60,247 nt of DNA, from positions 1 to 60,247 of the forward strand of contig JAHHIA010000021.1 of the NCBI GenBank assembly GCA_019359045.1. The letters run 5' to 3'. Shown one piece after another: positions 1-60,247 of the stretch (its first letter is position 1; each line of letters opens with the position of its first letter). This stretch comes from Scytolyngbya sp. HA4215-MV1. Lineage in GTDB: Bacteria > Cyanobacteriota > Cyanobacteriia > Leptolyngbyales > Leptolyngbyaceae. The notes beneath the pieces are model-generated. The model was not told the DNA's origin. It saw only the letters and a list, made by a program, of their open reading frames with translations, and made no database searches. Made by a program: the position numbers and the translations under genes.

Positions 1-127
1 GTGTTTTAGCGTTAGCATGGAAGCACAATTTTATTGTTAGGGGTGCGTCTACAAAGGCGCACCTTTTTTGTTTCCTCTTCCATTCTCGCTAATCCTATTT
101 CAAGTCCCCCAACCGCCGGATGTGCCC
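1..127. repeat. Left copy of terminal inverted repeat
   Basis: Bases 1-127 are the reverse complement of 60103-60229, with one mismatch (C at 110 against T on the other copy's matching strand). The match breaks at base 128 and runs to the window edge on the other side, so its true outer limit is unknown. It contains a terminator hairpin. The two copies probably are the ends of a duplicated gene or insertion sequence lying in inverted orientation on both sides of the window; this is inference. Confidence 0.9.
42..69 (+). terminator. Rho-independent terminator within the left repeat
   Basis: A 9-bp stem (GGTGCGTCT with AGGCGCACC, one T-G wobble) closes a 4-base loop ACAA and is followed by six T. 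On the plus strand it would end transcription of a gene entering from the left of the window. The mirror copy lies at 60161-60188. Confidence 0.75.
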
Positions 128-216
128 ATCTCCATGCTTTACGAGTATGACCTTGAATATACCTGATCGAATTTCAGTTTCTCCCAGTGATGCCGGCAAA
201 CTCGCGCTTCCGGCAG

Positions 217-1092
217 CTACATGGCAGACTTGACGGGTTCTGGATAATCTGTACTAACCGTCACGGGCTGCCAGGCATCCAAATCCGTCTTGACCCATTC
301 CAGTTTTTCCTGAATCAGGCTCATGGCATCGGTGCCTAATGCCAGTCGCATCGGAGGATGCGGACTTTCCACAGCTTGAATGATGGCTTGTGCCGCTTTT
401 GCTGGATCGCCCGGTTGCTGACCATCCATTGCTTTGAACCACTGCAATGCTGCATCGCTCATGGTGGCATAGGCATCCATCGATCGCTCGGCTACGGCGA
501 GAGAGCGTCCGTTAAAATCGGTGCGAAAGGCTCCAGGTTCAATTAACGTGACTTGAATTCCAAACGGTTCAACCTCTTTAGCGAGGGCTTCAGACGTACC
601 TTCCAGGGCAAATTTAGCCCCACAGTAGAGGCTGCTTCCCCCAAATCCCACGAATCCTGCTGTGGATGACAGATTCACAATGTGACCACTACCTTGCTGA
701 CGCATCACCGGCAAGACCGATCGCATCAGACGCAGTGCCCCAAAGAAGTTGGTTTCAAAAAATTGGTAAATTTCAACATCACTGACTTCTTCGAGTGCGG
801 CAATGAGTCCATGACCTGCATTGTTGACCAGCACATCAATGCGACCAAAGGTGGCGATCGCAGCATCAACGGCTGCCTGGATGTCTTGAGACACTGTTAC
901 ATCCAGACGGACAGCCTTTGCGGTTTCTGGATAGTCCTCAATCAAAGCGCGGAGTTGCTCTGGCTCACGAGCAGTCGCGAGCAGGTAGTCACCTTTTTTC
1001 AACACTGCTTCTGCGAGGGCACGTCCAAACCCGGTTGAGCAGCCTGTAATCAACCAAACTTTAGGAGCAATACGATTGTTGTTTGAGTTCAT
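217..1092 (-). CDS. Short-chain dehydrogenase/reductase (SDR)
   Basis: Cytoplasmic NAD(P)-dependent oxidoreductase of the classical SDR family, 291 aa. The cofactor motif TGCSTGFG lies near residue 17, the VNNAG motif near residue 90 and the catalytic YCGAK (YxxxK) near residue 157, with the family serine (LSSTAG) before it. The length is typical. It is divergent from a LysR regulator 119 bp away, the usual layout for a target gene under that regulator. The substrate cannot be read from the sequence. Confidence 0.93.
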   Translation of the reverse strand: MNSNNNRIAPKVWLITGCSTGFGRALAEAVLKKGDYLLATAREPEQLRALIEDYPETAKAVRLDVTVSQDIQAAVDAAIATFGRIDVLVNNAGHGLIAALEEVSDVEIYQFFETNFFGALRLMRSVLPVMRQQGSGHIVNLSSTAGFVGFGGSSLYCGAKFALEGTSEALAKEVEPFGIQVTLIEPGAFRTDFNGRSLAVAERSMDAYATMSDAALQWFKAMDGQQPGDPAKAAQAIIQAVESPHPPMRLALGTDAMSLIQEKLEWVKTDLDAWQPVTVSTDYPEPVKSAM

Positions 1093-1211
1093 TTGCCTGT
1101 CTCCAATCTAAAAACAATGAGATGTGCCTTATGTTTCTTACGGTAGGAGACAGCTATCCGACTGTCCAATATATATTTGACTTAGATTAATAGGTTAAAC
1201 ATATAAGTACG
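1093..1211. promoter_or_regulatory. Divergent promoter region between SDR and LysR genes
   Basis: This 119-bp AT-rich stretch separates two divergent genes and must hold both promoters. LysR regulators usually bind such regions at T-N11-A motifs. I see no perfect long palindrome, so no operator is assigned to exact bases. Confidence 0.45.
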
Positions 1212-2117
1212 ATGGAATTACGGCACCTGCACTACTTCATTGCGGTGGCTGAGGAACTCCACTTCAGTCGAGCAGCAGAGCGGTTGTGCATTTCCCAACC
1301 TCCCCTCAGCCAGCAGATTCGGGATTTAGAAGAAGAACTCGGAGTCAAGCTGTTTGAACGAACGAAGCGACACGTGCATTTAACTGAAGCAGGCAAAGTG
1401 TTTTTAGATCGCTCCTACCTGCTGTTAGCCCAACTTGAACAGGCGATCGCAGCCACTCAGCGAATCGGGCGAGGTGAGGTGGGACAGTTGGCGATCGGGT
1501 TTGTTGACTCTGCCATGTACACGTCACTCCCAGAGATGCTAAAGGGCTTTCGAGAACAGTTTCCAGAGGTAGAACTGCGATTGCAGGAAATGACAACGGC
1601 TCAACAAATTCAAGCCCTGTATGACAAACAGATTGATGTCGGCATTGTTCGTTCTGCCATCAGCGAGCCAGGTTTGAAGGTGGAGTGCCTTTTGCCAGAA
1701 TCATTGGTCTTGGCGTTGCCAGAAAATCATTTGCTCTCTGCTCAAACTCAAGTGTCTCTTTCCACATTGGCAGATGAATTCTTTATCCTCTTTCCTGCTA
1801 AATTGGGACCCCTCTTTTACGAACAGATTATGAACAGTTGTGAGCAGGCGGGCTTTCGTCCGAAAGTGGCTCAAGAAGCGGTTCAGATGCAAACGATTAT
1901 TGGCTTAGTGGCAGCAGGGTTAGGCATTGCGATCGTTCCTGCCTCGATGCAAAACTTCCACAGAAGTGGAGTCATTTACAGACCCTTACAAGAACAAATC
2001 TCGAATACTGGGCTTTATCTCGCTTGGCGGCAGCATGATTCTTCTCCAGTCGTCAGTGCATTTCTCAACTTGTTACAGAAGACGGCACAATGGGAATCAA
2101 ATTATGACGACACGTAA
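1212..2117 (+). CDS. LysR-family transcriptional regulator
   Basis: Full-length LysR regulator, 301 aa. The N-terminal winged helix-turn-helix (MELRHLHYFIAVAEELHFSR, then QPPLSQQIRDLEEELGVKLF) covers residues 1-60. The periplasmic-binding-like effector domain runs from about residue 90. It is paired divergently with the SDR gene, which it probably controls in response to a small molecule. It is clearly paralogous to the second LysR gene of this window at 5234-6121: the first 20 residues are almost the same, which suggests duplication of a regulator-plus-enzyme unit. Confidence 0.94.
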   Translation: MELRHLHYFIAVAEELHFSRAAERLCISQPPLSQQIRDLEEELGVKLFERTKRHVHLTEAGKVFLDRSYLLLAQLEQAIAATQRIGRGEVGQLAIGFVDSAMYTSLPEMLKGFREQFPEVELRLQEMTTAQQIQALYDKQIDVGIVRSAISEPGLKVECLLPESLVLALPENHLLSAQTQVSLSTLADEFFILFPAKLGPLFYEQIMNSCEQAGFRPKVAQEAVQMQTIIGLVAAGLGIAIVPASMQNFHRSGVIYRPLQEQISNTGLYLAWRQHDSSPVVSAFLNLLQKTAQWESNYDDT

Positions 2118-2273
2118 GCAGTTAAGGGGTATTCACCTTACCCAAAGCCTTCAAGTCCTGTCTCAGCAGTAACCTGAATCAGGCTAACGTTGTTCAGTCG
2201 TTAGCGATCTAACTTCGGTAATCTACCACCAGACACCAACAATTCGATGTAACAGAGCACATTGTTAAGCGGT

Positions 2274-2954
2274 TCATTGCAACTGGCTGGACGACTTGCC
2301 AGTGAAAACCGCCAACTGAGCGTCGAAAGCACGTTTAAAGGCTGGTCGCGCTTCGCCACGAGCGGCATAGGCTGTGAGGTTCGGATAGTTGTCCAGAATG
2401 CCCGACCCGCCTAGCCTGCGTAGCACCTTCACCATCAGCAGATCGCCAGCACTGAACGCTCCATCGAGCCACTCGCGATCGCCAAGCCAAGCAGAGAGGT
2501 CGTCCAGGCGGCTGCGGATGCGATCTTCGACAATCAGCAGACGCTCCTCGTGCCAGACCTTGTCGCGCTCCAAATACATAGAGATTTCGCGTTGAACGAT
2601 CACAGGCTCCACGGTGGAGAGCGCGGCAAACATCCAGGTGATTGCGCGTGCTCGATCGTTTGCATCGTTCGGCAGCAGTCCCGCATGGTGTTCCGCAATA
2701 TGAAACACGATCGCCCCCGACTCGAACAAGGTGAGATCGCCTTCTTCATAGGTTGGTATTTGCCCGAAAGGTTGAAGCGCACGATGAGCAGTTTCCTTCA
2801 TCGCACTGAATGAAACAAGACGAACGTGATAAGGCTGTCCCACTTCCTCCAGTGCCCAGCGGACGGGCATGTCACGCGCTAATCCCTGACCGCGATCGGG
2901 CGACTGTTCAAAAGCGGTGATGGTTGGGATCATTGGAGAACTCCAGTTACGCAT
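2274..2954 (-). CDS. Glutathione S-transferase family protein
   Basis: Likely cytosolic glutathione S-transferase, 226 aa. The N-terminal thioredoxin-like half has the cis-proline and gamma-glutamyl contacts of the family (PFGQIPTYEEGDLTLFESGA, near residues 62-81), followed by an all-helical C-terminal half. The start at 2954 has a GAGAG stretch 7 bases upstream; a second in-frame ATG at 2933 (MIPTITAF) matches the usual family start better and is a fair alternative. It stands alone between LysR and GNAT genes. Confidence 0.88.
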   Translation of the reverse strand: MRNWSSPMIPTITAFEQSPDRGQGLARDMPVRWALEEVGQPYHVRLVSFSAMKETAHRALQPFGQIPTYEEGDLTLFESGAIVFHIAEHHAGLLPNDANDRARAITWMFAALSTVEPVIVQREISMYLERDKVWHEERLLIVEDRIRSRLDDLSAWLGDREWLDGAFSAGDLLMVKVLRRLGGSGILDNYPNLTAYAARGEARPAFKRAFDAQLAVFTGKSSSQLQ

Positions 2955-3166
2955 TTTGTTGCTCTCTTATAAATTATGTGACTACTCTCGTTAGTCGAAT
3001 AGCGCAACACAAAATCGACAACCCCCAGGATTTTTCGCCATCACACTGCCAACCTCCTTAAATCCCCCAGTTCTGGGAGAATTTGACGACTTCTCTAAAT
3101 CCTCGCAACCTGGGAAATGATGATCGTTATCAAGCGCTCTAACAAAGCCACTCAACCAACCATTGG

Positions 3167-3757
3167 ATGTCAAAGGCGATGATGCTACAACCCCCGATCG
3201 CAATTTCTTTCAGACCCTTAGTCGCATCTGATCTGGCAACGCTGCACGAGTGGCTGCACCGTCCCCATGTCTCAGAATGGTGGGGTGATCCTGGAACACT
3301 GGAACAGGTAGAGCAGAACTATTTACCGCTGACGAAGAAGGAATCAACCACACGCGGCTATATTGCTTTACTTGAAGATGAACCGATCGGCTTTATTGAG
3401 TCCTACGTTGTCATGGAATCGGGGGATGGCTGGTGGGAACAGGAAACCGATCCGGGGGCGCGAGGAATTGACCAGTTTCTAGCCAATACAGAACAGTTGG
3501 GTCAAGGATTAGGCAGTGCGATGATTCATGCCTTTGTGGATTGGCTGTTTCAAGACCCCACCGTAACAAAGATACAGACTGACCCTGCACCAGAGAACGA
3601 TCGTGCGATTCGCTGCTATCGACGAGTTGGCTTTGTCGAGATTGGTGAGGTTATCACGCCCGATGGTTCTGCACTACTGATGGTGAAGGAGCGATCGCGT
3701 TTTCCTGAATGTAAAATAAAAGTTCCGCGTCTGTTCAACCTGAGAATGCGCTTCTAG
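3167..3757 (+). CDS. GNAT acetyltransferase, AAC(6')-Ib-like
   Basis: Acetyl-CoA-dependent N-acetyltransferase. The motif HEWLHRPHVSEWWGDP (residues 25-40) and DQFLANTEQLGQGLGSAMIH (acetyl-CoA loop) resemble the aminoglycoside 6'-N-acetyltransferase / siderophore acyltransferase branch of GNAT. The last ~17 residues after LLMVKERS look like an extension by loss of the ancestral stop. A start at 3179 or 3182 is equally possible. No resistance phenotype should be inferred without an assay. Confidence 0.83.
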   Translation: MSKAMMLQPPIAISFRPLVASDLATLHEWLHRPHVSEWWGDPGTLEQVEQNYLPLTKKESTTRGYIALLEDEPIGFIESYVVMESGDGWWEQETDPGARGIDQFLANTEQLGQGLGSAMIHAFVDWLFQDPTVTKIQTDPAPENDRAIRCYRRVGFVEIGEVITPDGSALLMVKERSRFPECKIKVPRLFNLRMRF

Positions 3758-3874
3758 AGCAAGTTACTGTTACCCTCACTCGGTTTATTTGTACCTCGAT
3801 TCGAGCGCGATTGTCGCGTCAATCCAGCACTTCCTCAGCATTACAACCTTTGAATCACTATCAAGGCGAGGCTT

Positions 3875-5035
3875 TTACCTGCCAACGAAAGATAACACTC
3901 CCTGGATGAAGCGATCGCGTCCCCGTTCTGGGCGATCGTTAAACAGGTAATGGGTGCCGTCTGGAATCGTTACCGTTTCTACCGTAGGAGTGTTAGTTAG
4001 CTCTGCTTCAAGAGCTTGCAAATCTTCAGGACGTGACCAGAAATCCAACTCTCCCCGCAAAACCAGCGTTGGCACCGTAATATCTGCGGCTTCCCAATAT
4101 TTCTGTCCTTTTGAGAGGTTGTAGCTCTCCAGACGATAAGCAGCAGGAATTCTCATACTGGGAGGATTGCGAGTTTCGCTGGTGGGATCGCTAGCAAGGG
4201 CTGCTTGTTGATAAGCCTCTACAACTCGTGGATCACGCCATTGGCTTTTATCTTCTACGGGAATGGTTCTGTTCCACTGTGCAATTAGCCCCTCCGCGTC
4301 ATTGAGGCGATAGGCTCCACCACTGGCATCGAACGTATCGGGATTGTTGGGATCTTCAAAGGACGATCGCAGTTCCCAAGGTGCATTCACACCATACAGA
4401 CTATTGAGCATGACGAGATGGCTCACCTTACCATTGTTCTGACTGGTGTACATCCCTGCCCAATGTCCCCCGGTTGCCCAACCCACCAGTGCTACAGGTT
4501 CTCCTTGCTGACGTTGGCGAATGGCATCCACCACGGCTCCAATATCGCGCACGGCTTCTTCTGATGTGACCGCAGGCGGATTATTTTCTGAAGGTTGATT
4601 CATGACATCTGGACGAGTTGAATTCTCCCAGCCTCGAAGATTCATCACATAGACGGGATGCCCCGCTTGAGCGAAGTCGGCTGCTAGAGAATAACCTGGG
4701 ACATTCAGATCAAAAGAAGCTGTCCCACCGGTTCCACCGCCATGAATCAGCAGAATCGGAACTTGTGTGGCATTTCCCGATCGCACTTCTCGCACAGCAA
4801 TTTGAATTCCCGGATCGCTGGTGATAAAGAAATCATTGCGCTCAATTTGAGAGGAAGCAGGTGTGCGTTGTGAGATGCGATCGCGTTGCTGAGCAATCAC
4901 AGCAGCATTTCCAGAAGTAACCTCTGGGAGTTGAGTGACTCCAATCAGAGTACACGACAAACCACCGAGCAACAGCGTTGCGCTTAAACCTCGATTCCGT
5001 TTCCAGTGTGTTTGAAAAGAGTGAAGTAATTTCAT
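3875..5035 (-). CDS. Exported alpha/beta hydrolase-fold protein
   Basis: Alpha/beta hydrolase, 386 aa from the ATG at 5035, chosen because AGGAGGT lies 6 bases upstream; the longer reading from 5065 adds ten residues without such a site. The N terminus (basic stretch, then LSATLLLGGLSCTLIGV) looks like a signal peptide or anchor, so the protein probably acts outside the cytoplasm. The oxyanion region HGGGTGGTA, the acid loop GELDFWSRPED and the histidine GTHYLF are present. The nucleophile elbow reads GWATGG, with alanine (codon GCA) where serine is expected, so it may be inactive or use another residue. It is divergent from a LysR gene. Confidence 0.88.
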   Translation of the reverse strand: MKLLHSFQTHWKRNRGLSATLLLGGLSCTLIGVTQLPEVTSGNAAVIAQQRDRISQRTPASSQIERNDFFITSDPGIQIAVREVRSGNATQVPILLIHGGGTGGTASFDLNVPGYSLAADFAQAGHPVYVMNLRGWENSTRPDVMNQPSENNPPAVTSEEAVRDIGAVVDAIRQRQQGEPVALVGWATGGHWAGMYTSQNNGKVSHLVMLNSLYGVNAPWELRSSFEDPNNPDTFDASGGAYRLNDAEGLIAQWNRTIPVEDKSQWRDPRVVEAYQQAALASDPTSETRNPPSMRIPAAYRLESYNLSKGQKYWEAADITVPTLVLRGELDFWSRPEDLQALEAELTNTPTVETVTIPDGTHYLFNDRPERGRDRFIQGVLSFVGR

Positions 5036-5159
5036 TTCAATACCTCCTGTATTAATTCCATCCAAATGGCAGGCAAAAGCCGCACGTAAAGTCGCGCCAA
5101 TAGTCTGCCTTGCAGAAGATGGATTTTAGACAAGACTGATTTGAGCCGTTGTGCTCGAT

Positions 5160-5191
5160 ACATTCATGCTAAAAAGAATCATTATGAATGT
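5160..5191. promoter_or_regulatory. Inverted repeat between hydrolase and LysR genes, candidate operator
   Basis: ACATTCAT at 5160-5167 is perfectly mirrored by ATGAATGT at 5184-5191, with 16 bases between. It lies in the 198-bp divergent promoter region, about 43 bp before the LysR start. This position and dyad shape fit a LysR binding site. No experimental support. Confidence 0.45.
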
Positions 5192-5233
5192 CCAACACCT
5201 ATTTGATCCGTTCATTGTACCTAAAAGGTTCAA

Positions 5234-6121
5234 ATGGAATTACGGCACCTGCGCTATTTTGTGGCGGTAGCAGAAGAACTCCATTTTGGGCGAGCCGCCC
5301 AAAGGCTTCTCATAGCCCAACAGTCACTCAGCCGTCAGATTCGCGATTTGGAGGCTGAAATTGGAGTAGATTTATTCCACCGCACCAAGCGCACCATTCG
5401 CTTAACCGAAGCAGGGCAGGTTTTTTTGACCGAAGCTCGCAAAACCCTTCAGCAAGCAGAACATGCCATTCTCCTGGCACAACAGACAGGACGGGGCGAA
5501 ATTGGAAAGTTTGCCATCGGTTTTACGGGTCCAGCCCTCAACACCGTTCTGCCCAAAGTTGTCCGGCGCTTCAAGGAGAGGCATCCCAACATTGAACTGG
5601 GGTTGGAACGCCTCCAAACCAACGAACAAGTCGAGGCATTGCGATCGCAGCAGATTCAGGCTGGCTTATTGCATCCCCCGATCGACGATGATTTCCTCAT
5701 GCTAGAGGTGATTCATCGCGAGGGTTTAGTCGCTGTTTTGCCAGATTCCCATCGTTTAGTCCAGTCTGAAAGTATCTCTATCAGTGAACTCGCCCACGAG
5801 TCGTTTATTTTTTATCCCCGTCATGTCGGTCCTGTGCTGTACAATCGCATTCTGGGATTATGCCAACAAGCAGGATTTAGTCCCAGGATTGTTCAGGAAG
5901 TCGTTCCTCAGCAAACCATTCTGGGGTTAGTGGCTGCCGAGATCGGGGTTTCCTTACTTCATGCCTCAGCATCATCTGTTGCCCCTGCGGGTGTAATACT
6001 CCGCCCTTTACTAGAACCAACACCGGAGCTGGAACTTGCCGTTGCCTGGAACCCAGAGACTACAAATCCAGTACTACCCGCTTTTTTGGCGATCGTTCGA
6101 GACGTTACCTGCCAACTTTGA
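5234..6121 (+). CDS. LysR-family transcriptional regulator
   Basis: LysR regulator, 295 aa. The winged helix-turn-helix is at residues 1-60 (MELRHLRYFVAVAEELHFGR, then QSLSRQIRDLEAEIGVDLF) and the effector-binding domain follows from about residue 90. It is divergent from the exported hydrolase gene and is the likely controller of that gene. It is a paralogue of the LysR at 1212-2117. Confidence 0.94.
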   Translation: MELRHLRYFVAVAEELHFGRAAQRLLIAQQSLSRQIRDLEAEIGVDLFHRTKRTIRLTEAGQVFLTEARKTLQQAEHAILLAQQTGRGEIGKFAIGFTGPALNTVLPKVVRRFKERHPNIELGLERLQTNEQVEALRSQQIQAGLLHPPIDDDFLMLEVIHREGLVAVLPDSHRLVQSESISISELAHESFIFYPRHVGPVLYNRILGLCQQAGFSPRIVQEVVPQQTILGLVAAEIGVSLLHASASSVAPAGVILRPLLEPTPELELAVAWNPETTNPVLPAFLAIVRDVTCQL

Positions 6122-6258
6122 GTCATCAACTATGTTCCATAACGAGTACCCTGATTCGAGTGCTGGGGCATACAGGAGAATTTGATTCAGTTAATTGAGA
6201 AGCAGCAAATGTGAAATACCTGTAATCGAGTCGCTGCAGCAGTCTAAATGACTGAGAA

Positions 6259-6588
6259 TTATTCATTTGCCCCGCTTCCTTTCCCTAAGTACACGCTCTT
6301 CAATCCCTTCGTTCCCTTCTTGGTCACACCCCAGTAGCGCAAATACCGGTACGGTCCATAGGTCTTGCCCGTCTTTGCATCTGGAATCATTTTTAATTCA
6401 ATGTGACCTCGCCCCCCGTGTCTTCCTAATGGAGTTCCATCCTCCCGACGCTCTTGAGACGCATCAACGGCTTCCTGCTGTCGGGACTCCAACAGTCCTG
6501 TAATCATGGCAGCAAGTTCTGCCAGTTCCTCATCCTGCCATGATTGGAGTTCTTGAATTAAACGTTCCGGTCGGCTTCTGGGTGCCAT
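6259..6588 (-). CDS. Small hypothetical protein with GPYRYLRYW...SVYLGK tail
   Basis: 109 aa, function unknown. The C-terminal half contains GHIELK, GPYRYLRYW and LKSVYLGKG, a pattern I associate with short cyanobacterial proteins of unknown role. The N-terminal half is helical and charged (a stretch beginning LQSWQDEELAELAAMITGLL). The small protein at 59788-60108 at the far end of the window has a similar GEHIYYKL...HLGKAG pattern. No catalytic motif is visible. Confidence 0.7.
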   Translation of the reverse strand: MAPRSRPERLIQELQSWQDEELAELAAMITGLLESRQQEAVDASQERREDGTPLGRHGGRGHIELKMIPDAKTGKTYGPYRYLRYWGVTKKGTKGLKSVYLGKGSGANE

Positions 6589-6610
6589 CCTTGTTACTCT
6601 GGATTGCGAC

Positions 6611-6751
6611 TTAGGGAATAAGCTGTCCCTACAGAAGCATAAGTATTCCCTAAATCGCTAAATTGCAGAAGATACAACTGTTTCAGTCTGACTAATTGGT
6701 ATTTACTTAGGGAATAGTAGTTGCCTTTTTCGCATAAACCTTTCCCTAAGT
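6611..6751. repeat. Two adjacent palindromic pairs built on TTAGGGAA
   Basis: TTAGGGAATA at 6611-6620 is perfectly mirrored by TATTCCCTAA at 6644-6653. Ninety bases on, ACTTAGGGAA at 6705-6714 is perfectly mirrored by TTCCCTAAGT at 6742-6751. Four copies of the octamer in 141 bp, in alternating orientation, are not explained by a gene. They fill most of the 277-bp gap between the hypothetical gene and the Uma2 gene and may be a miniature palindromic element. A minus-strand ORF of 81 codons across them looks like chance. Confidence 0.7.
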
Positions 6752-6865
6752 TGGCGATCGCCCGAGGCAAGCGGTCGAAGACGCTAGAAGTACCAACGGT
6801 CAGTGCGGCTAAAACGAGCACTGTTAGAATGAAAAGCAACCACCTGACTCGCCTGGTCCCTTGCC

Positions 6866-7531
6866 ATGACCGTAGAACGGTTAGCCAAAATTCCCCCTCT
6901 TGAAAGCGGCGATCGCCTCAGCCGTGCCGAATTTGAGCGTCGTTATCACGCGATGCCTCACCTGAAGAAGGCGGAACTGATCGAAGGAGTTGTTTACGTG
7001 GCATCCCCATTACGTGCTCAGGCTCACGGTAGCCCCCACGCTCATATTATTTGCTGGCTGGCTACCTATGAAGCCGCTAGTCCGGGCGTAAGGTGTTACG
7101 ACAATCCAACTGTGCGCTTAGATGGGGATAATGAACCCCAGCCGGATGCCGTATTGCGACTCGAACAGAATGGGCGATCGTCTATTAGTGAAGACGATTA
7201 CATCGAAGGTTCTCCCGAACTGATCGTTGAAGTGACGGCTAGCAGTGCTTCCTACGACCTCCATGACAAACTTCGGGTCTACAGGCGTAACGGAGTCCAG
7301 GAGTACGTGGTTTGGCGCACCTACAGCCAGCAGATTGATTGGTTTTACCTCCAAGATGGAGAGTATCAATCTCTAACGGATGGTGAGCAAGGCATTTTTT
7401 GCAGTCGGCAATTCCCAGGGCTATGGCTGGCGAGCGAAGCCCTCCTGTCTGGCAATTTAGGGGAGGTACTTCGTGTTCTTGGGCAAGGGATCGATAGTCC
7501 AGAACATGAAGGATTTGTGGCTTCTCTCTAA
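6866..7531 (+). CDS. Uma2-family (DUF820) endonuclease-like protein
   Basis: 221 aa protein of the Uma2 family, a PD-(D/E)XK-fold group that is greatly expanded in cyanobacteria and whose role is unknown. Visible landmarks are AELIEGVVYVASP (residues ~35-47), EPQPDAVL (~90) and the core strand SPELIVEVTASS (~115), followed by YRRNGVQEYVVW. These hold the acidic residues of the expected nuclease core. It is a single gene with no obvious partner. Confidence 0.9.
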   Translation: MTVERLAKIPPLESGDRLSRAEFERRYHAMPHLKKAELIEGVVYVASPLRAQAHGSPHAHIICWLATYEAASPGVRCYDNPTVRLDGDNEPQPDAVLRLEQNGRSSISEDDYIEGSPELIVEVTASSASYDLHDKLRVYRRNGVQEYVVWRTYSQQIDWFYLQDGEYQSLTDGEQGIFCSRQFPGLWLASEALLSGNLGEVLRVLGQGIDSPEHEGFVASL

Positions 7532-7590
7532 CCCATGATCCTCAGCGTATTTGAAGAACTTGACAGATTTCAAGGTGATCAAAAAATAAG

Positions 7591-7698
7591 TTGGTACGCT
7601 TACTAGAGCAACGAAAATTTTTTAAGCCACAACATGTCAAGCAAGCGTGGCAGCAGTTGCACGAGCAACAACGGCTCTTGGCAGCAGAACCCGTTTGA
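7591..7698 (+). pseudogene. Possible gene remnant downstream of the Uma2 gene
   Basis: An open stretch of 35 codons without a good start encodes a glutamine-rich helical C terminus (VRLLEQRKFFKPQHVKQAW at its start) and ends in TGA at 7696-7698. A second short reading beginning with ATG at 7535 lies just upstream in another frame. Together they could be a frameshifted small gene. The evidence is weak. Confidence 0.25.
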
Positions 7699-7751
7699 AC
7701 AACACCCTTTAAAGTAGAGGTATTGGCAATTCATTTCTAGTTCTAGGTAAT

Positions 7752-9725
7752 TTATTCAAGTATTTGTAAGCCAATGTTTTGCAAATATTGGAAGGTAGTG
7801 TTGTAGAATTCCGGCATTCTTGTATTGTCTTCTTGATCACCTTCAGGGATTAAAATAACCATCCCTTGTCTAGCTCTAGTAAGTAAAACCCTGTAAGAGT
7901 TTTTTAAGTATTGTTTACGAGTTTCATCTTTAATCCTTTGCCATTGGCTACCCCTAAAGTCCATATATTCCCATCTTCCATCGGTGAATCTAAAGTTTGC
8001 ATCCCAAGCTACACAAGTCCAATCAAGTTCAAGTCCTTGTATATCAAATTCTGTAGCAACATCTTCTAAAAAGTAAGAAGAGCGAATGTCCTCCTTCCCA
8101 TTTAGAAACCAGTTTTTAGGATCAATACCAGCTTTAACATGAATTCCAATTGGTTTTAGACGGTATGCTCCTGAAGAAGTAATTACACCTGTGCGTTCAT
8201 TACCTCTTGCTTTGCTACGAAGCCAGTTTCGTGCACCTTGAATACTTCTTGTAAGAAGAATGGGGTATATGTTGCTAATTTGCAAATACAAATTCTTCAC
8301 TTCCAAAATGTCACAATCCAGAATTGCCTTAATTAACTTAGATACTTTTTCTGATCTGTAGGATCTCATGGATACAGACAAATGTAATTCATCCTGAATG
8401 TGTAGATACGTCTCTTCTATCTCTGAAAAAATATTTTGTCCTCTTGTGTACTCTTCATCACTCAATTCATTCGATACATAAATATTCCAATTCTTATATT
8501 TTCTTTGTAATGCTGAAAACCATTCAAACAAACCAGCTTCACCAGTATTTATTTCCTGCCCACCGCCAATGAGACAGATAATTACTGCCCAATCTTGATG
8601 ACGATCCATAACGCTAATCAAAAATTCCGGCTCTGACATCGAAAAGTTTGAAAATCCCTTTTTCCTACGCATAAACGAGCTGGTCTGAGCAAGGTTCCAG
8701 GCTCTTTGTGCTTCATCAAAAACCACAACTCGCTCTACAGGTGCCTCATTAATTCTTAATGCTTCATCTCTAAAATGATGGATGTTTTGAATAAATGCTT
8801 TTGTTTTAGACAGTGCTGCCTTTTTAGTCAATTCTTTACCGTTATTTTTTGCTGTCTCCACTTCATCTCGTGCTAGAGCCTCTTGTAAGACTTCAACCAA
8901 AGGTCCATTACCAGAAAGAAATACCGCATGTTCTCCTGTATCAATTTGATGCCTTTGGTTGGCAATATTCAAACCTGCTAGTGTTTTTCCTGCACCAGGA
9001 ACACCAGTAACAAAGCAAATTGACTTCTGATTTTTCTTTTTAGATTCTTCAATTATGCTAAAAATTGTATTAGAGGTTTTACTTAGGTTAATAGCATCAG
9101 CATCAGATCTAGAAATCTTCTCAACACGATGACCTTTATACAAAGCTTGAGCTGCTTCAATGATTGTTGGAGTTGGTTTATAAATTGATTTCACCCAATT
9201 TATAGGATCAATTTCCTTATCTTCAAGCTTAGAAGAAGCCCAATAAATATTTTCATATAAGTTGTTTTTATTCGCCTTCAATGGAGTAAAGACAAGATCT
9301 TGATGCGGCAACAGATTATTACTTACACTTGGTGCTTCAGTTGCTACAAGTACTGGAACAATTTTTCTGGCATGGCTCTGTTCATGAAAATTTTTCAGAT
9401 CTAAGGCATAATCTATGACTTGATCTATTGCATAACTTTGATGCTTTTTCTCTCCGGCCTTAAATTCTAAGACAAATACAATTCCCTTTAAGATTAGGAC
9501 AACATCTACTCTTTTACCCATTCTTGGAATTGAATACTCAAAAAGGATATAAGCATCCTTTAGTGGTGAAAACTGCTCCTTTAAGATATCAATTTGGGCC
9601 AACCAAGAATTGCGTTGTAAATCTTCTAGGGCAAATTCATGATGTAAGGTAAGTTCGCCTAAAATGCTACTCTTAGAATCCTCAAGAAATTCCGTAATCG
9701 TTTTTGAGTAATAGGCTCTTTTCAT
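7752..9725 (-). CDS. PD-(D/E)XK nuclease-DUF2075 helicase-like protein
   Basis: 657 aa. Residues ~55-95 have a nuclease-like core (MGKRVDVVLILKG, then VFVLEFKAGEKK; D-x(n)-ExK), similar to NERD/PD-(D/E)XK domains. From ~235 follows a DUF2075 P-loop helicase-like domain with Walker A TGVPGAGKT (~240), Walker B VVFDEAQRAW (~340), and C-terminal LLTRARQGMVI typical of superfamily 1 motif VI. Proteins of this type occur in mobile and defence contexts. The gene is markedly AT-richer than its neighbours, which suggests recent transfer. Its target is unknown. Confidence 0.85.
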   Translation of the reverse strand: MKRAYYSKTITEFLEDSKSSILGELTLHHEFALEDLQRNSWLAQIDILKEQFSPLKDAYILFEYSIPRMGKRVDVVLILKGIVFVLEFKAGEKKHQSYAIDQVIDYALDLKNFHEQSHARKIVPVLVATEAPSVSNNLLPHQDLVFTPLKANKNNLYENIYWASSKLEDKEIDPINWVKSIYKPTPTIIEAAQALYKGHRVEKISRSDADAINLSKTSNTIFSIIEESKKKNQKSICFVTGVPGAGKTLAGLNIANQRHQIDTGEHAVFLSGNGPLVEVLQEALARDEVETAKNNGKELTKKAALSKTKAFIQNIHHFRDEALRINEAPVERVVVFDEAQRAWNLAQTSSFMRRKKGFSNFSMSEPEFLISVMDRHQDWAVIICLIGGGQEINTGEAGLFEWFSALQRKYKNWNIYVSNELSDEEYTRGQNIFSEIEETYLHIQDELHLSVSMRSYRSEKVSKLIKAILDCDILEVKNLYLQISNIYPILLTRSIQGARNWLRSKARGNERTGVITSSGAYRLKPIGIHVKAGIDPKNWFLNGKEDIRSSYFLEDVATEFDIQGLELDWTCVAWDANFRFTDGRWEYMDFRGSQWQRIKDETRKQYLKNSYRVLLTRARQGMVILIPEGDQEDNTRMPEFYNTTFQYLQNIGLQILE

Positions 9726-9862
9726 TCTTGATGATTTACCCTAACTAAATTTGCATTTTTGCCATTGATGGCGATATGTAAAGGAAGAAACCAGATCCAC
9801 CAGAGAAAAGTTGTTGTGTCCGATCGCGAAAGCTGTGTTATCTCTTATATAACCGATCGCGG

Positions 9863-10105
9863 ATGACCATGAGTGCTGGTAAGGACAAACAGAGCCGTAA
9901 AGGGATAGGGCAGTATTACTCGGAGCCAAAGAAGCCAACCATGATTGGCTTGACTCCGACTGCTGTGGAGCAGCTAGATGCGCTGGCAGCAGAGTTTCAC
10001 CTATCTCGGTCTGAGTTTATTGAGCGAATTGCCCGGCGGATGATCCCGGTGGGAATGCCTGGGTTGAGCGCCGTTTCTTCAGTGGGTAAGCATGATGAAG
10101 CCTAA
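9863..10105 (+). CDS. Ribbon-helix-helix (CopG-like) protein
   Basis: 80 aa. The core IGLTPTAVEQLDALAAEFHL followed by SRSEFIERIARRMI has the strand-helix-helix pattern of CopG/Arc-type DNA-binding proteins. It overlaps the next gene by 14 bp, so the two are translationally coupled. In plasmids such a protein before an initiator gene often regulates copy number; here this is inference from position. A second in-frame ATG is at 9869. Confidence 0.75.
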   Translation: MTMSAGKDKQSRKGIGQYYSEPKKPTMIGLTPTAVEQLDALAAEFHLSRSEFIERIARRMIPVGMPGLSAVSSVGKHDEA

Positions 10106-11612
10106 ATCTAGTCCCAATGAGAATGCTACCTCAGAGCTTGAAACCTCCTCACAGCTATCGTTGACCGAGGTAGAAGTTCTGCCGCCGCAGTCTACCCGCA
10201 CCAAGATTCGCAAGCCGCGAAATTTACCCCGTACTGAACCCCCACTCTTTACTAATAAGTCTGTAGAAATGATGGCGAGCGGGGCACCCGTCATCTCTGC
10301 AACCCAGGCATTTCTCAAGCCACCTGACTGGAGTGAGTATGGGCAGGATCGGCTTTACTTCCAGAAGCAGTTTGGCAAGGGACGTTACATTGAGTTCTAT
10401 GTTCTCAACAAGCAGAAGCACCAAGCTGACTCCATTTCATCGCAGGCTGAGCGGGAGATCCTGGAGCAGTATGGTGTGATGGCAGCCCGTCTCCATGCGG
10501 TATTTGCGTCCTATGCGGCGATCCAAAGTGAACCCTGGAAGCAGCCGTTTTATCTGCTAGGGACAGATCTGATTAAAACGCTTAAAGTCCACAACAGCAA
10601 TAAATTTACGAAGTCACAGAAGCTGAAGGCGATCGCCGACTTAGCCTGGGTTGTGGGTACCTTGGGTGCGGTGATCCACTGGTTTGAAGGCGATATGGAT
10701 CTTTGTGTGCGGGAGCGGAGTCTTCTGTGGATTGTCAGTGTGCAGGAGTACACTCAACCAAATGTGGATGGTGAAACTGAGGAACTCCATGAGGTTGTGA
10801 TCCGTGTGCAGCCAGGATTATGGACGCATAACTTCCTTAATCGAGAAGGCGCACAACAGCAGAAAGCCTTGTATCAATATGGGCTAATCCCTAAAGAGGT
10901 TTTTGACATCGATCCCCATCGCCGCAAATTGGCGACCAGTATGGGGTTGTACCTGATCCAGAATAGTCGTGCTCGTCCCAATGGAATCTATACGATCGAC
11001 AGTCTGATCGAAAGCGTCCTTCCCAGCAATGAAATTGAAAGGGCATTGTCCGATCGCCGCTATGGGTGGAAGTTGAAAGAGTCTGTTGATAATGCGTTGC
11101 TGACGCTCAAAGATAGCCTCAAGATTGAGATCGGCTTTGATAATGAAACGTATCCAATCTGGCTAAGACCCGTCTGGAGTTTGCCCGATGAAATAGCTCT
11201 ATTGCCCACTAAGGAGCGAAACCAGCAGCTCTTAGGCGCGAAGTGGCTGCCTGATAACTATATCTCCAAGCATTGGTTTCCGGCGAAAATCTCGTTCAAG
11301 TTACCCTCACAGATTCAGGAGTGCCTGGATGATTTAGAGGCAAGGCGAACTGAGAAGAGCCATCGGGCATCTGCGAGACGACGGACGCTTGAAGCGGATG
11401 CTCAGCGTGTAATGGCGATTGCTCAACTCCCTGCATCAGAATTAGCAGGAGCGACTGTTAAAGCTGCACGACAGGCAAAAGGATGGACGCAAGCTCAACT
11501 AGCCTCCACGATCGGCAAGAGTGTGAGTTGGGTGAAGTTGGTGGAGAGCGATCGCCGTCGAGCAGTCGATACTGACCAAAGTTTGCTTCGCCAGGTATTG
11601 GATATTCAGTAG
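10092..11612 (+). CDS. Putative plasmid replication initiator with C-terminal HTH
   Basis: 506 aa. I do not recognise a named family, but the size, the C-terminal XRE-type helix-turn-helix (KAARQAKGWTQAQLASTIGK, residues ~457-476, then VSWVKLVE), the upstream coupled ribbon-helix-helix gene and the iteron that begins 97 bp downstream make a replication initiator likely. The central part holds the stretch beginning DIDPHRRKLATSMGLYLIQN and a winged-helix-like region (IYTIDSLIESVLPS) as found in many plasmid initiators. Alternative: a large regulator of the iteron region. Start at 10092 (ATGATG), with another ATG at 10095. Confidence 0.62.
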   Translation: MMKPKSSPNENATSELETSSQLSLTEVEVLPPQSTRTKIRKPRNLPRTEPPLFTNKSVEMMASGAPVISATQAFLKPPDWSEYGQDRLYFQKQFGKGRYIEFYVLNKQKHQADSISSQAEREILEQYGVMAARLHAVFASYAAIQSEPWKQPFYLLGTDLIKTLKVHNSNKFTKSQKLKAIADLAWVVGTLGAVIHWFEGDMDLCVRERSLLWIVSVQEYTQPNVDGETEELHEVVIRVQPGLWTHNFLNREGAQQQKALYQYGLIPKEVFDIDPHRRKLATSMGLYLIQNSRARPNGIYTIDSLIESVLPSNEIERALSDRRYGWKLKESVDNALLTLKDSLKIEIGFDNETYPIWLRPVWSLPDEIALLPTKERNQQLLGAKWLPDNYISKHWFPAKISFKLPSQIQECLDDLEARRTEKSHRASARRRTLEADAQRVMAIAQLPASELAGATVKAARQAKGWTQAQLASTIGKSVSWVKLVESDRRRAVDTDQSLLRQVLDIQ

Positions 11613-11708
11613 GTGGGATAAGTCATAGTTACATACCCTGTAACCCTGCCGAAACTTTTGCTAGGTAAGGTTTTCAGCTTTTATCTGGTTCCAAAACTGT
11701 CGTTAAGG

Positions 11709-11737
11709 GTGACATTACCATCCCCTACTCGTGACTT
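11709..11737 (+). repeat. Iteron copy next to the initiator-like gene
   Basis: GTGACATTACCATCCCCTAC continues with TCGTGACTT. It is one 22-bp unit plus the first 7 bases of the next. The same 22-bp unit recurs 2.3 kb away at 14001 and beyond. This copy is cut off from the others by the STAND gene at 11816-13909. Confidence 0.85.
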
Positions 11738-11815
11738 AAAAATTATGAGTATATTTTGGTTCAACTTGTACTGCGTTACTATGAACTAGCAAATTCTCCA
11801 GTGTAGTCAGACCTT

Positions 11816-13909
11816 ATGGATGTCAACCAACTCAGAAGTTCACTACAAGAGGTTGAAAACCCAAAGATTGAATTCAAAAGCTGTTGGTACTGCAACACTG
11901 ACCAATTGGATGATAAGGGCTGGGGTGAGTTCTTGAAAGACCTCATTTCTTTAGCAAATGGCAATGTAGGGTATGTAGACAAAACTGCGTATTTAATCGT
12001 TGGAGCCTCTGATATAGATCCAAAACCAAGTGAGCTAAGAGATACGTTCCATGTGCCTGCTAATGGAATGCTATCTAATCTTCAGAAACTTCGTGAGACG
12101 ACCTTAAGAAAGTTGCGTGAAGTATGCAGCCCAGCTCTTTCAGACATAAAGATATACTTTGTTAAAGCAGAGGAAGGTAAAGATCTGCTTGTGATAGAAA
12201 TTCCTCCTCCAATTGATGTTATAAAACTGGATCGAGATTTAAATACAAGAGGTATTAGATTCAAAAAAGGAACTGTTTTAGTTCGATTAGGACAAGACAT
12301 TAGTGTTGCTGATCCAACAGAAATAAGTATCCTTAAACAGGAGCATTCTAAGAAATATCAAAAAGACAGAGTATCTTACCAAGAAGTTTTGCATAACCTG
12401 CCACAACCAGATTACATCAATTTTGTTGGAAGAAAAACTGAGCTTGAGCAGTTACGTAAATTGCTTTGTCCTCAGGATAGAATATGGACAATTGTTGTTG
12501 ATGGAATAGGGGGCATTGGTAAATCAGCTTTAGCTCTGGAACTAGCGCATCGTTATCTAAATGAGTATGTCTTTCTTCCCCAAGAAGAAAGGTTTGAAGC
12601 AATTGTTTGGGTTTCTGCAAAAACCTCAATTCTAACTGCTGACGGTATTAAAAATCGCTATCACTTCATTAGCACTATAAAAAATATCTTTAAGGAGATT
12701 TCTATTGTTCTTAGGGAAGATAACATCAATAGTGAGCGTGAACTCCTTGAGCAGGATTTACTCATCAAACGTGCTTTAGGTAAACAGAGGACTCTTTTAA
12801 TTGTCGACAATTATGAAACAATAGATGACGAACGGGTTAATCTCTTTATACGAGAGTTACCTCATCCTACCAAGTGTATCGTTACGACAAGGCATCGAAT
12901 TGATATTGCTGATCCTATTCGCCTAGCTGCCATGCCTCGTGAGGATGCATTAGCTTTAATTAGGCAGGAGTGCGATAAAAAAGGGGTTCAGCTAAGTGAG
13001 GAGCAAATTGAACTTCTTAATAGAAGGACAGCAGGTATTCCATTAGCAGTGGTATGGAGTATTGCACAAGTAAGTCACCACGGATTTGGTATAGATAAAG
13101 TTTTAAGACGCCTGGGCGATGCTAGAGGAGACATAGCACAATTTTGCTTTGAAAGTGCAATACAAGATATTAAAGATAAACCCGCTTATAAATTATTAAT
13201 ATGTATCACCTTAGCTCTGAGTTCGCTTAGAAGTTCTCTTAGTAGACAAGATATTGGATATATTTCTGATTTATCGGAGCTTGATCGTGATGAAGGATTA
13301 GTACTACTTGAAAAGTTATCTTTGATTAATAAAGATAATGGACGCTTTAACACCCTCCCATTGGTTAGGGAATATATGATTTCTCATATTTCAGAGATTA
13401 ACATCGATGAGATTCATAAAATGGTGGTTAGAATATCTCTAAACTACGCTCCCTCAGGCGCAGATGCAGTTTCTCTGATTGAAAAGATATTTAATTTAGA
13501 AGTTATTTCTTCAATTAAAGATGAAATCACAAAAATTGTAGTCGATCAAATGTGGGAGTGGGATAGTCAATATGATCAATTTGGGGTTCCTTACTGTATA
13601 GCGGCTCTAGAGCAACTAGCTACTGAGAATGCTATCAATAACATTAAGTTTATTGCTCTTAACAGCCAAATGTATTATGACGGTTGGATATACGTGGATT
13701 CAGTTAATGCTTTGACCAGGCTTGAGAGAGTTAAAGATTTGGTAGATTTAACTTTAGTAGATAAAGAGCCTAATCATATAATGATTGACGCCCTTAAAAA
13801 ACTTGATTCCTTGGAAACTATAAAAGAGATTGATCAAAGGTTAGGAAGTAGCTCTAGCGAGAGTGAGAAGCAGCTTCTACAACAGTTAAGGGATAAATTC
13901 TCGCCTTGA
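11816..13909 (+). CDS. Schlafen(AlbA_2)-NB-ARC STAND protein, candidate defence NTPase
   Basis: 697 aa. Residues 1-150 fit the AlbA_2/Schlafen domain (KIEFKSCWY, the region around EFLKDLISLANG, YLIVGASD). Residues ~200-420 are an NB-ARC/STAND NTPase: FVGRKTELEQL, Walker A DGIGGIGKSALA (~231), Walker B TLLIVDNYE (~326), sensor KCIVTTRHR, then GIPLAVVW. The last ~270 residues are helical and probably sense a trigger. STAND proteins with an N-terminal effector act in bacterial antiviral immunity; the Schlafen domain would be the effector, perhaps on RNA. The gene is AT-rich and sits within the iteron region, so it looks acquired. Confidence 0.85.
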   Translation: MDVNQLRSSLQEVENPKIEFKSCWYCNTDQLDDKGWGEFLKDLISLANGNVGYVDKTAYLIVGASDIDPKPSELRDTFHVPANGMLSNLQKLRETTLRKLREVCSPALSDIKIYFVKAEEGKDLLVIEIPPPIDVIKLDRDLNTRGIRFKKGTVLVRLGQDISVADPTEISILKQEHSKKYQKDRVSYQEVLHNLPQPDYINFVGRKTELEQLRKLLCPQDRIWTIVVDGIGGIGKSALALELAHRYLNEYVFLPQEERFEAIVWVSAKTSILTADGIKNRYHFISTIKNIFKEISIVLREDNINSERELLEQDLLIKRALGKQRTLLIVDNYETIDDERVNLFIRELPHPTKCIVTTRHRIDIADPIRLAAMPREDALALIRQECDKKGVQLSEEQIELLNRRTAGIPLAVVWSIAQVSHHGFGIDKVLRRLGDARGDIAQFCFESAIQDIKDKPAYKLLICITLALSSLRSSLSRQDIGYISDLSELDRDEGLVLLEKLSLINKDNGRFNTLPLVREYMISHISEINIDEIHKMVVRISLNYAPSGADAVSLIEKIFNLEVISSIKDEITKIVVDQMWEWDSQYDQFGVPYCIAALEQLATENAINNIKFIALNSQMYYDGWIYVDSVNALTRLERVKDLVDLTLVDKEPNHIMIDALKKLDSLETIKEIDQRLGSSSSESEKQLLQQLRDKFSP

Positions 13910-14000
13910 ATTAGAATTCAAATGAACCTTGTGTAACCCTGTGTAATCATTGTTAAACAAGGCTTTTTGCTCTTTCTGGCTTCAAAATTCTCCTATAATC

Positions 14001-14565
14001 GTGACATTAGTGTCCCCTACCAGTGACTTCAGTTGCATTAACAGAATTCATGGTTACAAGTTTAGTAACTTAGCTGTAACCATTGCTAGAAGAGCAGTTG
14101 AGGCCATTTCATTCTCTTTTAGCGCCCTATAGCCGTGACATTAACCTCCCCTGGTAGTGACTTTGATACTGTAAGAGATCACTCTGTAACTCTCTGTAAC
14201 CCCTTTCAACTCAGGCTTTTAAGCAGTTTGGGTATCTAATTCTTCCTCTGAACGTGACAACAACCCCCCCTGCACGTGACTTGAGCAAACATGAGGGAAG
14301 ATATGAACGATTTGGTTACGGGCTTATTTAGCATGAGAGAGCCTTACTAACCACTAAATATAGGAATAGTACACTTAAATTATGTCAATTCTGGTGCAGG
14401 ACTGAGAAGTAACCACTAGATATAGGCTGAATTATTTTGGCTTTGGATGTCACTGTAACCTGACAGATAACTTTGCTGTAACTACTATTCTGTGGGCTTC
14501 TCAGCTATTTTTGTGATGGTTACACATCCCCTAGTCATGACATTAGCTTCCCCTTATCGTGACAT
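14001..14565 (+). repeat. Dispersed 22-bp iterons, probable plasmid origin
   Basis: Near-identical 29-bp elements (22-bp unit plus 7 bases of the next) lie at 14001-14029, 14135-14163, 14254-14282 and 14537-14565, with consensus GTGACATTANNNTCCCCTNN then NNGTGACTT. Between them TGTAACC recurs many times (for example near 13933, 14071, 14190, 14598), and TAACCACTARATATAGG occurs at 14348 and 14410. The gene-free interval from 13910 to 15359 is about 1.4 kb. Iterons, lack of genes and a nearby initiator-like gene indicate a replication origin; the exact start point cannot be read. Confidence 0.8.
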
Positions 14566-14652
14566 TCGGTCGAGGCTCAAGTCACTATATCTGTAACCCC
14601 GCTGTAACCCCTGCTGGTCCTGTGTTTGAGATCATTTTGGTTACAAATCCTA

Positions 14653-14746
14653 GAAAGTAACCCCCTTTAGCAGGGACTTTAATTTCCCCTACTTCTGACT
14701 TTGCTATCCCCTGCTAGAGACTTTAGACACCCCTACTCATGACTTG
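14653..14746 (+). repeat. Tandem 22-bp iteron array
   Basis: GACTTT/GACTTG recurs at 14675, 14697, 14719 and 14741, an exact 22-bp period. Each unit carries an (A/T)CCCCT core in its middle (TCCCCTA, TCCCCTG, ACCCCTA). This is the same unit as the dispersed iterons, here head to tail, and is a likely initiator-binding array. Confidence 0.85.
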
Positions 14747-14860
14747 AGATTTTTCAATGGCTTACCCATCAAGGGTTTTCAGGATCGTTACAAGCCTGAT
14801 CAGATCAATTAGATCGATCACGGTGTAACCACATGATTGAGCAAACTGAGGGGCTACGCT

Positions 14861-15359
14861 TTAAACGCGAAAAATTAATTGTTTCTCGTAGGTATGAGCT
14901 TGAAGTGTCAGCCTACGTTTGAAACCAATGTCAAAAGCGATCGCAATTCGATTCCTTTTGGCATCCATAGCCCAGGAGAAAACCCCATGACTTAAGAAGC
15001 CTCTCAGAACTGCAAAAGCCCCAACTGCTGACACAGATGGAGCTTTCGAGTTCAAACGTTACTTTCATCGCAATAGAGCGTAGTGATGCTAACTAGAGAC
15101 TTTGGCGAGTGGCAGTTAGATCCCTAGCTTTGCTGTGCCCATTTTAAGCAAATTCCTTCAGGTGTTGCAAGCCAAGAGTTTCTGCACCCGAGTCTGCCTA
15201 AATTACGGCACAACGCTCTATTCCCTATTGCTTAACCAGGTAATTGGTCAGCCTACGTCAAACTGCCAATTGCCCAAGTTTTGTTTGGCTATTTGAGACA
15301 GAGCGTTTCATGGTAATTCACAAAAATTGGTTCTTCTTTGGCACAGATGGAGGTGTTGC
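14861..15359. other. Gene-free stretch between iterons and primase-like gene
   Basis: No convincing gene. A 64-codon minus-strand ORF (14861-15055) has no recognisable motif. AATAGAGCG near 15073 is mirrored by CGCTCTATT near 15216, a weak long-range inverted repeat. It probably contains the promoter of the primase-like gene. Confidence 0.4.
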
Positions 15360-17240
15360 ATGAGCAAACCTCGTCGAGTAGAGCCGTTGCCCGGTGATGA
15401 ATTGGGTAAGCAGCTGTGTCAAACCTTCCCCTATCTCTGGAAGGTGATCGTCAAAACCAACGAGCCAGATAGCAGTTGGAAAACCTTAAATGACTACCCA
15501 CTGCGTCCAAGGGAACTTTGGCGATTCTGGCAGGATGCAGCTCAGGTTGTCGGGGTACGATTTGACTCGCTAACCCGCTACGCCATAATTGACTTAGATG
15601 TGAAGGGAGCCTATCACCCCAAACAGGATGCCCAAGCATTGTCTGTCATTCGAGCTGCATTAGAAACAATTGGAATCGCCCGAACGTTCCTGATCCAATC
15701 CAGTTCAAGTGGTGGACTGCATCTCTGGCTCCCCTTTTCAGAACAAGTGCCCACTTTTGGGTTAGCAACTGCAATCCGACAATGTTTGGAAGCCCAGGGT
15801 CTAACGGTTGAGCAAGGACACCTAGAGATCTTTCCCAATTGCAAAGCCTATGCGCGGGAAGGTGAGTTTACTGAGTATCAGGGGCACCGGCTGCCCCTAC
15901 AACCCGCAACAGGTGCCCAGCTTCTGGATGATGACCTCAATCCAATGGTTGGCGGACTGGAACGATTTTTTGAAATCTGGGATCACTGTGCGGATGGGCA
16001 GGATACCGATCAGTTACGGCAGGCGATCGCCCAGGCTCAAAAGAACTGGCGAAAGCGATCGGCACGCCGAGATTCTGCTGTTGTAGAAGCATGGCGTACT
16101 GCCCTGGAGTTTGAAATCAGTGAAGGATGGACTGACCACGGACAAACAAATCACCTTCTGAAGCAGATTGCCTGCTATGGAGTCGTGTTTCAGCGGCTGA
16201 GGGGTGAACACTTAATTGAGTACGTCCAACGTACGGCAACGAACAGTGCTGGATATGCTCAATGGTGTCGTCACCAACATGAAATTGAACTCCGTTGCCG
16301 AGTATGGGCACGAGCAGCGGAGGGGTATTATTGGCCGCTTGGAACAGAGGCTACACGCCAGGGCAATATTCACCAAGAAGAGGGAAATGGCGCGATCTCG
16401 CCAGGCAATCTCGTCAATCAAGCGCGAGCTGAAGATGCTCAAGCCCGGATTACCAATGCATTGAATCGCTTGAAAGAAGCAGGAGAATTAGCTCTATACA
16501 AGACAAAAACAGCCCTTGAGAATGCCATCATCAACCTTGCTAAATGCAGCAAACAGACCACTCGCAAATATCTGCACCTCTGGTATCCCGAAGGGGGTGA
16601 CCTGGCGCAAGAGGTGTGTACTAACCATGCTGACGCAGTTTTAGCCTCATCAGCCTCGGCTCCAGTAGAACCTCAAAAATCGCTAGAACCCTTATCCAAT
16701 CAGGAAGTACACACTCAGGCCTATATGAAGGGTTTAACCCCTGCGGCTGATCCTGGGTCGGCTCCTTTTCACATTTTGTCTTCTAGGGGGGGTACGGGGG
16801 GGTTATCCACAACCCAAGCAGGGGAAATGGCTGGGGAGTTGTCTTTGCAAAGCGTTCCTGTAGAAGCTGCTCTGTCTGATTTAGGAAGAAGCAACCTAGA
16901 AAAAACTCCTAAACCCTCTTTCCCTTCAACAGTGCATCCAAACCCCCCCTCTTCTCCCCCGCTGCATCCTCGTCCTAATTTGAAGCCAGCGACTCCAAAA
17001 AACAAACCTGCCTCAGCAGTACCTATACCAAAGCAGCAAGATGACTTGAGATACCAGTTTGGTCAATTGGCAAACCAAATGGGCTGGTCATTAGATCAGG
17101 TAAAGGCATTTATTGGACAAGCGATCGGCAAGACTCTGCAAAATCTGGTGGAAGATGATTGGATCTTGCTGCTTTACCAGATACGAAACCTTATACCAGT
17201 ACCGCACGATCGTCCTTCTGATGACGTGGGGGCTAGCTGA
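15360..17240 (+). CDS. AEP primase-like plasmid replication protein
   Basis: 626 aa from the ATG at 15360, chosen because GGAGG lies 6 bases upstream; a reading from 15327 lacks this. The N-terminal ~230 residues fit an archaeo-eukaryotic-type primase: IIDLDVKGAYHP (catalytic DxD-like, ~75), SSSSGGLHLWLPF (sxH-like, ~112) and LEIFPNCKAYAREGEF (~155). The middle is helical; residues ~430-560 are low-complexity and proline-rich, probably a linker; a short C-terminal helical domain follows. It lies directly after the iteron region, so it probably primes plasmid replication. Confidence 0.72.
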   Translation: MSKPRRVEPLPGDELGKQLCQTFPYLWKVIVKTNEPDSSWKTLNDYPLRPRELWRFWQDAAQVVGVRFDSLTRYAIIDLDVKGAYHPKQDAQALSVIRAALETIGIARTFLIQSSSSGGLHLWLPFSEQVPTFGLATAIRQCLEAQGLTVEQGHLEIFPNCKAYAREGEFTEYQGHRLPLQPATGAQLLDDDLNPMVGGLERFFEIWDHCADGQDTDQLRQAIAQAQKNWRKRSARRDSAVVEAWRTALEFEISEGWTDHGQTNHLLKQIACYGVVFQRLRGEHLIEYVQRTATNSAGYAQWCRHQHEIELRCRVWARAAEGYYWPLGTEATRQGNIHQEEGNGAISPGNLVNQARAEDAQARITNALNRLKEAGELALYKTKTALENAIINLAKCSKQTTRKYLHLWYPEGGDLAQEVCTNHADAVLASSASAPVEPQKSLEPLSNQEVHTQAYMKGLTPAADPGSAPFHILSSRGGTGGLSTTQAGEMAGELSLQSVPVEAALSDLGRSNLEKTPKPSFPSTVHPNPPSSPPLHPRPNLKPATPKNKPASAVPIPKQQDDLRYQFGQLANQMGWSLDQVKAFIGQAIGKTLQNLVEDDWILLLYQIRNLIPVPHDRPSDDVGAS

Positions 17241-17281
17241 ATATGAACCTCCAGGTGCTACCTAGAGGTTCAACTCGTCAT

Positions 17282-17689
17282 TCAAGCTGCTGCTTGTTGC
17301 TGAACTTGCTTTTGATGGCGCAACAGTTCTATGCGATCGCGTTGCAGCCCAACTTGGCAGTCATCAAAGGTGACAGAATCAGGGTCAAGGAAATGGGCGA
17401 TCGCCAGCTCAACCACAAATTCTGGTGGCATCTCTTGCTCAACAGCATAATTTCTGATCTCATGGCAGAGTGTGCCTGGGAGGTCATTTAAGACATTGCC
17501 AGACTTAGGAGGGTTTTGCTTAGTGTCAGGAGAAATATACTCTAGTTCCAGAAAATGAGCGATCGCAAACTGGATCACCGCATCAGGTAATAGGTCTGCT
17601 GCATATGCATATGCAGCAATCGCCTCCTGCACTCGCTCAGGGATAGAGGCAAAAATCTTAGATTGGGTATTGAAGTTGGAGGTCAGCAT
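17282..17689 (-). CDS. Hypothetical protein with two internal repeats
   Basis: 135 aa. The halves repeat one another: IPERVQEAIAAYAYAADLLP then VIQFAIAHFLELE in the first, LPGTLCHEIRNYAVEQEMPP then VVELAIAHFLDPD in the second. Each could be a small helical DNA- or protein-binding unit. Its start lies 3 bases after the stop of the GIY-YIG gene, so the two form an operon. Function unknown. Confidence 0.75.
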   Translation of the reverse strand: MLTSNFNTQSKIFASIPERVQEAIAAYAYAADLLPDAVIQFAIAHFLELEYISPDTKQNPPKSGNVLNDLPGTLCHEIRNYAVEQEMPPEFVVELAIAHFLDPDSVTFDDCQVGLQRDRIELLRHQKQVQQQAAA

Positions 17690-17692
17690 GTA

Positions 17693-18064
17693 TTAATCCT
17701 CCTGAGCGATGCGATCGTTGTAAGGTGGTCGAACCTGCCGTAGCACGACTTGTTCTAACTGTAATGATAACCTAGCCCAGGGAAAAGACAGCCGGGCAAC
17801 GGCAATCCGCACGTCATCGGGATCAAGGCGATCAATAAATGCCCAACCCAGAGCCTTGTGACCTCCTCGCAATCTGGAACGAATATTACCGGATTTGCCA
17901 ATATATAAAACACTTTGAGTCTGGTGCTTGATCGCGTAGAGACCAGTACAGTTGGGCAACTCCCGGAATTCCCGACTCAGCGCATGGCACTCCTGAAAAG
18001 GGGTTTCTACAAGAACACGCAGTAGACGTGCTGCCTCCTCCCTCAAAGACTCCTGGTCAACCAC
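17693..18064 (-). CDS. GIY-YIG nuclease-domain protein
   Basis: 123 aa, small single-domain protein. The core shows GLYAI (GIY), VLYIGKSGNIRSRL (YIG with downstream arginine), a glutamate in LQLEQVV and RPPYN near the end, the conserved residues of GIY-YIG endonucleases. It heads a two-gene operon with the internally repeated protein at 17282-17689. Role unknown; homing or plasmid maintenance are possible. Confidence 0.87.
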   Translation of the reverse strand: MVDQESLREEAARLLRVLVETPFQECHALSREFRELPNCTGLYAIKHQTQSVLYIGKSGNIRSRLRGGHKALGWAFIDRLDPDDVRIAVARLSFPWARLSLQLEQVVLRQVRPPYNDRIAQED

Positions 18065-18250
18065 AGTTTATCCTTTCATAACAAACCGCTCTGGGCTGTT
18101 TAACTGCCCAAAGCCCTGTAGATTCTACACTACTGAGGTAGTACTCTTGACGCTGAACGCTTGTCCAGGGACTGCATTGGAAATTTAGGACTTCGCGTTC
18201 TGCGATCGCCCTCCTACAGTCTTCCAACCTTCAGGGCATTCAGACAAGGA

Positions 18251-18880
18251 TCAGAGAATTCTCTGCCCCATCGCGTCAAACGCTTCAACGACGGCTGCCG
18301 CCGCTTTACTGGTTGGGTAGTCTTCTGCAAATAACGACCAAATCATGGAATCTCGTTTGTGTCCCTCATGATTCTCTACTCGTTGCCGCAATGTTGCCTC
18401 ATGAGTAAAGCCCAGTTTGCATGGAACCGCTGCACTTCTGAGGTTGGTTGGATCACAGTGAATTTCGACTCGTGCTATTTGATTCACGGTAAAGGCCACT
18501 TTGGTCAGAGCTGCCGCCGCTTCGGTTGCCAAGCCCTGATTAAGGTGATGAGCGTGAATCCAGTAGCCAATCTCCAAGGCATCATTGCCAATGCCTGTGT
18601 GCAGTCCGGTTGCTCCTAACACCTGCGTTTCGTCGAGATTGAAGATGCCATAGGTAAAATCTTGCCCCAGGTCGAACTTGCCACGGGTTTGTCTAAGCCA
18701 ATTCATGCGCTGTTGCAAATCTTTGGGTTCCCCATGCGCCCAAGGCATCCAGGCTTTGAGATGCTCTAAACTTTGGGCAATGGCCGCAGATAACAACGGT
18801 GCATCAGCCGGGTTCCAACAGCGTACAACCAGTTGTTGCGTGTGGATGCGGTAGGCTGGACTGAGGTTTTCGACTGCCAT
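18251..18880 (-). CDS. GNAT acetyltransferase, RimJ/RimL type
   Basis: N-acetyltransferase of the RimJ/RimL/SpeG-like branch: LVVRCWNPADAPLLSAAI at the start of the domain, GYWIHAHHLNQGLATEA as acetyl-CoA loop and IHCDPTNLRSAAVPCKLGF as the last core element. The start at 18880 (MAVENLSP) is preferred; the reading from 18907 would leave only a few bases to the divergent gene. Substrate unknown. Confidence 0.87.
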   Translation of the reverse strand: MAVENLSPAYRIHTQQLVVRCWNPADAPLLSAAIAQSLEHLKAWMPWAHGEPKDLQQRMNWLRQTRGKFDLGQDFTYGIFNLDETQVLGATGLHTGIGNDALEIGYWIHAHHLNQGLATEAAAALTKVAFTVNQIARVEIHCDPTNLRSAAVPCKLGFTHEATLRQRVENHEGHKRDSMIWSLFAEDYPTSKAAAAVVEAFDAMGQRIL

Positions 18881-18943
18881 AATAGTTAGAAATTTCGATG
18901 AACCCATTAACGTTTGCTACAGCAAATACCCTTCCCGATTCCA

Positions 18944-19522
18944 ATGCTGATGCAAATTACTGATTTGACTCCTGAGGATACCACCACGATTGAGCAGGTT
19001 GCATTGATCCTGCTGGATTGTTTTGGACACTTGCCCAGTGGTTACCCAACATTCGAAGAGGCACTTGAGGAAGTTCACGAGTCCTTTACGAGCGATTACC
19101 CCGAAGGGGGAAGTGCTTCGCATCGCATTAGTCGTATTGCTATAGATGATTCAGGAACAGTGTTGGGTTGGATTGGTGGTATTCAACAGTACGACGGAAA
19201 TGTTTGGGAACTGCACCCGTTGATCGTAAAGTCCGATTGTCGCGGGCAAGGAATTGGGCGATTATTGGTTGCCGATCTCGAAGTACAGGCAAGACAGCGA
19301 GGCGGCGTAACACTTTGGCTGGGAACGGATGATGAAGACGGAAAAACGACGCTTTCAGGAATCAACCTGTACCCCAATGTATGGAAGCATATTGCAGCAA
19401 TCAAGAACCTGCGACAGCATCCCTATGAGTTTTACCAGAAATGTGGATTTGTCATTGTAGGGGTGATGCCGGATGCCAATGGATTGGGCAAACCGGATAT
19501 TTACATGGCAAAACAATTATGA
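18944..19522 (+). CDS. AAC(6')-Ii-like aminoglycoside acetyltransferase-related GNAT
   Basis: Acetyltransferase whose core closely follows the Enterococcus AAC(6')-Ii pattern as I recall it: WELHPLIVKSDCRGQGIG, LWLGTDDEDGKTTLSG, HPYEFYQKCGFVIVG and PDANGLGKPDIYMAK. A TTG at 18914 would extend it; ATG at 18944 or 18950 gives the family's usual N terminus. It is divergent from another GNAT gene and its end overlaps the convergent gene at 19517 by 6 bases. Whether it acts on aminoglycosides is untested. Confidence 0.85.
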   Translation: MLMQITDLTPEDTTTIEQVALILLDCFGHLPSGYPTFEEALEEVHESFTSDYPEGGSASHRISRIAIDDSGTVLGWIGGIQQYDGNVWELHPLIVKSDCRGQGIGRLLVADLEVQARQRGGVTLWLGTDDEDGKTTLSGINLYPNVWKHIAAIKNLRQHPYEFYQKCGFVIVGVMPDANGLGKPDIYMAKQL

Positions 19523-20206
19523 ATCTGCTGAAGTTCCTTTAACCCAAAACGTATTACTATAAAACTCCTCGCCCTGTTCTAGCTCAAACTCACCGAGCAG
19601 TACACCCAGCCAAATCTCGACTTGTGGCATTCCCAAACTTTGGCACAAGTGGGCAAAGGAGGTGCAGTGGCTCGGTATTGCGATTAACCATTGGGCGATC
19701 GCCTCAATCCACCGGGACACATCTTCATCATGGGCGATCTGTAATACCTGCTGTTTCCGTTCCTCCTCAAGGGCTGCCTCCGACTCCAATTGGTCTACCA
19801 TTGCCAGCAAAGCTGCTTTGTCAACTGTCGCGACAACTGACCCCTCTTCTGTTTCGGCAGACTTGACTCGTTTGGTTCGAGCCTTGCGCGGGGGAGTTGG
19901 CTCCATCAAGTCACTCAGATCCACTGACATCGTCTGCCGCACGAGATCCGTAAAAAAGCCCTGCTGCACGATTGGATCGCGGTAGGCTTCTTCCCACTCC
20001 GTCATCAATACCGTTGCCCGTGCTGCACACAGTTCAGCAATCTGAAGTAGAGCTTCCCCAGCAAACTGAAGCCGCGCAGCCTCCGGGAGTTGAGCCGCTG
20101 TGACCTCCATCGTATCTAGGATTTGCACCACCTCAACCGTTTCCGGCATCTGCTGTGCCCGTCGCAGTTCCTCCCAAAGATTCAGTTCCAGCTGTTCTCC
20201 CTTCAT
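19517..20206 (-). CDS. Hypothetical plasmid protein, coupled to upstream gene
   Basis: 229 aa from ATG 20206, chosen because GGGAGGG lies 5-6 bases upstream and the ATGA overlaps the stop of the preceding gene (20203-20206). It is acidic and helical with a basic linker (TPPRKARTKRVKS). The end reads WLGVLLGEFELEQGEEFYSN. No known domain is recognised. The tight coupling suggests joint work with the cysteine-containing protein upstream. Confidence 0.7.
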   Translation of the reverse strand: MKGEQLELNLWEELRRAQQMPETVEVVQILDTMEVTAAQLPEAARLQFAGEALLQIAELCAARATVLMTEWEEAYRDPIVQQGFFTDLVRQTMSVDLSDLMEPTPPRKARTKRVKSAETEEGSVVATVDKAALLAMVDQLESEAALEEERKQQVLQIAHDEDVSRWIEAIAQWLIAIPSHCTSFAHLCQSLGMPQVEIWLGVLLGEFELEQGEEFYSNTFWVKGTSADS

Positions 20207-20742
20207 GAACGCCCTCCCGTTTGCACAAACTGAAGATGCTCGGCATGGTAGGAGCAAGGACGGATTGGGCACTGAGAAACGGAGTGTTGTTCTTCGCGGG
20301 CAAACCGTTCAAACCCACTCCGCCGCCCATTTCCATAGTGCTGGTAGAGGGCATCCAATAATTGTCGGGCATACTCCTTCACCAAACGGGGCGGTAGCCC
20401 AAAGGTGTGTTGGGGTTGGGTCATCGCCAAGGGTTTTCCTCCCAGCCATAACTCAGCGCACATGGCATGAATGACGACTTCATCATTCGGTTGTCGAGGT
20501 TGGTCTACATAGGTGTGCAGCACCACATAGGGGATTTGGGGGAGCGGTACGGTAATTTCTGCGATCGCGGTCTTTCGTTGGGCCAAACGACTACGCCCCT
20601 TCCGGTAATAGGAACGGCGGCTCCGGCAAGTCTCCTCTCGCCAGCAGCCATCCCCACCTATCTCAGCATCATGTAGTTTCCGTGCCTCTTCGGGAGTTAG
20701 TAAAGAGCATGCCCAACATTTTTCATTGGTTCGACGTCCCAT
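20203..20742 (-). CDS. Hypothetical protein with N-terminal cysteine pairs
   Basis: 179 aa. CWAC near residue 9 and two later cysteines (GDGCWREETC) could bind zinc, followed by an arginine-rich stretch beginning CRSRRSYYRKGRSRLAQRK. The middle holds a strand-rich region (VPLPQIPYVVLHTYVD). First gene of a coupled pair with 19517-20206 and only 17 bp after the DUF4058 gene, so all three may be one operon. Function unknown. Confidence 0.68.
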   Translation of the reverse strand: MGRRTNEKCWACSLLTPEEARKLHDAEIGGDGCWREETCRSRRSYYRKGRSRLAQRKTAIAEITVPLPQIPYVVLHTYVDQPRQPNDEVVIHAMCAELWLGGKPLAMTQPQHTFGLPPRLVKEYARQLLDALYQHYGNGRRSGFERFAREEQHSVSQCPIRPCSYHAEHLQFVQTGGRS

Positions 20743-20759
20743 TTTGTCTCCGTTCTGGT

Positions 20760-21542
20760 TCAGCTTGGTTGAGATACCACTGTTTGAACCCAGGCTAATT
20801 CTGCTTCCGATAGCGTCGGGGGCGGAGGCACCTGTTCGTAATCAATTGACAAATCGTAGGCTGCTTCGTCATACACCGCTGTCAGTGCCAGCCCCAAATC
20901 TAACGCGACATCGGCATCAGGAGGACGCAGGGGAATCGGCAGCACTGGCAATTGATCTTGAAAGGCGATCGGCCAAACCTCGACTAGACTTGATTGCGAT
21001 CGCGTCAAGGTGATCAGATAAGGAACATCCGGAATCCGGGGATGATTAAACGGGCGGGTTCCCCGTCGCAGTAAATCCAGTTCCAGCAAATGAACACCTG
21101 CATTGTGGAGTCGTAACCGTTTACGTCGATATGCGGTTAGTCCAGGTTCTCGCTTGTTGACGGGGGACAAAATTTCGATCGACGTGACTAGGGTGTTACC
21201 TGCCGTAGCTCGAATTTCGATGCTGGGAATCCGGACTTCGACCGGCTGCATGAAGGGTAATGTTAAGGGTGCAGGGGTAGTGGCGATGGCTGATTCAGAG
21301 GGAGAGGAGGAAGCAGGAGCCTCAACAGGCTGCCTTTGAAGAACTTCTACATCTGGGTACAAAATTCCAATTTCTCCTTCGGGTGCCGTATCCTCAACCA
21401 GATAAACCTCCAACCGAGCCGTATAGCGAGGGCGCAGGAGGGGGACTAGGAGTTGGCGAATCTTACTCGCAAGGGCATTGTGGACATCTGCCCACAGGTA
21501 ACCCTCTAGATACGGATCCATACCGGGAAACGGGGATGGCAT
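20760..21542 (-). CDS. DUF4058 family protein
   Basis: 260 aa. The opening MPSPFPGMDPYLE and the following (W)ADVHNALASKI are the signature of DUF4058, a family of unknown function found largely in cyanobacteria and planctomycetes. The central SIEILSPVNKREPGL and LLELDLLRRG resemble a PD-(D/E)XK-like core. First gene of the probable three-gene operon running to 19517. Confidence 0.92.
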   Translation of the reverse strand: MPSPFPGMDPYLEGYLWADVHNALASKIRQLLVPLLRPRYTARLEVYLVEDTAPEGEIGILYPDVEVLQRQPVEAPASSSPSESAIATTPAPLTLPFMQPVEVRIPSIEIRATAGNTLVTSIEILSPVNKREPGLTAYRRKRLRLHNAGVHLLELDLLRRGTRPFNHPRIPDVPYLITLTRSQSSLVEVWPIAFQDQLPVLPIPLRPPDADVALDLGLALTAVYDEAAYDLSIDYEQVPPPPTLSEAELAWVQTVVSQPS

Positions 21543-21635
21543 CGTTCGCTCTCACCCACTCAATCAGGAATTCCTTTTATCATAAAGCGATTTTGTGGGC
21601 ATAACTGCTACCTTTGAGTTAATATTCTTACAATA

Positions 21636-21671
21636 TTCAGATAGAGATAAGTGAAGTTATCTCTATCTGAA
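21636..21671. repeat. Perfect 15-6-15 palindrome, candidate recombination site or operator
   Basis: TTCAGATAGAGATAA (21636-21650) and TTATCTCTATCTGAA (21657-21671) are perfect inverted copies around a 6-base spacer GTGAAG. This is the layout of a tyrosine-recombinase core site (two arms, 6-8 base centre), and it lies 24 bp before the ATG of the adjacent recombinase. It could instead be an operator or a 5' hairpin controlling that gene. Confidence 0.75.
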
Positions 21672-21695
21672 ATCCATCCAACTTTTTCCTCGACG

Positions 21696-22694
21696 ATGAC
21701 TTCATCACCTTCTGATCCTGTTTTGCCGATCGTCATCATGCCTATCGAGGGCGGCAAGCAGGAGGAACCCCGGCAACCAGAACCACCGGATCTCCGTCAC
21801 TGGCAGATTGAGGAGTTTCTCAGGCAGACGGGGAAATCGGATAATACCCAGCGGGTTTACCGGGGGCAATTGGTTCGATTTGCTGCCTGGTGCGATAAGT
21901 CTTGGCTGGATGTGACACCCAGTGATATTGGGAAGTACCGACGGGAGTTGAAATCCAAGGAGCTGAAGGCAACTTCGGTGAACCATGCACTCAATACGCT
22001 GAAGGCGTTTTATGGGTGGTTGCGCCGGAGCAATGGGTATCCCATGAATAAGCCGTTGCCAACCGATGCGATCGACCTGGAACGCCAGCCAGAGCCGGAA
22101 GCTGACCACATTGACGGAGACGAGCTTGCCCAGATCTGGCAGGTACTGGAGTTTGAGGAGAAGACTGCCATTCGCGATCGTGCCATTATTGCAGTCCTCA
22201 GTCATGGGTTACGTGCGTCAGAGGCATCCAACCTGAATGTGGAACATTGGAACGGCAAAATTTTGAAGGTGCATCGCTCCAAAGGGCAGAACGTGAGTGA
22301 GATTCCGTTGAATCGGGAAGCGAGACAGTACCTGGAAGCTTATCTGGAGTGGCGACGGCAGCAGGGCGAGATGTTTGAGCCACGACCGGAAAGTCCGATG
22401 TTTCTGGCGCAGGACCCGAAGAGCGTCGGGAAACGGTTGGGCTACAAGGGCTTGCACCGGATGGTCAAGAAACTCGGGGCGATTGCCGGAGTAGAGGACA
22501 TTAACCCACATCGGTTCCGGCATACGTTTGGAACGGAGGTGACTCGTCGAGGGGTTGATCCGTTGTTTGGCAAGGAATTGATGGGCATCAAGAGCGATCG
22601 CGTCTTCCAGCGGTACACCAAAGGGGTGTTTAAGCAGGCAGCGGCTGAGGCGTATTTGAAGGCGATCGGCGAGGATGAGGATGAGAAGAGCTAA
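21696..22694 (+). CDS. Tyrosine recombinase/integrase
   Basis: 332 aa from ATG 21696; a GTG at 21651 would extend it through the palindrome. The N-terminal SAM-like core-binding domain covers residues ~30-120. The catalytic domain shows LSHGLRASEASNL (Arg I), HRFRHTFGTE (His-x-x-Arg) and a tyrosine in FQRYTKG. These are the active residues of XerC/XerD-type enzymes. With the palindrome upstream it may resolve plasmid multimers or mediate integration. Confidence 0.92.
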   Translation: MTSSPSDPVLPIVIMPIEGGKQEEPRQPEPPDLRHWQIEEFLRQTGKSDNTQRVYRGQLVRFAAWCDKSWLDVTPSDIGKYRRELKSKELKATSVNHALNTLKAFYGWLRRSNGYPMNKPLPTDAIDLERQPEPEADHIDGDELAQIWQVLEFEEKTAIRDRAIIAVLSHGLRASEASNLNVEHWNGKILKVHRSKGQNVSEIPLNREARQYLEAYLEWRRQQGEMFEPRPESPMFLAQDPKSVGKRLGYKGLHRMVKKLGAIAGVEDINPHRFRHTFGTEVTRRGVDPLFGKELMGIKSDRVFQRYTKGVFKQAAAEAYLKAIGEDEDEKS

Positions 22695-22741
22695 TATTTG
22701 TTTGGTTTCTAATTATGTTTGATCATTGACACTGCTGTAGA

Positions 22742-25700
22742 TTACTCAAAACTAGAGTTTCCTGACTTTTCCCTTTCCATTTCGTATGCTCGCTGTTCTT
22801 TGATCCAGGTTAGGAGCGTCTCCTTTGCATTTCTTACTGCCGAGCTGACGGCTTCATTATTGGAAACGACTAACTGGTTGAGTAAAGGAAGGCGAGCCTC
22901 CAAGATGTCTGCACGTGAACCAGACCAACTGCTTGGCTGAAAGCGCCTAACAAGTGTCTCTACGATGACTTTCTTGTCAGGTGCCGCTTCTAGAAGTGCA
23001 ACTGCGGTGTTAGATATTACTAGAGGTATCTTTTCATCACTTTGATTCTCAAAGAGTTTGCAAGATTCTGCGGCGAACGCATAACGTGTTTCTGGTTTCT
23101 CATTGCACCATTTAATAAGTACCTCTGTTGGAACAAGCCCAAGAGCTGTTTCGCCTCGGTCAAAGTATGGTTCGTATACAATCTGGCTCGCACGATGGAG
23201 CGTTCCGTCTTCGTCCGGGATGCAAACCAATTCCAATGCAAGCTTCGGAAAATACATGAAAAATGGCTTCAGAGCATTCTTTCTCACATCGTTGTAACGA
23301 AGCCAACCTGCTTTAGTTCTTGGCAGCATACGGCTTAAGATTGGCCTAACCTGATTCTCTGATTCAGCTGACTTTAGGGCAAACTTTAAAACCTCACTAA
23401 GGTCATGATCTATTTGTGCGTGTTCGGCATTCAGAAGTGACCAGTCGATGTTGTTGAGAAACTCAAGAAGTGCCTTGCCAAGTTCGTGTTTGTACCGCTC
23501 ATCCTTTTTGTCAGTACAGTGAATTACCATGGCCAAGAGGTCAATTGCCCTGAATAGACCGTGGTCAGCTCTCAATGCTAACTTATTCGATATCGCCATT
23601 ATTTGGGAAATGGTTAGAGGGTCTGTTGCACGCCCTGTGGCAAGGTAGCAGAATTGCCAGGTTGGGCAATGTCCGGAATCGAGTACTCGAAGTAGACGAT
23701 CAACAGCCTTTGTATTTAGATTCGACTGAACTTGAAGCTCGACAAACCACTCCCGCCATACAGCATCATCAATTGCGTCATCCAAAAATTCTTCTACAGC
23801 ATCAGTATTGATGTCCATCCATCCTGCTAACAGCCCTCGCACCCATATCAAACTTAAGTTGCTTCGATTAGCGTGTTCGAGGTGGGTTCGTACGGCACCC
23901 AACAGTTGAGTTATATTGGCGTGATGCCCACCAATTCCCCGACCAAACTCGTAGACCCCGCTACCACGGCTTGTGGAACAGAGATCAGGGATTAGTGTTT
24001 CCAGTAGACTAGGTGAATTGACCGCTGTAGCACCAAGCGTTTCTGCCTTCATCCGCAATCTTCGGTGTATCTCAGATGAGGGTAGCGGTTCACTGTCTTC
24101 CTGTTCAGACTCATCTTCATCATCGAGATCATAAGCGAATGAACCATGTGCAAGAACACGAGCACGAATTTCGGAAACCAAGTCAGATGGGGCGAGCATC
24201 TTTTCAATCTCCCTAAGCTTTGCAAGCGATGTAGGCAGCAAAGATTTCGCATCCCATTGCAGTACCCGCCGTGCACCTAACCATCCTTCCATCCAGCCAT
24301 CTATGGCGCTAAGGCGTTTCGCAACATCAACTAATTCATCATCAAGTCCTACTCGCCCCCAAAGACCTCGCAAAGCTTCACCGAGTATCGTTCGTGCCTG
24401 CTGTCCATATTCATTCTCCTGCTCGCCAATAGCAGCAACTAAATCAATCCACGATCGATACCAAAGCTGGACATCTATTTGAGACTTGGGATGCCAACCA
24501 TAATCTCGACGTCTCGCTCCAAATTCAAATCCATAATGTGCGCTAAAATGCCCTGCCTCTAACCCGGCACTCACCAAGTCGAGTCCAAGCTTCCGTTCCT
24601 GCCCACTACAGCTTGAAACAAGATCTAAAACCACTTTACAGCGTTGTTCAGGACCTGCCTGCGTTCCTGATAAATAACAGTAAAAGAGTGATTTGAAGAT
24701 GTCACGAACCGGATCGTTCTTATAGTTCTCCGGTTCTGCTAAGGCGAACTTCCTTAGAATTAACGCTGCTTGATCGAAATATTTAGGATCATAAGCAATA
24801 GATCGAACCACACGAGCAAATCGTGCTCGATCATAGTTATCAACCGAAAGAAAATTACTTTTTGCTGTTGCGCGTTCGATCGCATTTAGTGCTCCTCCTG
24901 GATTTAGAGGCGCAAGATTAACAAACATTTGTTGTTCAAAAGCGGTCAGTGTTGTCAAATCCCTGAACTTGCCACTGCTGGCAAGCATTCGATCTGCGAT
25001 TGCTACCGCCTCCGAGCAGTCGTGCAAGAATCCTAACCGTCGGCTGAATGATCGAGCAATACGCTCACCACCCTGCTCAATGAATACATTATACAAATAA
25101 TCTCTGGGCACAGATTCAAGCATTCGTTTAGCCAAACCATTGGCAATTGCATGTGGTAATACGGCTCGCCATTTGCCCCGCTCCTGCAATAAGCCACGAC
25201 GTTTTAGCTCTGCTGTATGTCGTAAGAAGGTTAGTGGAGTTACCTCAGCAAAACTGGCTAGACGAGCGATCTCACCGTTAGATGACACATCTGAGCCATC
25301 AAATGAGTACAGAAGGCTTGCGGCTTCTGCACATCTCAGAAGCTCATCATTTAGATCATTTTTTTGATGGAATAGTCGCTCGAATAACTCTTGGTTTCGC
25401 AACCGCGAGATTTCCCCACCTGTCTCAACGGTTGATGCTAACGCGAAGGCTACACGGGCATTGCCATCAGAAAACTCGGCAATACGCTCCGCATCATTAT
25501 TCGAAAGCTGTTGATATCGTAACTTTAAAAGTTTTGTGATAATTTCCAACGATGAGCCTTCTAAACGATAGCAAAGCGTATCTTCAGGCAAATCATCACG
25601 GATGTCATATTCAACAGTAATTAGTTTTAGACAACTCCCCTTGCGCTTGACGATCCTAGTGAGTTGCTCATGGGTATCGGGTCCGCAGTTATCTACTATG

Positions 25701-26596
25701 ACAATCGAATCTGACTGGTGATTCAACAAGCTGTTTAGCATAGTTTGCGGTTGTGGTTCTGGTTCATCCGCAAGATCAGCATAAATGACATTCTCGGACG
25801 ATGGAGCAACCGAGCTAGAGCACACACGCGCATCAAACAATGCCTGCACTAACCTCGTTTTACCAACGCCAGACAAACCGATAATCCTAATTGAGACCCC
25901 GTCCTTAAGTTCTTGCCGTAATTTCGAGATCGCATCGGTTATGCTGCATCCCTCTTCAGCACTAGGCACGAAGACCCTCACCCTATCATCAATTAAGTAC
26001 TCAGCTTCAAGCTGGTCTTCACCGTAAGCCCAAGGTCCATAGGGTTGCCAACCCTTAAGTGGTTGACCTACCTTGTGCCTAAGCCACGTTGTAATCGAAG
26101 GATGCAGTTCGACCCAATCTGCAATACGTCGGCTGTCATAAAAATCGAACTGTATGTAACCCTCTAGCCCATGCTGTTTTAGACATTGAAGAATTGCATC
26201 GCGTCGTGCCTGCAAAGCTTCGTCAGAAACGTCATCCCGTGTAGAAACAATAATATAGGAGCCACCAGTTTCCTTGAGTTCCATGATGGACTGCCGTATG
26301 GAACCGCGTGGAGCCATTTCCTGTGAAATCTTTGAAGCTGGAAATTTCTCTGCCTTAACTTGGAACAGGCTTTTTTCTGCCTTAATAAAGTTTGTAGTCT
26401 GTAGTGGAGTCAGGCAATCTACGCGCACATCGACTCCCCCATCTTTGGCGCGTTGGTCACCCCCCCAAGTTACGGCAGCGTCAGGGATAGATTGACCTCG
26501 CAGTTCCGCACGACATAGCCGCGCAACTAGTTCTCGTGCGGTCTTGTCATCAATAGATTTGACAAATGACTGATCAAGTTCAAATACGCCTGTCAT
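22742..26596 (-). CDS. PD-(D/E)XK-STAND protein, Avs-like defence candidate
   Basis: 1284 aa. Residues ~40-110 form a Mrr-like nuclease core (KDGGVDVRVD, then LFQVKAEKFP; D and QxK). The P-loop NTPase has Walker A IIGLSGVGKTRL (~239) and Walker B SIVIVDNCGPD (~299), followed by a winged-helix-like region. Residues ~480-1284 are a long helical repeat region of the type that senses ligands. Nuclease-STAND-repeat order matches antiviral Avs proteins; the exact type is not assignable. It is a single gene with its own 219-bp upstream region. Confidence 0.82.
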   Translation of the reverse strand: MTGVFELDQSFVKSIDDKTARELVARLCRAELRGQSIPDAAVTWGGDQRAKDGGVDVRVDCLTPLQTTNFIKAEKSLFQVKAEKFPASKISQEMAPRGSIRQSIMELKETGGSYIIVSTRDDVSDEALQARRDAILQCLKQHGLEGYIQFDFYDSRRIADWVELHPSITTWLRHKVGQPLKGWQPYGPWAYGEDQLEAEYLIDDRVRVFVPSAEEGCSITDAISKLRQELKDGVSIRIIGLSGVGKTRLVQALFDARVCSSSVAPSSENVIYADLADEPEPQPQTMLNSLLNHQSDSIVIVDNCGPDTHEQLTRIVKRKGSCLKLITVEYDIRDDLPEDTLCYRLEGSSLEIITKLLKLRYQQLSNNDAERIAEFSDGNARVAFALASTVETGGEISRLRNQELFERLFHQKNDLNDELLRCAEAASLLYSFDGSDVSSNGEIARLASFAEVTPLTFLRHTAELKRRGLLQERGKWRAVLPHAIANGLAKRMLESVPRDYLYNVFIEQGGERIARSFSRRLGFLHDCSEAVAIADRMLASSGKFRDLTTLTAFEQQMFVNLAPLNPGGALNAIERATAKSNFLSVDNYDRARFARVVRSIAYDPKYFDQAALILRKFALAEPENYKNDPVRDIFKSLFYCYLSGTQAGPEQRCKVVLDLVSSCSGQERKLGLDLVSAGLEAGHFSAHYGFEFGARRRDYGWHPKSQIDVQLWYRSWIDLVAAIGEQENEYGQQARTILGEALRGLWGRVGLDDELVDVAKRLSAIDGWMEGWLGARRVLQWDAKSLLPTSLAKLREIEKMLAPSDLVSEIRARVLAHGSFAYDLDDEDESEQEDSEPLPSSEIHRRLRMKAETLGATAVNSPSLLETLIPDLCSTSRGSGVYEFGRGIGGHHANITQLLGAVRTHLEHANRSNLSLIWVRGLLAGWMDINTDAVEEFLDDAIDDAVWREWFVELQVQSNLNTKAVDRLLRVLDSGHCPTWQFCYLATGRATDPLTISQIMAISNKLALRADHGLFRAIDLLAMVIHCTDKKDERYKHELGKALLEFLNNIDWSLLNAEHAQIDHDLSEVLKFALKSAESENQVRPILSRMLPRTKAGWLRYNDVRKNALKPFFMYFPKLALELVCIPDEDGTLHRASQIVYEPYFDRGETALGLVPTEVLIKWCNEKPETRYAFAAESCKLFENQSDEKIPLVISNTAVALLEAAPDKKVIVETLVRRFQPSSWSGSRADILEARLPLLNQLVVSNNEAVSSAVRNAKETLLTWIKEQRAYEMEREKSGNSSFE

Positions 26597-26815
26597 AAGA
26601 AGTCGATTTCTGCTGCTCCAACCCTATACCGTCAGATTTACGCATGTACTAAGACATACTTACTTTTACTATGAACATGTAGTAGCACATATCTGTTTAG
26701 CACCGTCAATCTATTATCAATGCGGGGCTTTAATGTAAAGCTTGAACATCACCAGTAAGGTTCGCTATTGTATACCAAGAATAAAGAAGTAAGAAAAAGC
26801 TGTTCGGGTGGCTCT

Positions 26816-27808
26816 TTAGTTGGATAATTTTTCTCCTAATTCGCTTACCACATCGGGTATTGGGTGTAGATTGACCGAATCTTCATAGATGCATGGTAAC
26901 GCAACCCGTCGATATTCTTGCTGACAGGGGAAAGGGTGATCGATCAACCAATGTTCGTTCTGTTGAATGGTTAATCGGGAAACTTGGCTCCCTCGTGTTT
27001 CAAACTGCCCGTGCATACAGATGTCTCCCTGGTGATCTCGCAGAATAGACTTTGCCGTTTCTACCGTGAACTTGCCTTGATTAGTTTGGCAGAGCGATCG
27101 CACTCGTCCTTCCCTGGAATAAGGAGATAAGGGATCTTCGACTCCACCGTCTGAGAAGAGTTTGGCAAAATCAAAATCGGACTCACCCTGGCATCGTCCT
27201 TGAGCAACTGCGTTCCTAATCACGTCAGGATGGCGCAAATCTCCGGCACTTCTGATGCTGAGGTTGTTGGAAATCGATCGCGTCCCTTGGGTTACTCGTT
27301 CAGCGACCCAATATTTCCCAGCGGTTTCTAAAACCCAAGCTTCTTTGCGATCTGCAATGAGGAAAGAGTTGTGGTAGGTGAAGGAGAAATGCTCTGCACA
27401 ATTGCCACCCTGCCCATACTGCTCCAACAAATCAACGATCACTTGTAAGGCGGCAAAGGCAGTTTCTCCTCGTTCTAGGCCCAACCGGACTAAATCCATT
27501 CCCAGTAGCCCTGTGGATTGGTAAGGCTGAGTTGTCCAAACCGCCTCATTTCCAATCACCACTCCACATTCATTGGCACCCATCTCGGCTCCCCACATCC
27601 ATCTGGGCTTGGAAAGAATGACCCCATAGGTGTGTTTGACCTGGGAAATCGGGATGTATGTGCATTGAACGTGTTCCCCCTGAGAATAGGTTTGAGCCGG
27701 GAAGGTCACAACATCCTGCATTTCACCTTCGGGGCGATCGCTATTCTTGCCAAAGATAACGGAGCCATCGAGGGTTGCATCTGGTAGGGTAACAAAGGTA
27801 TCGCACAT
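26816..27808 (-). CDS. C69-family peptidase / secernin-like Ntn hydrolase
   Basis: 330 aa from the ATG at 27808, chosen because removal of Met exposes the expected N-terminal cysteine nucleophile (MCDTFVTLP); a GTG at 27817 adds three residues and would hide it. GSVIFGKNSDRP, VILSKPRWMWGAEMGANECG and EAVWT are secernin/C69 dipeptidase motifs. The likely reaction is hydrolysis of dipeptides or a related amide. It appears to be a housekeeping-type gene carried among accessory genes. Confidence 0.88.
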   Translation of the reverse strand: MCDTFVTLPDATLDGSVIFGKNSDRPEGEMQDVVTFPAQTYSQGEHVQCTYIPISQVKHTYGVILSKPRWMWGAEMGANECGVVIGNEAVWTTQPYQSTGLLGMDLVRLGLERGETAFAALQVIVDLLEQYGQGGNCAEHFSFTYHNSFLIADRKEAWVLETAGKYWVAERVTQGTRSISNNLSIRSAGDLRHPDVIRNAVAQGRCQGESDFDFAKLFSDGGVEDPLSPYSREGRVRSLCQTNQGKFTVETAKSILRDHQGDICMHGQFETRGSQVSRLTIQQNEHWLIDHPFPCQQEYRRVALPCIYEDSVNLHPIPDVVSELGEKLSN

Positions 27809-27838
27809 GGGATTCACTCTACTGGAGTACTTACTATT

Positions 27839-28009
27839 TTATCGGGCATCCAGGATGGGGAATATTAGGAGCGGATCGATGGCGGCGATCGCCTGAGTCA
27901 TCCGCTGCTCATGGGCACCTTTCACGGTGATGTACCGCTCTTACTGAAACAGCATCACGGCAATCTCCTGCCCTAGCTCAGCTTCAGTTATTCGAGCCGC
28001 CTGTAGAAT
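27839..28009 (-). pseudogene. UPF0175 antitoxin-like remnant
   Basis: The minus strand encodes ILQAARITEAELGQEIAVML followed by FQ, a stop (TAA) and ERY in the same frame. This follows the start of UPF0175 proteins, small antitoxin-like proteins common in cyanobacteria. The internal stop and loss of the rest show a dead fragment. It lies in the 327-bp gap between the peptidase and the orphan gene. Confidence 0.55.
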
Positions 28010-28135
28010 CTATCAGAAATCAGGATACTTATCGCTCCCTAAGTGGTTAATAGTTTTGCTTATAGAATAGGCGGTACAAAGCAATTTCTTTTAGGAAATG
28101 CCCCAACTGGATAGAAATGAGAAGGTCATTTCAAT

Positions 28136-29344
28136 ATGAGAAAGCCATACGAGAAAATTTTGCGTTCTGTACAAAGCACCTTACTATCACCTTTTGAGGA
28201 AGGGATGTCGCCTGAGCAAATCAAGCAGACAGTTATTTACATACTTACCCCATACTTCACCAATCTTGAGATATTGCATGAGTTAGCTGCAGGAGTTCTT
28301 GTTACTGAGGCTGTAAATGTAGCAAAAATTAATAATGACCCTTGGGCTAGAGATATGTTTGCCAAGGTTTTGTGTAGCTATCAAACTGCTTACACCTCAC
28401 ATAAAGAACTGTGCCTCCAAGGATGTGCAGAGTCGCAAGATAAAATTCTTCATGCTTCATCTGAATACGTCAGTATGCTGAATTTTAGCAATGATTTAAC
28501 TGCACTTGCTGAATTGAGTATAGAAGACTTTTCATACACGGTTTTTAGAAATATAGGTTCATTAATTGAAGCTTGCTTTCAGCCTTATCTTAAGGAATTA
28601 CTTCTACAAATTAGAATCTGCCGTGGAAAATCAAATTCCGCTCATGGACTTGAAAAGCTGAAGCTTGGCTCTGTTGTAGATGAGCTATTCAATACTTCGG
28701 GTTATGGTGAACTTTTTGCTCCTTCACCTTGGCACATAAAGCTGCACCAATGGCGAAATATATCACAGCATCACAATACTTTTATTTCAGAAAGTAAAAT
28801 AAACGTGAATTACGAGGTATCAGGAAGTCAGAGAAGTACTTCCTTCACGCGAGAGGAACTTCTGGATGCTTTTAAGAAAACCCATCTGATTTTCTCCGTA
28901 CTGCGGGGAGTACGAAGCATTTTTATCTGGAATAATGTGCAAGAATTTGAGCCGTTCTTTAGTCAGGAAACCTCAATTCGCTCCGATGTAAAGATCTTTT
29001 GGCTTGCATCTTCCCTTGCCACTCAAGGGTTTGAACTGAAGGATATTTCAGTCTCAGATGAATTAGTAGTTGCAGTAATCAAAGATGTTACAGATACCCC
29101 ATCGAATGAAGATATAAAGAACTATAAGTTGAAGCGAATGATTCACTCTACTCAACTTATTTATTCGATCTGGTTTTACTTTCCTGCTGCGACAATAGTA
29201 GTAGAGCATTTAGACAAACAGGACAACATAAGATCTAAATTTTCAGGAAGAGGAAGTGCTTGTGAAGCGATTAGTCGTGAAGAAGTTCCACTTGAAGAAT
29301 TAATTAAAGGATTAATATTTTGTACTGGAAGGACTATAGGTTAG
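28136..29344 (+). CDS. AT-rich orphan protein with RX4H motif
   Basis: 402 aa, not recognised. It is mostly helical. Near residue 206 the sequence KLHQWRNISQHHNTF contains R-x4-H, the catalytic pattern of HEPN RNases, inside a helix-rich context. A GAGAAGG ribosome site lies 10 bases before the ATG. Base composition is far more AT-rich than the flanks, as for the other putative defence genes here. No partner gene is adjacent. It could be an RNase effector, but this is speculative. Confidence 0.72.
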   Translation: MRKPYEKILRSVQSTLLSPFEEGMSPEQIKQTVIYILTPYFTNLEILHELAAGVLVTEAVNVAKINNDPWARDMFAKVLCSYQTAYTSHKELCLQGCAESQDKILHASSEYVSMLNFSNDLTALAELSIEDFSYTVFRNIGSLIEACFQPYLKELLLQIRICRGKSNSAHGLEKLKLGSVVDELFNTSGYGELFAPSPWHIKLHQWRNISQHHNTFISESKINVNYEVSGSQRSTSFTREELLDAFKKTHLIFSVLRGVRSIFIWNNVQEFEPFFSQETSIRSDVKIFWLASSLATQGFELKDISVSDELVVAVIKDVTDTPSNEDIKNYKLKRMIHSTQLIYSIWFYFPAATIVVEHLDKQDNIRSKFSGRGSACEAISREEVPLEELIKGLIFCTGRTIG

Positions 29345-29484
29345 TTTAGGAGAAACACTAATCTAAGCAGGATCATTAGACTTTCTGGACGCAAGCGATC
29401 GCCTCATTAGCCACCCCCAGAAATTGCAATGAAGTATTGATGTGATGCACGATTAGGTGAGACCTCACAGCCCCAAAGAACTAT

Positions 29485-30369
29485 ATGGAACCCGCTCTGC
29501 TTCACTCCTCCGATCCAGTTTCGTATACCGCACGAATTGTTGCGGCGAAGCGGGCGATCGAGCAGCTCCACTCTGCTCCCCTGTTTCAAGATCCCTATGC
29601 AGCGGCTCTGGCAGGAGATGAAGTCGATGCCTTGTTGTCTCGATGGAGAAAGGTTGCCCAAGCTCAAGCCGTTCCGTTAGAGCAAGTGATTACCAAACGA
29701 ACTCGCTACATTGCGGTTCGCACAAAATTTATGGATGACCTCCTCAACTCGACGCTGGCTGAGTACAACCAAGTGGTTATCCTGGGAGCGGGACTCGACA
29801 CACGATCGTATCGGCTGGCGTGGTCACCCAGCACGATCGTGTATGAAGTGGATTGTCCAGAGGTGTTGCAGTACAAAGCCCAAGTTTTACAAGACGTTCC
29901 CCCAGCTTGTATCTATCGACCTGTCTCTGGAGATCTGGCTGCTCCGGATGCGAAATGGGCGACAGCCATCCTGGATGCTGGGTATCAGACGACAGTGCCA
30001 ACCATTTGGTTAGTGGAAGGAGTCGTCATGTATTTGCAGAAGCAAGAAGTACACTTGCTACTCCAGACCCTCTCTCACTTAAGCGTTCCCGGTAGTGTTT
30101 TAGGTATGGATGGAGTCAAAGTAGGATCAGTTTTGGCTGGGCAGCGAGCGAGAAAAGCCGATCGAGGTAGAGTTGTACGGCATTGGCAGTTCGGTCACGA
30201 TGATCCAAAACAACTGTTGGCAGGATATGGGTGGGGCGCAGAAGTGTTTGAGCCGCAAGACGTTGAAGCAGGATACGGCAGGTATCCCAAGTCTTTACCG
30301 ATCGGTACTGAAACAGCAGACCAGGATGATGGTCGAGGGGTATGGCTGGTTAATGCTGTGAAAGTTTAA
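29485..30369 (+). CDS. Class I SAM-dependent methyltransferase, LCM/PPM1 family
   Basis: 294 aa. SYTARIVAAKRA and FQDPYAAALAG at the N terminus, VVILGAGLDTRSYRL (SAM-binding motif I, ~residue 95), VYEVDCPEV (acidic residue binding the ribose) and TIWLVEGVVMYL are the pattern of the leucine carboxyl methyltransferase-like family. Members often methylate small metabolites or carboxyl groups; the substrate is unknown. Confidence 0.9.
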   Translation: MEPALLHSSDPVSYTARIVAAKRAIEQLHSAPLFQDPYAAALAGDEVDALLSRWRKVAQAQAVPLEQVITKRTRYIAVRTKFMDDLLNSTLAEYNQVVILGAGLDTRSYRLAWSPSTIVYEVDCPEVLQYKAQVLQDVPPACIYRPVSGDLAAPDAKWATAILDAGYQTTVPTIWLVEGVVMYLQKQEVHLLLQTLSHLSVPGSVLGMDGVKVGSVLAGQRARKADRGRVVRHWQFGHDDPKQLLAGYGWGAEVFEPQDVEAGYGRYPKSLPIGTETADQDDGRGVWLVNAVKV

Positions 30370-30423
30370 TCAAATAGAGTGAACTTGGCACTAATTTTGA
30401 GCCACCGATTAACTTGCAAAACG

Positions 30424-31467
30424 CTACTGTTCCTGGTCACTCTCTAATTCAGAGATAATTGCCTCCAATTGCATCTCAAGCTGTTCAATTGAAGGTAAGC
30501 TCTCTTTTAGTTGTTTGGGCAGTCGGTGAGTAGCAACGGCGATCGGTGTGTTCAAATTCCGTAAAGCATACTCTGCCTTCGTTTTACTCTTGGATTTACA
30601 TAAGATAAGCCCAATCGTTGGATTATCCGTTGAATGCCGCATCTGGTCATCGACAGCAGAGACATAAAAGTTCATCTTTCCAGAATATTCTGGAAAGAAC
30701 TCAGTCATTTTGAGATCAATGACGATAAAGCAGCGAAGTTTTAGGTGGTAGAAAAGCAGATCCAAATAATAGTCATCGCCATCAACTTCCAAATGGTACT
30801 GGCTTCCTACAAAGGAGAAACCAACACCTAACTCTAGAAGAAAATCTCGGATCTGAGTGACCAGAGCTTGCTCTAGCTCCCGTTCTTGTGCTGTTTCTTG
30901 AATCGATAAAAATTCAAAACTGTAAGGATCCTTAATCAACTGTTTGGCAAGATCGGATTGAGGTTGGGGCAAAGTTCGATCAAAATTCGTGACAGCTTCG
31001 CCCTGTCGTTGGATTAAGTTACTCTCGATCTGGTAAACCAAGATGTCTCGACTCCAGCCATTCTCGATCGCCTTTTGAGCGTACCAGAGCCGATGTTCTT
31101 GCGTTTTTAGCTTATCGATCAGGGCAATGTTATGCCGCCAGGGTAATTTACCAACGCTGCGTTGGAGAATTTCCTCATCTGGGTATGTCTCAGCGAAAGC
31201 CTTCATGTAGCCCAGGTTTGAGCGAGAGAATCCCTTGATTTCTGGAAATTCTTTTTTCAAATCCTTTGCCAAACGCTCGATAACTTTAGTGCCCCAGCCT
31301 TCTCGTTGTTGCTGCTCCAGAATAGAGCGCCCAATCTGCCAGTAGAGGAGGATTAATTCTTGGTTGACGGCAAGAGCCGCTCTAACCTGAGCACTTCGGA
31401 TGCGTTCCTTGAGGTGACGCAGGAAAACATCGTAATTTTCGGGCATTGAAAACAGGCGATCGCTCAC
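30424..31467 (-). CDS. YhcG/DUF1016-type PD-(D/E)XK nuclease
   Basis: 347 aa. The N-terminal half has the DUF1016 pattern (NQELILLYWQIGRSILEQQ, GFSRSNLGYMKAF, LPWRHNIALIDKL). The C-terminal half is a PD-(D/E)XK nuclease (EVDGDDYYLDLLFYHLKLRC, FIVIDLKMTEFFPEYSGKMN). The gene is single. Family members are widespread in mobile and defence regions and the target is unclear. Confidence 0.92.
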   Translation of the reverse strand: MSDRLFSMPENYDVFLRHLKERIRSAQVRAALAVNQELILLYWQIGRSILEQQQREGWGTKVIERLAKDLKKEFPEIKGFSRSNLGYMKAFAETYPDEEILQRSVGKLPWRHNIALIDKLKTQEHRLWYAQKAIENGWSRDILVYQIESNLIQRQGEAVTNFDRTLPQPQSDLAKQLIKDPYSFEFLSIQETAQERELEQALVTQIRDFLLELGVGFSFVGSQYHLEVDGDDYYLDLLFYHLKLRCFIVIDLKMTEFFPEYSGKMNFYVSAVDDQMRHSTDNPTIGLILCKSKSKTKAEYALRNLNTPIAVATHRLPKQLKESLPSIEQLEMQLEAIISELESDQEQ

Positions 31468-31655
31468 GGTTAAGGTTCTATCGTTCGTGACTCAACAGTT
31501 TATAGTGCCATCATCTCATCAAAATCTAGTCAAAATTCAGATTTACTTCCTCACTTATCTCGTAAACTCTTAGTATCACGTATTCAGTCTGACCAGGTGT
31601 CTTCTTCTGGTGCAAACTGATAAAGCAAAAAATTACCCCTAAAACCTACATTCCA

Positions 31656-32411
31656 GTGAGCCGAGTTATTTCACTCTTCAACCAAGCCGGTGGAGTTGGA
31701 AAGTCCACTCTAGCTTCAAACATCGGCTATAGCCTAGCCCAAAGAAAACGCCGAGTACTTTTAGTGGATATGGATCCGCAATCGTCGTTAACGACGTTTG
31801 TGGGGATCGATCCAAGGCAAGTAGACCGAAGTGTCTATCACGCGATCGTGCCTGAGGAGGAGTTGCCTATTCTCAAGGAAATTCATGGGATGGATCTGGT
31901 CCCGTCTCAATTGAAGCTGTCGGACGCAGAGCAGGAGCTAGTCACTGCTTATATGCGGGATACAAGGCTGAAAGATGCCTTGGAGCCAGTTCGGGATCAG
32001 TACGATTTTATTTTGATTGATTGTCCGCCAAGTTTGGGGATTCTGAGCTACATCTCGTTGGTTGCGTCCGACTATATTCTGGTGCCCATTCAGACCCAAT
32101 TTAAGGCGTTTCAGGGGACAGATATGCTCTTGCAAACCCTACAAAAAGTCAAAGCTAAGCCAAATCGTAAGCTACAAATTGCTGGGTTCATCCCTACAAT
32201 GTACGACGGACGAAACTCACATGATGAATTGACCTTAGAAGCGATTCGGGAACAACTTGCCCCAATCGGTCGAGTTTTTCCATTTATTCCTAAGTCAACT
32301 GTGTTTGCAGATGCTTCAATGGAACGAGTTCCCTTAGCAGTGTATAGTCCCAAACACCCTGCTAAGAAAATATTAGATGGATTGGCGAAAGACTTGGAGA
32401 AATTAGCATGA
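31656..32411 (+). CDS. parA: ParA partition ATPase
   Basis: 251 aa, ParA/MinD-superfamily ATPase that drives plasmid segregation with ParB. Deviant Walker A NQAGGVGKSTLASNIG at residues ~9-24, motif A' VDMDPQSSLT (~39) and Walker B FILIDCPPSLG (~110) are all intact. It lacks an N-terminal HTH, so it is of the short ParA type. The start is GTG at 31656. Its end overlaps parB by 4 bases (ATGA), an operon with coupled translation. Confidence 0.96.
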   Translation: MSRVISLFNQAGGVGKSTLASNIGYSLAQRKRRVLLVDMDPQSSLTTFVGIDPRQVDRSVYHAIVPEEELPILKEIHGMDLVPSQLKLSDAEQELVTAYMRDTRLKDALEPVRDQYDFILIDCPPSLGILSYISLVASDYILVPIQTQFKAFQGTDMLLQTLQKVKAKPNRKLQIAGFIPTMYDGRNSHDELTLEAIREQLAPIGRVFPFIPKSTVFADASMERVPLAVYSPKHPAKKILDGLAKDLEKLA

Positions 32412-33349
32412 CCCGGAAGCGAGAGCGAGTTTTTGGAGGACAAATTACGGCTCCAGTAGCATTATTTGCTGATGTGGAAACTCCGACATCGCCTGAGAGA
32501 CTGGCAATTAGTCAGATCAGTTTCCCCAAGCAGCAACCCCGGCGGTATTTTGATCCCGAAAAGATGGAGCAGCTTGTACTCTCCATCAAAGAGCATGGAA
32601 TTTTAGAGCCACTTCTTGTCCGCAGCCTTGAAGATTCGGACAAGTATGAATTGGTGGCTGGTGAGCGGCGCTACCGTGCTGCGAAGGAAGCAGGTTTGAC
32701 AGAAATACCTGTGGTCATCCGTGAGCTATCCGATGAGCAAGCGATCCAAATCGCTCTAATTGAAAACCTACAACGCGAGGATCTCAACCCAGTTGAAGAA
32801 ACGGAAGGAGTTCTGCAACTTCTATCTCTGAAGCTCCAAATGCCCACCTCTGACGTGCCCAAGCTCCTCTATCGAATGCAACATGAGGCTAAAGGAAATG
32901 TTGCCCATAACGTTATGGGCAGTGATGAGGATAAGGCAGTTCAATCAGTATTTGCGGCTCTAGGGACGATGACATGGGAGTCCTTTGTCAATAATCGGCT
33001 TCCATTACTCAATATTCCGCAGGATGTGTTAGAAGCTTTGCGCCAAGGCAAAATTGCTTACACGAAGGCGCAAGCGATCGCCCGTGTTAAGGATGATGGG
33101 CTGCGTGGAGACTTACTTGATAAAGCAATTTCACAAGATCTCTCCTTGTCTCAGATTAAAGAACAAGTTGCTGGGCTAAAGACTGACAAGGCTAAGCAAG
33201 AGGACAGTTATCCCTCACTTAAAAGCCAGATAGATGATGTATTACGCCTGGCTAAGCGATCAAAAGTTTGGGCTGACCCTCAAAAACAAAAGAGATTGGA
33301 GAAAGTGCTGGTAGAGCTAAAATCCATTGTTGGTGACGTGAATTCATAG
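32408..33349 (+). CDS. parB: ParB partition protein
   Basis: 313 aa. Residues ~30-130 are the ParB/Srx CTP-binding domain (QQPRRYFDPEKME, GERRYRAAKEAG, NLQREDLNPVEE). A helix-turn-helix follows, interrupted by a longer linker at ~155-185 (LLYRMQHEAKGNVAHNVMGS), and a C-terminal dimer domain. The linker codes over a perfect 20-bp palindrome (32902-32921). Partner of ParA upstream. Confidence 0.95.
   Translation: MTRKRERVFGGQITAPVALFADVETPTSPERLAISQISFPKQQPRRYFDPEKMEQLVLSIKEHGILEPLLVRSLEDSDKYELVAGERRYRAAKEAGLTEIPVVIRELSDEQAIQIALIENLQREDLNPVEETEGVLQLLSLKLQMPTSDVPKLLYRMQHEAKGNVAHNVMGSDEDKAVQSVFAALGTMTWESFVNNRLPLLNIPQDVLEALRQGKIAYTKAQAIARVKDDGLRGDLLDKAISQDLSLSQIKEQVAGLKTDKAKQEDSYPSLKSQIDDVLRLAKRSKVWADPQKQKRLEKVLVELKSIVGDVNS
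32902..32921. repeat. Perfect 20-bp palindrome inside parB, candidate parS
   Basis: TGCCCATAACGTTATGGGCA is a perfect palindrome with no spacer. I saw no second copy in the window. A centromere site inside the parB gene is known in other bacteria, and the length is in the range of parS sites. It could also be a chance result of coding. Confidence 0.5.
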
Positions 33350-33381
33350 CACCTACTTGAACTACCAGTGATCAGTACAAG

Positions 33382-35532
33382 CTATTTCGAGATGGGAAGC
33401 AGTGGACTAGGGTTACCGCAATAAGTAATTAAGACCTGCTTCTTTGCACGGGTTGCTGCAACGTGGAGTAGGCATCGCTCTCCATCAACGAAACGGTCTT
33501 GAGATGCTTCATCTGCACAATGCTCTAGTCCTGCTTTAAGAGGGATAGTATCTGCATTTAAAGAAGGGAGAATCACATAGTTGAATTGCAGCCCTTTAAC
33601 GCGGTGCATCGTGCTAATCCTGATCCCATCTTCTAATGGATTGTCAGGCTGATTTCGCCGGATGCGCTTGACTGGAAATTCCATGCTCTTCAGGGCAGTT
33701 TCGTACTGCTCCATTAAAGGAGCCGTGCGGAATACTAGACAAGTCCCAGAAAGGGTTTGCTCTGTGGAGTGAATGCTAGACAGGAGTTGTTTCAGATAGG
33801 AAAGTTCATCATCAAATCGAGTAAAACCCTGAATGACTGGTTCATCCCCATGCATTAGTGATCGGTAGTCTTTTAGGGTGTCAGATCCGCCGTCTAAATC
33901 GTCAATGCTCATTCCTTGCAAAACTTGGGTTGCCCATCGGCGGATCTCATCTGTAGTGCGGTAATTTAAACGGAGTTTTCTAGATCGCCCTTGAATATTG
34001 ATTCCACAGCGGCTAAGGGTGGCAACTTTGCCGTAGATTCTTTGGTGAGGATCACCGACGATAAACAGATCATTAGGGGCTGGTTCTCCTGCGATCGCCC
34101 TTAATAGGGTAAACGCAGCCTCACTCATATCCTGTGCTTCGTCAACGATGACAGCCCGAAATGGTAAAGATGCCGCTCCCTTGGCTGCAATAATTTGGGC
34201 TGCATCTCGCATCGCATCTTCGGGTTCGCGCAGTCCCTTTTCTCGGAGCAGGTTCCGGTATTCTTCAAACACGCTCCAAATCATCTGACGCTGAGGGCGA
34301 CTGAGGCGAGTTCCTCGACCAGTACGACGAGCCACTAAATAGTCCCGTAGGGACTGACAGCCCTGATCTAGAACCACGGTTTGCCATTCTTCTTGATAGA
34401 AGCTTAAGGGCAATCCAAGTTCAACCGGGGCAGTCGTGTATGCTTGCTTCCACAGATCATCTGTTTCATCACTGTAAAGAATACGGGTTTCCACCCCCTC
34501 CTGCCGAAGAAATTCTGCAACCCAGGCATCCAGGTTGATGACTCGAATGCGTCGCATTTGATCTGTTGAACAGATGGATTTGAGGTTCGCTTCGATATCT
34601 ACGGCTAAATTGCGGGTAAAGGTGGTAAATAGAATGCGATCGTTTGGGTCAGTAAAGCGATTTTGAACGAGCCACTTTGCACGATGCATCGCAACCACCG
34701 TTTTGCCTGTACCAGCACCACCGAGAACGCGCACTGCTCCATTCCAATCTCGTTCGACAAGCTTACGTTGGGTGGGATGCAGAAATACCCGCCACTTTTC
34801 GAGGGGAGCCGCCAGCATCTCTTCCAGTTCTGTGTCGTCAGTGATCACCATGAAGCGGCTGAGGCTGTCGTCGTTCTGCAGCGCCTTTTCTAGATCCTCG
34901 GTATCAATAGGTTGAACGACTTTAGACTTCTCTAGCTGTTGCAATACATCACCCAGTTCATACCCTGCTGCTAGCATCAGTAGTGCGTCACTTGCCTCAC
35001 GGGGTAGGTGGGGTAATAGTTGTTCAACGGCATCATCTGTTTTGATCTGGCGTACAGCGGGAAGCAAGATTTCTGGAACGCCAAGCTTCATTAATTGTTT
35101 GTCTTCGACAGAGTCAAATTTTCCTGGTTGTTGAGGTTGCTCTTGATTAATTCGTTCTAACCGTTCAGTAGTAACCTCTACATCTTCAATATCAATAATC
35201 TGTAAAGCACCGGATACCTCATTGATGCGGCAAACCTTACGTCGCGCCCAAGTGTAAGCATCATCATGTTTATCTACCCACAATAGGATATAGACATTGC
35301 CAGAATCTGGTTTCAGGACGATCGCTCGATGGGCCTGGTCTACTCGTACTGATTTCATCCGCTTGTCATGGCTATCGCGAATTGACTCGTAATTTAAGCC
35401 AGGACGGGTTGGGTCTTGACGAAAGCGATTAATAAACTCTGAGACTTTGCTTTGGGCATTTCGGGGCAAACGACTGTAGGCATCAAAAAAGTCGTCGGAG
35501 ATTGCCAGCCGGAACGTATTTTGTAGCGCCAT
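33382..35532 (-). CDS. RelE-like/UvrD superfamily 1 helicase fusion
   Basis: 716 aa. Residues 1-105 look like a RelE/ParE-fold toxin (FFDAYSRLPRNAQSKVSEFI, SVRVDQAHRAIVL, YILLWVDKHDDAYTWA). The rest is a UvrD-like helicase: Walker A LGGAGTGKTVVA (~272), VDEAQDMS (~467), GDPHQRIYG, ISTMHRVKGLQF and VAATRAKKQV. The start immediately follows the stop of the 2102-aa helicase gene, and its ribosome site (AAGGAGGGG) lies within that gene, so the two are translationally coupled. The RelE-like part probably lost toxin activity and may bind ribosomes or nucleic acid. Confidence 0.88.
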   Translation of the reverse strand: MALQNTFRLAISDDFFDAYSRLPRNAQSKVSEFINRFRQDPTRPGLNYESIRDSHDKRMKSVRVDQAHRAIVLKPDSGNVYILLWVDKHDDAYTWARRKVCRINEVSGALQIIDIEDVEVTTERLERINQEQPQQPGKFDSVEDKQLMKLGVPEILLPAVRQIKTDDAVEQLLPHLPREASDALLMLAAGYELGDVLQQLEKSKVVQPIDTEDLEKALQNDDSLSRFMVITDDTELEEMLAAPLEKWRVFLHPTQRKLVERDWNGAVRVLGGAGTGKTVVAMHRAKWLVQNRFTDPNDRILFTTFTRNLAVDIEANLKSICSTDQMRRIRVINLDAWVAEFLRQEGVETRILYSDETDDLWKQAYTTAPVELGLPLSFYQEEWQTVVLDQGCQSLRDYLVARRTGRGTRLSRPQRQMIWSVFEEYRNLLREKGLREPEDAMRDAAQIIAAKGAASLPFRAVIVDEAQDMSEAAFTLLRAIAGEPAPNDLFIVGDPHQRIYGKVATLSRCGINIQGRSRKLRLNYRTTDEIRRWATQVLQGMSIDDLDGGSDTLKDYRSLMHGDEPVIQGFTRFDDELSYLKQLLSSIHSTEQTLSGTCLVFRTAPLMEQYETALKSMEFPVKRIRRNQPDNPLEDGIRISTMHRVKGLQFNYVILPSLNADTIPLKAGLEHCADEASQDRFVDGERCLLHVAATRAKKQVLITYCGNPSPLLPISK

Positions 35533-38500
35533 TTATACCCCTCCTTTCAGCGTCATGCCAATAACATCCATTGATTGCAGAAATGGCTCAATGTCCCAGG
35601 CTTTCCATCCTACTTCCGTAAACGTGACCTGATCCGATTCCGTTAGGGTAACGGCAATGCGATGTTCAATCCACGCTAGCTCCGCCATTGCAACGACTTG
35701 ATTGCGATTGCCCATGAGTTCATATCCAGCTTCTGGAATTGTCCAACGGTCCTGACGCATTTGCTCTAGGGCTGGTAGCAGTCGATCGTCAACCATTAAC
35801 TGACTCAACTGGTGCCATGCTTCATCTTCTCCGTTGGTTTGTTCAAGTGGGTAGCTTGTCACTTTGGGCAGCAAGGTTCTTGCTTGATCCACGCCTGATG
35901 TCGTGACTGCGTAGCAGTGAGAGAGAAACTGATAAAAATTAAGCAACCGCAATGCTTCAATCCAATTACTGCGAAGGAGCGATCGCTCGACTTGCGGAGT
36001 ATCGTCCAGTCGCAGCAGTACGAAGCTACCTGTTGGATCATGGGGATGTCGTTGGATATCTACCGCATTCCAAAGAGTCAGGATCAGAGATACGCTGATT
36101 TCTGTCCCAACCCATTTATTGGGTGGATCCCAGTAATTGATTGCATCCTGATTAGTATAGAAGGTTGCTTTTTCCAACCATTGATTTTGTGAAATGGTTG
36201 GGTTGGACTTCGCTTGAACAGCAGTTCTCAGCAGTGCCCAGCGTTGTCTCTCCTCAGCATTGGGATTGAACAGGTAAAGCATCAGCCATTCAAAACTATC
36301 CAACTCTTCCATCGGACGCAGAGGAAGGCATTGATATTGTTGGTAAACTTGCTGCATCACCGCGTGGGGCAGTGAGCAAGACAAACCGTTTGGGCGGTTA
36401 ACTGGATGATCAGGGTCTATCTGGGCAGTCACGTCATCCCAAGTCAGAGACCAGCACCAGAACTGCCCACTGCGAAGGATAGCAAGCCGTTGCTGAAAAT
36501 CTTCACTGAGACGCTCCTGGTGATACTCCCAACCATCTGTGAAGATGACAATGGGACGGCTGGGAATACGGCTAGAGGCTGGACGAATCACGAAGTCGGC
36601 ACGTGACGGGATCTCCACACCGTCCTGAGCATTAAGTAATACCTGCATTTCGATCGTCCAGGACACGTCACCGACTTTCAGGTAGTAGCCTGTCCGCCCA
36701 TTAACAATTTCCTTGCGGAGAATAGGGGATGCTCCCTCGTAAACCTTACCACTGTAGCGGCGGATGGCTTCAATAAAGCGTCGCTCCAACTCACTCTCGA
36801 AATTGCTGTTTAGCCGAATGGCGGATAACCCTTCTGATGTTTCCTCCAGGTCTGTCCAGTGCTTTTCAATGGCTGAAAGGAGACGTACAGCTGTAAGACG
36901 GCTGGTTTCATCCTGGTCAAAGCTGTTGCGATAGGCAAACAGGCAGTTATAACAACCGTCTTCGCAATCACATGCCCGCAGAACAGCGAGAGACCGGGCA
37001 AAGACATCACGCAGTTCTTCAGGGTTACGGATGAGTTGTCGGAGGTAGCCGGTTCCCCCTGGAATGCTATCGAACAGGTAGAGGAATGATTTGCGGAGGG
37101 AGGAATTGGGCTGAGGTTCTTCGCTAATAACAGTATGTAAGTGATCGACCTTCCCACCAAACTTGTGTTTTAAGCCAAGTTGGAGCGCAGCAATAAAGGA
37201 ATGTAACCCCTGATCCGTCCAGAAGTTTTCATCTGGCATGAGCAGTCGAATTGCTTCAGATTCAAATTCGCGGTAGAGGTACAAGACATCTAATGCTTTT
37301 GCCTGGTCGGGTTTGTCATGATACTGGCAGCTAATCATGTGATCCTTGGCTTTGTCGCCCCGCATCACTTTGCCGCAGCTTTTACAAACACGGAATCCCT
37401 GCGTGGTGAAGCGTTGTCCTGCCAATTCAACCGTTTCTCCGATCGATAGGGATTCTCCTAAATTCACCTCCCGAAAACTGGTACGGCAAATATATTCAAT
37501 CCCAAAGGGAAACTCTTTGTCTTTAATCAGAAATGTCTTTTCTCGAAACTCTGGCTTGAAATCGACCAGGAGATGGCGTTGGAAAAATGAGGTGCTGCGG
37601 TCTTCCCGATCGTCCCCGAATCGACTCTTGCGATCGCTCGTACTTGCCATCACCTGACGCAGCCTCAACATGCGGCGGAGTCGTCCCTGATCACTCCACA
37701 TGGAATCATTGCAGCGAGGACACACTTTTGTATGGGCTTCAGGTTGAATGCCGCGCACAGCATAATTACAGCTGCGGCAAATGCGCCACTCCTCTGGCTC
37801 TGAGAGTTTGAGATCAATTTGGTCGATTTTGACACGCCGCCCTTCTGCATAGAACACACCACTGGGCACGAGTTCTCGAATGGCTAATGCTCCGGGGCGC
37901 TCATAACTGAGGGTGAAAGTTTCGTACTTCTTGCCGTCTTCTCCTTCGGTTTTGGTCTTTTGTCGCCAAAGAATCGATCGCAGTGTCACGCCAGCTTCCG
38001 GGAAGGAATAGTTAGGTAGCAGGCCCTCATCGGTCAGGAAGTTAAGAATGTGTTTATCATTCAGTGTTCGCATCAATTCCCGGAAACCTGAACGTTCTCG
38101 CTCCAGATCTGTCAGTCGCTCCTGGTCCTGTAAGGCTTCTGGTTCTGCCTTCAGGTCTTTGATCTTCTTACCAATCGTTTTAATTTGGTTACTGAGGCGG
38201 GTGCGTTCTTTATTGACTGTCTCTAAGCGATTAAGGATGCTGTAAACGAGTCCACCCTCGTCATGCTCCCCTTTTTCCATAAACACTTTTAGTTCTGCCC
38301 GTGTTCGTTCATCTGTTTCAGTAAACAGGCGTAGAAACGTTTCTAACAATTCACTTTGGTGCTCTTGAATAAAGGTGAGCCAGTTGTAGGGAAAGCGAGC
38401 TTGATCCTGGCGCCCCACTGCATTCAACACATCACTGAGTTGGGTGGGAAATTCCCGTTTTGTGATGTCTGTGGCAACCCAGTTATCGAGACAAAAGGCA

Positions 38501-41500
38501 GTTAATTGGCGTTGCAGGATAGCGGATGCATCTAAATAGCATCCGGCAGATTCAACGCTGCCTGCTAGCATTCGGGTTGGATCAGAATAAAAGAACAGGT
38601 CATGGGGCGATCCATTTGCCACGACCCCAACCAGCGCATTGCCATCTTTTCTGCCTGCGCGACCAATTCGTTGCTGGAAATTGGCAGGAGCCGGAGGAAC
38701 GGAACAAAGCAGTACGGTCGAGAGATCGCCAATATTAATCCCCATCTCCAGGGTAGAAGTGGCAGATAGGAGGTTGGGATCACAGCGGCGATCGCCTTGA
38801 ATAAAGCGTTGCTCTAGCCATTCCCGGTTCGATCGAGTGAGTAGCCCTGTGTGTTCTGCTGCCATAATGCGCCGCACTTCGCCACTGCGATACAGTTGAC
38901 GGTAGTAGGCTAAGCCAGTGCGTGGATCGGGATGATAATGTCCCGTGCATCCCGGATTGAGGCAGGTCATGCCCTCTAACTGGGAGCGTTCGGCAGTCGC
39001 GGCAGTGATTTGGTGGCTACAGCGATCGCACACCAGCACAGTACCTTCTGTGGTTAAGTGAATGACCGACATCGGAATACCCCAGGCACGTCCATGCCCA
39101 CAGGGATGTACTTCTAATACGCCCGATTCTACTGCCGTGTTTAAGGCAAGCTCCAGCACGTCTTTTAGCTGGTCTTTGAGTAACAGGCTGATGTCAGCAA
39201 AAATTCGTCTTGCCCAGTTTTCACACCAGCTTTCTCCCTGCCCTTGCTTGATCACACGCTCAAAGCGATCGGCAGTTCCAACCGCATTCACCAGGAAGAT
39301 AGGGGCTGGAATACTGGGACCCATACTAGGCATATACAGCGGACGCTGCAACACGAAGGTATTGCCCTGATTGATATAGAGTTGGGTTGCGGGTTGCAAG
39401 ATTCCGCCCCGTTGCCGCAGATGGTGGAGCAGACCTAACAGAAATTGTTGAATGCGATCGCGGCTAACGTCACGCAAGGCATCGATCTCGTTGCTCAGTT
39501 TGAGGTGAAGGGTGGCGATCGCCTGCTCTATCTGGTCTGTGTCGAAGTGAGCAGCACAGGCTCCGCTGCGCTCTAGGGAGGGACCGACAGCAGAGCGGTG
39601 TCCGAACTGATTTACAATCTCCCAGGTTAATCGTTCATTAATAAGGGTAGGCAGGGAGGTATCGGTAGCAAGATCAAGGCGATCGCTGTGTAAAAACTGA
39701 TCCCATTCCCTGAGCCACTCCAAGTCGTTGGGAATAAAGGTGGCGACATAATTTCCCGCAGAGCCAAGCCGAGTGCGCCAATAGGAAGGGAATTGCTCGA
39801 CCAAGTCTTTTAAGGTAATACTGTTCTCGCTGGAAGCATTGGTGTGAGTGGTAACGGTATGGGCGATCGCCGTTCTGAGTGTAGTGCGGTAGGTACGTGC
39901 CCCGTAAAATCCGGCTCGGTGGGCAGCATCTTGAACAGAGTCTGAAAAGGTTAGCAGCTTTTTGTCGCGATTGAATGGGGTTGTGTAGAGGGTGCCAATC
40001 ATCGCACTGGTAAGGCTGGCAGCCTGTGCTCCCAGGATAGATAACCCATTGCTGCTGCCACAGAAGGGACAATCGCCACTAGAAACGGTTTTCTTTTGTC
40101 CGTTGTGGTTCTCCTCGTGCAGGATATCAGGGATGTGAACCCGAATTAAGTCAGCATTTCCGCAGGAGAGGCATTGCTCAACTCTGGGAGCATTGAGGGT
40201 CAGGCAATCTGGACAGAACTTGCGGATATCAGTTTCATCAGGATGGGCAGGAAAAATGAACGTTACCAGCGGTCTGTGTCCAAAATACTCCCGATAAAAG
40301 CGTTGCAAATCGTTAGTCACTAGCTTGTTGGAGCCTTGGGAGGGTTTGACTCCTCCCCAACCTGTGACACCGCAGTCACGGCAATGCATGACAGGTAAAG
40401 TTTTCTTGGCTTGCTCTGGTGTGAGATCGTCAGAGTAGAGCAATTTAGGGTGTGTTTCAACGGTAGCGACCATCCGCTTTAGCTCGCGGAACCAGACCTG
40501 AACCCGTAGATTAACCCAGGGCAAAACTAAAGACTGACCACTGGGGAGAACGATACGGCGGCGGGCGATCGCCACCAGGCTCAACAGGCTATCAAGTAGT
40601 AGGTGACAGTACTCTGTCTGATTTTTGGGGAGGTGAAGTCGGCGGCTGAGGCGATCAAGTAAGTCGTCGTAGGTCAGGGTTTCTTGCCCCAGCAGTCGGA
40701 TCAGGTTGTGGATAATCGGGAGGGTCTTGAGTTCTTCGCCCAATTGAACTCGCCAGTCGTCGGAAAAGGTTTCTCCCTCGACTAGTGAGGCAAGGAGTGA
40801 GGGCATATCTGGCAGCCAGAGGGCAGCTTGGGCATGGATATAAGATTCTGGAGTGGTATGGGAATCAGGATTAAGCTGGGCGATCGCCTCTAAACCTGGA
40901 ATGGGTAGAACATTGAGAAGTGCATCTTGCAAAAATTCGGCAGCGGTAATGCGGTCTTCTTGAATGAGTGCGCCTTCCAGGAAGGGTTCTTGGAAGATTG
41001 TAGTGGCGTAATCCAGCATGTCATCCTGGCTGGCACTACTACCGAGGGTGGCGGAGGTGCCGACACAGGCAAGATGATTGGCAGGGGTTTTAAGCCGATG
41101 TTTGAGTCGTCGCAATAGGCAGGCAAGGTCGGTTCCTTGTGCGCCATCGAAGGTATGGAACTCATCGACGACGATGTAGCGCAGGGTATCAGTTTGATTG
41201 TATTGCCAGAGTTTCTGGGTATCGGGTTGGACTAGCAGGTAGTCCAGCATTTTGTAGTTGGTGAGCAGGATATCAGGCGGTGACTCACGGATGATGCGCT
41301 TATCAGTGATGATTTTATGAGCGGTCATCATGGGGTTGGGGGTTTCGTCTTGATCGCCGATATAGAGCCCGGCGGTGATGCCGCCCAGGGAAGGAGTGTT
41401 GTGGATGAGTTGGGCGATCCGTTTTGCCTGATCCGTTGCCAGAGCATTCATGGGGTAGATCAAAATGGCTTTGATGCCCAAGGTTCCTTGCTGCTGGCGG

Positions 41501-41841
41501 CAGTGTTCTAGCAGGGGAAGCAAGAAACACTCGGTTTTACCCGAGCCGGTGCCTGTTGCGATGAGGGTGGATTGGTAGTAAGGGGGTGACAGTCGTCGGA
41601 AGGCACGTTCCTGATGTAGATGGGGCGTGAAACCGAGGGGGATTTCGCGGAAGGGAGCGGAGCCTGTGCCGGGGCGGAACGGTAAGCCGATGGAAATGTA
41701 GGGACCTCTACAGGTATTGTCGGGGTCAGCCAGAAAGCGATCGATGATCCCATCAAACCCTGGTGTGGTAGGGCGAAAGGTGGTGTGGAGGTAATCCGAG
41801 ACGCAGTTACGAACCTGGGTGGCAACGACAGAAGGGATCAT
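35533..41841 (-). CDS. Giant DEAD/DEAH helicase with DUF1998 and C-terminal nuclease-like domain
   Basis: 2102 aa. The superfamily 2 helicase core has IATGTGSGKTECFLLPLL (~94), VVDEFHTFDGAQGTD (DEFH, ~225), CVGTSATLGSS, and later LLTFSDSVQDAAHRAGF, ATSTLEMGINIG and QQRIGRAGR. Zinc-like cysteine pairs occur near residues 480-600. The DUF1998/MZB region ends with FDSIPGGTGYL and CDCEDGCYNCLFAYR (~1630). Residues ~1690-1800 (SRADFVIRP, then FTDGWEYHQER and WSLTWDDV) look like a PD-(D/E)XK nuclease. This order resembles DruE of Druantia; a fused DrmA-DrmB (DISARM) role is an alternative. First gene of an operon with the RelE-UvrD gene. Confidence 0.87.
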   Translation of the reverse strand: MIPSVVATQVRNCVSDYLHTTFRPTTPGFDGIIDRFLADPDNTCRGPYISIGLPFRPGTGSAPFREIPLGFTPHLHQERAFRRLSPPYYQSTLIATGTGSGKTECFLLPLLEHCRQQQGTLGIKAILIYPMNALATDQAKRIAQLIHNTPSLGGITAGLYIGDQDETPNPMMTAHKIITDKRIIRESPPDILLTNYKMLDYLLVQPDTQKLWQYNQTDTLRYIVVDEFHTFDGAQGTDLACLLRRLKHRLKTPANHLACVGTSATLGSSASQDDMLDYATTIFQEPFLEGALIQEDRITAAEFLQDALLNVLPIPGLEAIAQLNPDSHTTPESYIHAQAALWLPDMPSLLASLVEGETFSDDWRVQLGEELKTLPIIHNLIRLLGQETLTYDDLLDRLSRRLHLPKNQTEYCHLLLDSLLSLVAIARRRIVLPSGQSLVLPWVNLRVQVWFRELKRMVATVETHPKLLYSDDLTPEQAKKTLPVMHCRDCGVTGWGGVKPSQGSNKLVTNDLQRFYREYFGHRPLVTFIFPAHPDETDIRKFCPDCLTLNAPRVEQCLSCGNADLIRVHIPDILHEENHNGQKKTVSSGDCPFCGSSNGLSILGAQAASLTSAMIGTLYTTPFNRDKKLLTFSDSVQDAAHRAGFYGARTYRTTLRTAIAHTVTTHTNASSENSITLKDLVEQFPSYWRTRLGSAGNYVATFIPNDLEWLREWDQFLHSDRLDLATDTSLPTLINERLTWEIVNQFGHRSAVGPSLERSGACAAHFDTDQIEQAIATLHLKLSNEIDALRDVSRDRIQQFLLGLLHHLRQRGGILQPATQLYINQGNTFVLQRPLYMPSMGPSIPAPIFLVNAVGTADRFERVIKQGQGESWCENWARRIFADISLLLKDQLKDVLELALNTAVESGVLEVHPCGHGRAWGIPMSVIHLTTEGTVLVCDRCSHQITAATAERSQLEGMTCLNPGCTGHYHPDPRTGLAYYRQLYRSGEVRRIMAAEHTGLLTRSNREWLEQRFIQGDRRCDPNLLSATSTLEMGINIGDLSTVLLCSVPPAPANFQQRIGRAGRKDGNALVGVVANGSPHDLFFYSDPTRMLAGSVESAGCYLDASAILQRQLTAFCLDNWVATDITKREFPTQLSDVLNAVGRQDQARFPYNWLTFIQEHQSELLETFLRLFTETDERTRAELKVFMEKGEHDEGGLVYSILNRLETVNKERTRLSNQIKTIGKKIKDLKAEPEALQDQERLTDLERERSGFRELMRTLNDKHILNFLTDEGLLPNYSFPEAGVTLRSILWRQKTKTEGEDGKKYETFTLSYERPGALAIRELVPSGVFYAEGRRVKIDQIDLKLSEPEEWRICRSCNYAVRGIQPEAHTKVCPRCNDSMWSDQGRLRRMLRLRQVMASTSDRKSRFGDDREDRSTSFFQRHLLVDFKPEFREKTFLIKDKEFPFGIEYICRTSFREVNLGESLSIGETVELAGQRFTTQGFRVCKSCGKVMRGDKAKDHMISCQYHDKPDQAKALDVLYLYREFESEAIRLLMPDENFWTDQGLHSFIAALQLGLKHKFGGKVDHLHTVISEEPQPNSSLRKSFLYLFDSIPGGTGYLRQLIRNPEELRDVFARSLAVLRACDCEDGCYNCLFAYRNSFDQDETSRLTAVRLLSAIEKHWTDLEETSEGLSAIRLNSNFESELERRFIEAIRRYSGKVYEGASPILRKEIVNGRTGYYLKVGDVSWTIEMQVLLNAQDGVEIPSRADFVIRPASSRIPSRPIVIFTDGWEYHQERLSEDFQQRLAILRSGQFWCWSLTWDDVTAQIDPDHPVNRPNGLSCSLPHAVMQQVYQQYQCLPLRPMEELDSFEWLMLYLFNPNAEERQRWALLRTAVQAKSNPTISQNQWLEKATFYTNQDAINYWDPPNKWVGTEISVSLILTLWNAVDIQRHPHDPTGSFVLLRLDDTPQVERSLLRSNWIEALRLLNFYQFLSHCYAVTTSGVDQARTLLPKVTSYPLEQTNGEDEAWHQLSQLMVDDRLLPALEQMRQDRWTIPEAGYELMGNRNQVVAMAELAWIEHRIAVTLTESDQVTFTEVGWKAWDIEPFLQSMDVIGMTLKGGV

Positions 41842-42104
41842 GGTGATGACGCTTGTGCAGCACTATTGAAGGATACCCAAATGCAAGGTAGTGTCACCCA
41901 AAACAGTCCAGTTCGTGAGGAGGCATAGCATTTCCATTGTGGCAACTGTAAGTTGTATTTCCAAGAATATTGGTTTGATCAAATATAGAGAAAGGTAAAA
42001 GCTTTCCATAACCCCCATTCGTCTTTTTGGGAGCTACAAGCTTCTAAGCTATTATGGATAGGATTTTCAAGACCCTTTAGAAAATTCCACTTCCCTTTTT
42101 ATCT
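41842..42104. promoter_or_regulatory. Divergent control region of the helicase and ImmA units
   Basis: A 263-bp gene-free stretch lies between the start of the giant helicase (minus) and the start of the unknown/ImmA pair (plus), so it must drive both. I see no long repeat in it. Shared control by a repressor that ImmA/IrrE-type proteases could remove is a possibility, not shown by the sequence. Confidence 0.35.
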
Positions 42105-42830
42105 GTGCCATCAACACGACCGAACCCCAAGCAAGCCCGAGAATTGCTCGCTCAATTAACCCAACAAGCACAGATAGTTGAACCAAAGCTCGCTCAGAAG
42201 CTTGCTCTCTTAACAAAGTGGATCAAGGACAAGACGAATGGGCTACTGATGAGTAAGCCCTATGTTTTAGATCTTCTTGGAGAAGTGATTTTGGATGCTA
42301 GGCTTTGGCTCATTCTCAAGCCTTTGGGCCAGCAGGACAGACAGAAGCTTTACTTGAGCGAGAATTTTTCAGTTGCACAGCAATATTGGTTAGAGGTTCT
42401 ATTCCCTCGATGGTTTAACAACGAAGATCCAAAGTTTCCTAACTGGCGGCGGGAAGTAATGAGCGGAAATTTCAAGAGGGATGATGAGCAGGTACTGAGA
42501 AGCATTTCGAGAGAGATAGAGCAACAAGGGGGAAGTTCTCTATGGAAACACTTGCTTGATCTGTCAATGGCAACAGATTTGTTGGCGTCAGGGCAAAAGG
42601 AGACTGCATTGTGTGTTCAGTTGACAACCAATGCAGAGGTTTATCTTGATGACAAGAAACAGCGTTGGGGGGAGACTTTGACGTACTGGAGCATTGAGCG
42701 GGGATTATTCCTTAGCTATAACCCTGTTGGAAAAGCCTTTGTTTCCCAGCTCGTCACAGTTATTTTGAACTATAGTGATACGCCAACAGCCCCTTGTTAT
42801 ACTGTTATTACAGCTTTTGAAGGGTTTTAA
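42105..42830 (+). CDS. Unknown protein paired with ImmA/IrrE protease
   Basis: 241 aa, not recognised. The protein is helical with tryptophan-rich stretches (WLEVLFPRWFNNEDPKFPNW near residue 95) and YLDDKKQRWGETLTYWSIER toward the end. The start is a GTG at 42105 without a clear ribosome site, so the N terminus is uncertain. Twelve bases separate it from the protease gene, so they form an operon. It may be a substrate, sensor or antitoxin-like partner of the protease. Confidence 0.7.
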   Translation: MPSTRPNPKQARELLAQLTQQAQIVEPKLAQKLALLTKWIKDKTNGLLMSKPYVLDLLGEVILDARLWLILKPLGQQDRQKLYLSENFSVAQQYWLEVLFPRWFNNEDPKFPNWRREVMSGNFKRDDEQVLRSISREIEQQGGSSLWKHLLDLSMATDLLASGQKETALCVQLTTNAEVYLDDKKQRWGETLTYWSIERGLFLSYNPVGKAFVSQLVTVILNYSDTPTAPCYTVITAFEGF

Positions 42831-42842
42831 CATCGGGAAGCC

Positions 42843-44018
42843 ATGACTAGCGAAGATAACATTTTTAGTTTTGGCGACAGTTCTGACCCTATGCAACAAG
42901 CTAGGGAAGCTTTGCGTGCTGTTCAACAGTATCAGCGGGATTGGCAAGAGGAAGGAGTCAATCGGGTTTATAAGTATTTTGATGATGTTGAAGGAGATTG
43001 GCTTGAAGAATTTGAGCCTATCTCTGTAAATGCTTCAGCAGAACATGGATCTAGAGTTACAGTATCTGCCATTTGTGAACGACTTAGATCGCTAGGATTG
43101 TCTACTTCCTTTATTAAAAATGTGGCTTTCCCATCCTGGTGGAAGAGTGAGCTTGAGCCTGATGAGGGGATAATCTTCCAACTTTTAGATTCTTTGTCTC
43201 GTCGCTTGTTTCTGACAGTTGATACCTCTGAAAATTCAGATCTATCGCTAGCATTTCTACCAATTCCTGCGCCGAAGTTTAAACTACGGAAAAACCAAGA
43301 AGATCCGAAGCTTTTTAGTTATTTAGCGAGAAGTGTTGCGAATGCTGTTTCATCAACGGTTGATCGCCCTTACTCTCCTATTCCTTGTGATGCACTTATC
43401 ATTAGGAAATCCATACTTCAGAATCATTCATGTGTAAGCTTGGACAGCTTGCTTAATTTTTGTTGGCAAGCAGGTCTACCAGTTGTTCACTTTGACAAGA
43501 AACCTGATGGTCGAGTTAAAGTGGACGGTTTAGTTGTCATCACTAATAACCGACCTATTATCATCATTGGTTCTTCTTGGAAATATTCTGCGTGGCTCCT
43601 TTTTATCCTGGCTCATGAGTTAGGACATATTGCCCAAGGACATCTTCAAGATGGCATTCTAGTGGATGAATCCTTTCAGCATGGCGTGAATGATGATGAA
43701 GAGGAGGATGCCAATCAATTTGCAGCTCAGCTTTTGTTTGGAGATGTCCCGCTTCAATGGGCTGCAAATCTTAATAAACAGCGCTTGCTGGTAAAGGCTA
43801 GGCGTTTAAGTGAAGAGCACAATCTTGATCCTGGTGCACTCATACTTAACTATGGTTGGCAGACGAAGAATTGGGGATGTGCTGTAGCAGCCCTGAGCTT
43901 GCTGGAACCTAACGCTAATGCTCCGGCTCAAATTAATGCCTACTACCAACGTCACTTAGTCAGCATTGATGAGGATAGTCGGGATTACCTTCAACAAGTG
44001 AATGTTTTAGCTGCTTGA
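42843..44018 (+). CDS. ImmA/IrrE-family zinc metallopeptidase
   Basis: 391 aa. The C-terminal half carries the zincin motif LAHELGHIAQGH (HExxH, ~residue 261) and the third ligand region DDEEEDANQFAAQLLFGD, as in ImmA/IrrE (COG2856). ImmA cleaves phage-type repressors in integrative elements. The N-terminal ~200 residues carry no recognised helix-turn-helix; SAICERLRSLGLSTSFIKNV may be a degenerate one. Second gene of a two-gene unit between the giant helicase and the RecQ-UvrD fusion, on the opposite strand to both. Confidence 0.88.
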   Translation: MTSEDNIFSFGDSSDPMQQAREALRAVQQYQRDWQEEGVNRVYKYFDDVEGDWLEEFEPISVNASAEHGSRVTVSAICERLRSLGLSTSFIKNVAFPSWWKSELEPDEGIIFQLLDSLSRRLFLTVDTSENSDLSLAFLPIPAPKFKLRKNQEDPKLFSYLARSVANAVSSTVDRPYSPIPCDALIIRKSILQNHSCVSLDSLLNFCWQAGLPVVHFDKKPDGRVKVDGLVVITNNRPIIIIGSSWKYSAWLLFILAHELGHIAQGHLQDGILVDESFQHGVNDDEEEDANQFAAQLLFGDVPLQWAANLNKQRLLVKARRLSEEHNLDPGALILNYGWQTKNWGCAVAALSLLEPNANAPAQINAYYQRHLVSIDEDSRDYLQQVNVLAA

Positions 44019-44113
44019 TGAGTTGCTTTGAGTGAGCTAGCTATAGATTCTCGAAATATGCCGGGTAGTGTGATACTCCGCTACTCGATCGCACTTGCCA
44101 AAGGAATCTGCTT

Positions 44114-47100
44114 TTAACGACAAACCCGGATTTGGGGAACAACTAAATACCACTCTTCTTTAACTTCACCTGTTACCTCATCAATATCCAAGTGTTGATA
44201 GATATGCCGTACAGTAACCTCACCGGGTTGCCATTCAAATTGGTCTGGGCGAAGCCCTTGGTTACTCAGAACTTGGTTGGCGTGTTTTGATAAAGCCCCA
44301 ATTTCTTCATCTTGCTCAGTCCAGATTGTCCAGCCATCTCCGTATCGATTACATTTCAGTTGTAAGTTGCTTCCTTCTCTTAATTTTTGAATAATGGCTT
44401 GTTTTGATTTTGTAGCTGGATATCCTAAATTGATATCGCCTTTTTGTTGATCTCCTTTTCTTTCTCCAAATGGGCTAAGGTCAGCGTAGTAAATGAAGCT
44501 GGGTAAATTAATCTGCTCTACTGATTTCTGTTTTACTTTGAGCTGCATCTCTTTTATGAATTGGTTATTGCGAGTTGAAGTTAGAACTAACTCCTCTTTA
44601 GCTCTTGTCATCGCAACGTAAAGCAATCTACGTTTTTCTTGTATATGATCTGTATTGGCAGAGAACTTATCTGTTAGTAGAATTACTTTACGAAATTCAA
44701 GTCCTTTGGCTCCATGACAGCTAGTTACTAAAACTGCCGCCTTGTCAATGGAAAGATCGGGACTTTCGTTAAATTCGTAGATAGCGGTAATAATTTCATT
44801 GGTGCTGATTTCATCAGCTAGATCTGAGCCATAGCCTCTTTCCTCATCTAAATCGATCGCAATCTTTAGGAGGGTTTTGACTGTAGGCTCATTTAATCCA
44901 TGATGTGCTTTTTCAAAGAAGCTTTCAAAGCGTTCTTTGACAGAGTGTTCGGGTGGGATAATTAAACCGGAAGCATCCTTAAGAGCGTTTAAGAGACGTT
45001 GAGTAACATGATTGCGAACTAGCTTAATTTCGCCTCCCTTTAAAGTATGAGTGGGAATGTTGGCTAATCGATCGAGCAAGGCTCTAATGTCTTTGAGTTC
45101 ATCCCATTCCCATGACAGAATTGCAATCTCGCAGGGACGTGTTCCTTCTGCAATCCATTGTTTGACCTGTGTGGTGATCCAGATGGCTTGTTCGTTTGAA
45201 GTTAAAAATTGAAGTGCTTGGACTGGCACTCCTGATTGACCAATCCGGGCTGCATCAATTTGGACTTGTTCCTGTAGGTCTCGTTTACAGCGATCGGGAT
45301 TGTTCTGAATGAGATAGTTTGAGGCTTGGATGATGGATTCAGTAGAGCGATAGTTTTCGGTTAATAGAAATCGTTTTGCCTTATACTCCGCTTGAAACTG
45401 CAAGATATATTTAGGGTTGGTTCCTCTGAATTCATAAATATTTTGGTCATCATCACCAATCACACAAAGATTGATCTGAACCGATCGCGCTTGATCTTCA
45501 GAATCACCAAACCCTGCAATGAGCTGAACCAGGCGATATTCCTGTTCTGCAACATCCTGGTATTCATCCACAAAGATGTATTCTGTGTTGCCTAACAGCC
45601 TCACTCGACGCATTTGGCTATCTTCATCAGCCAGGATACCTTCATTTCCTTTGTCCAAAAGGTTACAGGCTTCTTCGAGGAGTTTTTGGAATCTATGTTC
45701 TGTACTTTGCTGTTTCTGGGATTTGGTGTCTGATTCCTCAATGGTTCGACCCAGTAGGGACAGCGCCAGCCCATGAAAGGTATAGACTCTCAGCCGCGAT
45801 GCTGAAGTTCCCACCAAATCTTTAAGCCGTATGCGGAGTTCTCGAACGGCATTGCGGTTGTAAGCCAGTACCAGAATGCGATCGGGGTTGACTCGTTTGA
45901 CTTTGATCAGGTAGGCAATTCGATGAACGATGGCGCGTGTTTTGCCAGAGCCTGGACCCGCAATGACTGCGATCGCCGGGTCGTCTGCTTCGACAATAGC
46001 GGTTTGGGCTGGGTTGAGCGAACCCATAATCCGGTTATAGTCTTCCTGGGTAACGGGACGCTTGCAAGCGTCTGTATGGAGGTCTGGATATTTATTAGCG
46101 AATTCCTCGAAAGGGAGTTGAAAGTAATCTGCGACAAGCTGTTGGCGGGCAGCCTGATCCTCACCTAATCGACCGTATTCCACCATTAAGTGAGTGCGAC
46201 GGGCTTGCTCAGAATAGTGGTGTTGCACCTCTGGATACTTACGGTTAATGGTGGTGATATTGGCTCCTTTATGCACTCGGACTTTGAATGCCTGGCTGAA
46301 AAGGAGTAGCCCCTCCGTTAATCGTAAAATTTTCCTTTGATGTAACCAAAGAAGGGCTGTTTTTAACTGTTTTGCGTCGAGTTCTGTAGGATTTCGCTGA
46401 GCGCAGATCGTTTCCAGTAGGGTTTCAAACTCACATTCAACGATAAGGCGGGCACCGGAGGTTTTCTCTAGTTTCTGGTCAATCTCTGTATAGATTGCGT
46501 TAATCAACCGACGACAGGAGTCCTGGTGGTTCTCTAGTCTTTCGATAACTTTTGATAACGGTCCTGCATCAGCTTCAATGGGTTGAATTTGGATAATTCC
46601 TGAACTGATGTTTTTGAGTTTGAGCCAGTGTAATGTTCTCCAACTCTCAACAATGTCTAACAAAATGGATGCGCTCAGTTTTTGCTGCCCACCGGGATCG
46701 AGGCGAGTTGCTAGCCCTCGTAAGTTGACTTGTAGAATTTGGCGATCGCCTACCAGCTCTAGAAACTCTTCGAGCAACGTTTGCTCTAGCTGACACCGCC
46801 GCTCATATGCAGTTCGAGCATCCCCCGAAACGGCTTTAGTAATGACTAACGTGAGGGGAATTTGGGAGGAACAAACTCCAGCACGTCGAAGTTCACGAAT
46901 CCGTTCAGATAATTCTGTTACTGGGATTCCAGATTCATCACTCAAGCGTTCCAGGGATACTCGCTCACCATCGGTCTGGTGATGGGCTTTGATCAGATGC
47001 ATTCCATAGATTAACTTTTCAAACTGTTGTAGCTGTTCTTTGGATAAATTGCGCCCTTGAACATACGCTAGAAAAGTTTGCCAGGATTTTGTCGGGTTGG

Positions 47101-49225
47101 ACTGGCACAGATGATATTGAATTGTTGTGGAAAGGTTTTCTGCCCGTTCCATTAGTCCAAAGTTTTCTAGATGGTAAAGGGCAACCTGAATTTTGGTGTT
47201 TCGCTGATCTGCTTCAGTGGCAAAAGCTTCGTCTAAGTCACTGCTCTGATAAATCTCCTCAGCCGTTATCCAGAACCAGTCTTCAGTCACTTGCTCTGAT
47301 CGCTGTTGTAATAGTTTTCGGATACTTCGGACGGCTGTAAAGATATTTCGTAGATCAGTGGCAGTCAATTGATTGAGGCTCTTCAAGAAGAAGATGGTTT
47401 CTGCATCTTTGCCATCAAAAAGTAAGATGCAAGTTGCGGGTTCACCATCTCGTCCTGCCCGTCCTGCTTCCTGAATATAGGCTTCCAGACTACTACTGAG
47501 CGTATGGTGGATGACGGCTCTGACATCTTTGCGATTGATGCCCATGCCAAAGGCACAGGTGGCAGTAATGATGTTTAAACTGCCTTGCTTGAATTCTTGC
47601 AGAATGAGGGCTTTTTGCGCTTTGTCAATTTTTCCGTGATAGTGCTTCGCCTCCAGCCCTTCTTGTTCTAACAAAGCCGCTAACCGTTCGGCATCTTTGC
47701 GGGTGGTTGTGTAAACCAGAGCGCACCCTCCCTGGTCTAGGGCATTTCTGACGGCTTCAAAAATCGGTTTGTTTTTATCGTCGGAGGCTGGAATCACTTG
47801 ATAATCCAGGTTATTCCGACTCATATTGCTAGCTGGCATGAGTTGAGGTTTCAAGCCATGCTCAGTAAATAACTCGCAAATGTCTTGTTGAACTTTAACG
47901 GTTGCGGTTGCAGTCAGGAGCGCAAGACGAGGGAGCGATCGCCCCTGTTCGGTGTAAAGCTCTTTGATAAATTTGGGGATGTAACGGTAATCGGGGCGGA
48001 AGTCATGTCCCCATTGCGTAATACAGTGAGCTTCATCAATGACCCAGAGAACGGGCGGGCGTTCTTTCAGGAGAGTCCGGATGCTGAGGGAGCGAAGCTG
48101 TTCGGGGCTGATGTAGAGTAAGCCTTTTTGCCCGTTGCGTAATTCTTCGAGCCGTTGTGAACGCTCTGGGGGAGGCAGGTTGCTATTGATGAAGGTAGAA
48201 AAGCTCAACCCTGTGGCTTCTAAATCAGCGACTTGATCTTCCATCAAGGCTTGGAGGGGTGAGATACAGACGGTTAGCCCCCATTGCCGCCGATAATACA
48301 TCAAGGCAGGCAATTGATAGCACAGGGATTTTCCGCCACCTGTTGGCATTAAGATCAAAGGATTGTGCCCAGAAATAATTGCCCGAACGGCTTCTTCTTG
48401 GGGATGTCTAAATTTTTCAATATCAAATTCCTTGAGATAGGGCTGATAGGTAAACCCTTCATCCTCAACAGGTAGAAGGGCATCTAGCACTATTTGGAAA
48501 TCGGGGAGATGATTGAGCCAGATTGAAGGAGCTTGTTTACTGTTTGTTTGGCAGCGCTGATAATTCCAACTTAAAAGTGCAGCTAGAATTAGGCGTTTGT
48601 CAAAACTAAGCGTATGAGGTTCTAGCCACACTTCTGTGAGGTAGGAATAATTCATTCCCCAGGTTGCATCAGTGGGAAGATCTGTCCAACTGAGGGAGGA
48701 AGTGATGTCCCCTTGAAGTTCTTGAAAGAATAGCCGATACGCTCGATCGCCGGGTTCGTTGCCACAGGTTAGTAGCCAAATATAAACCTGTCGCAGGGTT
48801 TCTGGTTTCTGTAGAAGGGTTTGAAGAATGCGTTCTAGTAAGAAACGGGTTGCTCTGGCATCTTCAAGGGGATCGTTGCTGGCGTAATCGCTTAATTTGT
48901 AGTCTTTTTGCAGTTTGTGGGAGGGTTCCAGGGGAAAGGCAAGAACGGATAGTTCTAAGGTATCGAGCAGGAGCAAATCGCTGAGGTCAGACCATTGACG
49001 AATGAGATAGCGGCGATCGAAACGGCGGATGTTATGACCACAGAGCAGCCCACCTGTTTGTTGAAGATGAAGGAGCTGTTGTTGAATTTCGATCGCCCGA
49101 TCGGGTTGAACTTTGAGAGTATGGGTTGGGGATAGGAGTCCAAAGCAATGAATTTGCTCCTCAGCATTCACTTCCAAATCTAAATAACTGTAGGTATCTA
49201 AAGTACCATTCAGGTTAGAGTCCAT
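44114..49225 (-). CDS. DEDD exonuclease-RecQ-UvrD triple fusion
   Basis: 1703 aa. Residues ~10-175 form a DnaQ-like 3'-5' exonuclease (YLDLEVN, CGHNIRRFDRRYL, LDTLELSVLAFP, DPLEDARAT). Residues ~280-620 are RecQ: LMPTGGGKSLCYQLPALM (~298), WVIDEAHCITQWGHDFRPDY (~397), TCAFGMGINRKDVR, QEAGRAGRDGE. After a helical middle, residues ~1080-1560 are UvrD/PcrA: IAGPGSGKTRAI (~1092), VDEYQDV (~1222), GDDDQNIYEFRG, YVAMTRAKEEL. Two opposite types of motor and a nuclease in one chain suggest processing of stalled or foreign DNA. Single gene in the helicase island. Confidence 0.9.
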   Translation of the reverse strand: MDSNLNGTLDTYSYLDLEVNAEEQIHCFGLLSPTHTLKVQPDRAIEIQQQLLHLQQTGGLLCGHNIRRFDRRYLIRQWSDLSDLLLLDTLELSVLAFPLEPSHKLQKDYKLSDYASNDPLEDARATRFLLERILQTLLQKPETLRQVYIWLLTCGNEPGDRAYRLFFQELQGDITSSLSWTDLPTDATWGMNYSYLTEVWLEPHTLSFDKRLILAALLSWNYQRCQTNSKQAPSIWLNHLPDFQIVLDALLPVEDEGFTYQPYLKEFDIEKFRHPQEEAVRAIISGHNPLILMPTGGGKSLCYQLPALMYYRRQWGLTVCISPLQALMEDQVADLEATGLSFSTFINSNLPPPERSQRLEELRNGQKGLLYISPEQLRSLSIRTLLKERPPVLWVIDEAHCITQWGHDFRPDYRYIPKFIKELYTEQGRSLPRLALLTATATVKVQQDICELFTEHGLKPQLMPASNMSRNNLDYQVIPASDDKNKPIFEAVRNALDQGGCALVYTTTRKDAERLAALLEQEGLEAKHYHGKIDKAQKALILQEFKQGSLNIITATCAFGMGINRKDVRAVIHHTLSSSLEAYIQEAGRAGRDGEPATCILLFDGKDAETIFFLKSLNQLTATDLRNIFTAVRSIRKLLQQRSEQVTEDWFWITAEEIYQSSDLDEAFATEADQRNTKIQVALYHLENFGLMERAENLSTTIQYHLCQSNPTKSWQTFLAYVQGRNLSKEQLQQFEKLIYGMHLIKAHHQTDGERVSLERLSDESGIPVTELSERIRELRRAGVCSSQIPLTLVITKAVSGDARTAYERRCQLEQTLLEEFLELVGDRQILQVNLRGLATRLDPGGQQKLSASILLDIVESWRTLHWLKLKNISSGIIQIQPIEADAGPLSKVIERLENHQDSCRRLINAIYTEIDQKLEKTSGARLIVECEFETLLETICAQRNPTELDAKQLKTALLWLHQRKILRLTEGLLLFSQAFKVRVHKGANITTINRKYPEVQHHYSEQARRTHLMVEYGRLGEDQAARQQLVADYFQLPFEEFANKYPDLHTDACKRPVTQEDYNRIMGSLNPAQTAIVEADDPAIAVIAGPGSGKTRAIVHRIAYLIKVKRVNPDRILVLAYNRNAVRELRIRLKDLVGTSASRLRVYTFHGLALSLLGRTIEESDTKSQKQQSTEHRFQKLLEEACNLLDKGNEGILADEDSQMRRVRLLGNTEYIFVDEYQDVAEQEYRLVQLIAGFGDSEDQARSVQINLCVIGDDDQNIYEFRGTNPKYILQFQAEYKAKRFLLTENYRSTESIIQASNYLIQNNPDRCKRDLQEQVQIDAARIGQSGVPVQALQFLTSNEQAIWITTQVKQWIAEGTRPCEIAILSWEWDELKDIRALLDRLANIPTHTLKGGEIKLVRNHVTQRLLNALKDASGLIIPPEHSVKERFESFFEKAHHGLNEPTVKTLLKIAIDLDEERGYGSDLADEISTNEIITAIYEFNESPDLSIDKAAVLVTSCHGAKGLEFRKVILLTDKFSANTDHIQEKRRLLYVAMTRAKEELVLTSTRNNQFIKEMQLKVKQKSVEQINLPSFIYYADLSPFGERKGDQQKGDINLGYPATKSKQAIIQKLREGSNLQLKCNRYGDGWTIWTEQDEEIGALSKHANQVLSNQGLRPDQFEWQPGEVTVRHIYQHLDIDEVTGEVKEEWYLVVPQIRVCR

Positions 49226-49298
49226 AGCTTTAGCTTTTTCTCTCAGTCTGCATAATTTTGCAGTCTCTGTTCGACGATCGCTCGATATTTAGTTCTAC

Positions 49299-49463
49299 TC
49301 ATGGTATTAACTCGCTGAGTACCAAAATTCGCAGTTCACCAACGCGCTTTAGGGCTGTGTCATTGGTCAAAAATGCCTGACAACCTGTGACCCTCGCCGT
49401 TGCTATTTGTAGGGCATCGGGGAGTTTTAGGTTGTACTGCACCCGTAGTTCTGCATTATGCTC
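49299..49463 (-). pseudogene. 5'-truncated PIN-domain toxin remnant
   Basis: The minus strand reads QYNLKLPDALQIATARVTGC then QAFLTNDTALKRVGELRILV, ending in TGA at 49299-49301. This is the last third of a VapC-type PIN RNase (the LPDALQIATA and FLTND elements). The N-terminal half, including the first catalytic acid, is missing and no start is in place. It begins within the stop of the antitoxin-like gene, so a deletion removed the front of the toxin. Confidence 0.7.
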
Positions 49464-49701
49464 TCAACGACTGTTCTCGATCGTCCCATTCATCGCGCTG
49501 ATGGTTGACCCAGGCTTGGGCATCTTCGCCACCCAGTAAATTAGGGGCAATTCCTTCCAGATCTTGCCAGGATCGGCTGGGTTTGGATGTAATCACGGCA
49601 CGGGTTTGGAGTTGGGTTATTAAGTGTCCCATCACCTGCATTTGTTCTTCTGGGGTTAGTTGGTCAACCTGATTTAGGATTTGCTGAAGTAATGAACTCA
49701 T
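49456..49701 (-). CDS. Small antitoxin-like protein
   Basis: 81 aa from ATG 49701, chosen because GGAGG lies just upstream and the N-terminal extension to 49791 is not protein-like. It starts MSSLLQQILNQVDQLTPEEQ, a pattern common in cyanobacterial antitoxin-like proteins that pair with PIN toxins, and ends ...WDDREQSLRA. The adjacent toxin is a truncated remnant, so this antitoxin is now an orphan. Confidence 0.65.
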   Translation of the reverse strand: MSSLLQQILNQVDQLTPEEQMQVMGHLITQLQTRAVITSKPSRSWQDLEGIAPNLLGGEDAQAWVNHQRDEWDDREQSLRA

Positions 49702-49830
49702 AGTCCTCCGAGGGTGCGATCGCATCAATGGGTAATTATAGTTTGCGCTCAAAGAATGCCCAGGCGGTGCGGTAGTCGCCCAACCGATCACTCTTTTCTA
49801 AGGAAGTTGGATAGCGATCGCGATTGAGCT

Positions 49831-50169
49831 TTAAGACACGGCATATTCAGTGAGTTTGCGGCGCTCTGGAGACTTGAAGGCAAGAACAATATGATCTTTG
49901 GGAATGCCTGCGGATTCTAGCTCGTAAGCGATGCCGTCTTCAGTACCGTCGTGTTGAATCCAGACTTTATTGTCAATGATATCCAGGTGGAGGAAGGGAC
50001 CATAGATGCGTTTTTGCTTCTGCCAACCTGTTTCCAGGAGCAAATAATGGTCCTTCTCGCGATCGAAGATAAGCTCTTGTTGAATACCTTCTTCTCCGCT
50101 TATGTAGTTAGCGTATTCTTGCAGAATGGTTTCGATAATCTGGCGGTATTGAGCTTTTAAGGAATCCAT
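49831..50169 (-). CDS. xisI: XisI family protein
   Basis: 112 aa. The opening MDSLKAQYRQIIETILQEYA and VWIQHDGTEDGIAYELESAG followed by IPKDHIVLAFK are hallmarks of XisI, one of the factors linked to excision of the fdxN element in heterocystous cyanobacteria. XisH/XisI pairs are scattered widely in cyanobacterial genomes and behave like a two-gene mobile module. It overlaps xisH by 13 bp and is the last gene of the long methyltransferase operon. Confidence 0.92.
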   Translation of the reverse strand: MDSLKAQYRQIIETILQEYANYISGEEGIQQELIFDREKDHYLLLETGWQKQKRIYGPFLHLDIIDNKVWIQHDGTEDGIAYELESAGIPKDHIVLAFKSPERRKLTEYAVS

Positions 50170-50573
50170 TGAATAATTTCCTCCTGTTCAGGGTTAAAGG
50201 TTATTAAACGAATCACACTGTTTTGAAGAAGAATTTCGCCGATTTCCTCTTCAAAAACCGATTGATAAACGGCATCGCTGACAGCGAGATAGAGCTTACG
50301 CTCTGGATCGTAGCGTGCGAGTACCTGGGTGTACAAAACGAACTGACCTACGGCATCTTCCAGATCTTTGATGTCTGATGCACGGGTAAAGCTCTTAATT
50401 TCAACTGCAATTTGCTCTGTACCCCGTTCGGCAGCAATCAAGCGTTCTGCGCCTAGGTCGATGTACAGCTTCTTACGAGTCAGACGGAGTGTCAGAGGAT
50501 CGTGGGTGATCGTCCAGCCGTCTTTGATTAGGGCAGTTTTAACGGTGTCGTGGTAGATGTCTTTGGCTGGCAT
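50157..50573 (-). CDS. xisH: XisH family protein (PD-(D/E)XK-fold)
   Basis: 138 aa. MPAKDIYHDTVKTALIKDGW, then IDLGAERLIAAERG, IAVEIKSF and LEDAVGQFVLY follow XisH closely; the E and K of the nuclease-like core (EIKSF) are present. Its start lies 3 bases after the stop of the methyltransferase, so it is co-transcribed. It pairs with xisI. The role in this operon is unknown; it could be a separate module that inserted there. Confidence 0.93.
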   Translation of the reverse strand: MPAKDIYHDTVKTALIKDGWTITHDPLTLRLTRKKLYIDLGAERLIAAERGTEQIAVEIKSFTRASDIKDLEDAVGQFVLYTQVLARYDPERKLYLAVSDAVYQSVFEEEIGEILLQNSVIRLITFNPEQEEIIQWIP

Positions 50574-50576
50574 TAG

Positions 50577-53500
50577 TTAGCCTCCCAGGGCGGCAAAATG
50601 TGCCCAGGCGGTGCGGTAGTCACTCACCCGATCGCACTTCTCAAAGGGAGCCTGATAAACGATCGTGCGCTGAATGGGACCACCGGGTTGGGTGTCGTCG
50701 GTGATGGTGACTTCGACGGTGCCTTCGGTCATGTCTTTTACATCTTCCCAGCCGATGATGTTTTGTTTGGCGTTGCCTTTGCGGGGTAGCCCGACACCGA
50801 CGAGTCCTTTGCTGGTAGTGAAGACGATGCGCCCGTTTTGGTCGTAGTAGGTTTCGCGTTCGTATTGCTGCATGACGGGGAACTGAACGCGATAGATGGT
50901 GATGAGTTCGTCGAGGGTTAGCCCCAGTGCCATTGCGGCGAGTACGTCAATTTCGACGAGGGCTTGTCGGCGGGCGTAGTCGGTGCGGAGGGCACAGTTG
51001 CGCTGCCATTGGGGGGTAAGGTTGCGGAAGAAGTGGGGGTCGAGTCGTGGATCGTTGGGTTTGCTCCAGGTGTCTTGTTGGAAGGTGGGGTTCCAGCAGT
51101 CTGACCAGAGAGTGGCGTAATGGTTGGTGAGACAGTTGAGGTTGAGGGTGCGGAGGCGGAGCGATGAACTGGTATTTGCAATAGGCAGTAATCTCAGAGT
51201 CGTTTCATATAAATCTCCCATTCCCGTTGATTTTATGTAGAAGTCATAAGCAATCGAACTACAAAGGGAACTGAAATCGACCAAATCATTCTGATTCTCG
51301 AATGCAATAGAAAGCACAGGATGTATGTGTGTTAATTCAGGAGGAGCAATTATTGGGATGAGAGTACGTTCACCTGATTGGCTTAAGCGCCGCCGACAAA
51401 CCAAACGATAAAAATCAGAAACTGCTTTATTTTCTCCCCAATTAGTTTTTGGAAGTCGTTCATAGTAATTATCAGCACTACAAATGGGCGTATAGTTAGT
51501 TCGAGGTATATAGTTGTCAGGTAGATAGGTTAAGTCGATATTGTCGTAATCACTGTTCAATTCACAATTTTGTCTTGGGGTTTTATTGAATGGGTTGGCA
51601 ACAAAAAAATGTGGACCTGACAATATAAGTCCTGACATAAATTCTGGGAATAGCGCTTGTCGCGCTATGGTTAGACTTTTCTGCGCTCCTGTCTCGTGCC
51701 AACAAGTGGTAGGAGTATTAAAATAAAGTACTTCTGATAAGTATCTATTTTGACTTATAAACCTATTTAATGCTTGGACTAATGGCTGTGCATGAGCATT
51801 AGGTAACCTTGCCTGGATCGCTGATACTTCATTTCCATCATACAACTTGGCAAAGATTGATAATGACTTAATATCTATTTTGATTGCACGATGAGGATGT
51901 CCCTTAGTTTCCCATTCACCATCGGAGGTCTTAATTCCAGGAATTGAGGAATTTACATCTACTATAGAATCGTTAAGACATTCAAGTATTGTTTTCGGAT
52001 TGCAGAGATTGGCGACATAGGTAAACTCGATTTTATCCTCATATTGCCTAGTATTTTTTCTGTATATATTAATTCCAAACCTCATGCTATGGTGAACACC
52101 TTCAAACAGATTTAATTCATTAGAGAATTGAAGATGAAGTATTAAGTAACGATATAAAGCTTCTCTCAAAATACCTGCTTTTGGTTCTTCGTAAACTCCT
52201 TGAGGATGCAAAAGGCCAGAACATCCTGATTCTTTGCCAAACATCCAGACTTGTGGAAGAAAGCACTTAAATAAGTTGTTCTGCATACCTCTTAGAAGTG
52301 GGTAATTTTGCAGCGCATTTAGGAAGTTTTGTGTTCCGTCAGATTCTTCAAACTCATTTAGATAGGCAATTCTTAAACCAGGATAGAGATCAAATAAATC
52401 TTCTCGTATTTCCGATAATTTATTTGCTGATAGCTTACGTAATTCTACTAGTGGATTGTAATCTCCCAAAATTTCTCCTTCTTGCCATTCCACTTTCACC
52501 CAAGGTGGATTTCCCACCATCAAATCAAACCCACCTTGCTGCAAGAAAATATCAGCAAACTCCAACTCCCAATGAAAAAACCGATACTGTTCCGCAATCT
52601 GTTCTACCAATTGCAAACGTGGATAAAACAGCTTCAGCTTCTTCAAATCCACATAACCCCAGGTGCTTAAAAACAGCGTGCCCTGAGTCTGCTCCTGGGT
52701 TTCTGGGAAAAGCTGCATCTGCTGTTCCGCTGGAGCCAACATCTCCGTTTCACCCAAAATTGCCCCGATCTCCTGCAAAAACTCCTCACGACTGGGCAAC
52801 TGGTCGGCATCGGCAATCCGCCAAAACCACAAAGCGCACCAATAATCCATCACCAGCTTCAACCGTCGATGGGCACTGGCATTGGCAATCCCTTCCGACA
52901 GCTTCTCTTGCAGATAGATTTTGTCTTTTTGTTCGAGGGGGGTGCGTTGAAGACCCTCACCCCCCTGCCCCCCTCTCCCTAGGGGAGAGGGGGGTTCTGA
53001 TCTGGCTCCCCCTTCTCCCTGGGGAGAAGGGGGTTGGGGGGATGAGGGAAGATGGGTAGCAATTTTGTTGAGGGCTTGTTCGATGTTTTCGAGAATTTCA
53101 TCGTTTGTCAGGCGGAGGACAGTTAAGCCTTGAGCGTTTGCCCATTCATCTCGAATTTGATCGCGATCGTGTTGACTACGGTGAATTCCGCCATCCACTT
53201 CAATGATGAGTTTGGCTTCATGGCAGTAGAAATCAGCAATGATCTGTCCAATGTTGTGCTGCCTGCGAAACTTGGCGTTTAACAACTGGCGATCGCGTAA
53301 ACATTCCCATAAAACCGTTTCTGCTGGAGTTTGCTGCTTTCTCAGTTCTCGCGCTTTCTCCAAAAGACTTCTAGGAATGGTACGCTCTCGTCCTACCAGC
53401 TTTGAAAGCTCCCCATCTTGAAGCCCCTCTCCCTCAGGGAGAGGGGTTTGGGGTGAGGGTCTATCTTGCCCCCACACCGTTAACGGATCAGTCGTGCGAT

Positions 53501-56021
53501 CGCGGATCTTCGCCAACTCCTTCGCATAGGACTCCCACAGTTCATGAATCCGCTGACTCAGCCGGACTGCATAATCTGCCTGTTCTGCCGTCAGTTCCGT
53601 TTTCGCAAACTGCTTTTGCCACTCATTGATCTGGGCGATCGCCGCTGGCTCCATTGCCTTCAACACCTTATCGGTGTAGTTCGCCATCCCTGGATCACCC
53701 AGCAAAAAGTGAAAAATGGCATCCGTAGGTAACGCCTGCCCTAGCGGGATCCGTTCTGGCTCCTGCTCAAAATGTTTTGCCACACCCTTTTTCAGTCCCG
53801 TCACCTGCTTGCGCCGATAGACCTGCCGCCGCGCCCCAATCAGCGAATTGCCACAGTTTAACTGCAACCCAAACCAGGGGATGAAAATACTGGGATTGCC
53901 CTCACCCCCCGCCCCTCTCCCTGAGGGAGAGATGCCCTCACCCCCGCCCCCTCTCCCTGAGGGAGAGGGGAGATCCGATCCGGCCCCCCCTTCTCCCTTG
54001 GGAGAAGGGGGTTGGGGGGATGAGGGTCGATCGCGGTAGATGCAGTTTAGCCAGAGGGAGACTTCGGCAAGCTCCATTGCGATCGGGTTCTTGTCGATGC
54101 CAAACACATTGCGATCCGCCAGCAGCATCTTCACCTTTTGCTTTTCAATGGTGATGCGATCGTGGGGAATGCGTTCACTCAGTTCATCTTGCTTGCGTTC
54201 CAGATAGGCTTCGGCAAGCTGATCCACCACCTCATTCAAAAACGCTGCACTGCCCATCGCAGGCTCACACACCGTCAGCGTCAAAATGTCGTCAGCGGTT
54301 TTATCTTGCAGTAACTCCTTCAGCGCATACTTTACTAAACACTGCGTCAACGACTGCGGCGTATAGTAGCTGGCGCTTTTTTGGCGATCGCGTCCCGCCA
54401 ACCGAAAGATAAACTTGCCCTTTTCGTGCAATCGCGGCTTCTTCGTTTGCGGATCGATCACCCGCTCCTCTGGCTTAAACTCATCCAGGCGATCGGCAGG
54501 CACAAAATATCCCACCTCCAGATCCGATCGCTCCTCACCCGCAGGCTTCACCTCATACAGGTCTTCCTCTGCCAAAAATGCCGACAGGCTCAGCAAGCCC
54601 TCATACACTTCACCCAACTGGTTCACCCCAAGCTGGGCATAGCTGATCCGTCCCCGTCGCTGCTTCCCTTTCGCCCGTGATAGCGACATCAACTCCAAAA
54701 TTTGCCGCATCACCCCATTGCGAAACTTGACCCCATTCAGCATCTTCGTGCGATCGGGGTCAAACAAATGGCTTTTCAGCGCAGGCAACCGAAACGTATT
54801 GTGAACCACTTCCTCCTGAATGCTCTGGAGATCAAGCTGCTCAAAGTTCTGCACCGGATACCCTTCCCACAGCAGCTTAAACAACCGCCGAATCGAAGAA
54901 TCGATGAAATAACCCGCTTCATCTTCCTGGGTCAGTAACTCCGTCTGCTCCAGATCCCGCAATGTCTCCAGGCTGTACCCTTCCCGGTACACATCCGATC
55001 CCATCGGCACATAGCCCAATTCCGGTCGCGCCTCAATGTAAAACACAAACAGCAGCCGATACACCCAACGCAAACATTCCTGCTTCAGTTGATCCGGGTC
55101 AATTTCCCGTTCTCCTCGCTCTTGCTGCGTCTCAGTGGAAAATACCCGCCGCTTGCTCACCGTGCGCCGATAATGCAACACCTCATTGCCTAAAATCTCG
55201 ATCGCCTCTCTCAGAGCAAACTTCAGATCTTCTGAAACGCTGTAGGTATGGCGATGGCTGTTTTCATCCAACTCATCCAGCAGGGCACTGCCTTCCGTCG
55301 GGCAAGTATGTTCCCGGTGTAGCAGGGTTGCCGCTGCCAGCAAGGAATCCGCATCCCGTTCGTTCAACAGTTCCGCCCAATCAAACCGCAAGAGCCGCGA
55401 CGCATTCCACTTATGGCGATCGATCAGCACCATCTGATCAATGCTGATCAGCAATACCCAGCGAGGCGGTTCATTCTGGGCAAAGATCTGATCTGTCAAC
55501 AAATCTTCCAGGGTTAGACCCTCATCCCCCAACCCCTTCTCCCCAGGGAGAAGGGGAGCCGATCCACTCTTGTTCCCCTCTACCTCTGGGAGAGGGGCTA
55601 GGGGTGAGGGCGATGGTACAGACAACGACAAAACATCCATCGGTTCAACCGACAGATTCAATCCCTCGATCACCCATAGCTGAGGCATTCCATTGCTACG
55701 TTTGACTTCCGCCACGATCGGCAGCAAGCTGTCATCATCCAATACCTGAAGCTGTGGATTCCACTCGTACCCCAAAATCTCCAACACTTGTTGGAAAAAC
55801 TCTCGTTGCAGCGATCTCTGTTCTGCTTCATCCCGAACCCGCTGCCGCTCCCGTAGTTTGAAGTAATCTTGCCGCAGACTACCCATCTGGCGATCGGGCG
55901 TTTGTTCCTCCGTCTGCTCCTTCCACCGCTGCGCCACCCCTTTGAGGTCTTCTTTCAGGATTGCATCCAGGTAGTAGGCGGAATAAAACTCATTTTCGTT
56001 GGCGATTCCGGTCAGCGGCAT
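50577..56021 (-). CDS. N6-adenine DNA methyltransferase (DrmMI/Eco57I-like) with inserted DUF559 domain
   Basis: 1814 aa. A helical N-terminal region leads into the methyltransferase with motif I CEPAMGSAAFLNEVVDQL (~585), VFGIDKNPIAMELAEVSLWL, and motif IV GNPPW (~1170), the N6-adenine type. The C-terminal half is probably a target-recognition region. Four palindromic repeats are translated within the chain (residues ~137-168, ~665-708, ~854-866, ~991-1023). A DUF559 endonuclease domain (~870-990, DFYCHEAKLIIEVDGGIH) sits between the last two. It follows hepT by 9 bases and precedes xisH by 3. With the SNF2 helicase upstream it recalls the drmD-drmMI pair of class 1 DISARM; activity despite the insertions is uncertain. 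Confidence 0.88.
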   Translation of the reverse strand: MPLTGIANENEFYSAYYLDAILKEDLKGVAQRWKEQTEEQTPDRQMGSLRQDYFKLRERQRVRDEAEQRSLQREFFQQVLEILGYEWNPQLQVLDDDSLLPIVAEVKRSNGMPQLWVIEGLNLSVEPMDVLSLSVPSPSPLAPLPEVEGNKSGSAPLLPGEKGLGDEGLTLEDLLTDQIFAQNEPPRWVLLISIDQMVLIDRHKWNASRLLRFDWAELLNERDADSLLAAATLLHREHTCPTEGSALLDELDENSHRHTYSVSEDLKFALREAIEILGNEVLHYRRTVSKRRVFSTETQQERGEREIDPDQLKQECLRWVYRLLFVFYIEARPELGYVPMGSDVYREGYSLETLRDLEQTELLTQEDEAGYFIDSSIRRLFKLLWEGYPVQNFEQLDLQSIQEEVVHNTFRLPALKSHLFDPDRTKMLNGVKFRNGVMRQILELMSLSRAKGKQRRGRISYAQLGVNQLGEVYEGLLSLSAFLAEEDLYEVKPAGEERSDLEVGYFVPADRLDEFKPEERVIDPQTKKPRLHEKGKFIFRLAGRDRQKSASYYTPQSLTQCLVKYALKELLQDKTADDILTLTVCEPAMGSAAFLNEVVDQLAEAYLERKQDELSERIPHDRITIEKQKVKMLLADRNVFGIDKNPIAMELAEVSLWLNCIYRDRPSSPQPPSPKGEGGAGSDLPSPSGRGGGGEGISPSGRGAGGEGNPSIFIPWFGLQLNCGNSLIGARRQVYRRKQVTGLKKGVAKHFEQEPERIPLGQALPTDAIFHFLLGDPGMANYTDKVLKAMEPAAIAQINEWQKQFAKTELTAEQADYAVRLSQRIHELWESYAKELAKIRDRTTDPLTVWGQDRPSPQTPLPEGEGLQDGELSKLVGRERTIPRSLLEKARELRKQQTPAETVLWECLRDRQLLNAKFRRQHNIGQIIADFYCHEAKLIIEVDGGIHRSQHDRDQIRDEWANAQGLTVLRLTNDEILENIEQALNKIATHLPSSPQPPSPQGEGGARSEPPSPLGRGGQGGEGLQRTPLEQKDKIYLQEKLSEGIANASAHRRLKLVMDYWCALWFWRIADADQLPSREEFLQEIGAILGETEMLAPAEQQMQLFPETQEQTQGTLFLSTWGYVDLKKLKLFYPRLQLVEQIAEQYRFFHWELEFADIFLQQGGFDLMVGNPPWVKVEWQEGEILGDYNPLVELRKLSANKLSEIREDLFDLYPGLRIAYLNEFEESDGTQNFLNALQNYPLLRGMQNNLFKCFLPQVWMFGKESGCSGLLHPQGVYEEPKAGILREALYRYLILHLQFSNELNLFEGVHHSMRFGINIYRKNTRQYEDKIEFTYVANLCNPKTILECLNDSIVDVNSSIPGIKTSDGEWETKGHPHRAIKIDIKSLSIFAKLYDGNEVSAIQARLPNAHAQPLVQALNRFISQNRYLSEVLYFNTPTTCWHETGAQKSLTIARQALFPEFMSGLILSGPHFFVANPFNKTPRQNCELNSDYDNIDLTYLPDNYIPRTNYTPICSADNYYERLPKTNWGENKAVSDFYRLVCRRRLSQSGERTLIPIIAPPELTHIHPVLSIAFENQNDLVDFSSLCSSIAYDFYIKSTGMGDLYETTLRLLPIANTSSSLRLRTLNLNCLTNHYATLWSDCWNPTFQQDTWSKPNDPRLDPHFFRNLTPQWQRNCALRTDYARRQALVEIDVLAAMALGLTLDELITIYRVQFPVMQQYERETYYDQNGRIVFTTSKGLVGVGLPRKGNAKQNIIGWEDVKDMTEGTVEVTITDDTQPGGPIQRTIVYQAPFEKCDRVSDYRTAWAHFAALGG
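52954..53048. repeat. Palindromic repeat copy A (methyltransferase gene)
   Basis: CCCTCACCCCCCTGCCCCCC at the left and GGTTGGGGGGATGAGGG at the right enclose two hairpins, CCCCTCTCCC/GGGGAGAGGGG and CCCCCTTCTCCC/GGGGAGAAGGGGG. It is read in frame as a Pro/Ser/Gly/Glu-rich stretch. It borders one side of the DUF559 domain. Confidence 0.88.
53424..53459. repeat. Palindromic repeat copy B (methyltransferase gene)
   Basis: CCCCTCTCCCTCAGGGAGAG followed by GGGTTTGGGGTGAGGG. Single-hairpin form of the same repeat family. It marks the other side of the DUF559 domain and is translated in frame (PSPQTPLPEGEG). Confidence 0.85.
53899..54026. repeat. Palindromic repeat copy C (methyltransferase gene)
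   Basis: A 128-bp composite of three hairpins (CCCCTCTCCCTGAGGGAGAG twice, then CCCCCTTCTCCCTTGGGAGA), ending in GGTTGGGGGGATGAGGG. It is read in frame as PSPQPPSPKGEGGAGSD and a following glycine-rich repeat. It has the most hairpins of the five copies and seems to be two units joined. Confidence 0.87.
55519..55610. repeat. Palindromic repeat copy D (methyltransferase gene)
   Basis: CCCTCATCCCCCAACCCCTT then a hairpin CTCCCCAGGGAG, a second hairpin CCCCTCTACCTCTGGGAGAG, and GGGGTGAGGG at the end. It is read in frame near residues 137-168 of the methyltransferase. Same family as the other copies, in the opposite orientation of its two hairpins. Confidence 0.83.
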
Positions 56022-56030
56022 GGCAACAAC

Positions 56031-56384
56031 CTATCTTTGATTCGTTAAGTCAGTTAGAACTTGAACAATCAGAGGACGTAATGCAGGCAAATTCTGTTGA
56101 GAGGTATCCCAAAGAACCTGCAAATTGACTCCGAAATACTGGTGAATGACCTTATCTCGCATTCCAGTCATTCCTTTCCAGGGAATATCAGGATAGCGAT
56201 CGCGTAATTCATTGGGAATATTTTTGGCGGCTTCCCCAATAACCTCAAACGCCCTGATGAGAGCAAAAATAGTTTTCTGGTCGTTTTCAAATGTTGTAAA
56301 TTCCATGCCTTGAGTGAATTGAGCCGCGATATCAATGGTCTCCAAAATATCTTGCAGATAGTCCTCAACGTTGCGTGGGGTCAT
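56031..56384 (-). CDS. HepT-like HEPN RNase toxin (DUF86)
   Basis: 117 aa. The catalytic motif of HEPN toxins, R-x4-H-x-Y, is intact as [10 protein letters not shown] near residue 80, together with [20 protein letters not shown]. Such proteins cut tRNA or mRNA and are silenced by a partner nucleotidyltransferase. Its start overlaps the MNT gene by 4 bases (ATGA), a coupled toxin-antitoxin pair placed inside the helicase-methyltransferase operon, 9 bp before the methyltransferase. Confidence 0.93.
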
Positions 56385-56707
56385 AAATACATGACCTCCT
56401 GAAGAATTCGTTCACCAATGCGGGGTTTCAACCCATCTTTCATTACTAGATCAACTTTTCGCCCTAGTAAATCACTCAGTTCATTTTCCAAGTGACAAAA
56501 TTGGAACAGCCCAAACCTGCGGTCTGGCTCAAACTCAACCAAAACATCAATATCGCTTGTCTCGGTTTGTTCGCCTCGAACATAGGAGCCAAAGACACCC
56601 AGGGAAGTAACTCCATATTCACTCCGTAGTTGAGGCAGAACCTGCCGTAACCGTTGAAGAATTTCCTCTAGCGTTGGAGAAACAGAAATTGATAATGCAT
56701 CGGTCAT
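56381..56707 (-). CDS. MntA-like nucleotidyltransferase antitoxin
   Basis: 108 aa from ATG 56707, chosen because GGAGG lies 8 bases upstream and the stop of the helicase precedes it by 4 bases; a longer reading to 56740 overlaps the helicase. [20 protein letters not shown] is the nucleotidyltransferase active site (GSx-RG then DxD). MNT antitoxins AMPylate the HepT tyrosine to switch it off. Antitoxin-first order and ATGA overlap with the toxin fit this family. Confidence 0.93.
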
Positions 56708-56711
56708 CTGG

Positions 56712-59636
56712 TTAGCCTCCCTGCGCTCTAAAGACTGCAACCAGCTTAACGTAAGGATCAGGCTCGGTTGTCATGGATAATTCCACCCAGTCCCGATAGT
56801 CCTTAAAAATCTTCTCAATGTAGCTCAACTCACCCCGGCGACGTTGTTGCTTAATCGTCTCTGGGCGTTTATCCTCTGCAAACCGCAACTCTAGTTGCTC
56901 CAGATGGTTGCCCCGCAGCCGTTCTAACCGTTCCTGCTGTTCCTTGAGCTTGGGTGCCAGGGTTGCCTCAAAGGTTTTGCGTTCTGCCTGTAAGTAAGCC
57001 AGAGCTTTGGCGATCGCCTCCTTTCTCAGCGGCAACAAATCTGCCACCTCTGCCGCTCCAGGATTAGGGATGGGACGTTGCCCTAATGCAGTCCGTTGAA
57101 CGGTGTCTGTAAACGGTTCAATCCGCTTAAATTTCCTCGCGTCAAACACTGCCGATACCCATCGGTTGATCACCGGCGACCCGCGACGGTTCGGGAAGCT
57201 GCCAAACAGCACAAATGCGACCTCCTGTTCCGCCATGCCCTCATTGAGCAGCAAGACGGGAGCCTGATGCCGTCCAAATCGGAACAAGCAGCGATCGGTG
57301 AGCCATTCCACCAATGGGTGCAAATCCCACAGATATTGCTTATCCGTCCAGGTTGCTTCCTGCCGTCGCGCCTCTTCCATCGCTTTCATCATTTCTACGG
57401 GGCGATCGGTCAAGTGCATCAACCCAGTTGAGCGAATCTCACGCGGCAGCCGTTCGTACCGTCGCTCCAGTTCAGCAGGGAGCTGAAGTTCGATAAAGCG
57501 ATCGGTTTCATTGATGTTGAGGTTGGGCGGCAGCGATTCGAGAGATTGAAGTGCCGCAACTGCGTATTTGTAGGTGGAAGGAAATAGGCTTAGCAGGGTT
57601 CCAGGCTCGGTCGGTTCTATTTCAGGGGGACTTTCCTCGATCGCCTCCTCACTCTCAAACCAATCAAAGATATTAAACTCACCCCCGCTAGCGGCATTTT
57701 GATCCAGTTGTTGCGAAAAATCTGCCGCTGATACCCCCGATTCAACTGCTTTTGCCGTCACTTCCTCTTCTGCTTCTGCCTCAAACACACCCATAAACAC
57801 GGACGGATCGCCAATGTTCTTAATCGCTTGCTCGTCCTTATCCAGCAGGACTTTGACGATTCGCTCCACCTCATCCATCCGCTCTAACTGGGAGCGAGTG
57901 AGCAGATAACGGATCTCTGGTTGCCGCGTTTGCCCGTAGCGATCGATTCGTCCATTGCGTTGCTGCAACGTCATTAACGACCAGGGAATATCGAAGTGGA
58001 TCAGCTTATGACTGAGATAATGCAGGTTCAGACCTTCTGATGCCACCTCTGTTGCCAGCAAAATTCTGACCTTTGCATTCTCCTGCCCAAACTCCTCCAC
58101 AATCTTGGTTTGGTCTACATCAGGCAGTCCACCATCTAGGACGGCGATCGCCTCTGGCTTCAGCTTTAAGTCATCTGTCAACTGTGATTTCAAAAATCTC
58201 AGGGTCTCTAACCGACCTGTAAACAAGACGAGCCGATCCTTCGGATCACGTCCCGTCCAACCAAAATCCTTCTGAATCAGCTTGAGGAGCCGCTGGTATT
58301 TGGAAAAATCTTCGACCTGCACCTGCTGCAATGCCCACTGAAGGGTTGCCAGTTCTGCAAGATCACCCTCACCCCCAGCCCCTCTCCCTGAGGGAGAGGG
58401 GAGTTCTGCTCCGGCTCTCCCTTCTCCCGGGGGAGAAGAGGGCTGGGGGGATGAGGGCTTCTTCAACCGATTCAGCCGATTCGTAACCGTTTCTAAGCAC
58501 GCCGCTGGGCTGGAAAGCATTGCCTTTAACAGAGTCGTTTTGAATAACTGCCCTGCTTTCCGGTGGTTATCGATACTGGCTAACTTCAGCTCGTTGAGAA
58601 TCTCAAAGACTTGCTCCTCCGCAGTGGATGCCTGTGCTTCAACCGATTCAACATTGCGTTCTGGCACATGCTGCTTCAAATCCTGAAGCACGTCCTTCTT
58701 AAACCGGCGGACGTACAGATCCCGAATATCGTCTTTCGTGTAATTGTCGGGATTGGCGATCGCTGTCGGGTCAAGCATATTCATCAGACTCGCAAAGCTG
58801 CCAGGACGACCATCGTGGGGGGTTGCAGACAACAAAATCAGCGTATCCGAGCGAGTGGAGAGCCGCTCTGCCAATTTTGCCCGTTGTGATGCTCCCTGCC
58901 CTTTGCCCCGTCGTGCGACGTTGTGCGCCTCGTCAATCACGATAATGTCCCAATACGCCTGCTCCAGGTAACTGCGGTATTCCCGGTCTTGCTTCAGCGT
59001 ATCGATTGAAACGATCGTGCGATCGTAGTAATGAAACGGGTTGTGATTCCCAGGAATCCGCGTCCGAATCCGTTGAAGTTGGACAGAATCCAGCCGTACC
59101 AGCGGAATCGTAAACCGTAGCCAGAACTCCTTCTGGAACTGCACCATCATGGATTTAGTCGTAACGACCAGAATGCGTCGCCCCCTGCCTCGCCGCATCA
59201 ATTCCGTTACCAGAATGCCGCACTCTAGCGTTTTACCCAACCCCACCGCATCGGCAATCAAGATTCGTTGCCTGGGCATTTGCAGAGCTTTCCGGGCAGG
59301 CAATAGTTGATAGCCCATCACATCCATCGCTGCCTGGTGCCCCTGGTAAATGCGATCGTCATCCGGCACCGTCTGCCGTAGTTGAGATTCTATGAATAAA
59401 AGGCTATGTACATAACCAGAAGATGTATCCGTAATGAGTTCTGTCTCCTCGGGGCGCAGAACTTGCAGGTCATCCTCCAGTTGCTCGATGAATCGAGCAG
59501 TTCGTCCTCGAATGAACTCTGAAACCCCGACTGCCTCAATGACACGTCCCCCATCTGACGACTGAGCCGTAGACTTAACCAGCCATTCTACATCTCGACA
59601 CAAAATGCGGGCACCAGGGGCGATCGTTTCTAACAT
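56712..59636 (-). CDS. SNF2/DEAD-type helicase, DrmD-like
   Basis: 974 aa superfamily 2 (SNF2-like) helicase. Motifs: IADAVGLGKTLECGI (~128), VIDEAHNVARRG (DEAH, ~234), LLSATPHDGRPGS, then ILLATEVASEGLN and LQQRNGRIDRYGQ (motif VI). A palindromic repeat is translated at residues ~393-423, between the two helicase lobes. First gene of the operon helicase-mntA-hepT-methyltransferase-xisH-xisI, all on the minus strand with gaps of at most 9 bases. The helicase plus adenine methyltransferase resemble the drmD-drmMI pair of class 1 DISARM. Confidence 0.9.
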   Translation of the reverse strand: MLETIAPGARILCRDVEWLVKSTAQSSDGGRVIEAVGVSEFIRGRTARFIEQLEDDLQVLRPEETELITDTSSGYVHSLLFIESQLRQTVPDDDRIYQGHQAAMDVMGYQLLPARKALQMPRQRILIADAVGLGKTLECGILVTELMRRGRGRRILVVTTKSMMVQFQKEFWLRFTIPLVRLDSVQLQRIRTRIPGNHNPFHYYDRTIVSIDTLKQDREYRSYLEQAYWDIIVIDEAHNVARRGKGQGASQRAKLAERLSTRSDTLILLSATPHDGRPGSFASLMNMLDPTAIANPDNYTKDDIRDLYVRRFKKDVLQDLKQHVPERNVESVEAQASTAEEQVFEILNELKLASIDNHRKAGQLFKTTLLKAMLSSPAACLETVTNRLNRLKKPSSPQPSSPPGEGRAGAELPSPSGRGAGGEGDLAELATLQWALQQVQVEDFSKYQRLLKLIQKDFGWTGRDPKDRLVLFTGRLETLRFLKSQLTDDLKLKPEAIAVLDGGLPDVDQTKIVEEFGQENAKVRILLATEVASEGLNLHYLSHKLIHFDIPWSLMTLQQRNGRIDRYGQTRQPEIRYLLTRSQLERMDEVERIVKVLLDKDEQAIKNIGDPSVFMGVFEAEAEEEVTAKAVESGVSAADFSQQLDQNAASGGEFNIFDWFESEEAIEESPPEIEPTEPGTLLSLFPSTYKYAVAALQSLESLPPNLNINETDRFIELQLPAELERRYERLPREIRSTGLMHLTDRPVEMMKAMEEARRQEATWTDKQYLWDLHPLVEWLTDRCLFRFGRHQAPVLLLNEGMAEQEVAFVLFGSFPNRRGSPVINRWVSAVFDARKFKRIEPFTDTVQRTALGQRPIPNPGAAEVADLLPLRKEAIAKALAYLQAERKTFEATLAPKLKEQQERLERLRGNHLEQLELRFAEDKRPETIKQQRRRGELSYIEKIFKDYRDWVELSMTTEPDPYVKLVAVFRAQGG
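58366..58457. repeat. Palindromic repeat copy E (SNF2 helicase gene)
   Basis: CCCTCACCCCCAGCCCCTCT, a hairpin CCCTGAGGG, then CCCTTCTCCCGGGGGAGAAG and GGGGGGATGAGGG at the end. It is the same family as the four copies in the methyltransferase gene, translated in frame (PSSPQPSSPPGEGRAGAEL). The fact that it lies between the two helicase lobes may explain why it is tolerated. Confidence 0.87.
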
Positions 59637-59787
59637 AGGGGCAACCAGGAGAACTCCACTCTTTTATTTACTCCACGCAAGGCTAACTCAACAGCCAGTT
59701 TTTTGCTTTTCGAGGCTAGTACTCCCCATATCGTGGCACTCTTATTCCCCAACCGTCACCTCCTAGCCAAGCTATGCAGGGTTAAGC

Positions 59788-60108
59788 CTACCTGCTTGGT
59801 TCATTAAGTATTGTCTCTAGCAATAGCTCTGTGCTTCCTGTTGTCTGACGGTCAATCAACGCTTGAAGTATGGATAGTTGCTGCTCCAACTCAGTGACTG
59901 CCTCCCGTCGTTGAATCCTTGCTGTCCAATCGCGGTGTTTTTCGCTCCCTGCCTTGCCCAGATGCTGATTTTTATACGCAGGATTTTTACTGCTGAGCTT
60001 GTAGTAAATATGCTCTCCTTTAGGAGCGGGGCTGATCCAGACATTCAGTGGAGCCACGCTGCCAGAGTCGCGGACGGATTGAATGAGTTGAAGGAGGCGA
60101 TCGGGCAC
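59788..60108 (-). CDS. Small hypothetical protein with GEHIYYKL...HLGKAG core
   Basis: 106 aa, GTG start at 60108 (MPDRLLQLI). KGEHIYYKLSSKNPAYKNQH followed by LGKAGSEKHRDW and a glutamine-rich helical end. The pattern occurs in short cyanobacterial proteins of unknown function; the protein at 6259-6588 has a comparable GPYRYLRYW...YLGK core. Its first two codons lie inside the terminal inverted repeat, so the start may belong to the repeat rather than to an ancestral gene. Confidence 0.68.
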   Translation of the reverse strand: MPDRLLQLIQSVRDSGSVAPLNVWISPAPKGEHIYYKLSSKNPAYKNQHLGKAGSEKHRDWTARIQRREAVTELEQQLSILQALIDRQTTGSTELLLETILNEPSR

Positions 60109-60229
60109 ATCCGGCGGTTAGGGGACTTGAAATAGGATTAGCGAGAATGGAAGAGGAAACAAAAAAGGTGCGCCTTTGTAGACGCACCCCTAACAATAAA
60201 ATTGTGCTTCCATGCTAACGCTAAAACAC
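60103..60229. repeat. Right copy of terminal inverted repeat
   Basis: Mirror of bases 1-127, one mismatch. On the minus strand it directly continues the last bases of the window (60230-60247), where an open frame ...GIKVNDVF ends in TAG at 60221-60223; positions 1-9 of the window end in the same VF-stop. Both copies may thus carry the end of one duplicated gene, but the stretch is too short to be sure. Confidence 0.9.
60161..60188 (-). terminator. Rho-independent terminator within the right repeat
   Basis: Mirror of the hairpin at 42-69: same 9-bp stem and ACAA loop, with six T on the minus strand. It would end transcription of a minus-strand gene that enters from the right edge of the window. 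Confidence 0.75.
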
Positions 60230-60247
60230 ATCGTTGACCTTGATGCC

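Follow-up and report, generated by a model that had tools for sequence, protein, structure and literature searches.

A probably plasmid-borne cyanobacterial ARMADA type II locus with nested genes and in-frame palindromic and DUF559 insertions

The two contiguous helicase genes described here lie in a 60,247-bp contig of Scytolyngbya sp. HA4215-MV1 (the whole stretch of DNA analysed, referred to as the window) and are very probably ArmC and ArmD of an ARMADA type II anti-phage locus, in a cyanobacterium and on what is probably a plasmid. ARMADA type II is a four-gene system with phage-protection data from E. coli NCTC 12900 and ATCC 8739 (preprint, Bell et al. 2025, PMC12458937), and the accessible text of that paper reports that the four E. 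coli genes are individually required and that defence is non-abortive. The initial annotation had proposed a defence operon other than Druantia, forming a separate type of two genes. A defence operon that is not canonical Druantia was indeed found, but the pair is incomplete, with two further genes upstream (50577-59636), and it has already been published: as ArmC and ArmD, the two genes make up the 3' half of the ARMADA type II operon (PMC12458937). The window adds a likely plasmid-borne cyanobacterial member to a system whose experimental record comes from E. coli, and candidate catalytic residues can be named in two effector domains, the RelE domain and the C-terminal nuclease.

Table 1. 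Features of the ARMADA locus in the window
Feature	Position	Strand	Description
ArmA	56712..59636	-	BrxHII/DrmD-like SNF2-family helicase (PADLOC DrmD/BrxHII); K135, D235; one in-frame palindromic element
Element in ArmA	58366..58457	-	Palindromic, residues 394-426, in frame; loop variable among relatives
MntA-like gene	56381..56740	-	Nucleotidyltransferase, between ArmA and ArmB
HepT-like gene	56031..56384	-	Ribonuclease, partner of the MntA-like gene
ArmB	50577..56021	-	PglX/type IIG-like DNA methyltransferase; GxG at G590, NPPW N1171; in-frame repeat insertions and DUF559 nuclease cassette
Element in ArmB	55519..55610	-	Palindromic, residues 138-168, in frame; loop variable among relatives
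Element in ArmB	53894..54026	-	Palindromic, residues 666-710, in frame; absent from 8/8 compared relatives, one with a different short insert there
Cassette in ArmB	52954..53459	-	Open and in frame; absent from 8/8 compared ArmB relatives
Cassette part	52954..53048	-	Full palindromic element
Cassette part	53049..53363	-	DUF559 nuclease domain
Cassette part	53406..53459	-	Partial element
XisH family protein	50157..50573	-	Directly after ArmB
XisI family protein	49831..50169	-	
111-aa ORF	49456..49791	-	No Pfam match
RecQ-UvrD fusion helicase	44114..49225	-	1703 aa, between ArmB and ArmC
M78 metallopeptidase	42843..44018	+	ImmA/IrrE-type; ArmB-ArmC junction, opposite strand
241-aa ORF	42105..42830	+	No family; just before the M78 gene
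ArmC	35533..41841	-	YprA-family SF2 helicase, MZB/DUF1998-type zinc domain, nuclease-like region at the C terminus; Walker motifs A (K102) and B (D226)
ArmC C-terminal region	35536..36840	-	Residues 1668-2102: predicted PD-(D/E)xK (Vsr-like) nuclease, then a less conserved part
ArmD	33382..35532	-	N-terminal RelE-fold domain (about residues 1-115) joined to an SF1 helicase of UvrD/GajB-like type; Walker motifs A (K277) and B (D464)
RelE-fold domain of ArmD	35170..35532	-	E49, R63, R69 in 40/40 aligned members; H89, Y93 in 39/40

As judged from the sequence, the window encodes homologues of all four ARMADA proteins on the same strand and in the same order, with intact motifs (Table 1). ArmA and ArmB were found upstream of ArmC-ArmD in the order A-B-C-D, interrupted by nested genes. 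Against an E. coli ARMADA II operon (L194), identity was 48% over 939 positions for ArmA, 49% over 1568 for ArmB, 39% over 2044 for ArmC and 46% over 701 for ArmD. Eight residues are reported as mutated in the E. coli system in the accessible text of PMC12458937, the RelE domain not being among the sites given there; the expected letter was present at each in the E. coli proteins, and all eight are conserved in the window. The same gene order occurs uninterrupted on plasmids of Pseudanabaena PCC 7367, whose proteins share 60-70% identity with those of the window (ArmB in two pieces, 62 and 69%), and of Aulosira, and with one small gene between ArmB and ArmC on a Nostoc plasmid; a compact ABCD operon was also found in another relative (L099). 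A search for circularity of the 60,247-bp contig found no exact terminal overlap longer than 10 bp. In a tree of ArmC (24 rows, 14 of them from named loci), the window protein fell in a group of ArmC from cyanobacteria, E. coli and other sources (100/99 support), separate from DruE III of E. coli and from a single remote helicase. Since that tree held no ARMADA type I row, had long outgroup branches and was rooted at the midpoint, the type II assignment rests on gene content and on resemblance to the type II proteins of E. coli.

The 2102-aa and 716-aa open reading frames of the initial annotation are both real genes at the coordinates given for them, and they do abut, the ATG of the latter following the stop codon of the former with 0 bp between. 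The domains claimed for them were also found, namely DEAD, Helicase_C and MZB (DUF1998-type zinc) in the larger protein and both UvrD domains, N- and C-terminal, in the smaller one. To search for co-occurrence, the named ArmD loci (the best 80 of 550) were inspected, and 11 with less than 1.5 kb upstream were left out of the count. ArmC was present upstream on the same strand in 60 of the remaining 69, lying within 300 bp of ArmD in 59 of these 69, and a 4-bp overlap was seen in 20 of the 62 loci with a measured gap. Each gene occurring alone in core positions, which the annotation had named as the case against the pairing, is not what most ArmD loci show in this survey of ArmD loci: 9/69 had no upstream ArmC match, and three of the nine (L155, L166 and L181) look solitary among housekeeping-like genes when read by eye. 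In the window, the neighbours of ArmD are ArmC and a ParB gene. A phage collection searched for relatives of ArmD at E<=1e-30 yielded none.

A new two-gene defence type, a DruE-like protein with a RelE-UvrD partner acting independently of ArmA and ArmB, could be read from the contiguity of ArmC and ArmD, which stand about 8.7 kb from ArmA-ArmB, and from the many named loci (best 80 of 550) that show C-D alone, though most of these are limited by a contig end or by the 10-kb view. This reading is highly improbable, given upstream homologues of ArmA and ArmB that fit in family, order and strand, relatives with compact ABCD operons, and the need for four genes in the E. coli system as given in the accessible text of PMC12458937. 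Hardly credible at all is a Druantia variant in which RelE-UvrD takes the place of the usual DruE partners. In PADLOC the large protein is matched best by DruE1 and DruE3; blastp, however, aligned it full-length with ArmC of E. coli (37% across 2148 alignment positions) and with E. coli DruE III in two partial stretches (34% over 215 and 22% over 721). The direct neighbours are ArmD and an ORF without a PADLOC match, and ArmA and ArmB are present, which disfavours such a variant. DruH, DruA-D and DruM-F-G were absent beside ArmC in a scan of seven window proteins: none was among the best 25 of 44 PADLOC matches for ArmD, and the ORF at 42105 had no PADLOC family. Like the locus, Druantia type III (DruE-DruH) has a large helicase of the YprA family that ends in a nuclease-type region. 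It differs in carrying a PLD nuclease, according to the accessible literature, where ArmC has a PD-(D/E)xK-like end; moreover, the window ArmC has no adjoining DruH and its similarity to DruE III is low and partial.

Other known systems resemble single parts of the ARMADA type II locus. DISARM class 1 (DrmD, DrmMI, DrmA, DrmB, DrmC) encodes relatives of ArmA and ArmB, an SNF2 helicase and a PglX-like methyltransferase, but its YprA helicase (DrmA) and DUF1998 module (DrmB) are separate, whereas one protein combines them in the window; a PLD nuclease gene, a trait of DISARM class 1, was not found among the window proteins scanned. GajB of Gabija is similar to ArmD as a UvrD-type helicase, but ArmD stands between ArmC and ParB with no GajA beside it and has a RelE domain at its N terminus. 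With ARMADA type II itself the likeness extends to four homologous genes, their order and strand, a RelE-UvrD fourth gene and the eight mutated residues, while the window differs in its nested MntA-HepT and XisH-XisI/RecQ-UvrD modules, the palindromic elements in ArmA and ArmB, the DUF559 cassette in ArmB and the likely plasmid location.

The RelE-fold N terminus proposed for the 716-aa protein was borne out by structure prediction. An AF2 model of ArmD residues 1-121 (pLDDT 92.7) had RelE, YoeB, YafQ and HigB as its top structural matches, with a best Foldseek E of 2.2e-5 and 27 chains at E<=1e-3, and VIA fold comparison of the N-terminal model gave Z up to 10.5. In Pfam, the window's own domain had sub-cut-off matches alone (ParE_like, E 0.052; NucS_N, 0.048), and ParE_like matched 19 of the 40 aligned relatives, with a best E of 1.1e-5; the alignment used 39 of the 80 named loci (best 80 of 550). 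A sequence search of the domain against PDB sequences returned nothing relevant. The conserved E49, R69 and H89 resemble the catalytic set of YoeB. We lean slightly towards the domain being an active RNase.

The nuclease-like C terminus claimed for the 2102-aa protein was upheld by its residues but not by its fold. E1686, D1749, D1769, G1770 and H1774 were present in 46/46 aligned members (45 of 48 loci with ArmC longer than 2050 aa were used), and weak matches to the restriction-nuclease family MTES_1575 were obtained for 5 of the 46 (best E 7.1e-4), none of these being the window's own protein. The fold search gave no significant match, with TnsA at the top at E 0.055; in VIA, Mediator (Z 5.1) and a mitoribosome chain (5.0) ranked first, some restriction nucleases reached Z <=4.9, and Vsr was absent from the matches listed. 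Five matches of the C-terminal profile to PDB sequences, a designed repeat protein (E 1.4e-6) followed by armadillo/zyg-11 proteins, were judged spurious. Direct comparison of part of this C terminus with the DUF559 insert of ArmB revealed no similarity. We consider it fairly likely that the predicted nuclease is active.

A working scheme can be outlined from these domains. ArmA and ArmB would inspect or modify DNA, as a translocase and an N6-type methyltransferase, and in this way spare the host's own DNA, much as in BREX and DISARM class 1. The YprA core of ArmC may load on phage DNA containing single strands, which its PD-(D/E)xK-like C-terminal domain would cut, by analogy with the related DruE of Druantia III as described in the accessible text of PMC13192584. 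ArmD would act as a second translocase, co-translated with ArmC and probably forming a complex with it, and its RelE domain might cleave RNA, either mRNA or transcripts on the DNA under processing. That the A-D set restricts at the DNA level is likely.

The ArmA-ArmB and ArmB-ArmC junctions of the window contain further genes (Table 1). The latter spans about 8.7 kb and includes two genes on the opposite strand, so that ArmA-D cannot be one simple transcript. No family was assigned to the N-terminal 260 aa of the RecQ-UvrD fusion; a DnaQ-like exonuclease, suspected there by eye, was unsupported in Pfam at E<=0.01 or in PDB sequences and is not claimed. The ArmB-ArmC junction is frequently occupied in other loci too, as counted in the 28 named loci that show both genes, and among 44 loci that have ArmC and roughly 10 kb of upstream sequence, 19 show no ArmB, which may reflect a longer gap, absence or divergence (both counts from the best 80 of 550). 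We infer that the genes nested at A-B and B-C are passengers or co-selected defence modules and not parts of ARMADA; these junctions can evidently acquire toxin-antitoxin and defence genes.

The insertions raise the possibility that they inactivated the operon and that the window holds the remnants of a decayed ARMADA locus. Repeat insertions might impair both ArmA and ArmB, ArmB also carries the DUF559 cassette, the insert between ArmB and ArmC is large, and broken copies exist among relatives (ArmB in one genome, G282; ArmC and ArmD in another, G051). Decay is nevertheless unlikely, with all four frames open, the eight mutated residues intact, and the insertions preserving frame at sites where relatives vary or have short loops.

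We regard the in-frame palindrome-DUF559 insertions as the most novel part of the locus, the nested modules also being new here. With the cassette, ArmB is longer by about 170 residues, and most of the insert consists of the DUF559 domain together with repeat-coded peptides. An intein was considered and rejected, as no Hint domain was present and Pfam at E<=1e-3 in ArmB yielded DUF559, Eco57I and N6_Mtase alone. Small palindromes dispersed through genomes are known as REP elements, which occur with RAYT transposases, and as Rickettsia palindromic elements, which insert in frame into genes; here, in contrast, a DUF559 nuclease is enclosed by the palindromes, and the whole lies in frame inside DNA-methyltransferase genes. 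A literature search on DUF559 with palindromes, in-frame insertion or homing endonucleases found nothing on the subject, which does not establish its absence from print.

Similar in-frame DUF559 insertions were found in other DNA-methyltransferase genes of the phylum, and further host genes carry embedded DUF559; the hosts examined were those of 15 of 59 embedded domains, the most similar to that of ArmB. DUF559 has elements on both sides in ArmB, in a type ISP gene elsewhere in the window's genome, and in a type IIG gene that two further genomes carry; empty sites were seen in eight relatives for ArmB and three for the type IIG host. Two embedded domains (L244 and L258) had no detected flanking element, and some free-standing DUF559 genes are likewise accompanied by palindromic elements (on both sides in L250, on one side in L249), which counts against a tight link between the elements and in-frame insertion. 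Two more DUF559 genes of the window's genome (L209 and L210) had no palindromic elements, and DUF559 was present in 2 of 19 cyanobacterial element loci outside that genome. Cases within one kind of host gene share a site and may be one event each. With the balance only a little in its favour, the sequence comparisons suggest that the ArmB domain belongs to a mobile palindrome-DUF559-palindrome cassette family which inserts in frame, favours DNA methyltransferase and restriction enzyme genes, and leaves the host protein translated through it. If this is true, the family would parallel REP elements and RAYT, with a nuclease in place of the transposase, and be housed in defence modification genes and perhaps adding a second nuclease to them. 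If mobile, the cassettes would form an unusual genetic element living inside restriction and defence methyltransferases, and the empty and filled sites make mobility directly testable. In another copy of the type IIG gene, the same site holds a Y1 transposase (IS200-like), which we read as RAYT-like, inserted in frame instead of DUF559.

The initial annotation proposed that a DEAD-box helicase gene with a nuclease-like C terminus and an abutting UvrD helicase gene might constitute a separate defence type. Both open reading frames were present as described, with the ATG of the second (ArmD) located directly 3' of the stop codon of the first (ArmC), and PADLOC labeled ArmC as DruE-like and ArmD as GajB-like. 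Two further genes, ArmA and ArmB, were found upstream of the pair, and judged by sequence the gene set is ARMADA type II. In the ARMADA paper, type II is described as consisting of a BrxHII-like ArmA, a PglX-like ArmB, a YprA-like ArmC with a C-terminal Vsr-type nuclease, and a GajB-like helicase, ArmD, with a RelE-like N terminus; protection by the E. coli operon requires each gene, and the defence is reported to be non-abortive (PMC12458937). The E. coli operon used for comparison was located via a relative (locus L152, whose ArmD gene is closely matched in 526 of 5426 E. coli genomes). The eight residues with reported mutations (PMC12458937) carry the expected letters in the proteins of this operon, and the window retains every one of them (ArmA K135 and D235; ArmB G590 and N1171; ArmC K102 and D226; ArmD K277 and D464), at overall identities of 48% (ArmA), 49% (ArmB), 39% (ArmC) and 46% (ArmD). 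In a midpoint-rooted ArmC tree of 24 rows, which exclude type I ArmC, the window sequence fell among 22 ArmC rows including that of E. coli (support 100/99), and the two other rows, DruE III of E. coli and a remote helicase from the window's phylum, lay outside this group on long branches. One ArmC copy in the tree paired with a Desulfobacula copy, likely reflecting a mis-binned contig. The assigned pair is part of a real and well-conserved defence operon of a kind already published, and the unusual features of the region lie outside the pair, in nested modules and above all in an in-frame palindrome-DUF559 cassette.

Features of the ARMADA type II region and loci carrying DUF559 in frame
Feature	Position or loci	Strand or placement	Description
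ArmA	56712-59636	same strand as ArmC-ArmD, upstream	BrxHII/DrmD-like SNF2 helicase
Palindromic element	58366-58457	in ArmA	
MntA-HepT pair		between ArmA and ArmB	
ArmB	50577-56021	same strand as ArmC-ArmD, upstream	type IIG/PglX-like methyltransferase
XisH, XisI, 111-aa ORF		between ArmB and ArmC	
RecQ-UvrD fusion	44114-49225	between ArmB and ArmC	1703 aa; N-terminal 260 aa unassigned
Two opposite-strand genes		between ArmB and ArmC	one an M78 peptidase
ArmC	35533-41841	minus	DEAD, Helicase_C and MZB (MrfA zinc-binding, DUF1998-type) domains
ArmD	33382-35532	minus	UvrD domains
DUF559 in DNA-methyltransferase/restriction genes	window 52954-53459 (ArmB); L053/L207, L211/L237, L229/L236, L235, L238-L243	in frame	most with elements
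DUF559 in PriA helicase genes	L244, L251, L258	in frame	small genomes, same phylum, another class (family f31)

Among 80 named ArmD loci from many phyla, 69 offered 1.5 kb or more of sequence upstream of the gene, and 60 of these have a same-strand ArmC there (no more than 300 bp away in 59), in agreement with the suggested pairing. Frequent finding of each gene by itself in core positions of the chromosome had been named as evidence against the proposal; ArmD lacked an upstream ArmC in nine of the 69 loci. From ORF starts judged by eye, these nine include three (L155, L166 and L181) where ArmD appeared solitary among housekeeping-like genes and one (L189) where it directly follows a DrmB-like gene. 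Within the window's phylum, taken from named relatives to be the cyanobacteria, an ArmD relative (E<=1e-40) was detected in 14 of 386 genomes, and these showed matches to ArmC (E<=1e-30) in 13, to ArmB in 10 and to ArmA in all 14, some of these matches being short or elsewhere in the genome. An ArmD match (E<=1e-60) was present in 43 of 72,556 plasmid records. The window is an entire contig (60,247 bp) encoding ParA, ParB and a tyrosine recombinase, which suggests that it is probably a plasmid. The contig also carries other defence-like genes, namely a Schlafen-group-3 helicase (7752-9725), an AlbA-NB-ARC protein (11816-13909), a large unassigned protein of 1284 aa (22742-26596) and a YhcG/DUF1016 nuclease (30424-31467).

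The RelE-fold N terminus ascribed to the UvrD helicase was borne out by a model of the ArmD region built from 40 sequences (pLDDT 92.7), whose best structural matches were the RelE, YoeB, YafQ and HigB toxins. Residues E49, R63, R69, W95 and Q111 were invariant in all 40 sequences, and H89 and Y93 were present in 39. We take these to resemble the catalytic residues of YoeB/RelE, on which basis the domain is predicted to be an active RNase. As for the nuclease-like C terminus of ArmC, E1686, D1749, D1769, G1770, H1774, D1781 and R1785 were invariant in 46 of 46 sequences, as expected of a PD-(D/E)xK nuclease, but sequence and fold searches returned no secure match. According to a 2026 preprint, DruE of Druantia III, a relative of ArmC, loads on 3' single-stranded DNA and its cleavage is assembly-dependent (PMC13192584). 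By analogy, we infer that ArmC may load and cleave in the same manner, that ArmA and ArmB would discriminate self from non-self, and that ArmD would provide a second motor, its head cleaving RNA.

ARMADA gene order is described as strict (PMC12458937). The order in the window is interrupted by nested genes, and two other ARMADA II loci (L100 and L101) are arranged C-D-A-B rather than A-B-C-D. The ArmB-ArmC junction spans 206 bp in Pseudanabaena PCC 7367 and 437 bp in G282, the genome with the best-matching ARMADA among the 14 (its ArmB is broken), where the sequences on either side of the junction align to the window. Of the 28 named loci in which ArmB and ArmC are both visible, half (14) have no more than 209 bp between the hit ends and the other 14 have 760 bp or more. 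Twenty ORFs upstream of ArmC, picked from many and with ArmB out of view in several loci, were scanned in Pfam; 16 had a family (three GmrSD, three Schlafen AlbA, three AbiE proteins, and single cases of HipA, protein kinase, AAA_21, dynamin, TerB, small GTPase and helicase) and four had no Pfam match. A relative of the RecQ-UvrD fusion, 53-55% identical, was found in genome G048, where its contig has no Arm genes; a UvrD half occurs on two contig ends of G374.

Whole or partial copies of a 92-bp palindromic element were found in ArmA and at four places in ArmB, and are translated in the host genes. Two of the ArmB sites correspond to extra residues (666-710 and 855-1023) absent in 8 of 8 compared relatives, and the remaining ArmB site, like that in ArmA, is a variable loop. 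Across the whole genome, the 12 matches listed were counted as nine places: five in ArmA/ArmB, two beside the DUF559 domain of a type ISP restriction gene, and two elsewhere. Of the 386 genomes of the phylum, 84 had an element match (E<=1e-4), which in many cases covered just part of the element.

Two such elements bracket a DUF559 domain in ArmB. The same layout was found in frame in two other settings, the type ISP gene on contig C10 of the same genome and a type IIG gene shared by genomes G101 and G062; among the papers listed for DUF559, none treats such in-frame palindrome cassettes. The 386 genomes yielded 143 listed DUF559 relatives (E<=1e-20), whose stop-to-stop frames were at least 290 aa in 59 rows and at most 225 aa in 84, with none between, two rows possibly sharing one frame. 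Hosts were assessed for the 15 long-frame rows most similar to the ArmB domain, and Pfam assigned DNA methyltransferase or type ISP domains to nine; two carry DUF1156 (an adenine-methylase family), three hosts are PriA and one is without an assigned host domain. These rows represent fewer than 15 events: around the insert, the four type ISP, two type IIG and three PriA cases each look similar among themselves. By blastn, elements lay beside 11 of 13 embedded DUF559 cases, with none beside those of L244 and L258. Elements also adjoin two free-standing DUF559 genes (L249 and L250), which fits a unit also residing outside genes. Relatives without the insert exist for ArmB and for the type IIG host. 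In G048, G151 and G085 the type IIG gene has an empty site, where the stretch corresponding to about residues 445-669 in the filled copy is missing and 30 to 33 bases separate the two matching halves; the G048 halves show 92% (first) and 59% (second) identity. A further type IIG copy of G151 (L277, about 2722-3861) carries, in frame at the cassette site, a Y1 (IS200-like) transposase insert that includes tandem repeat-coded peptides.
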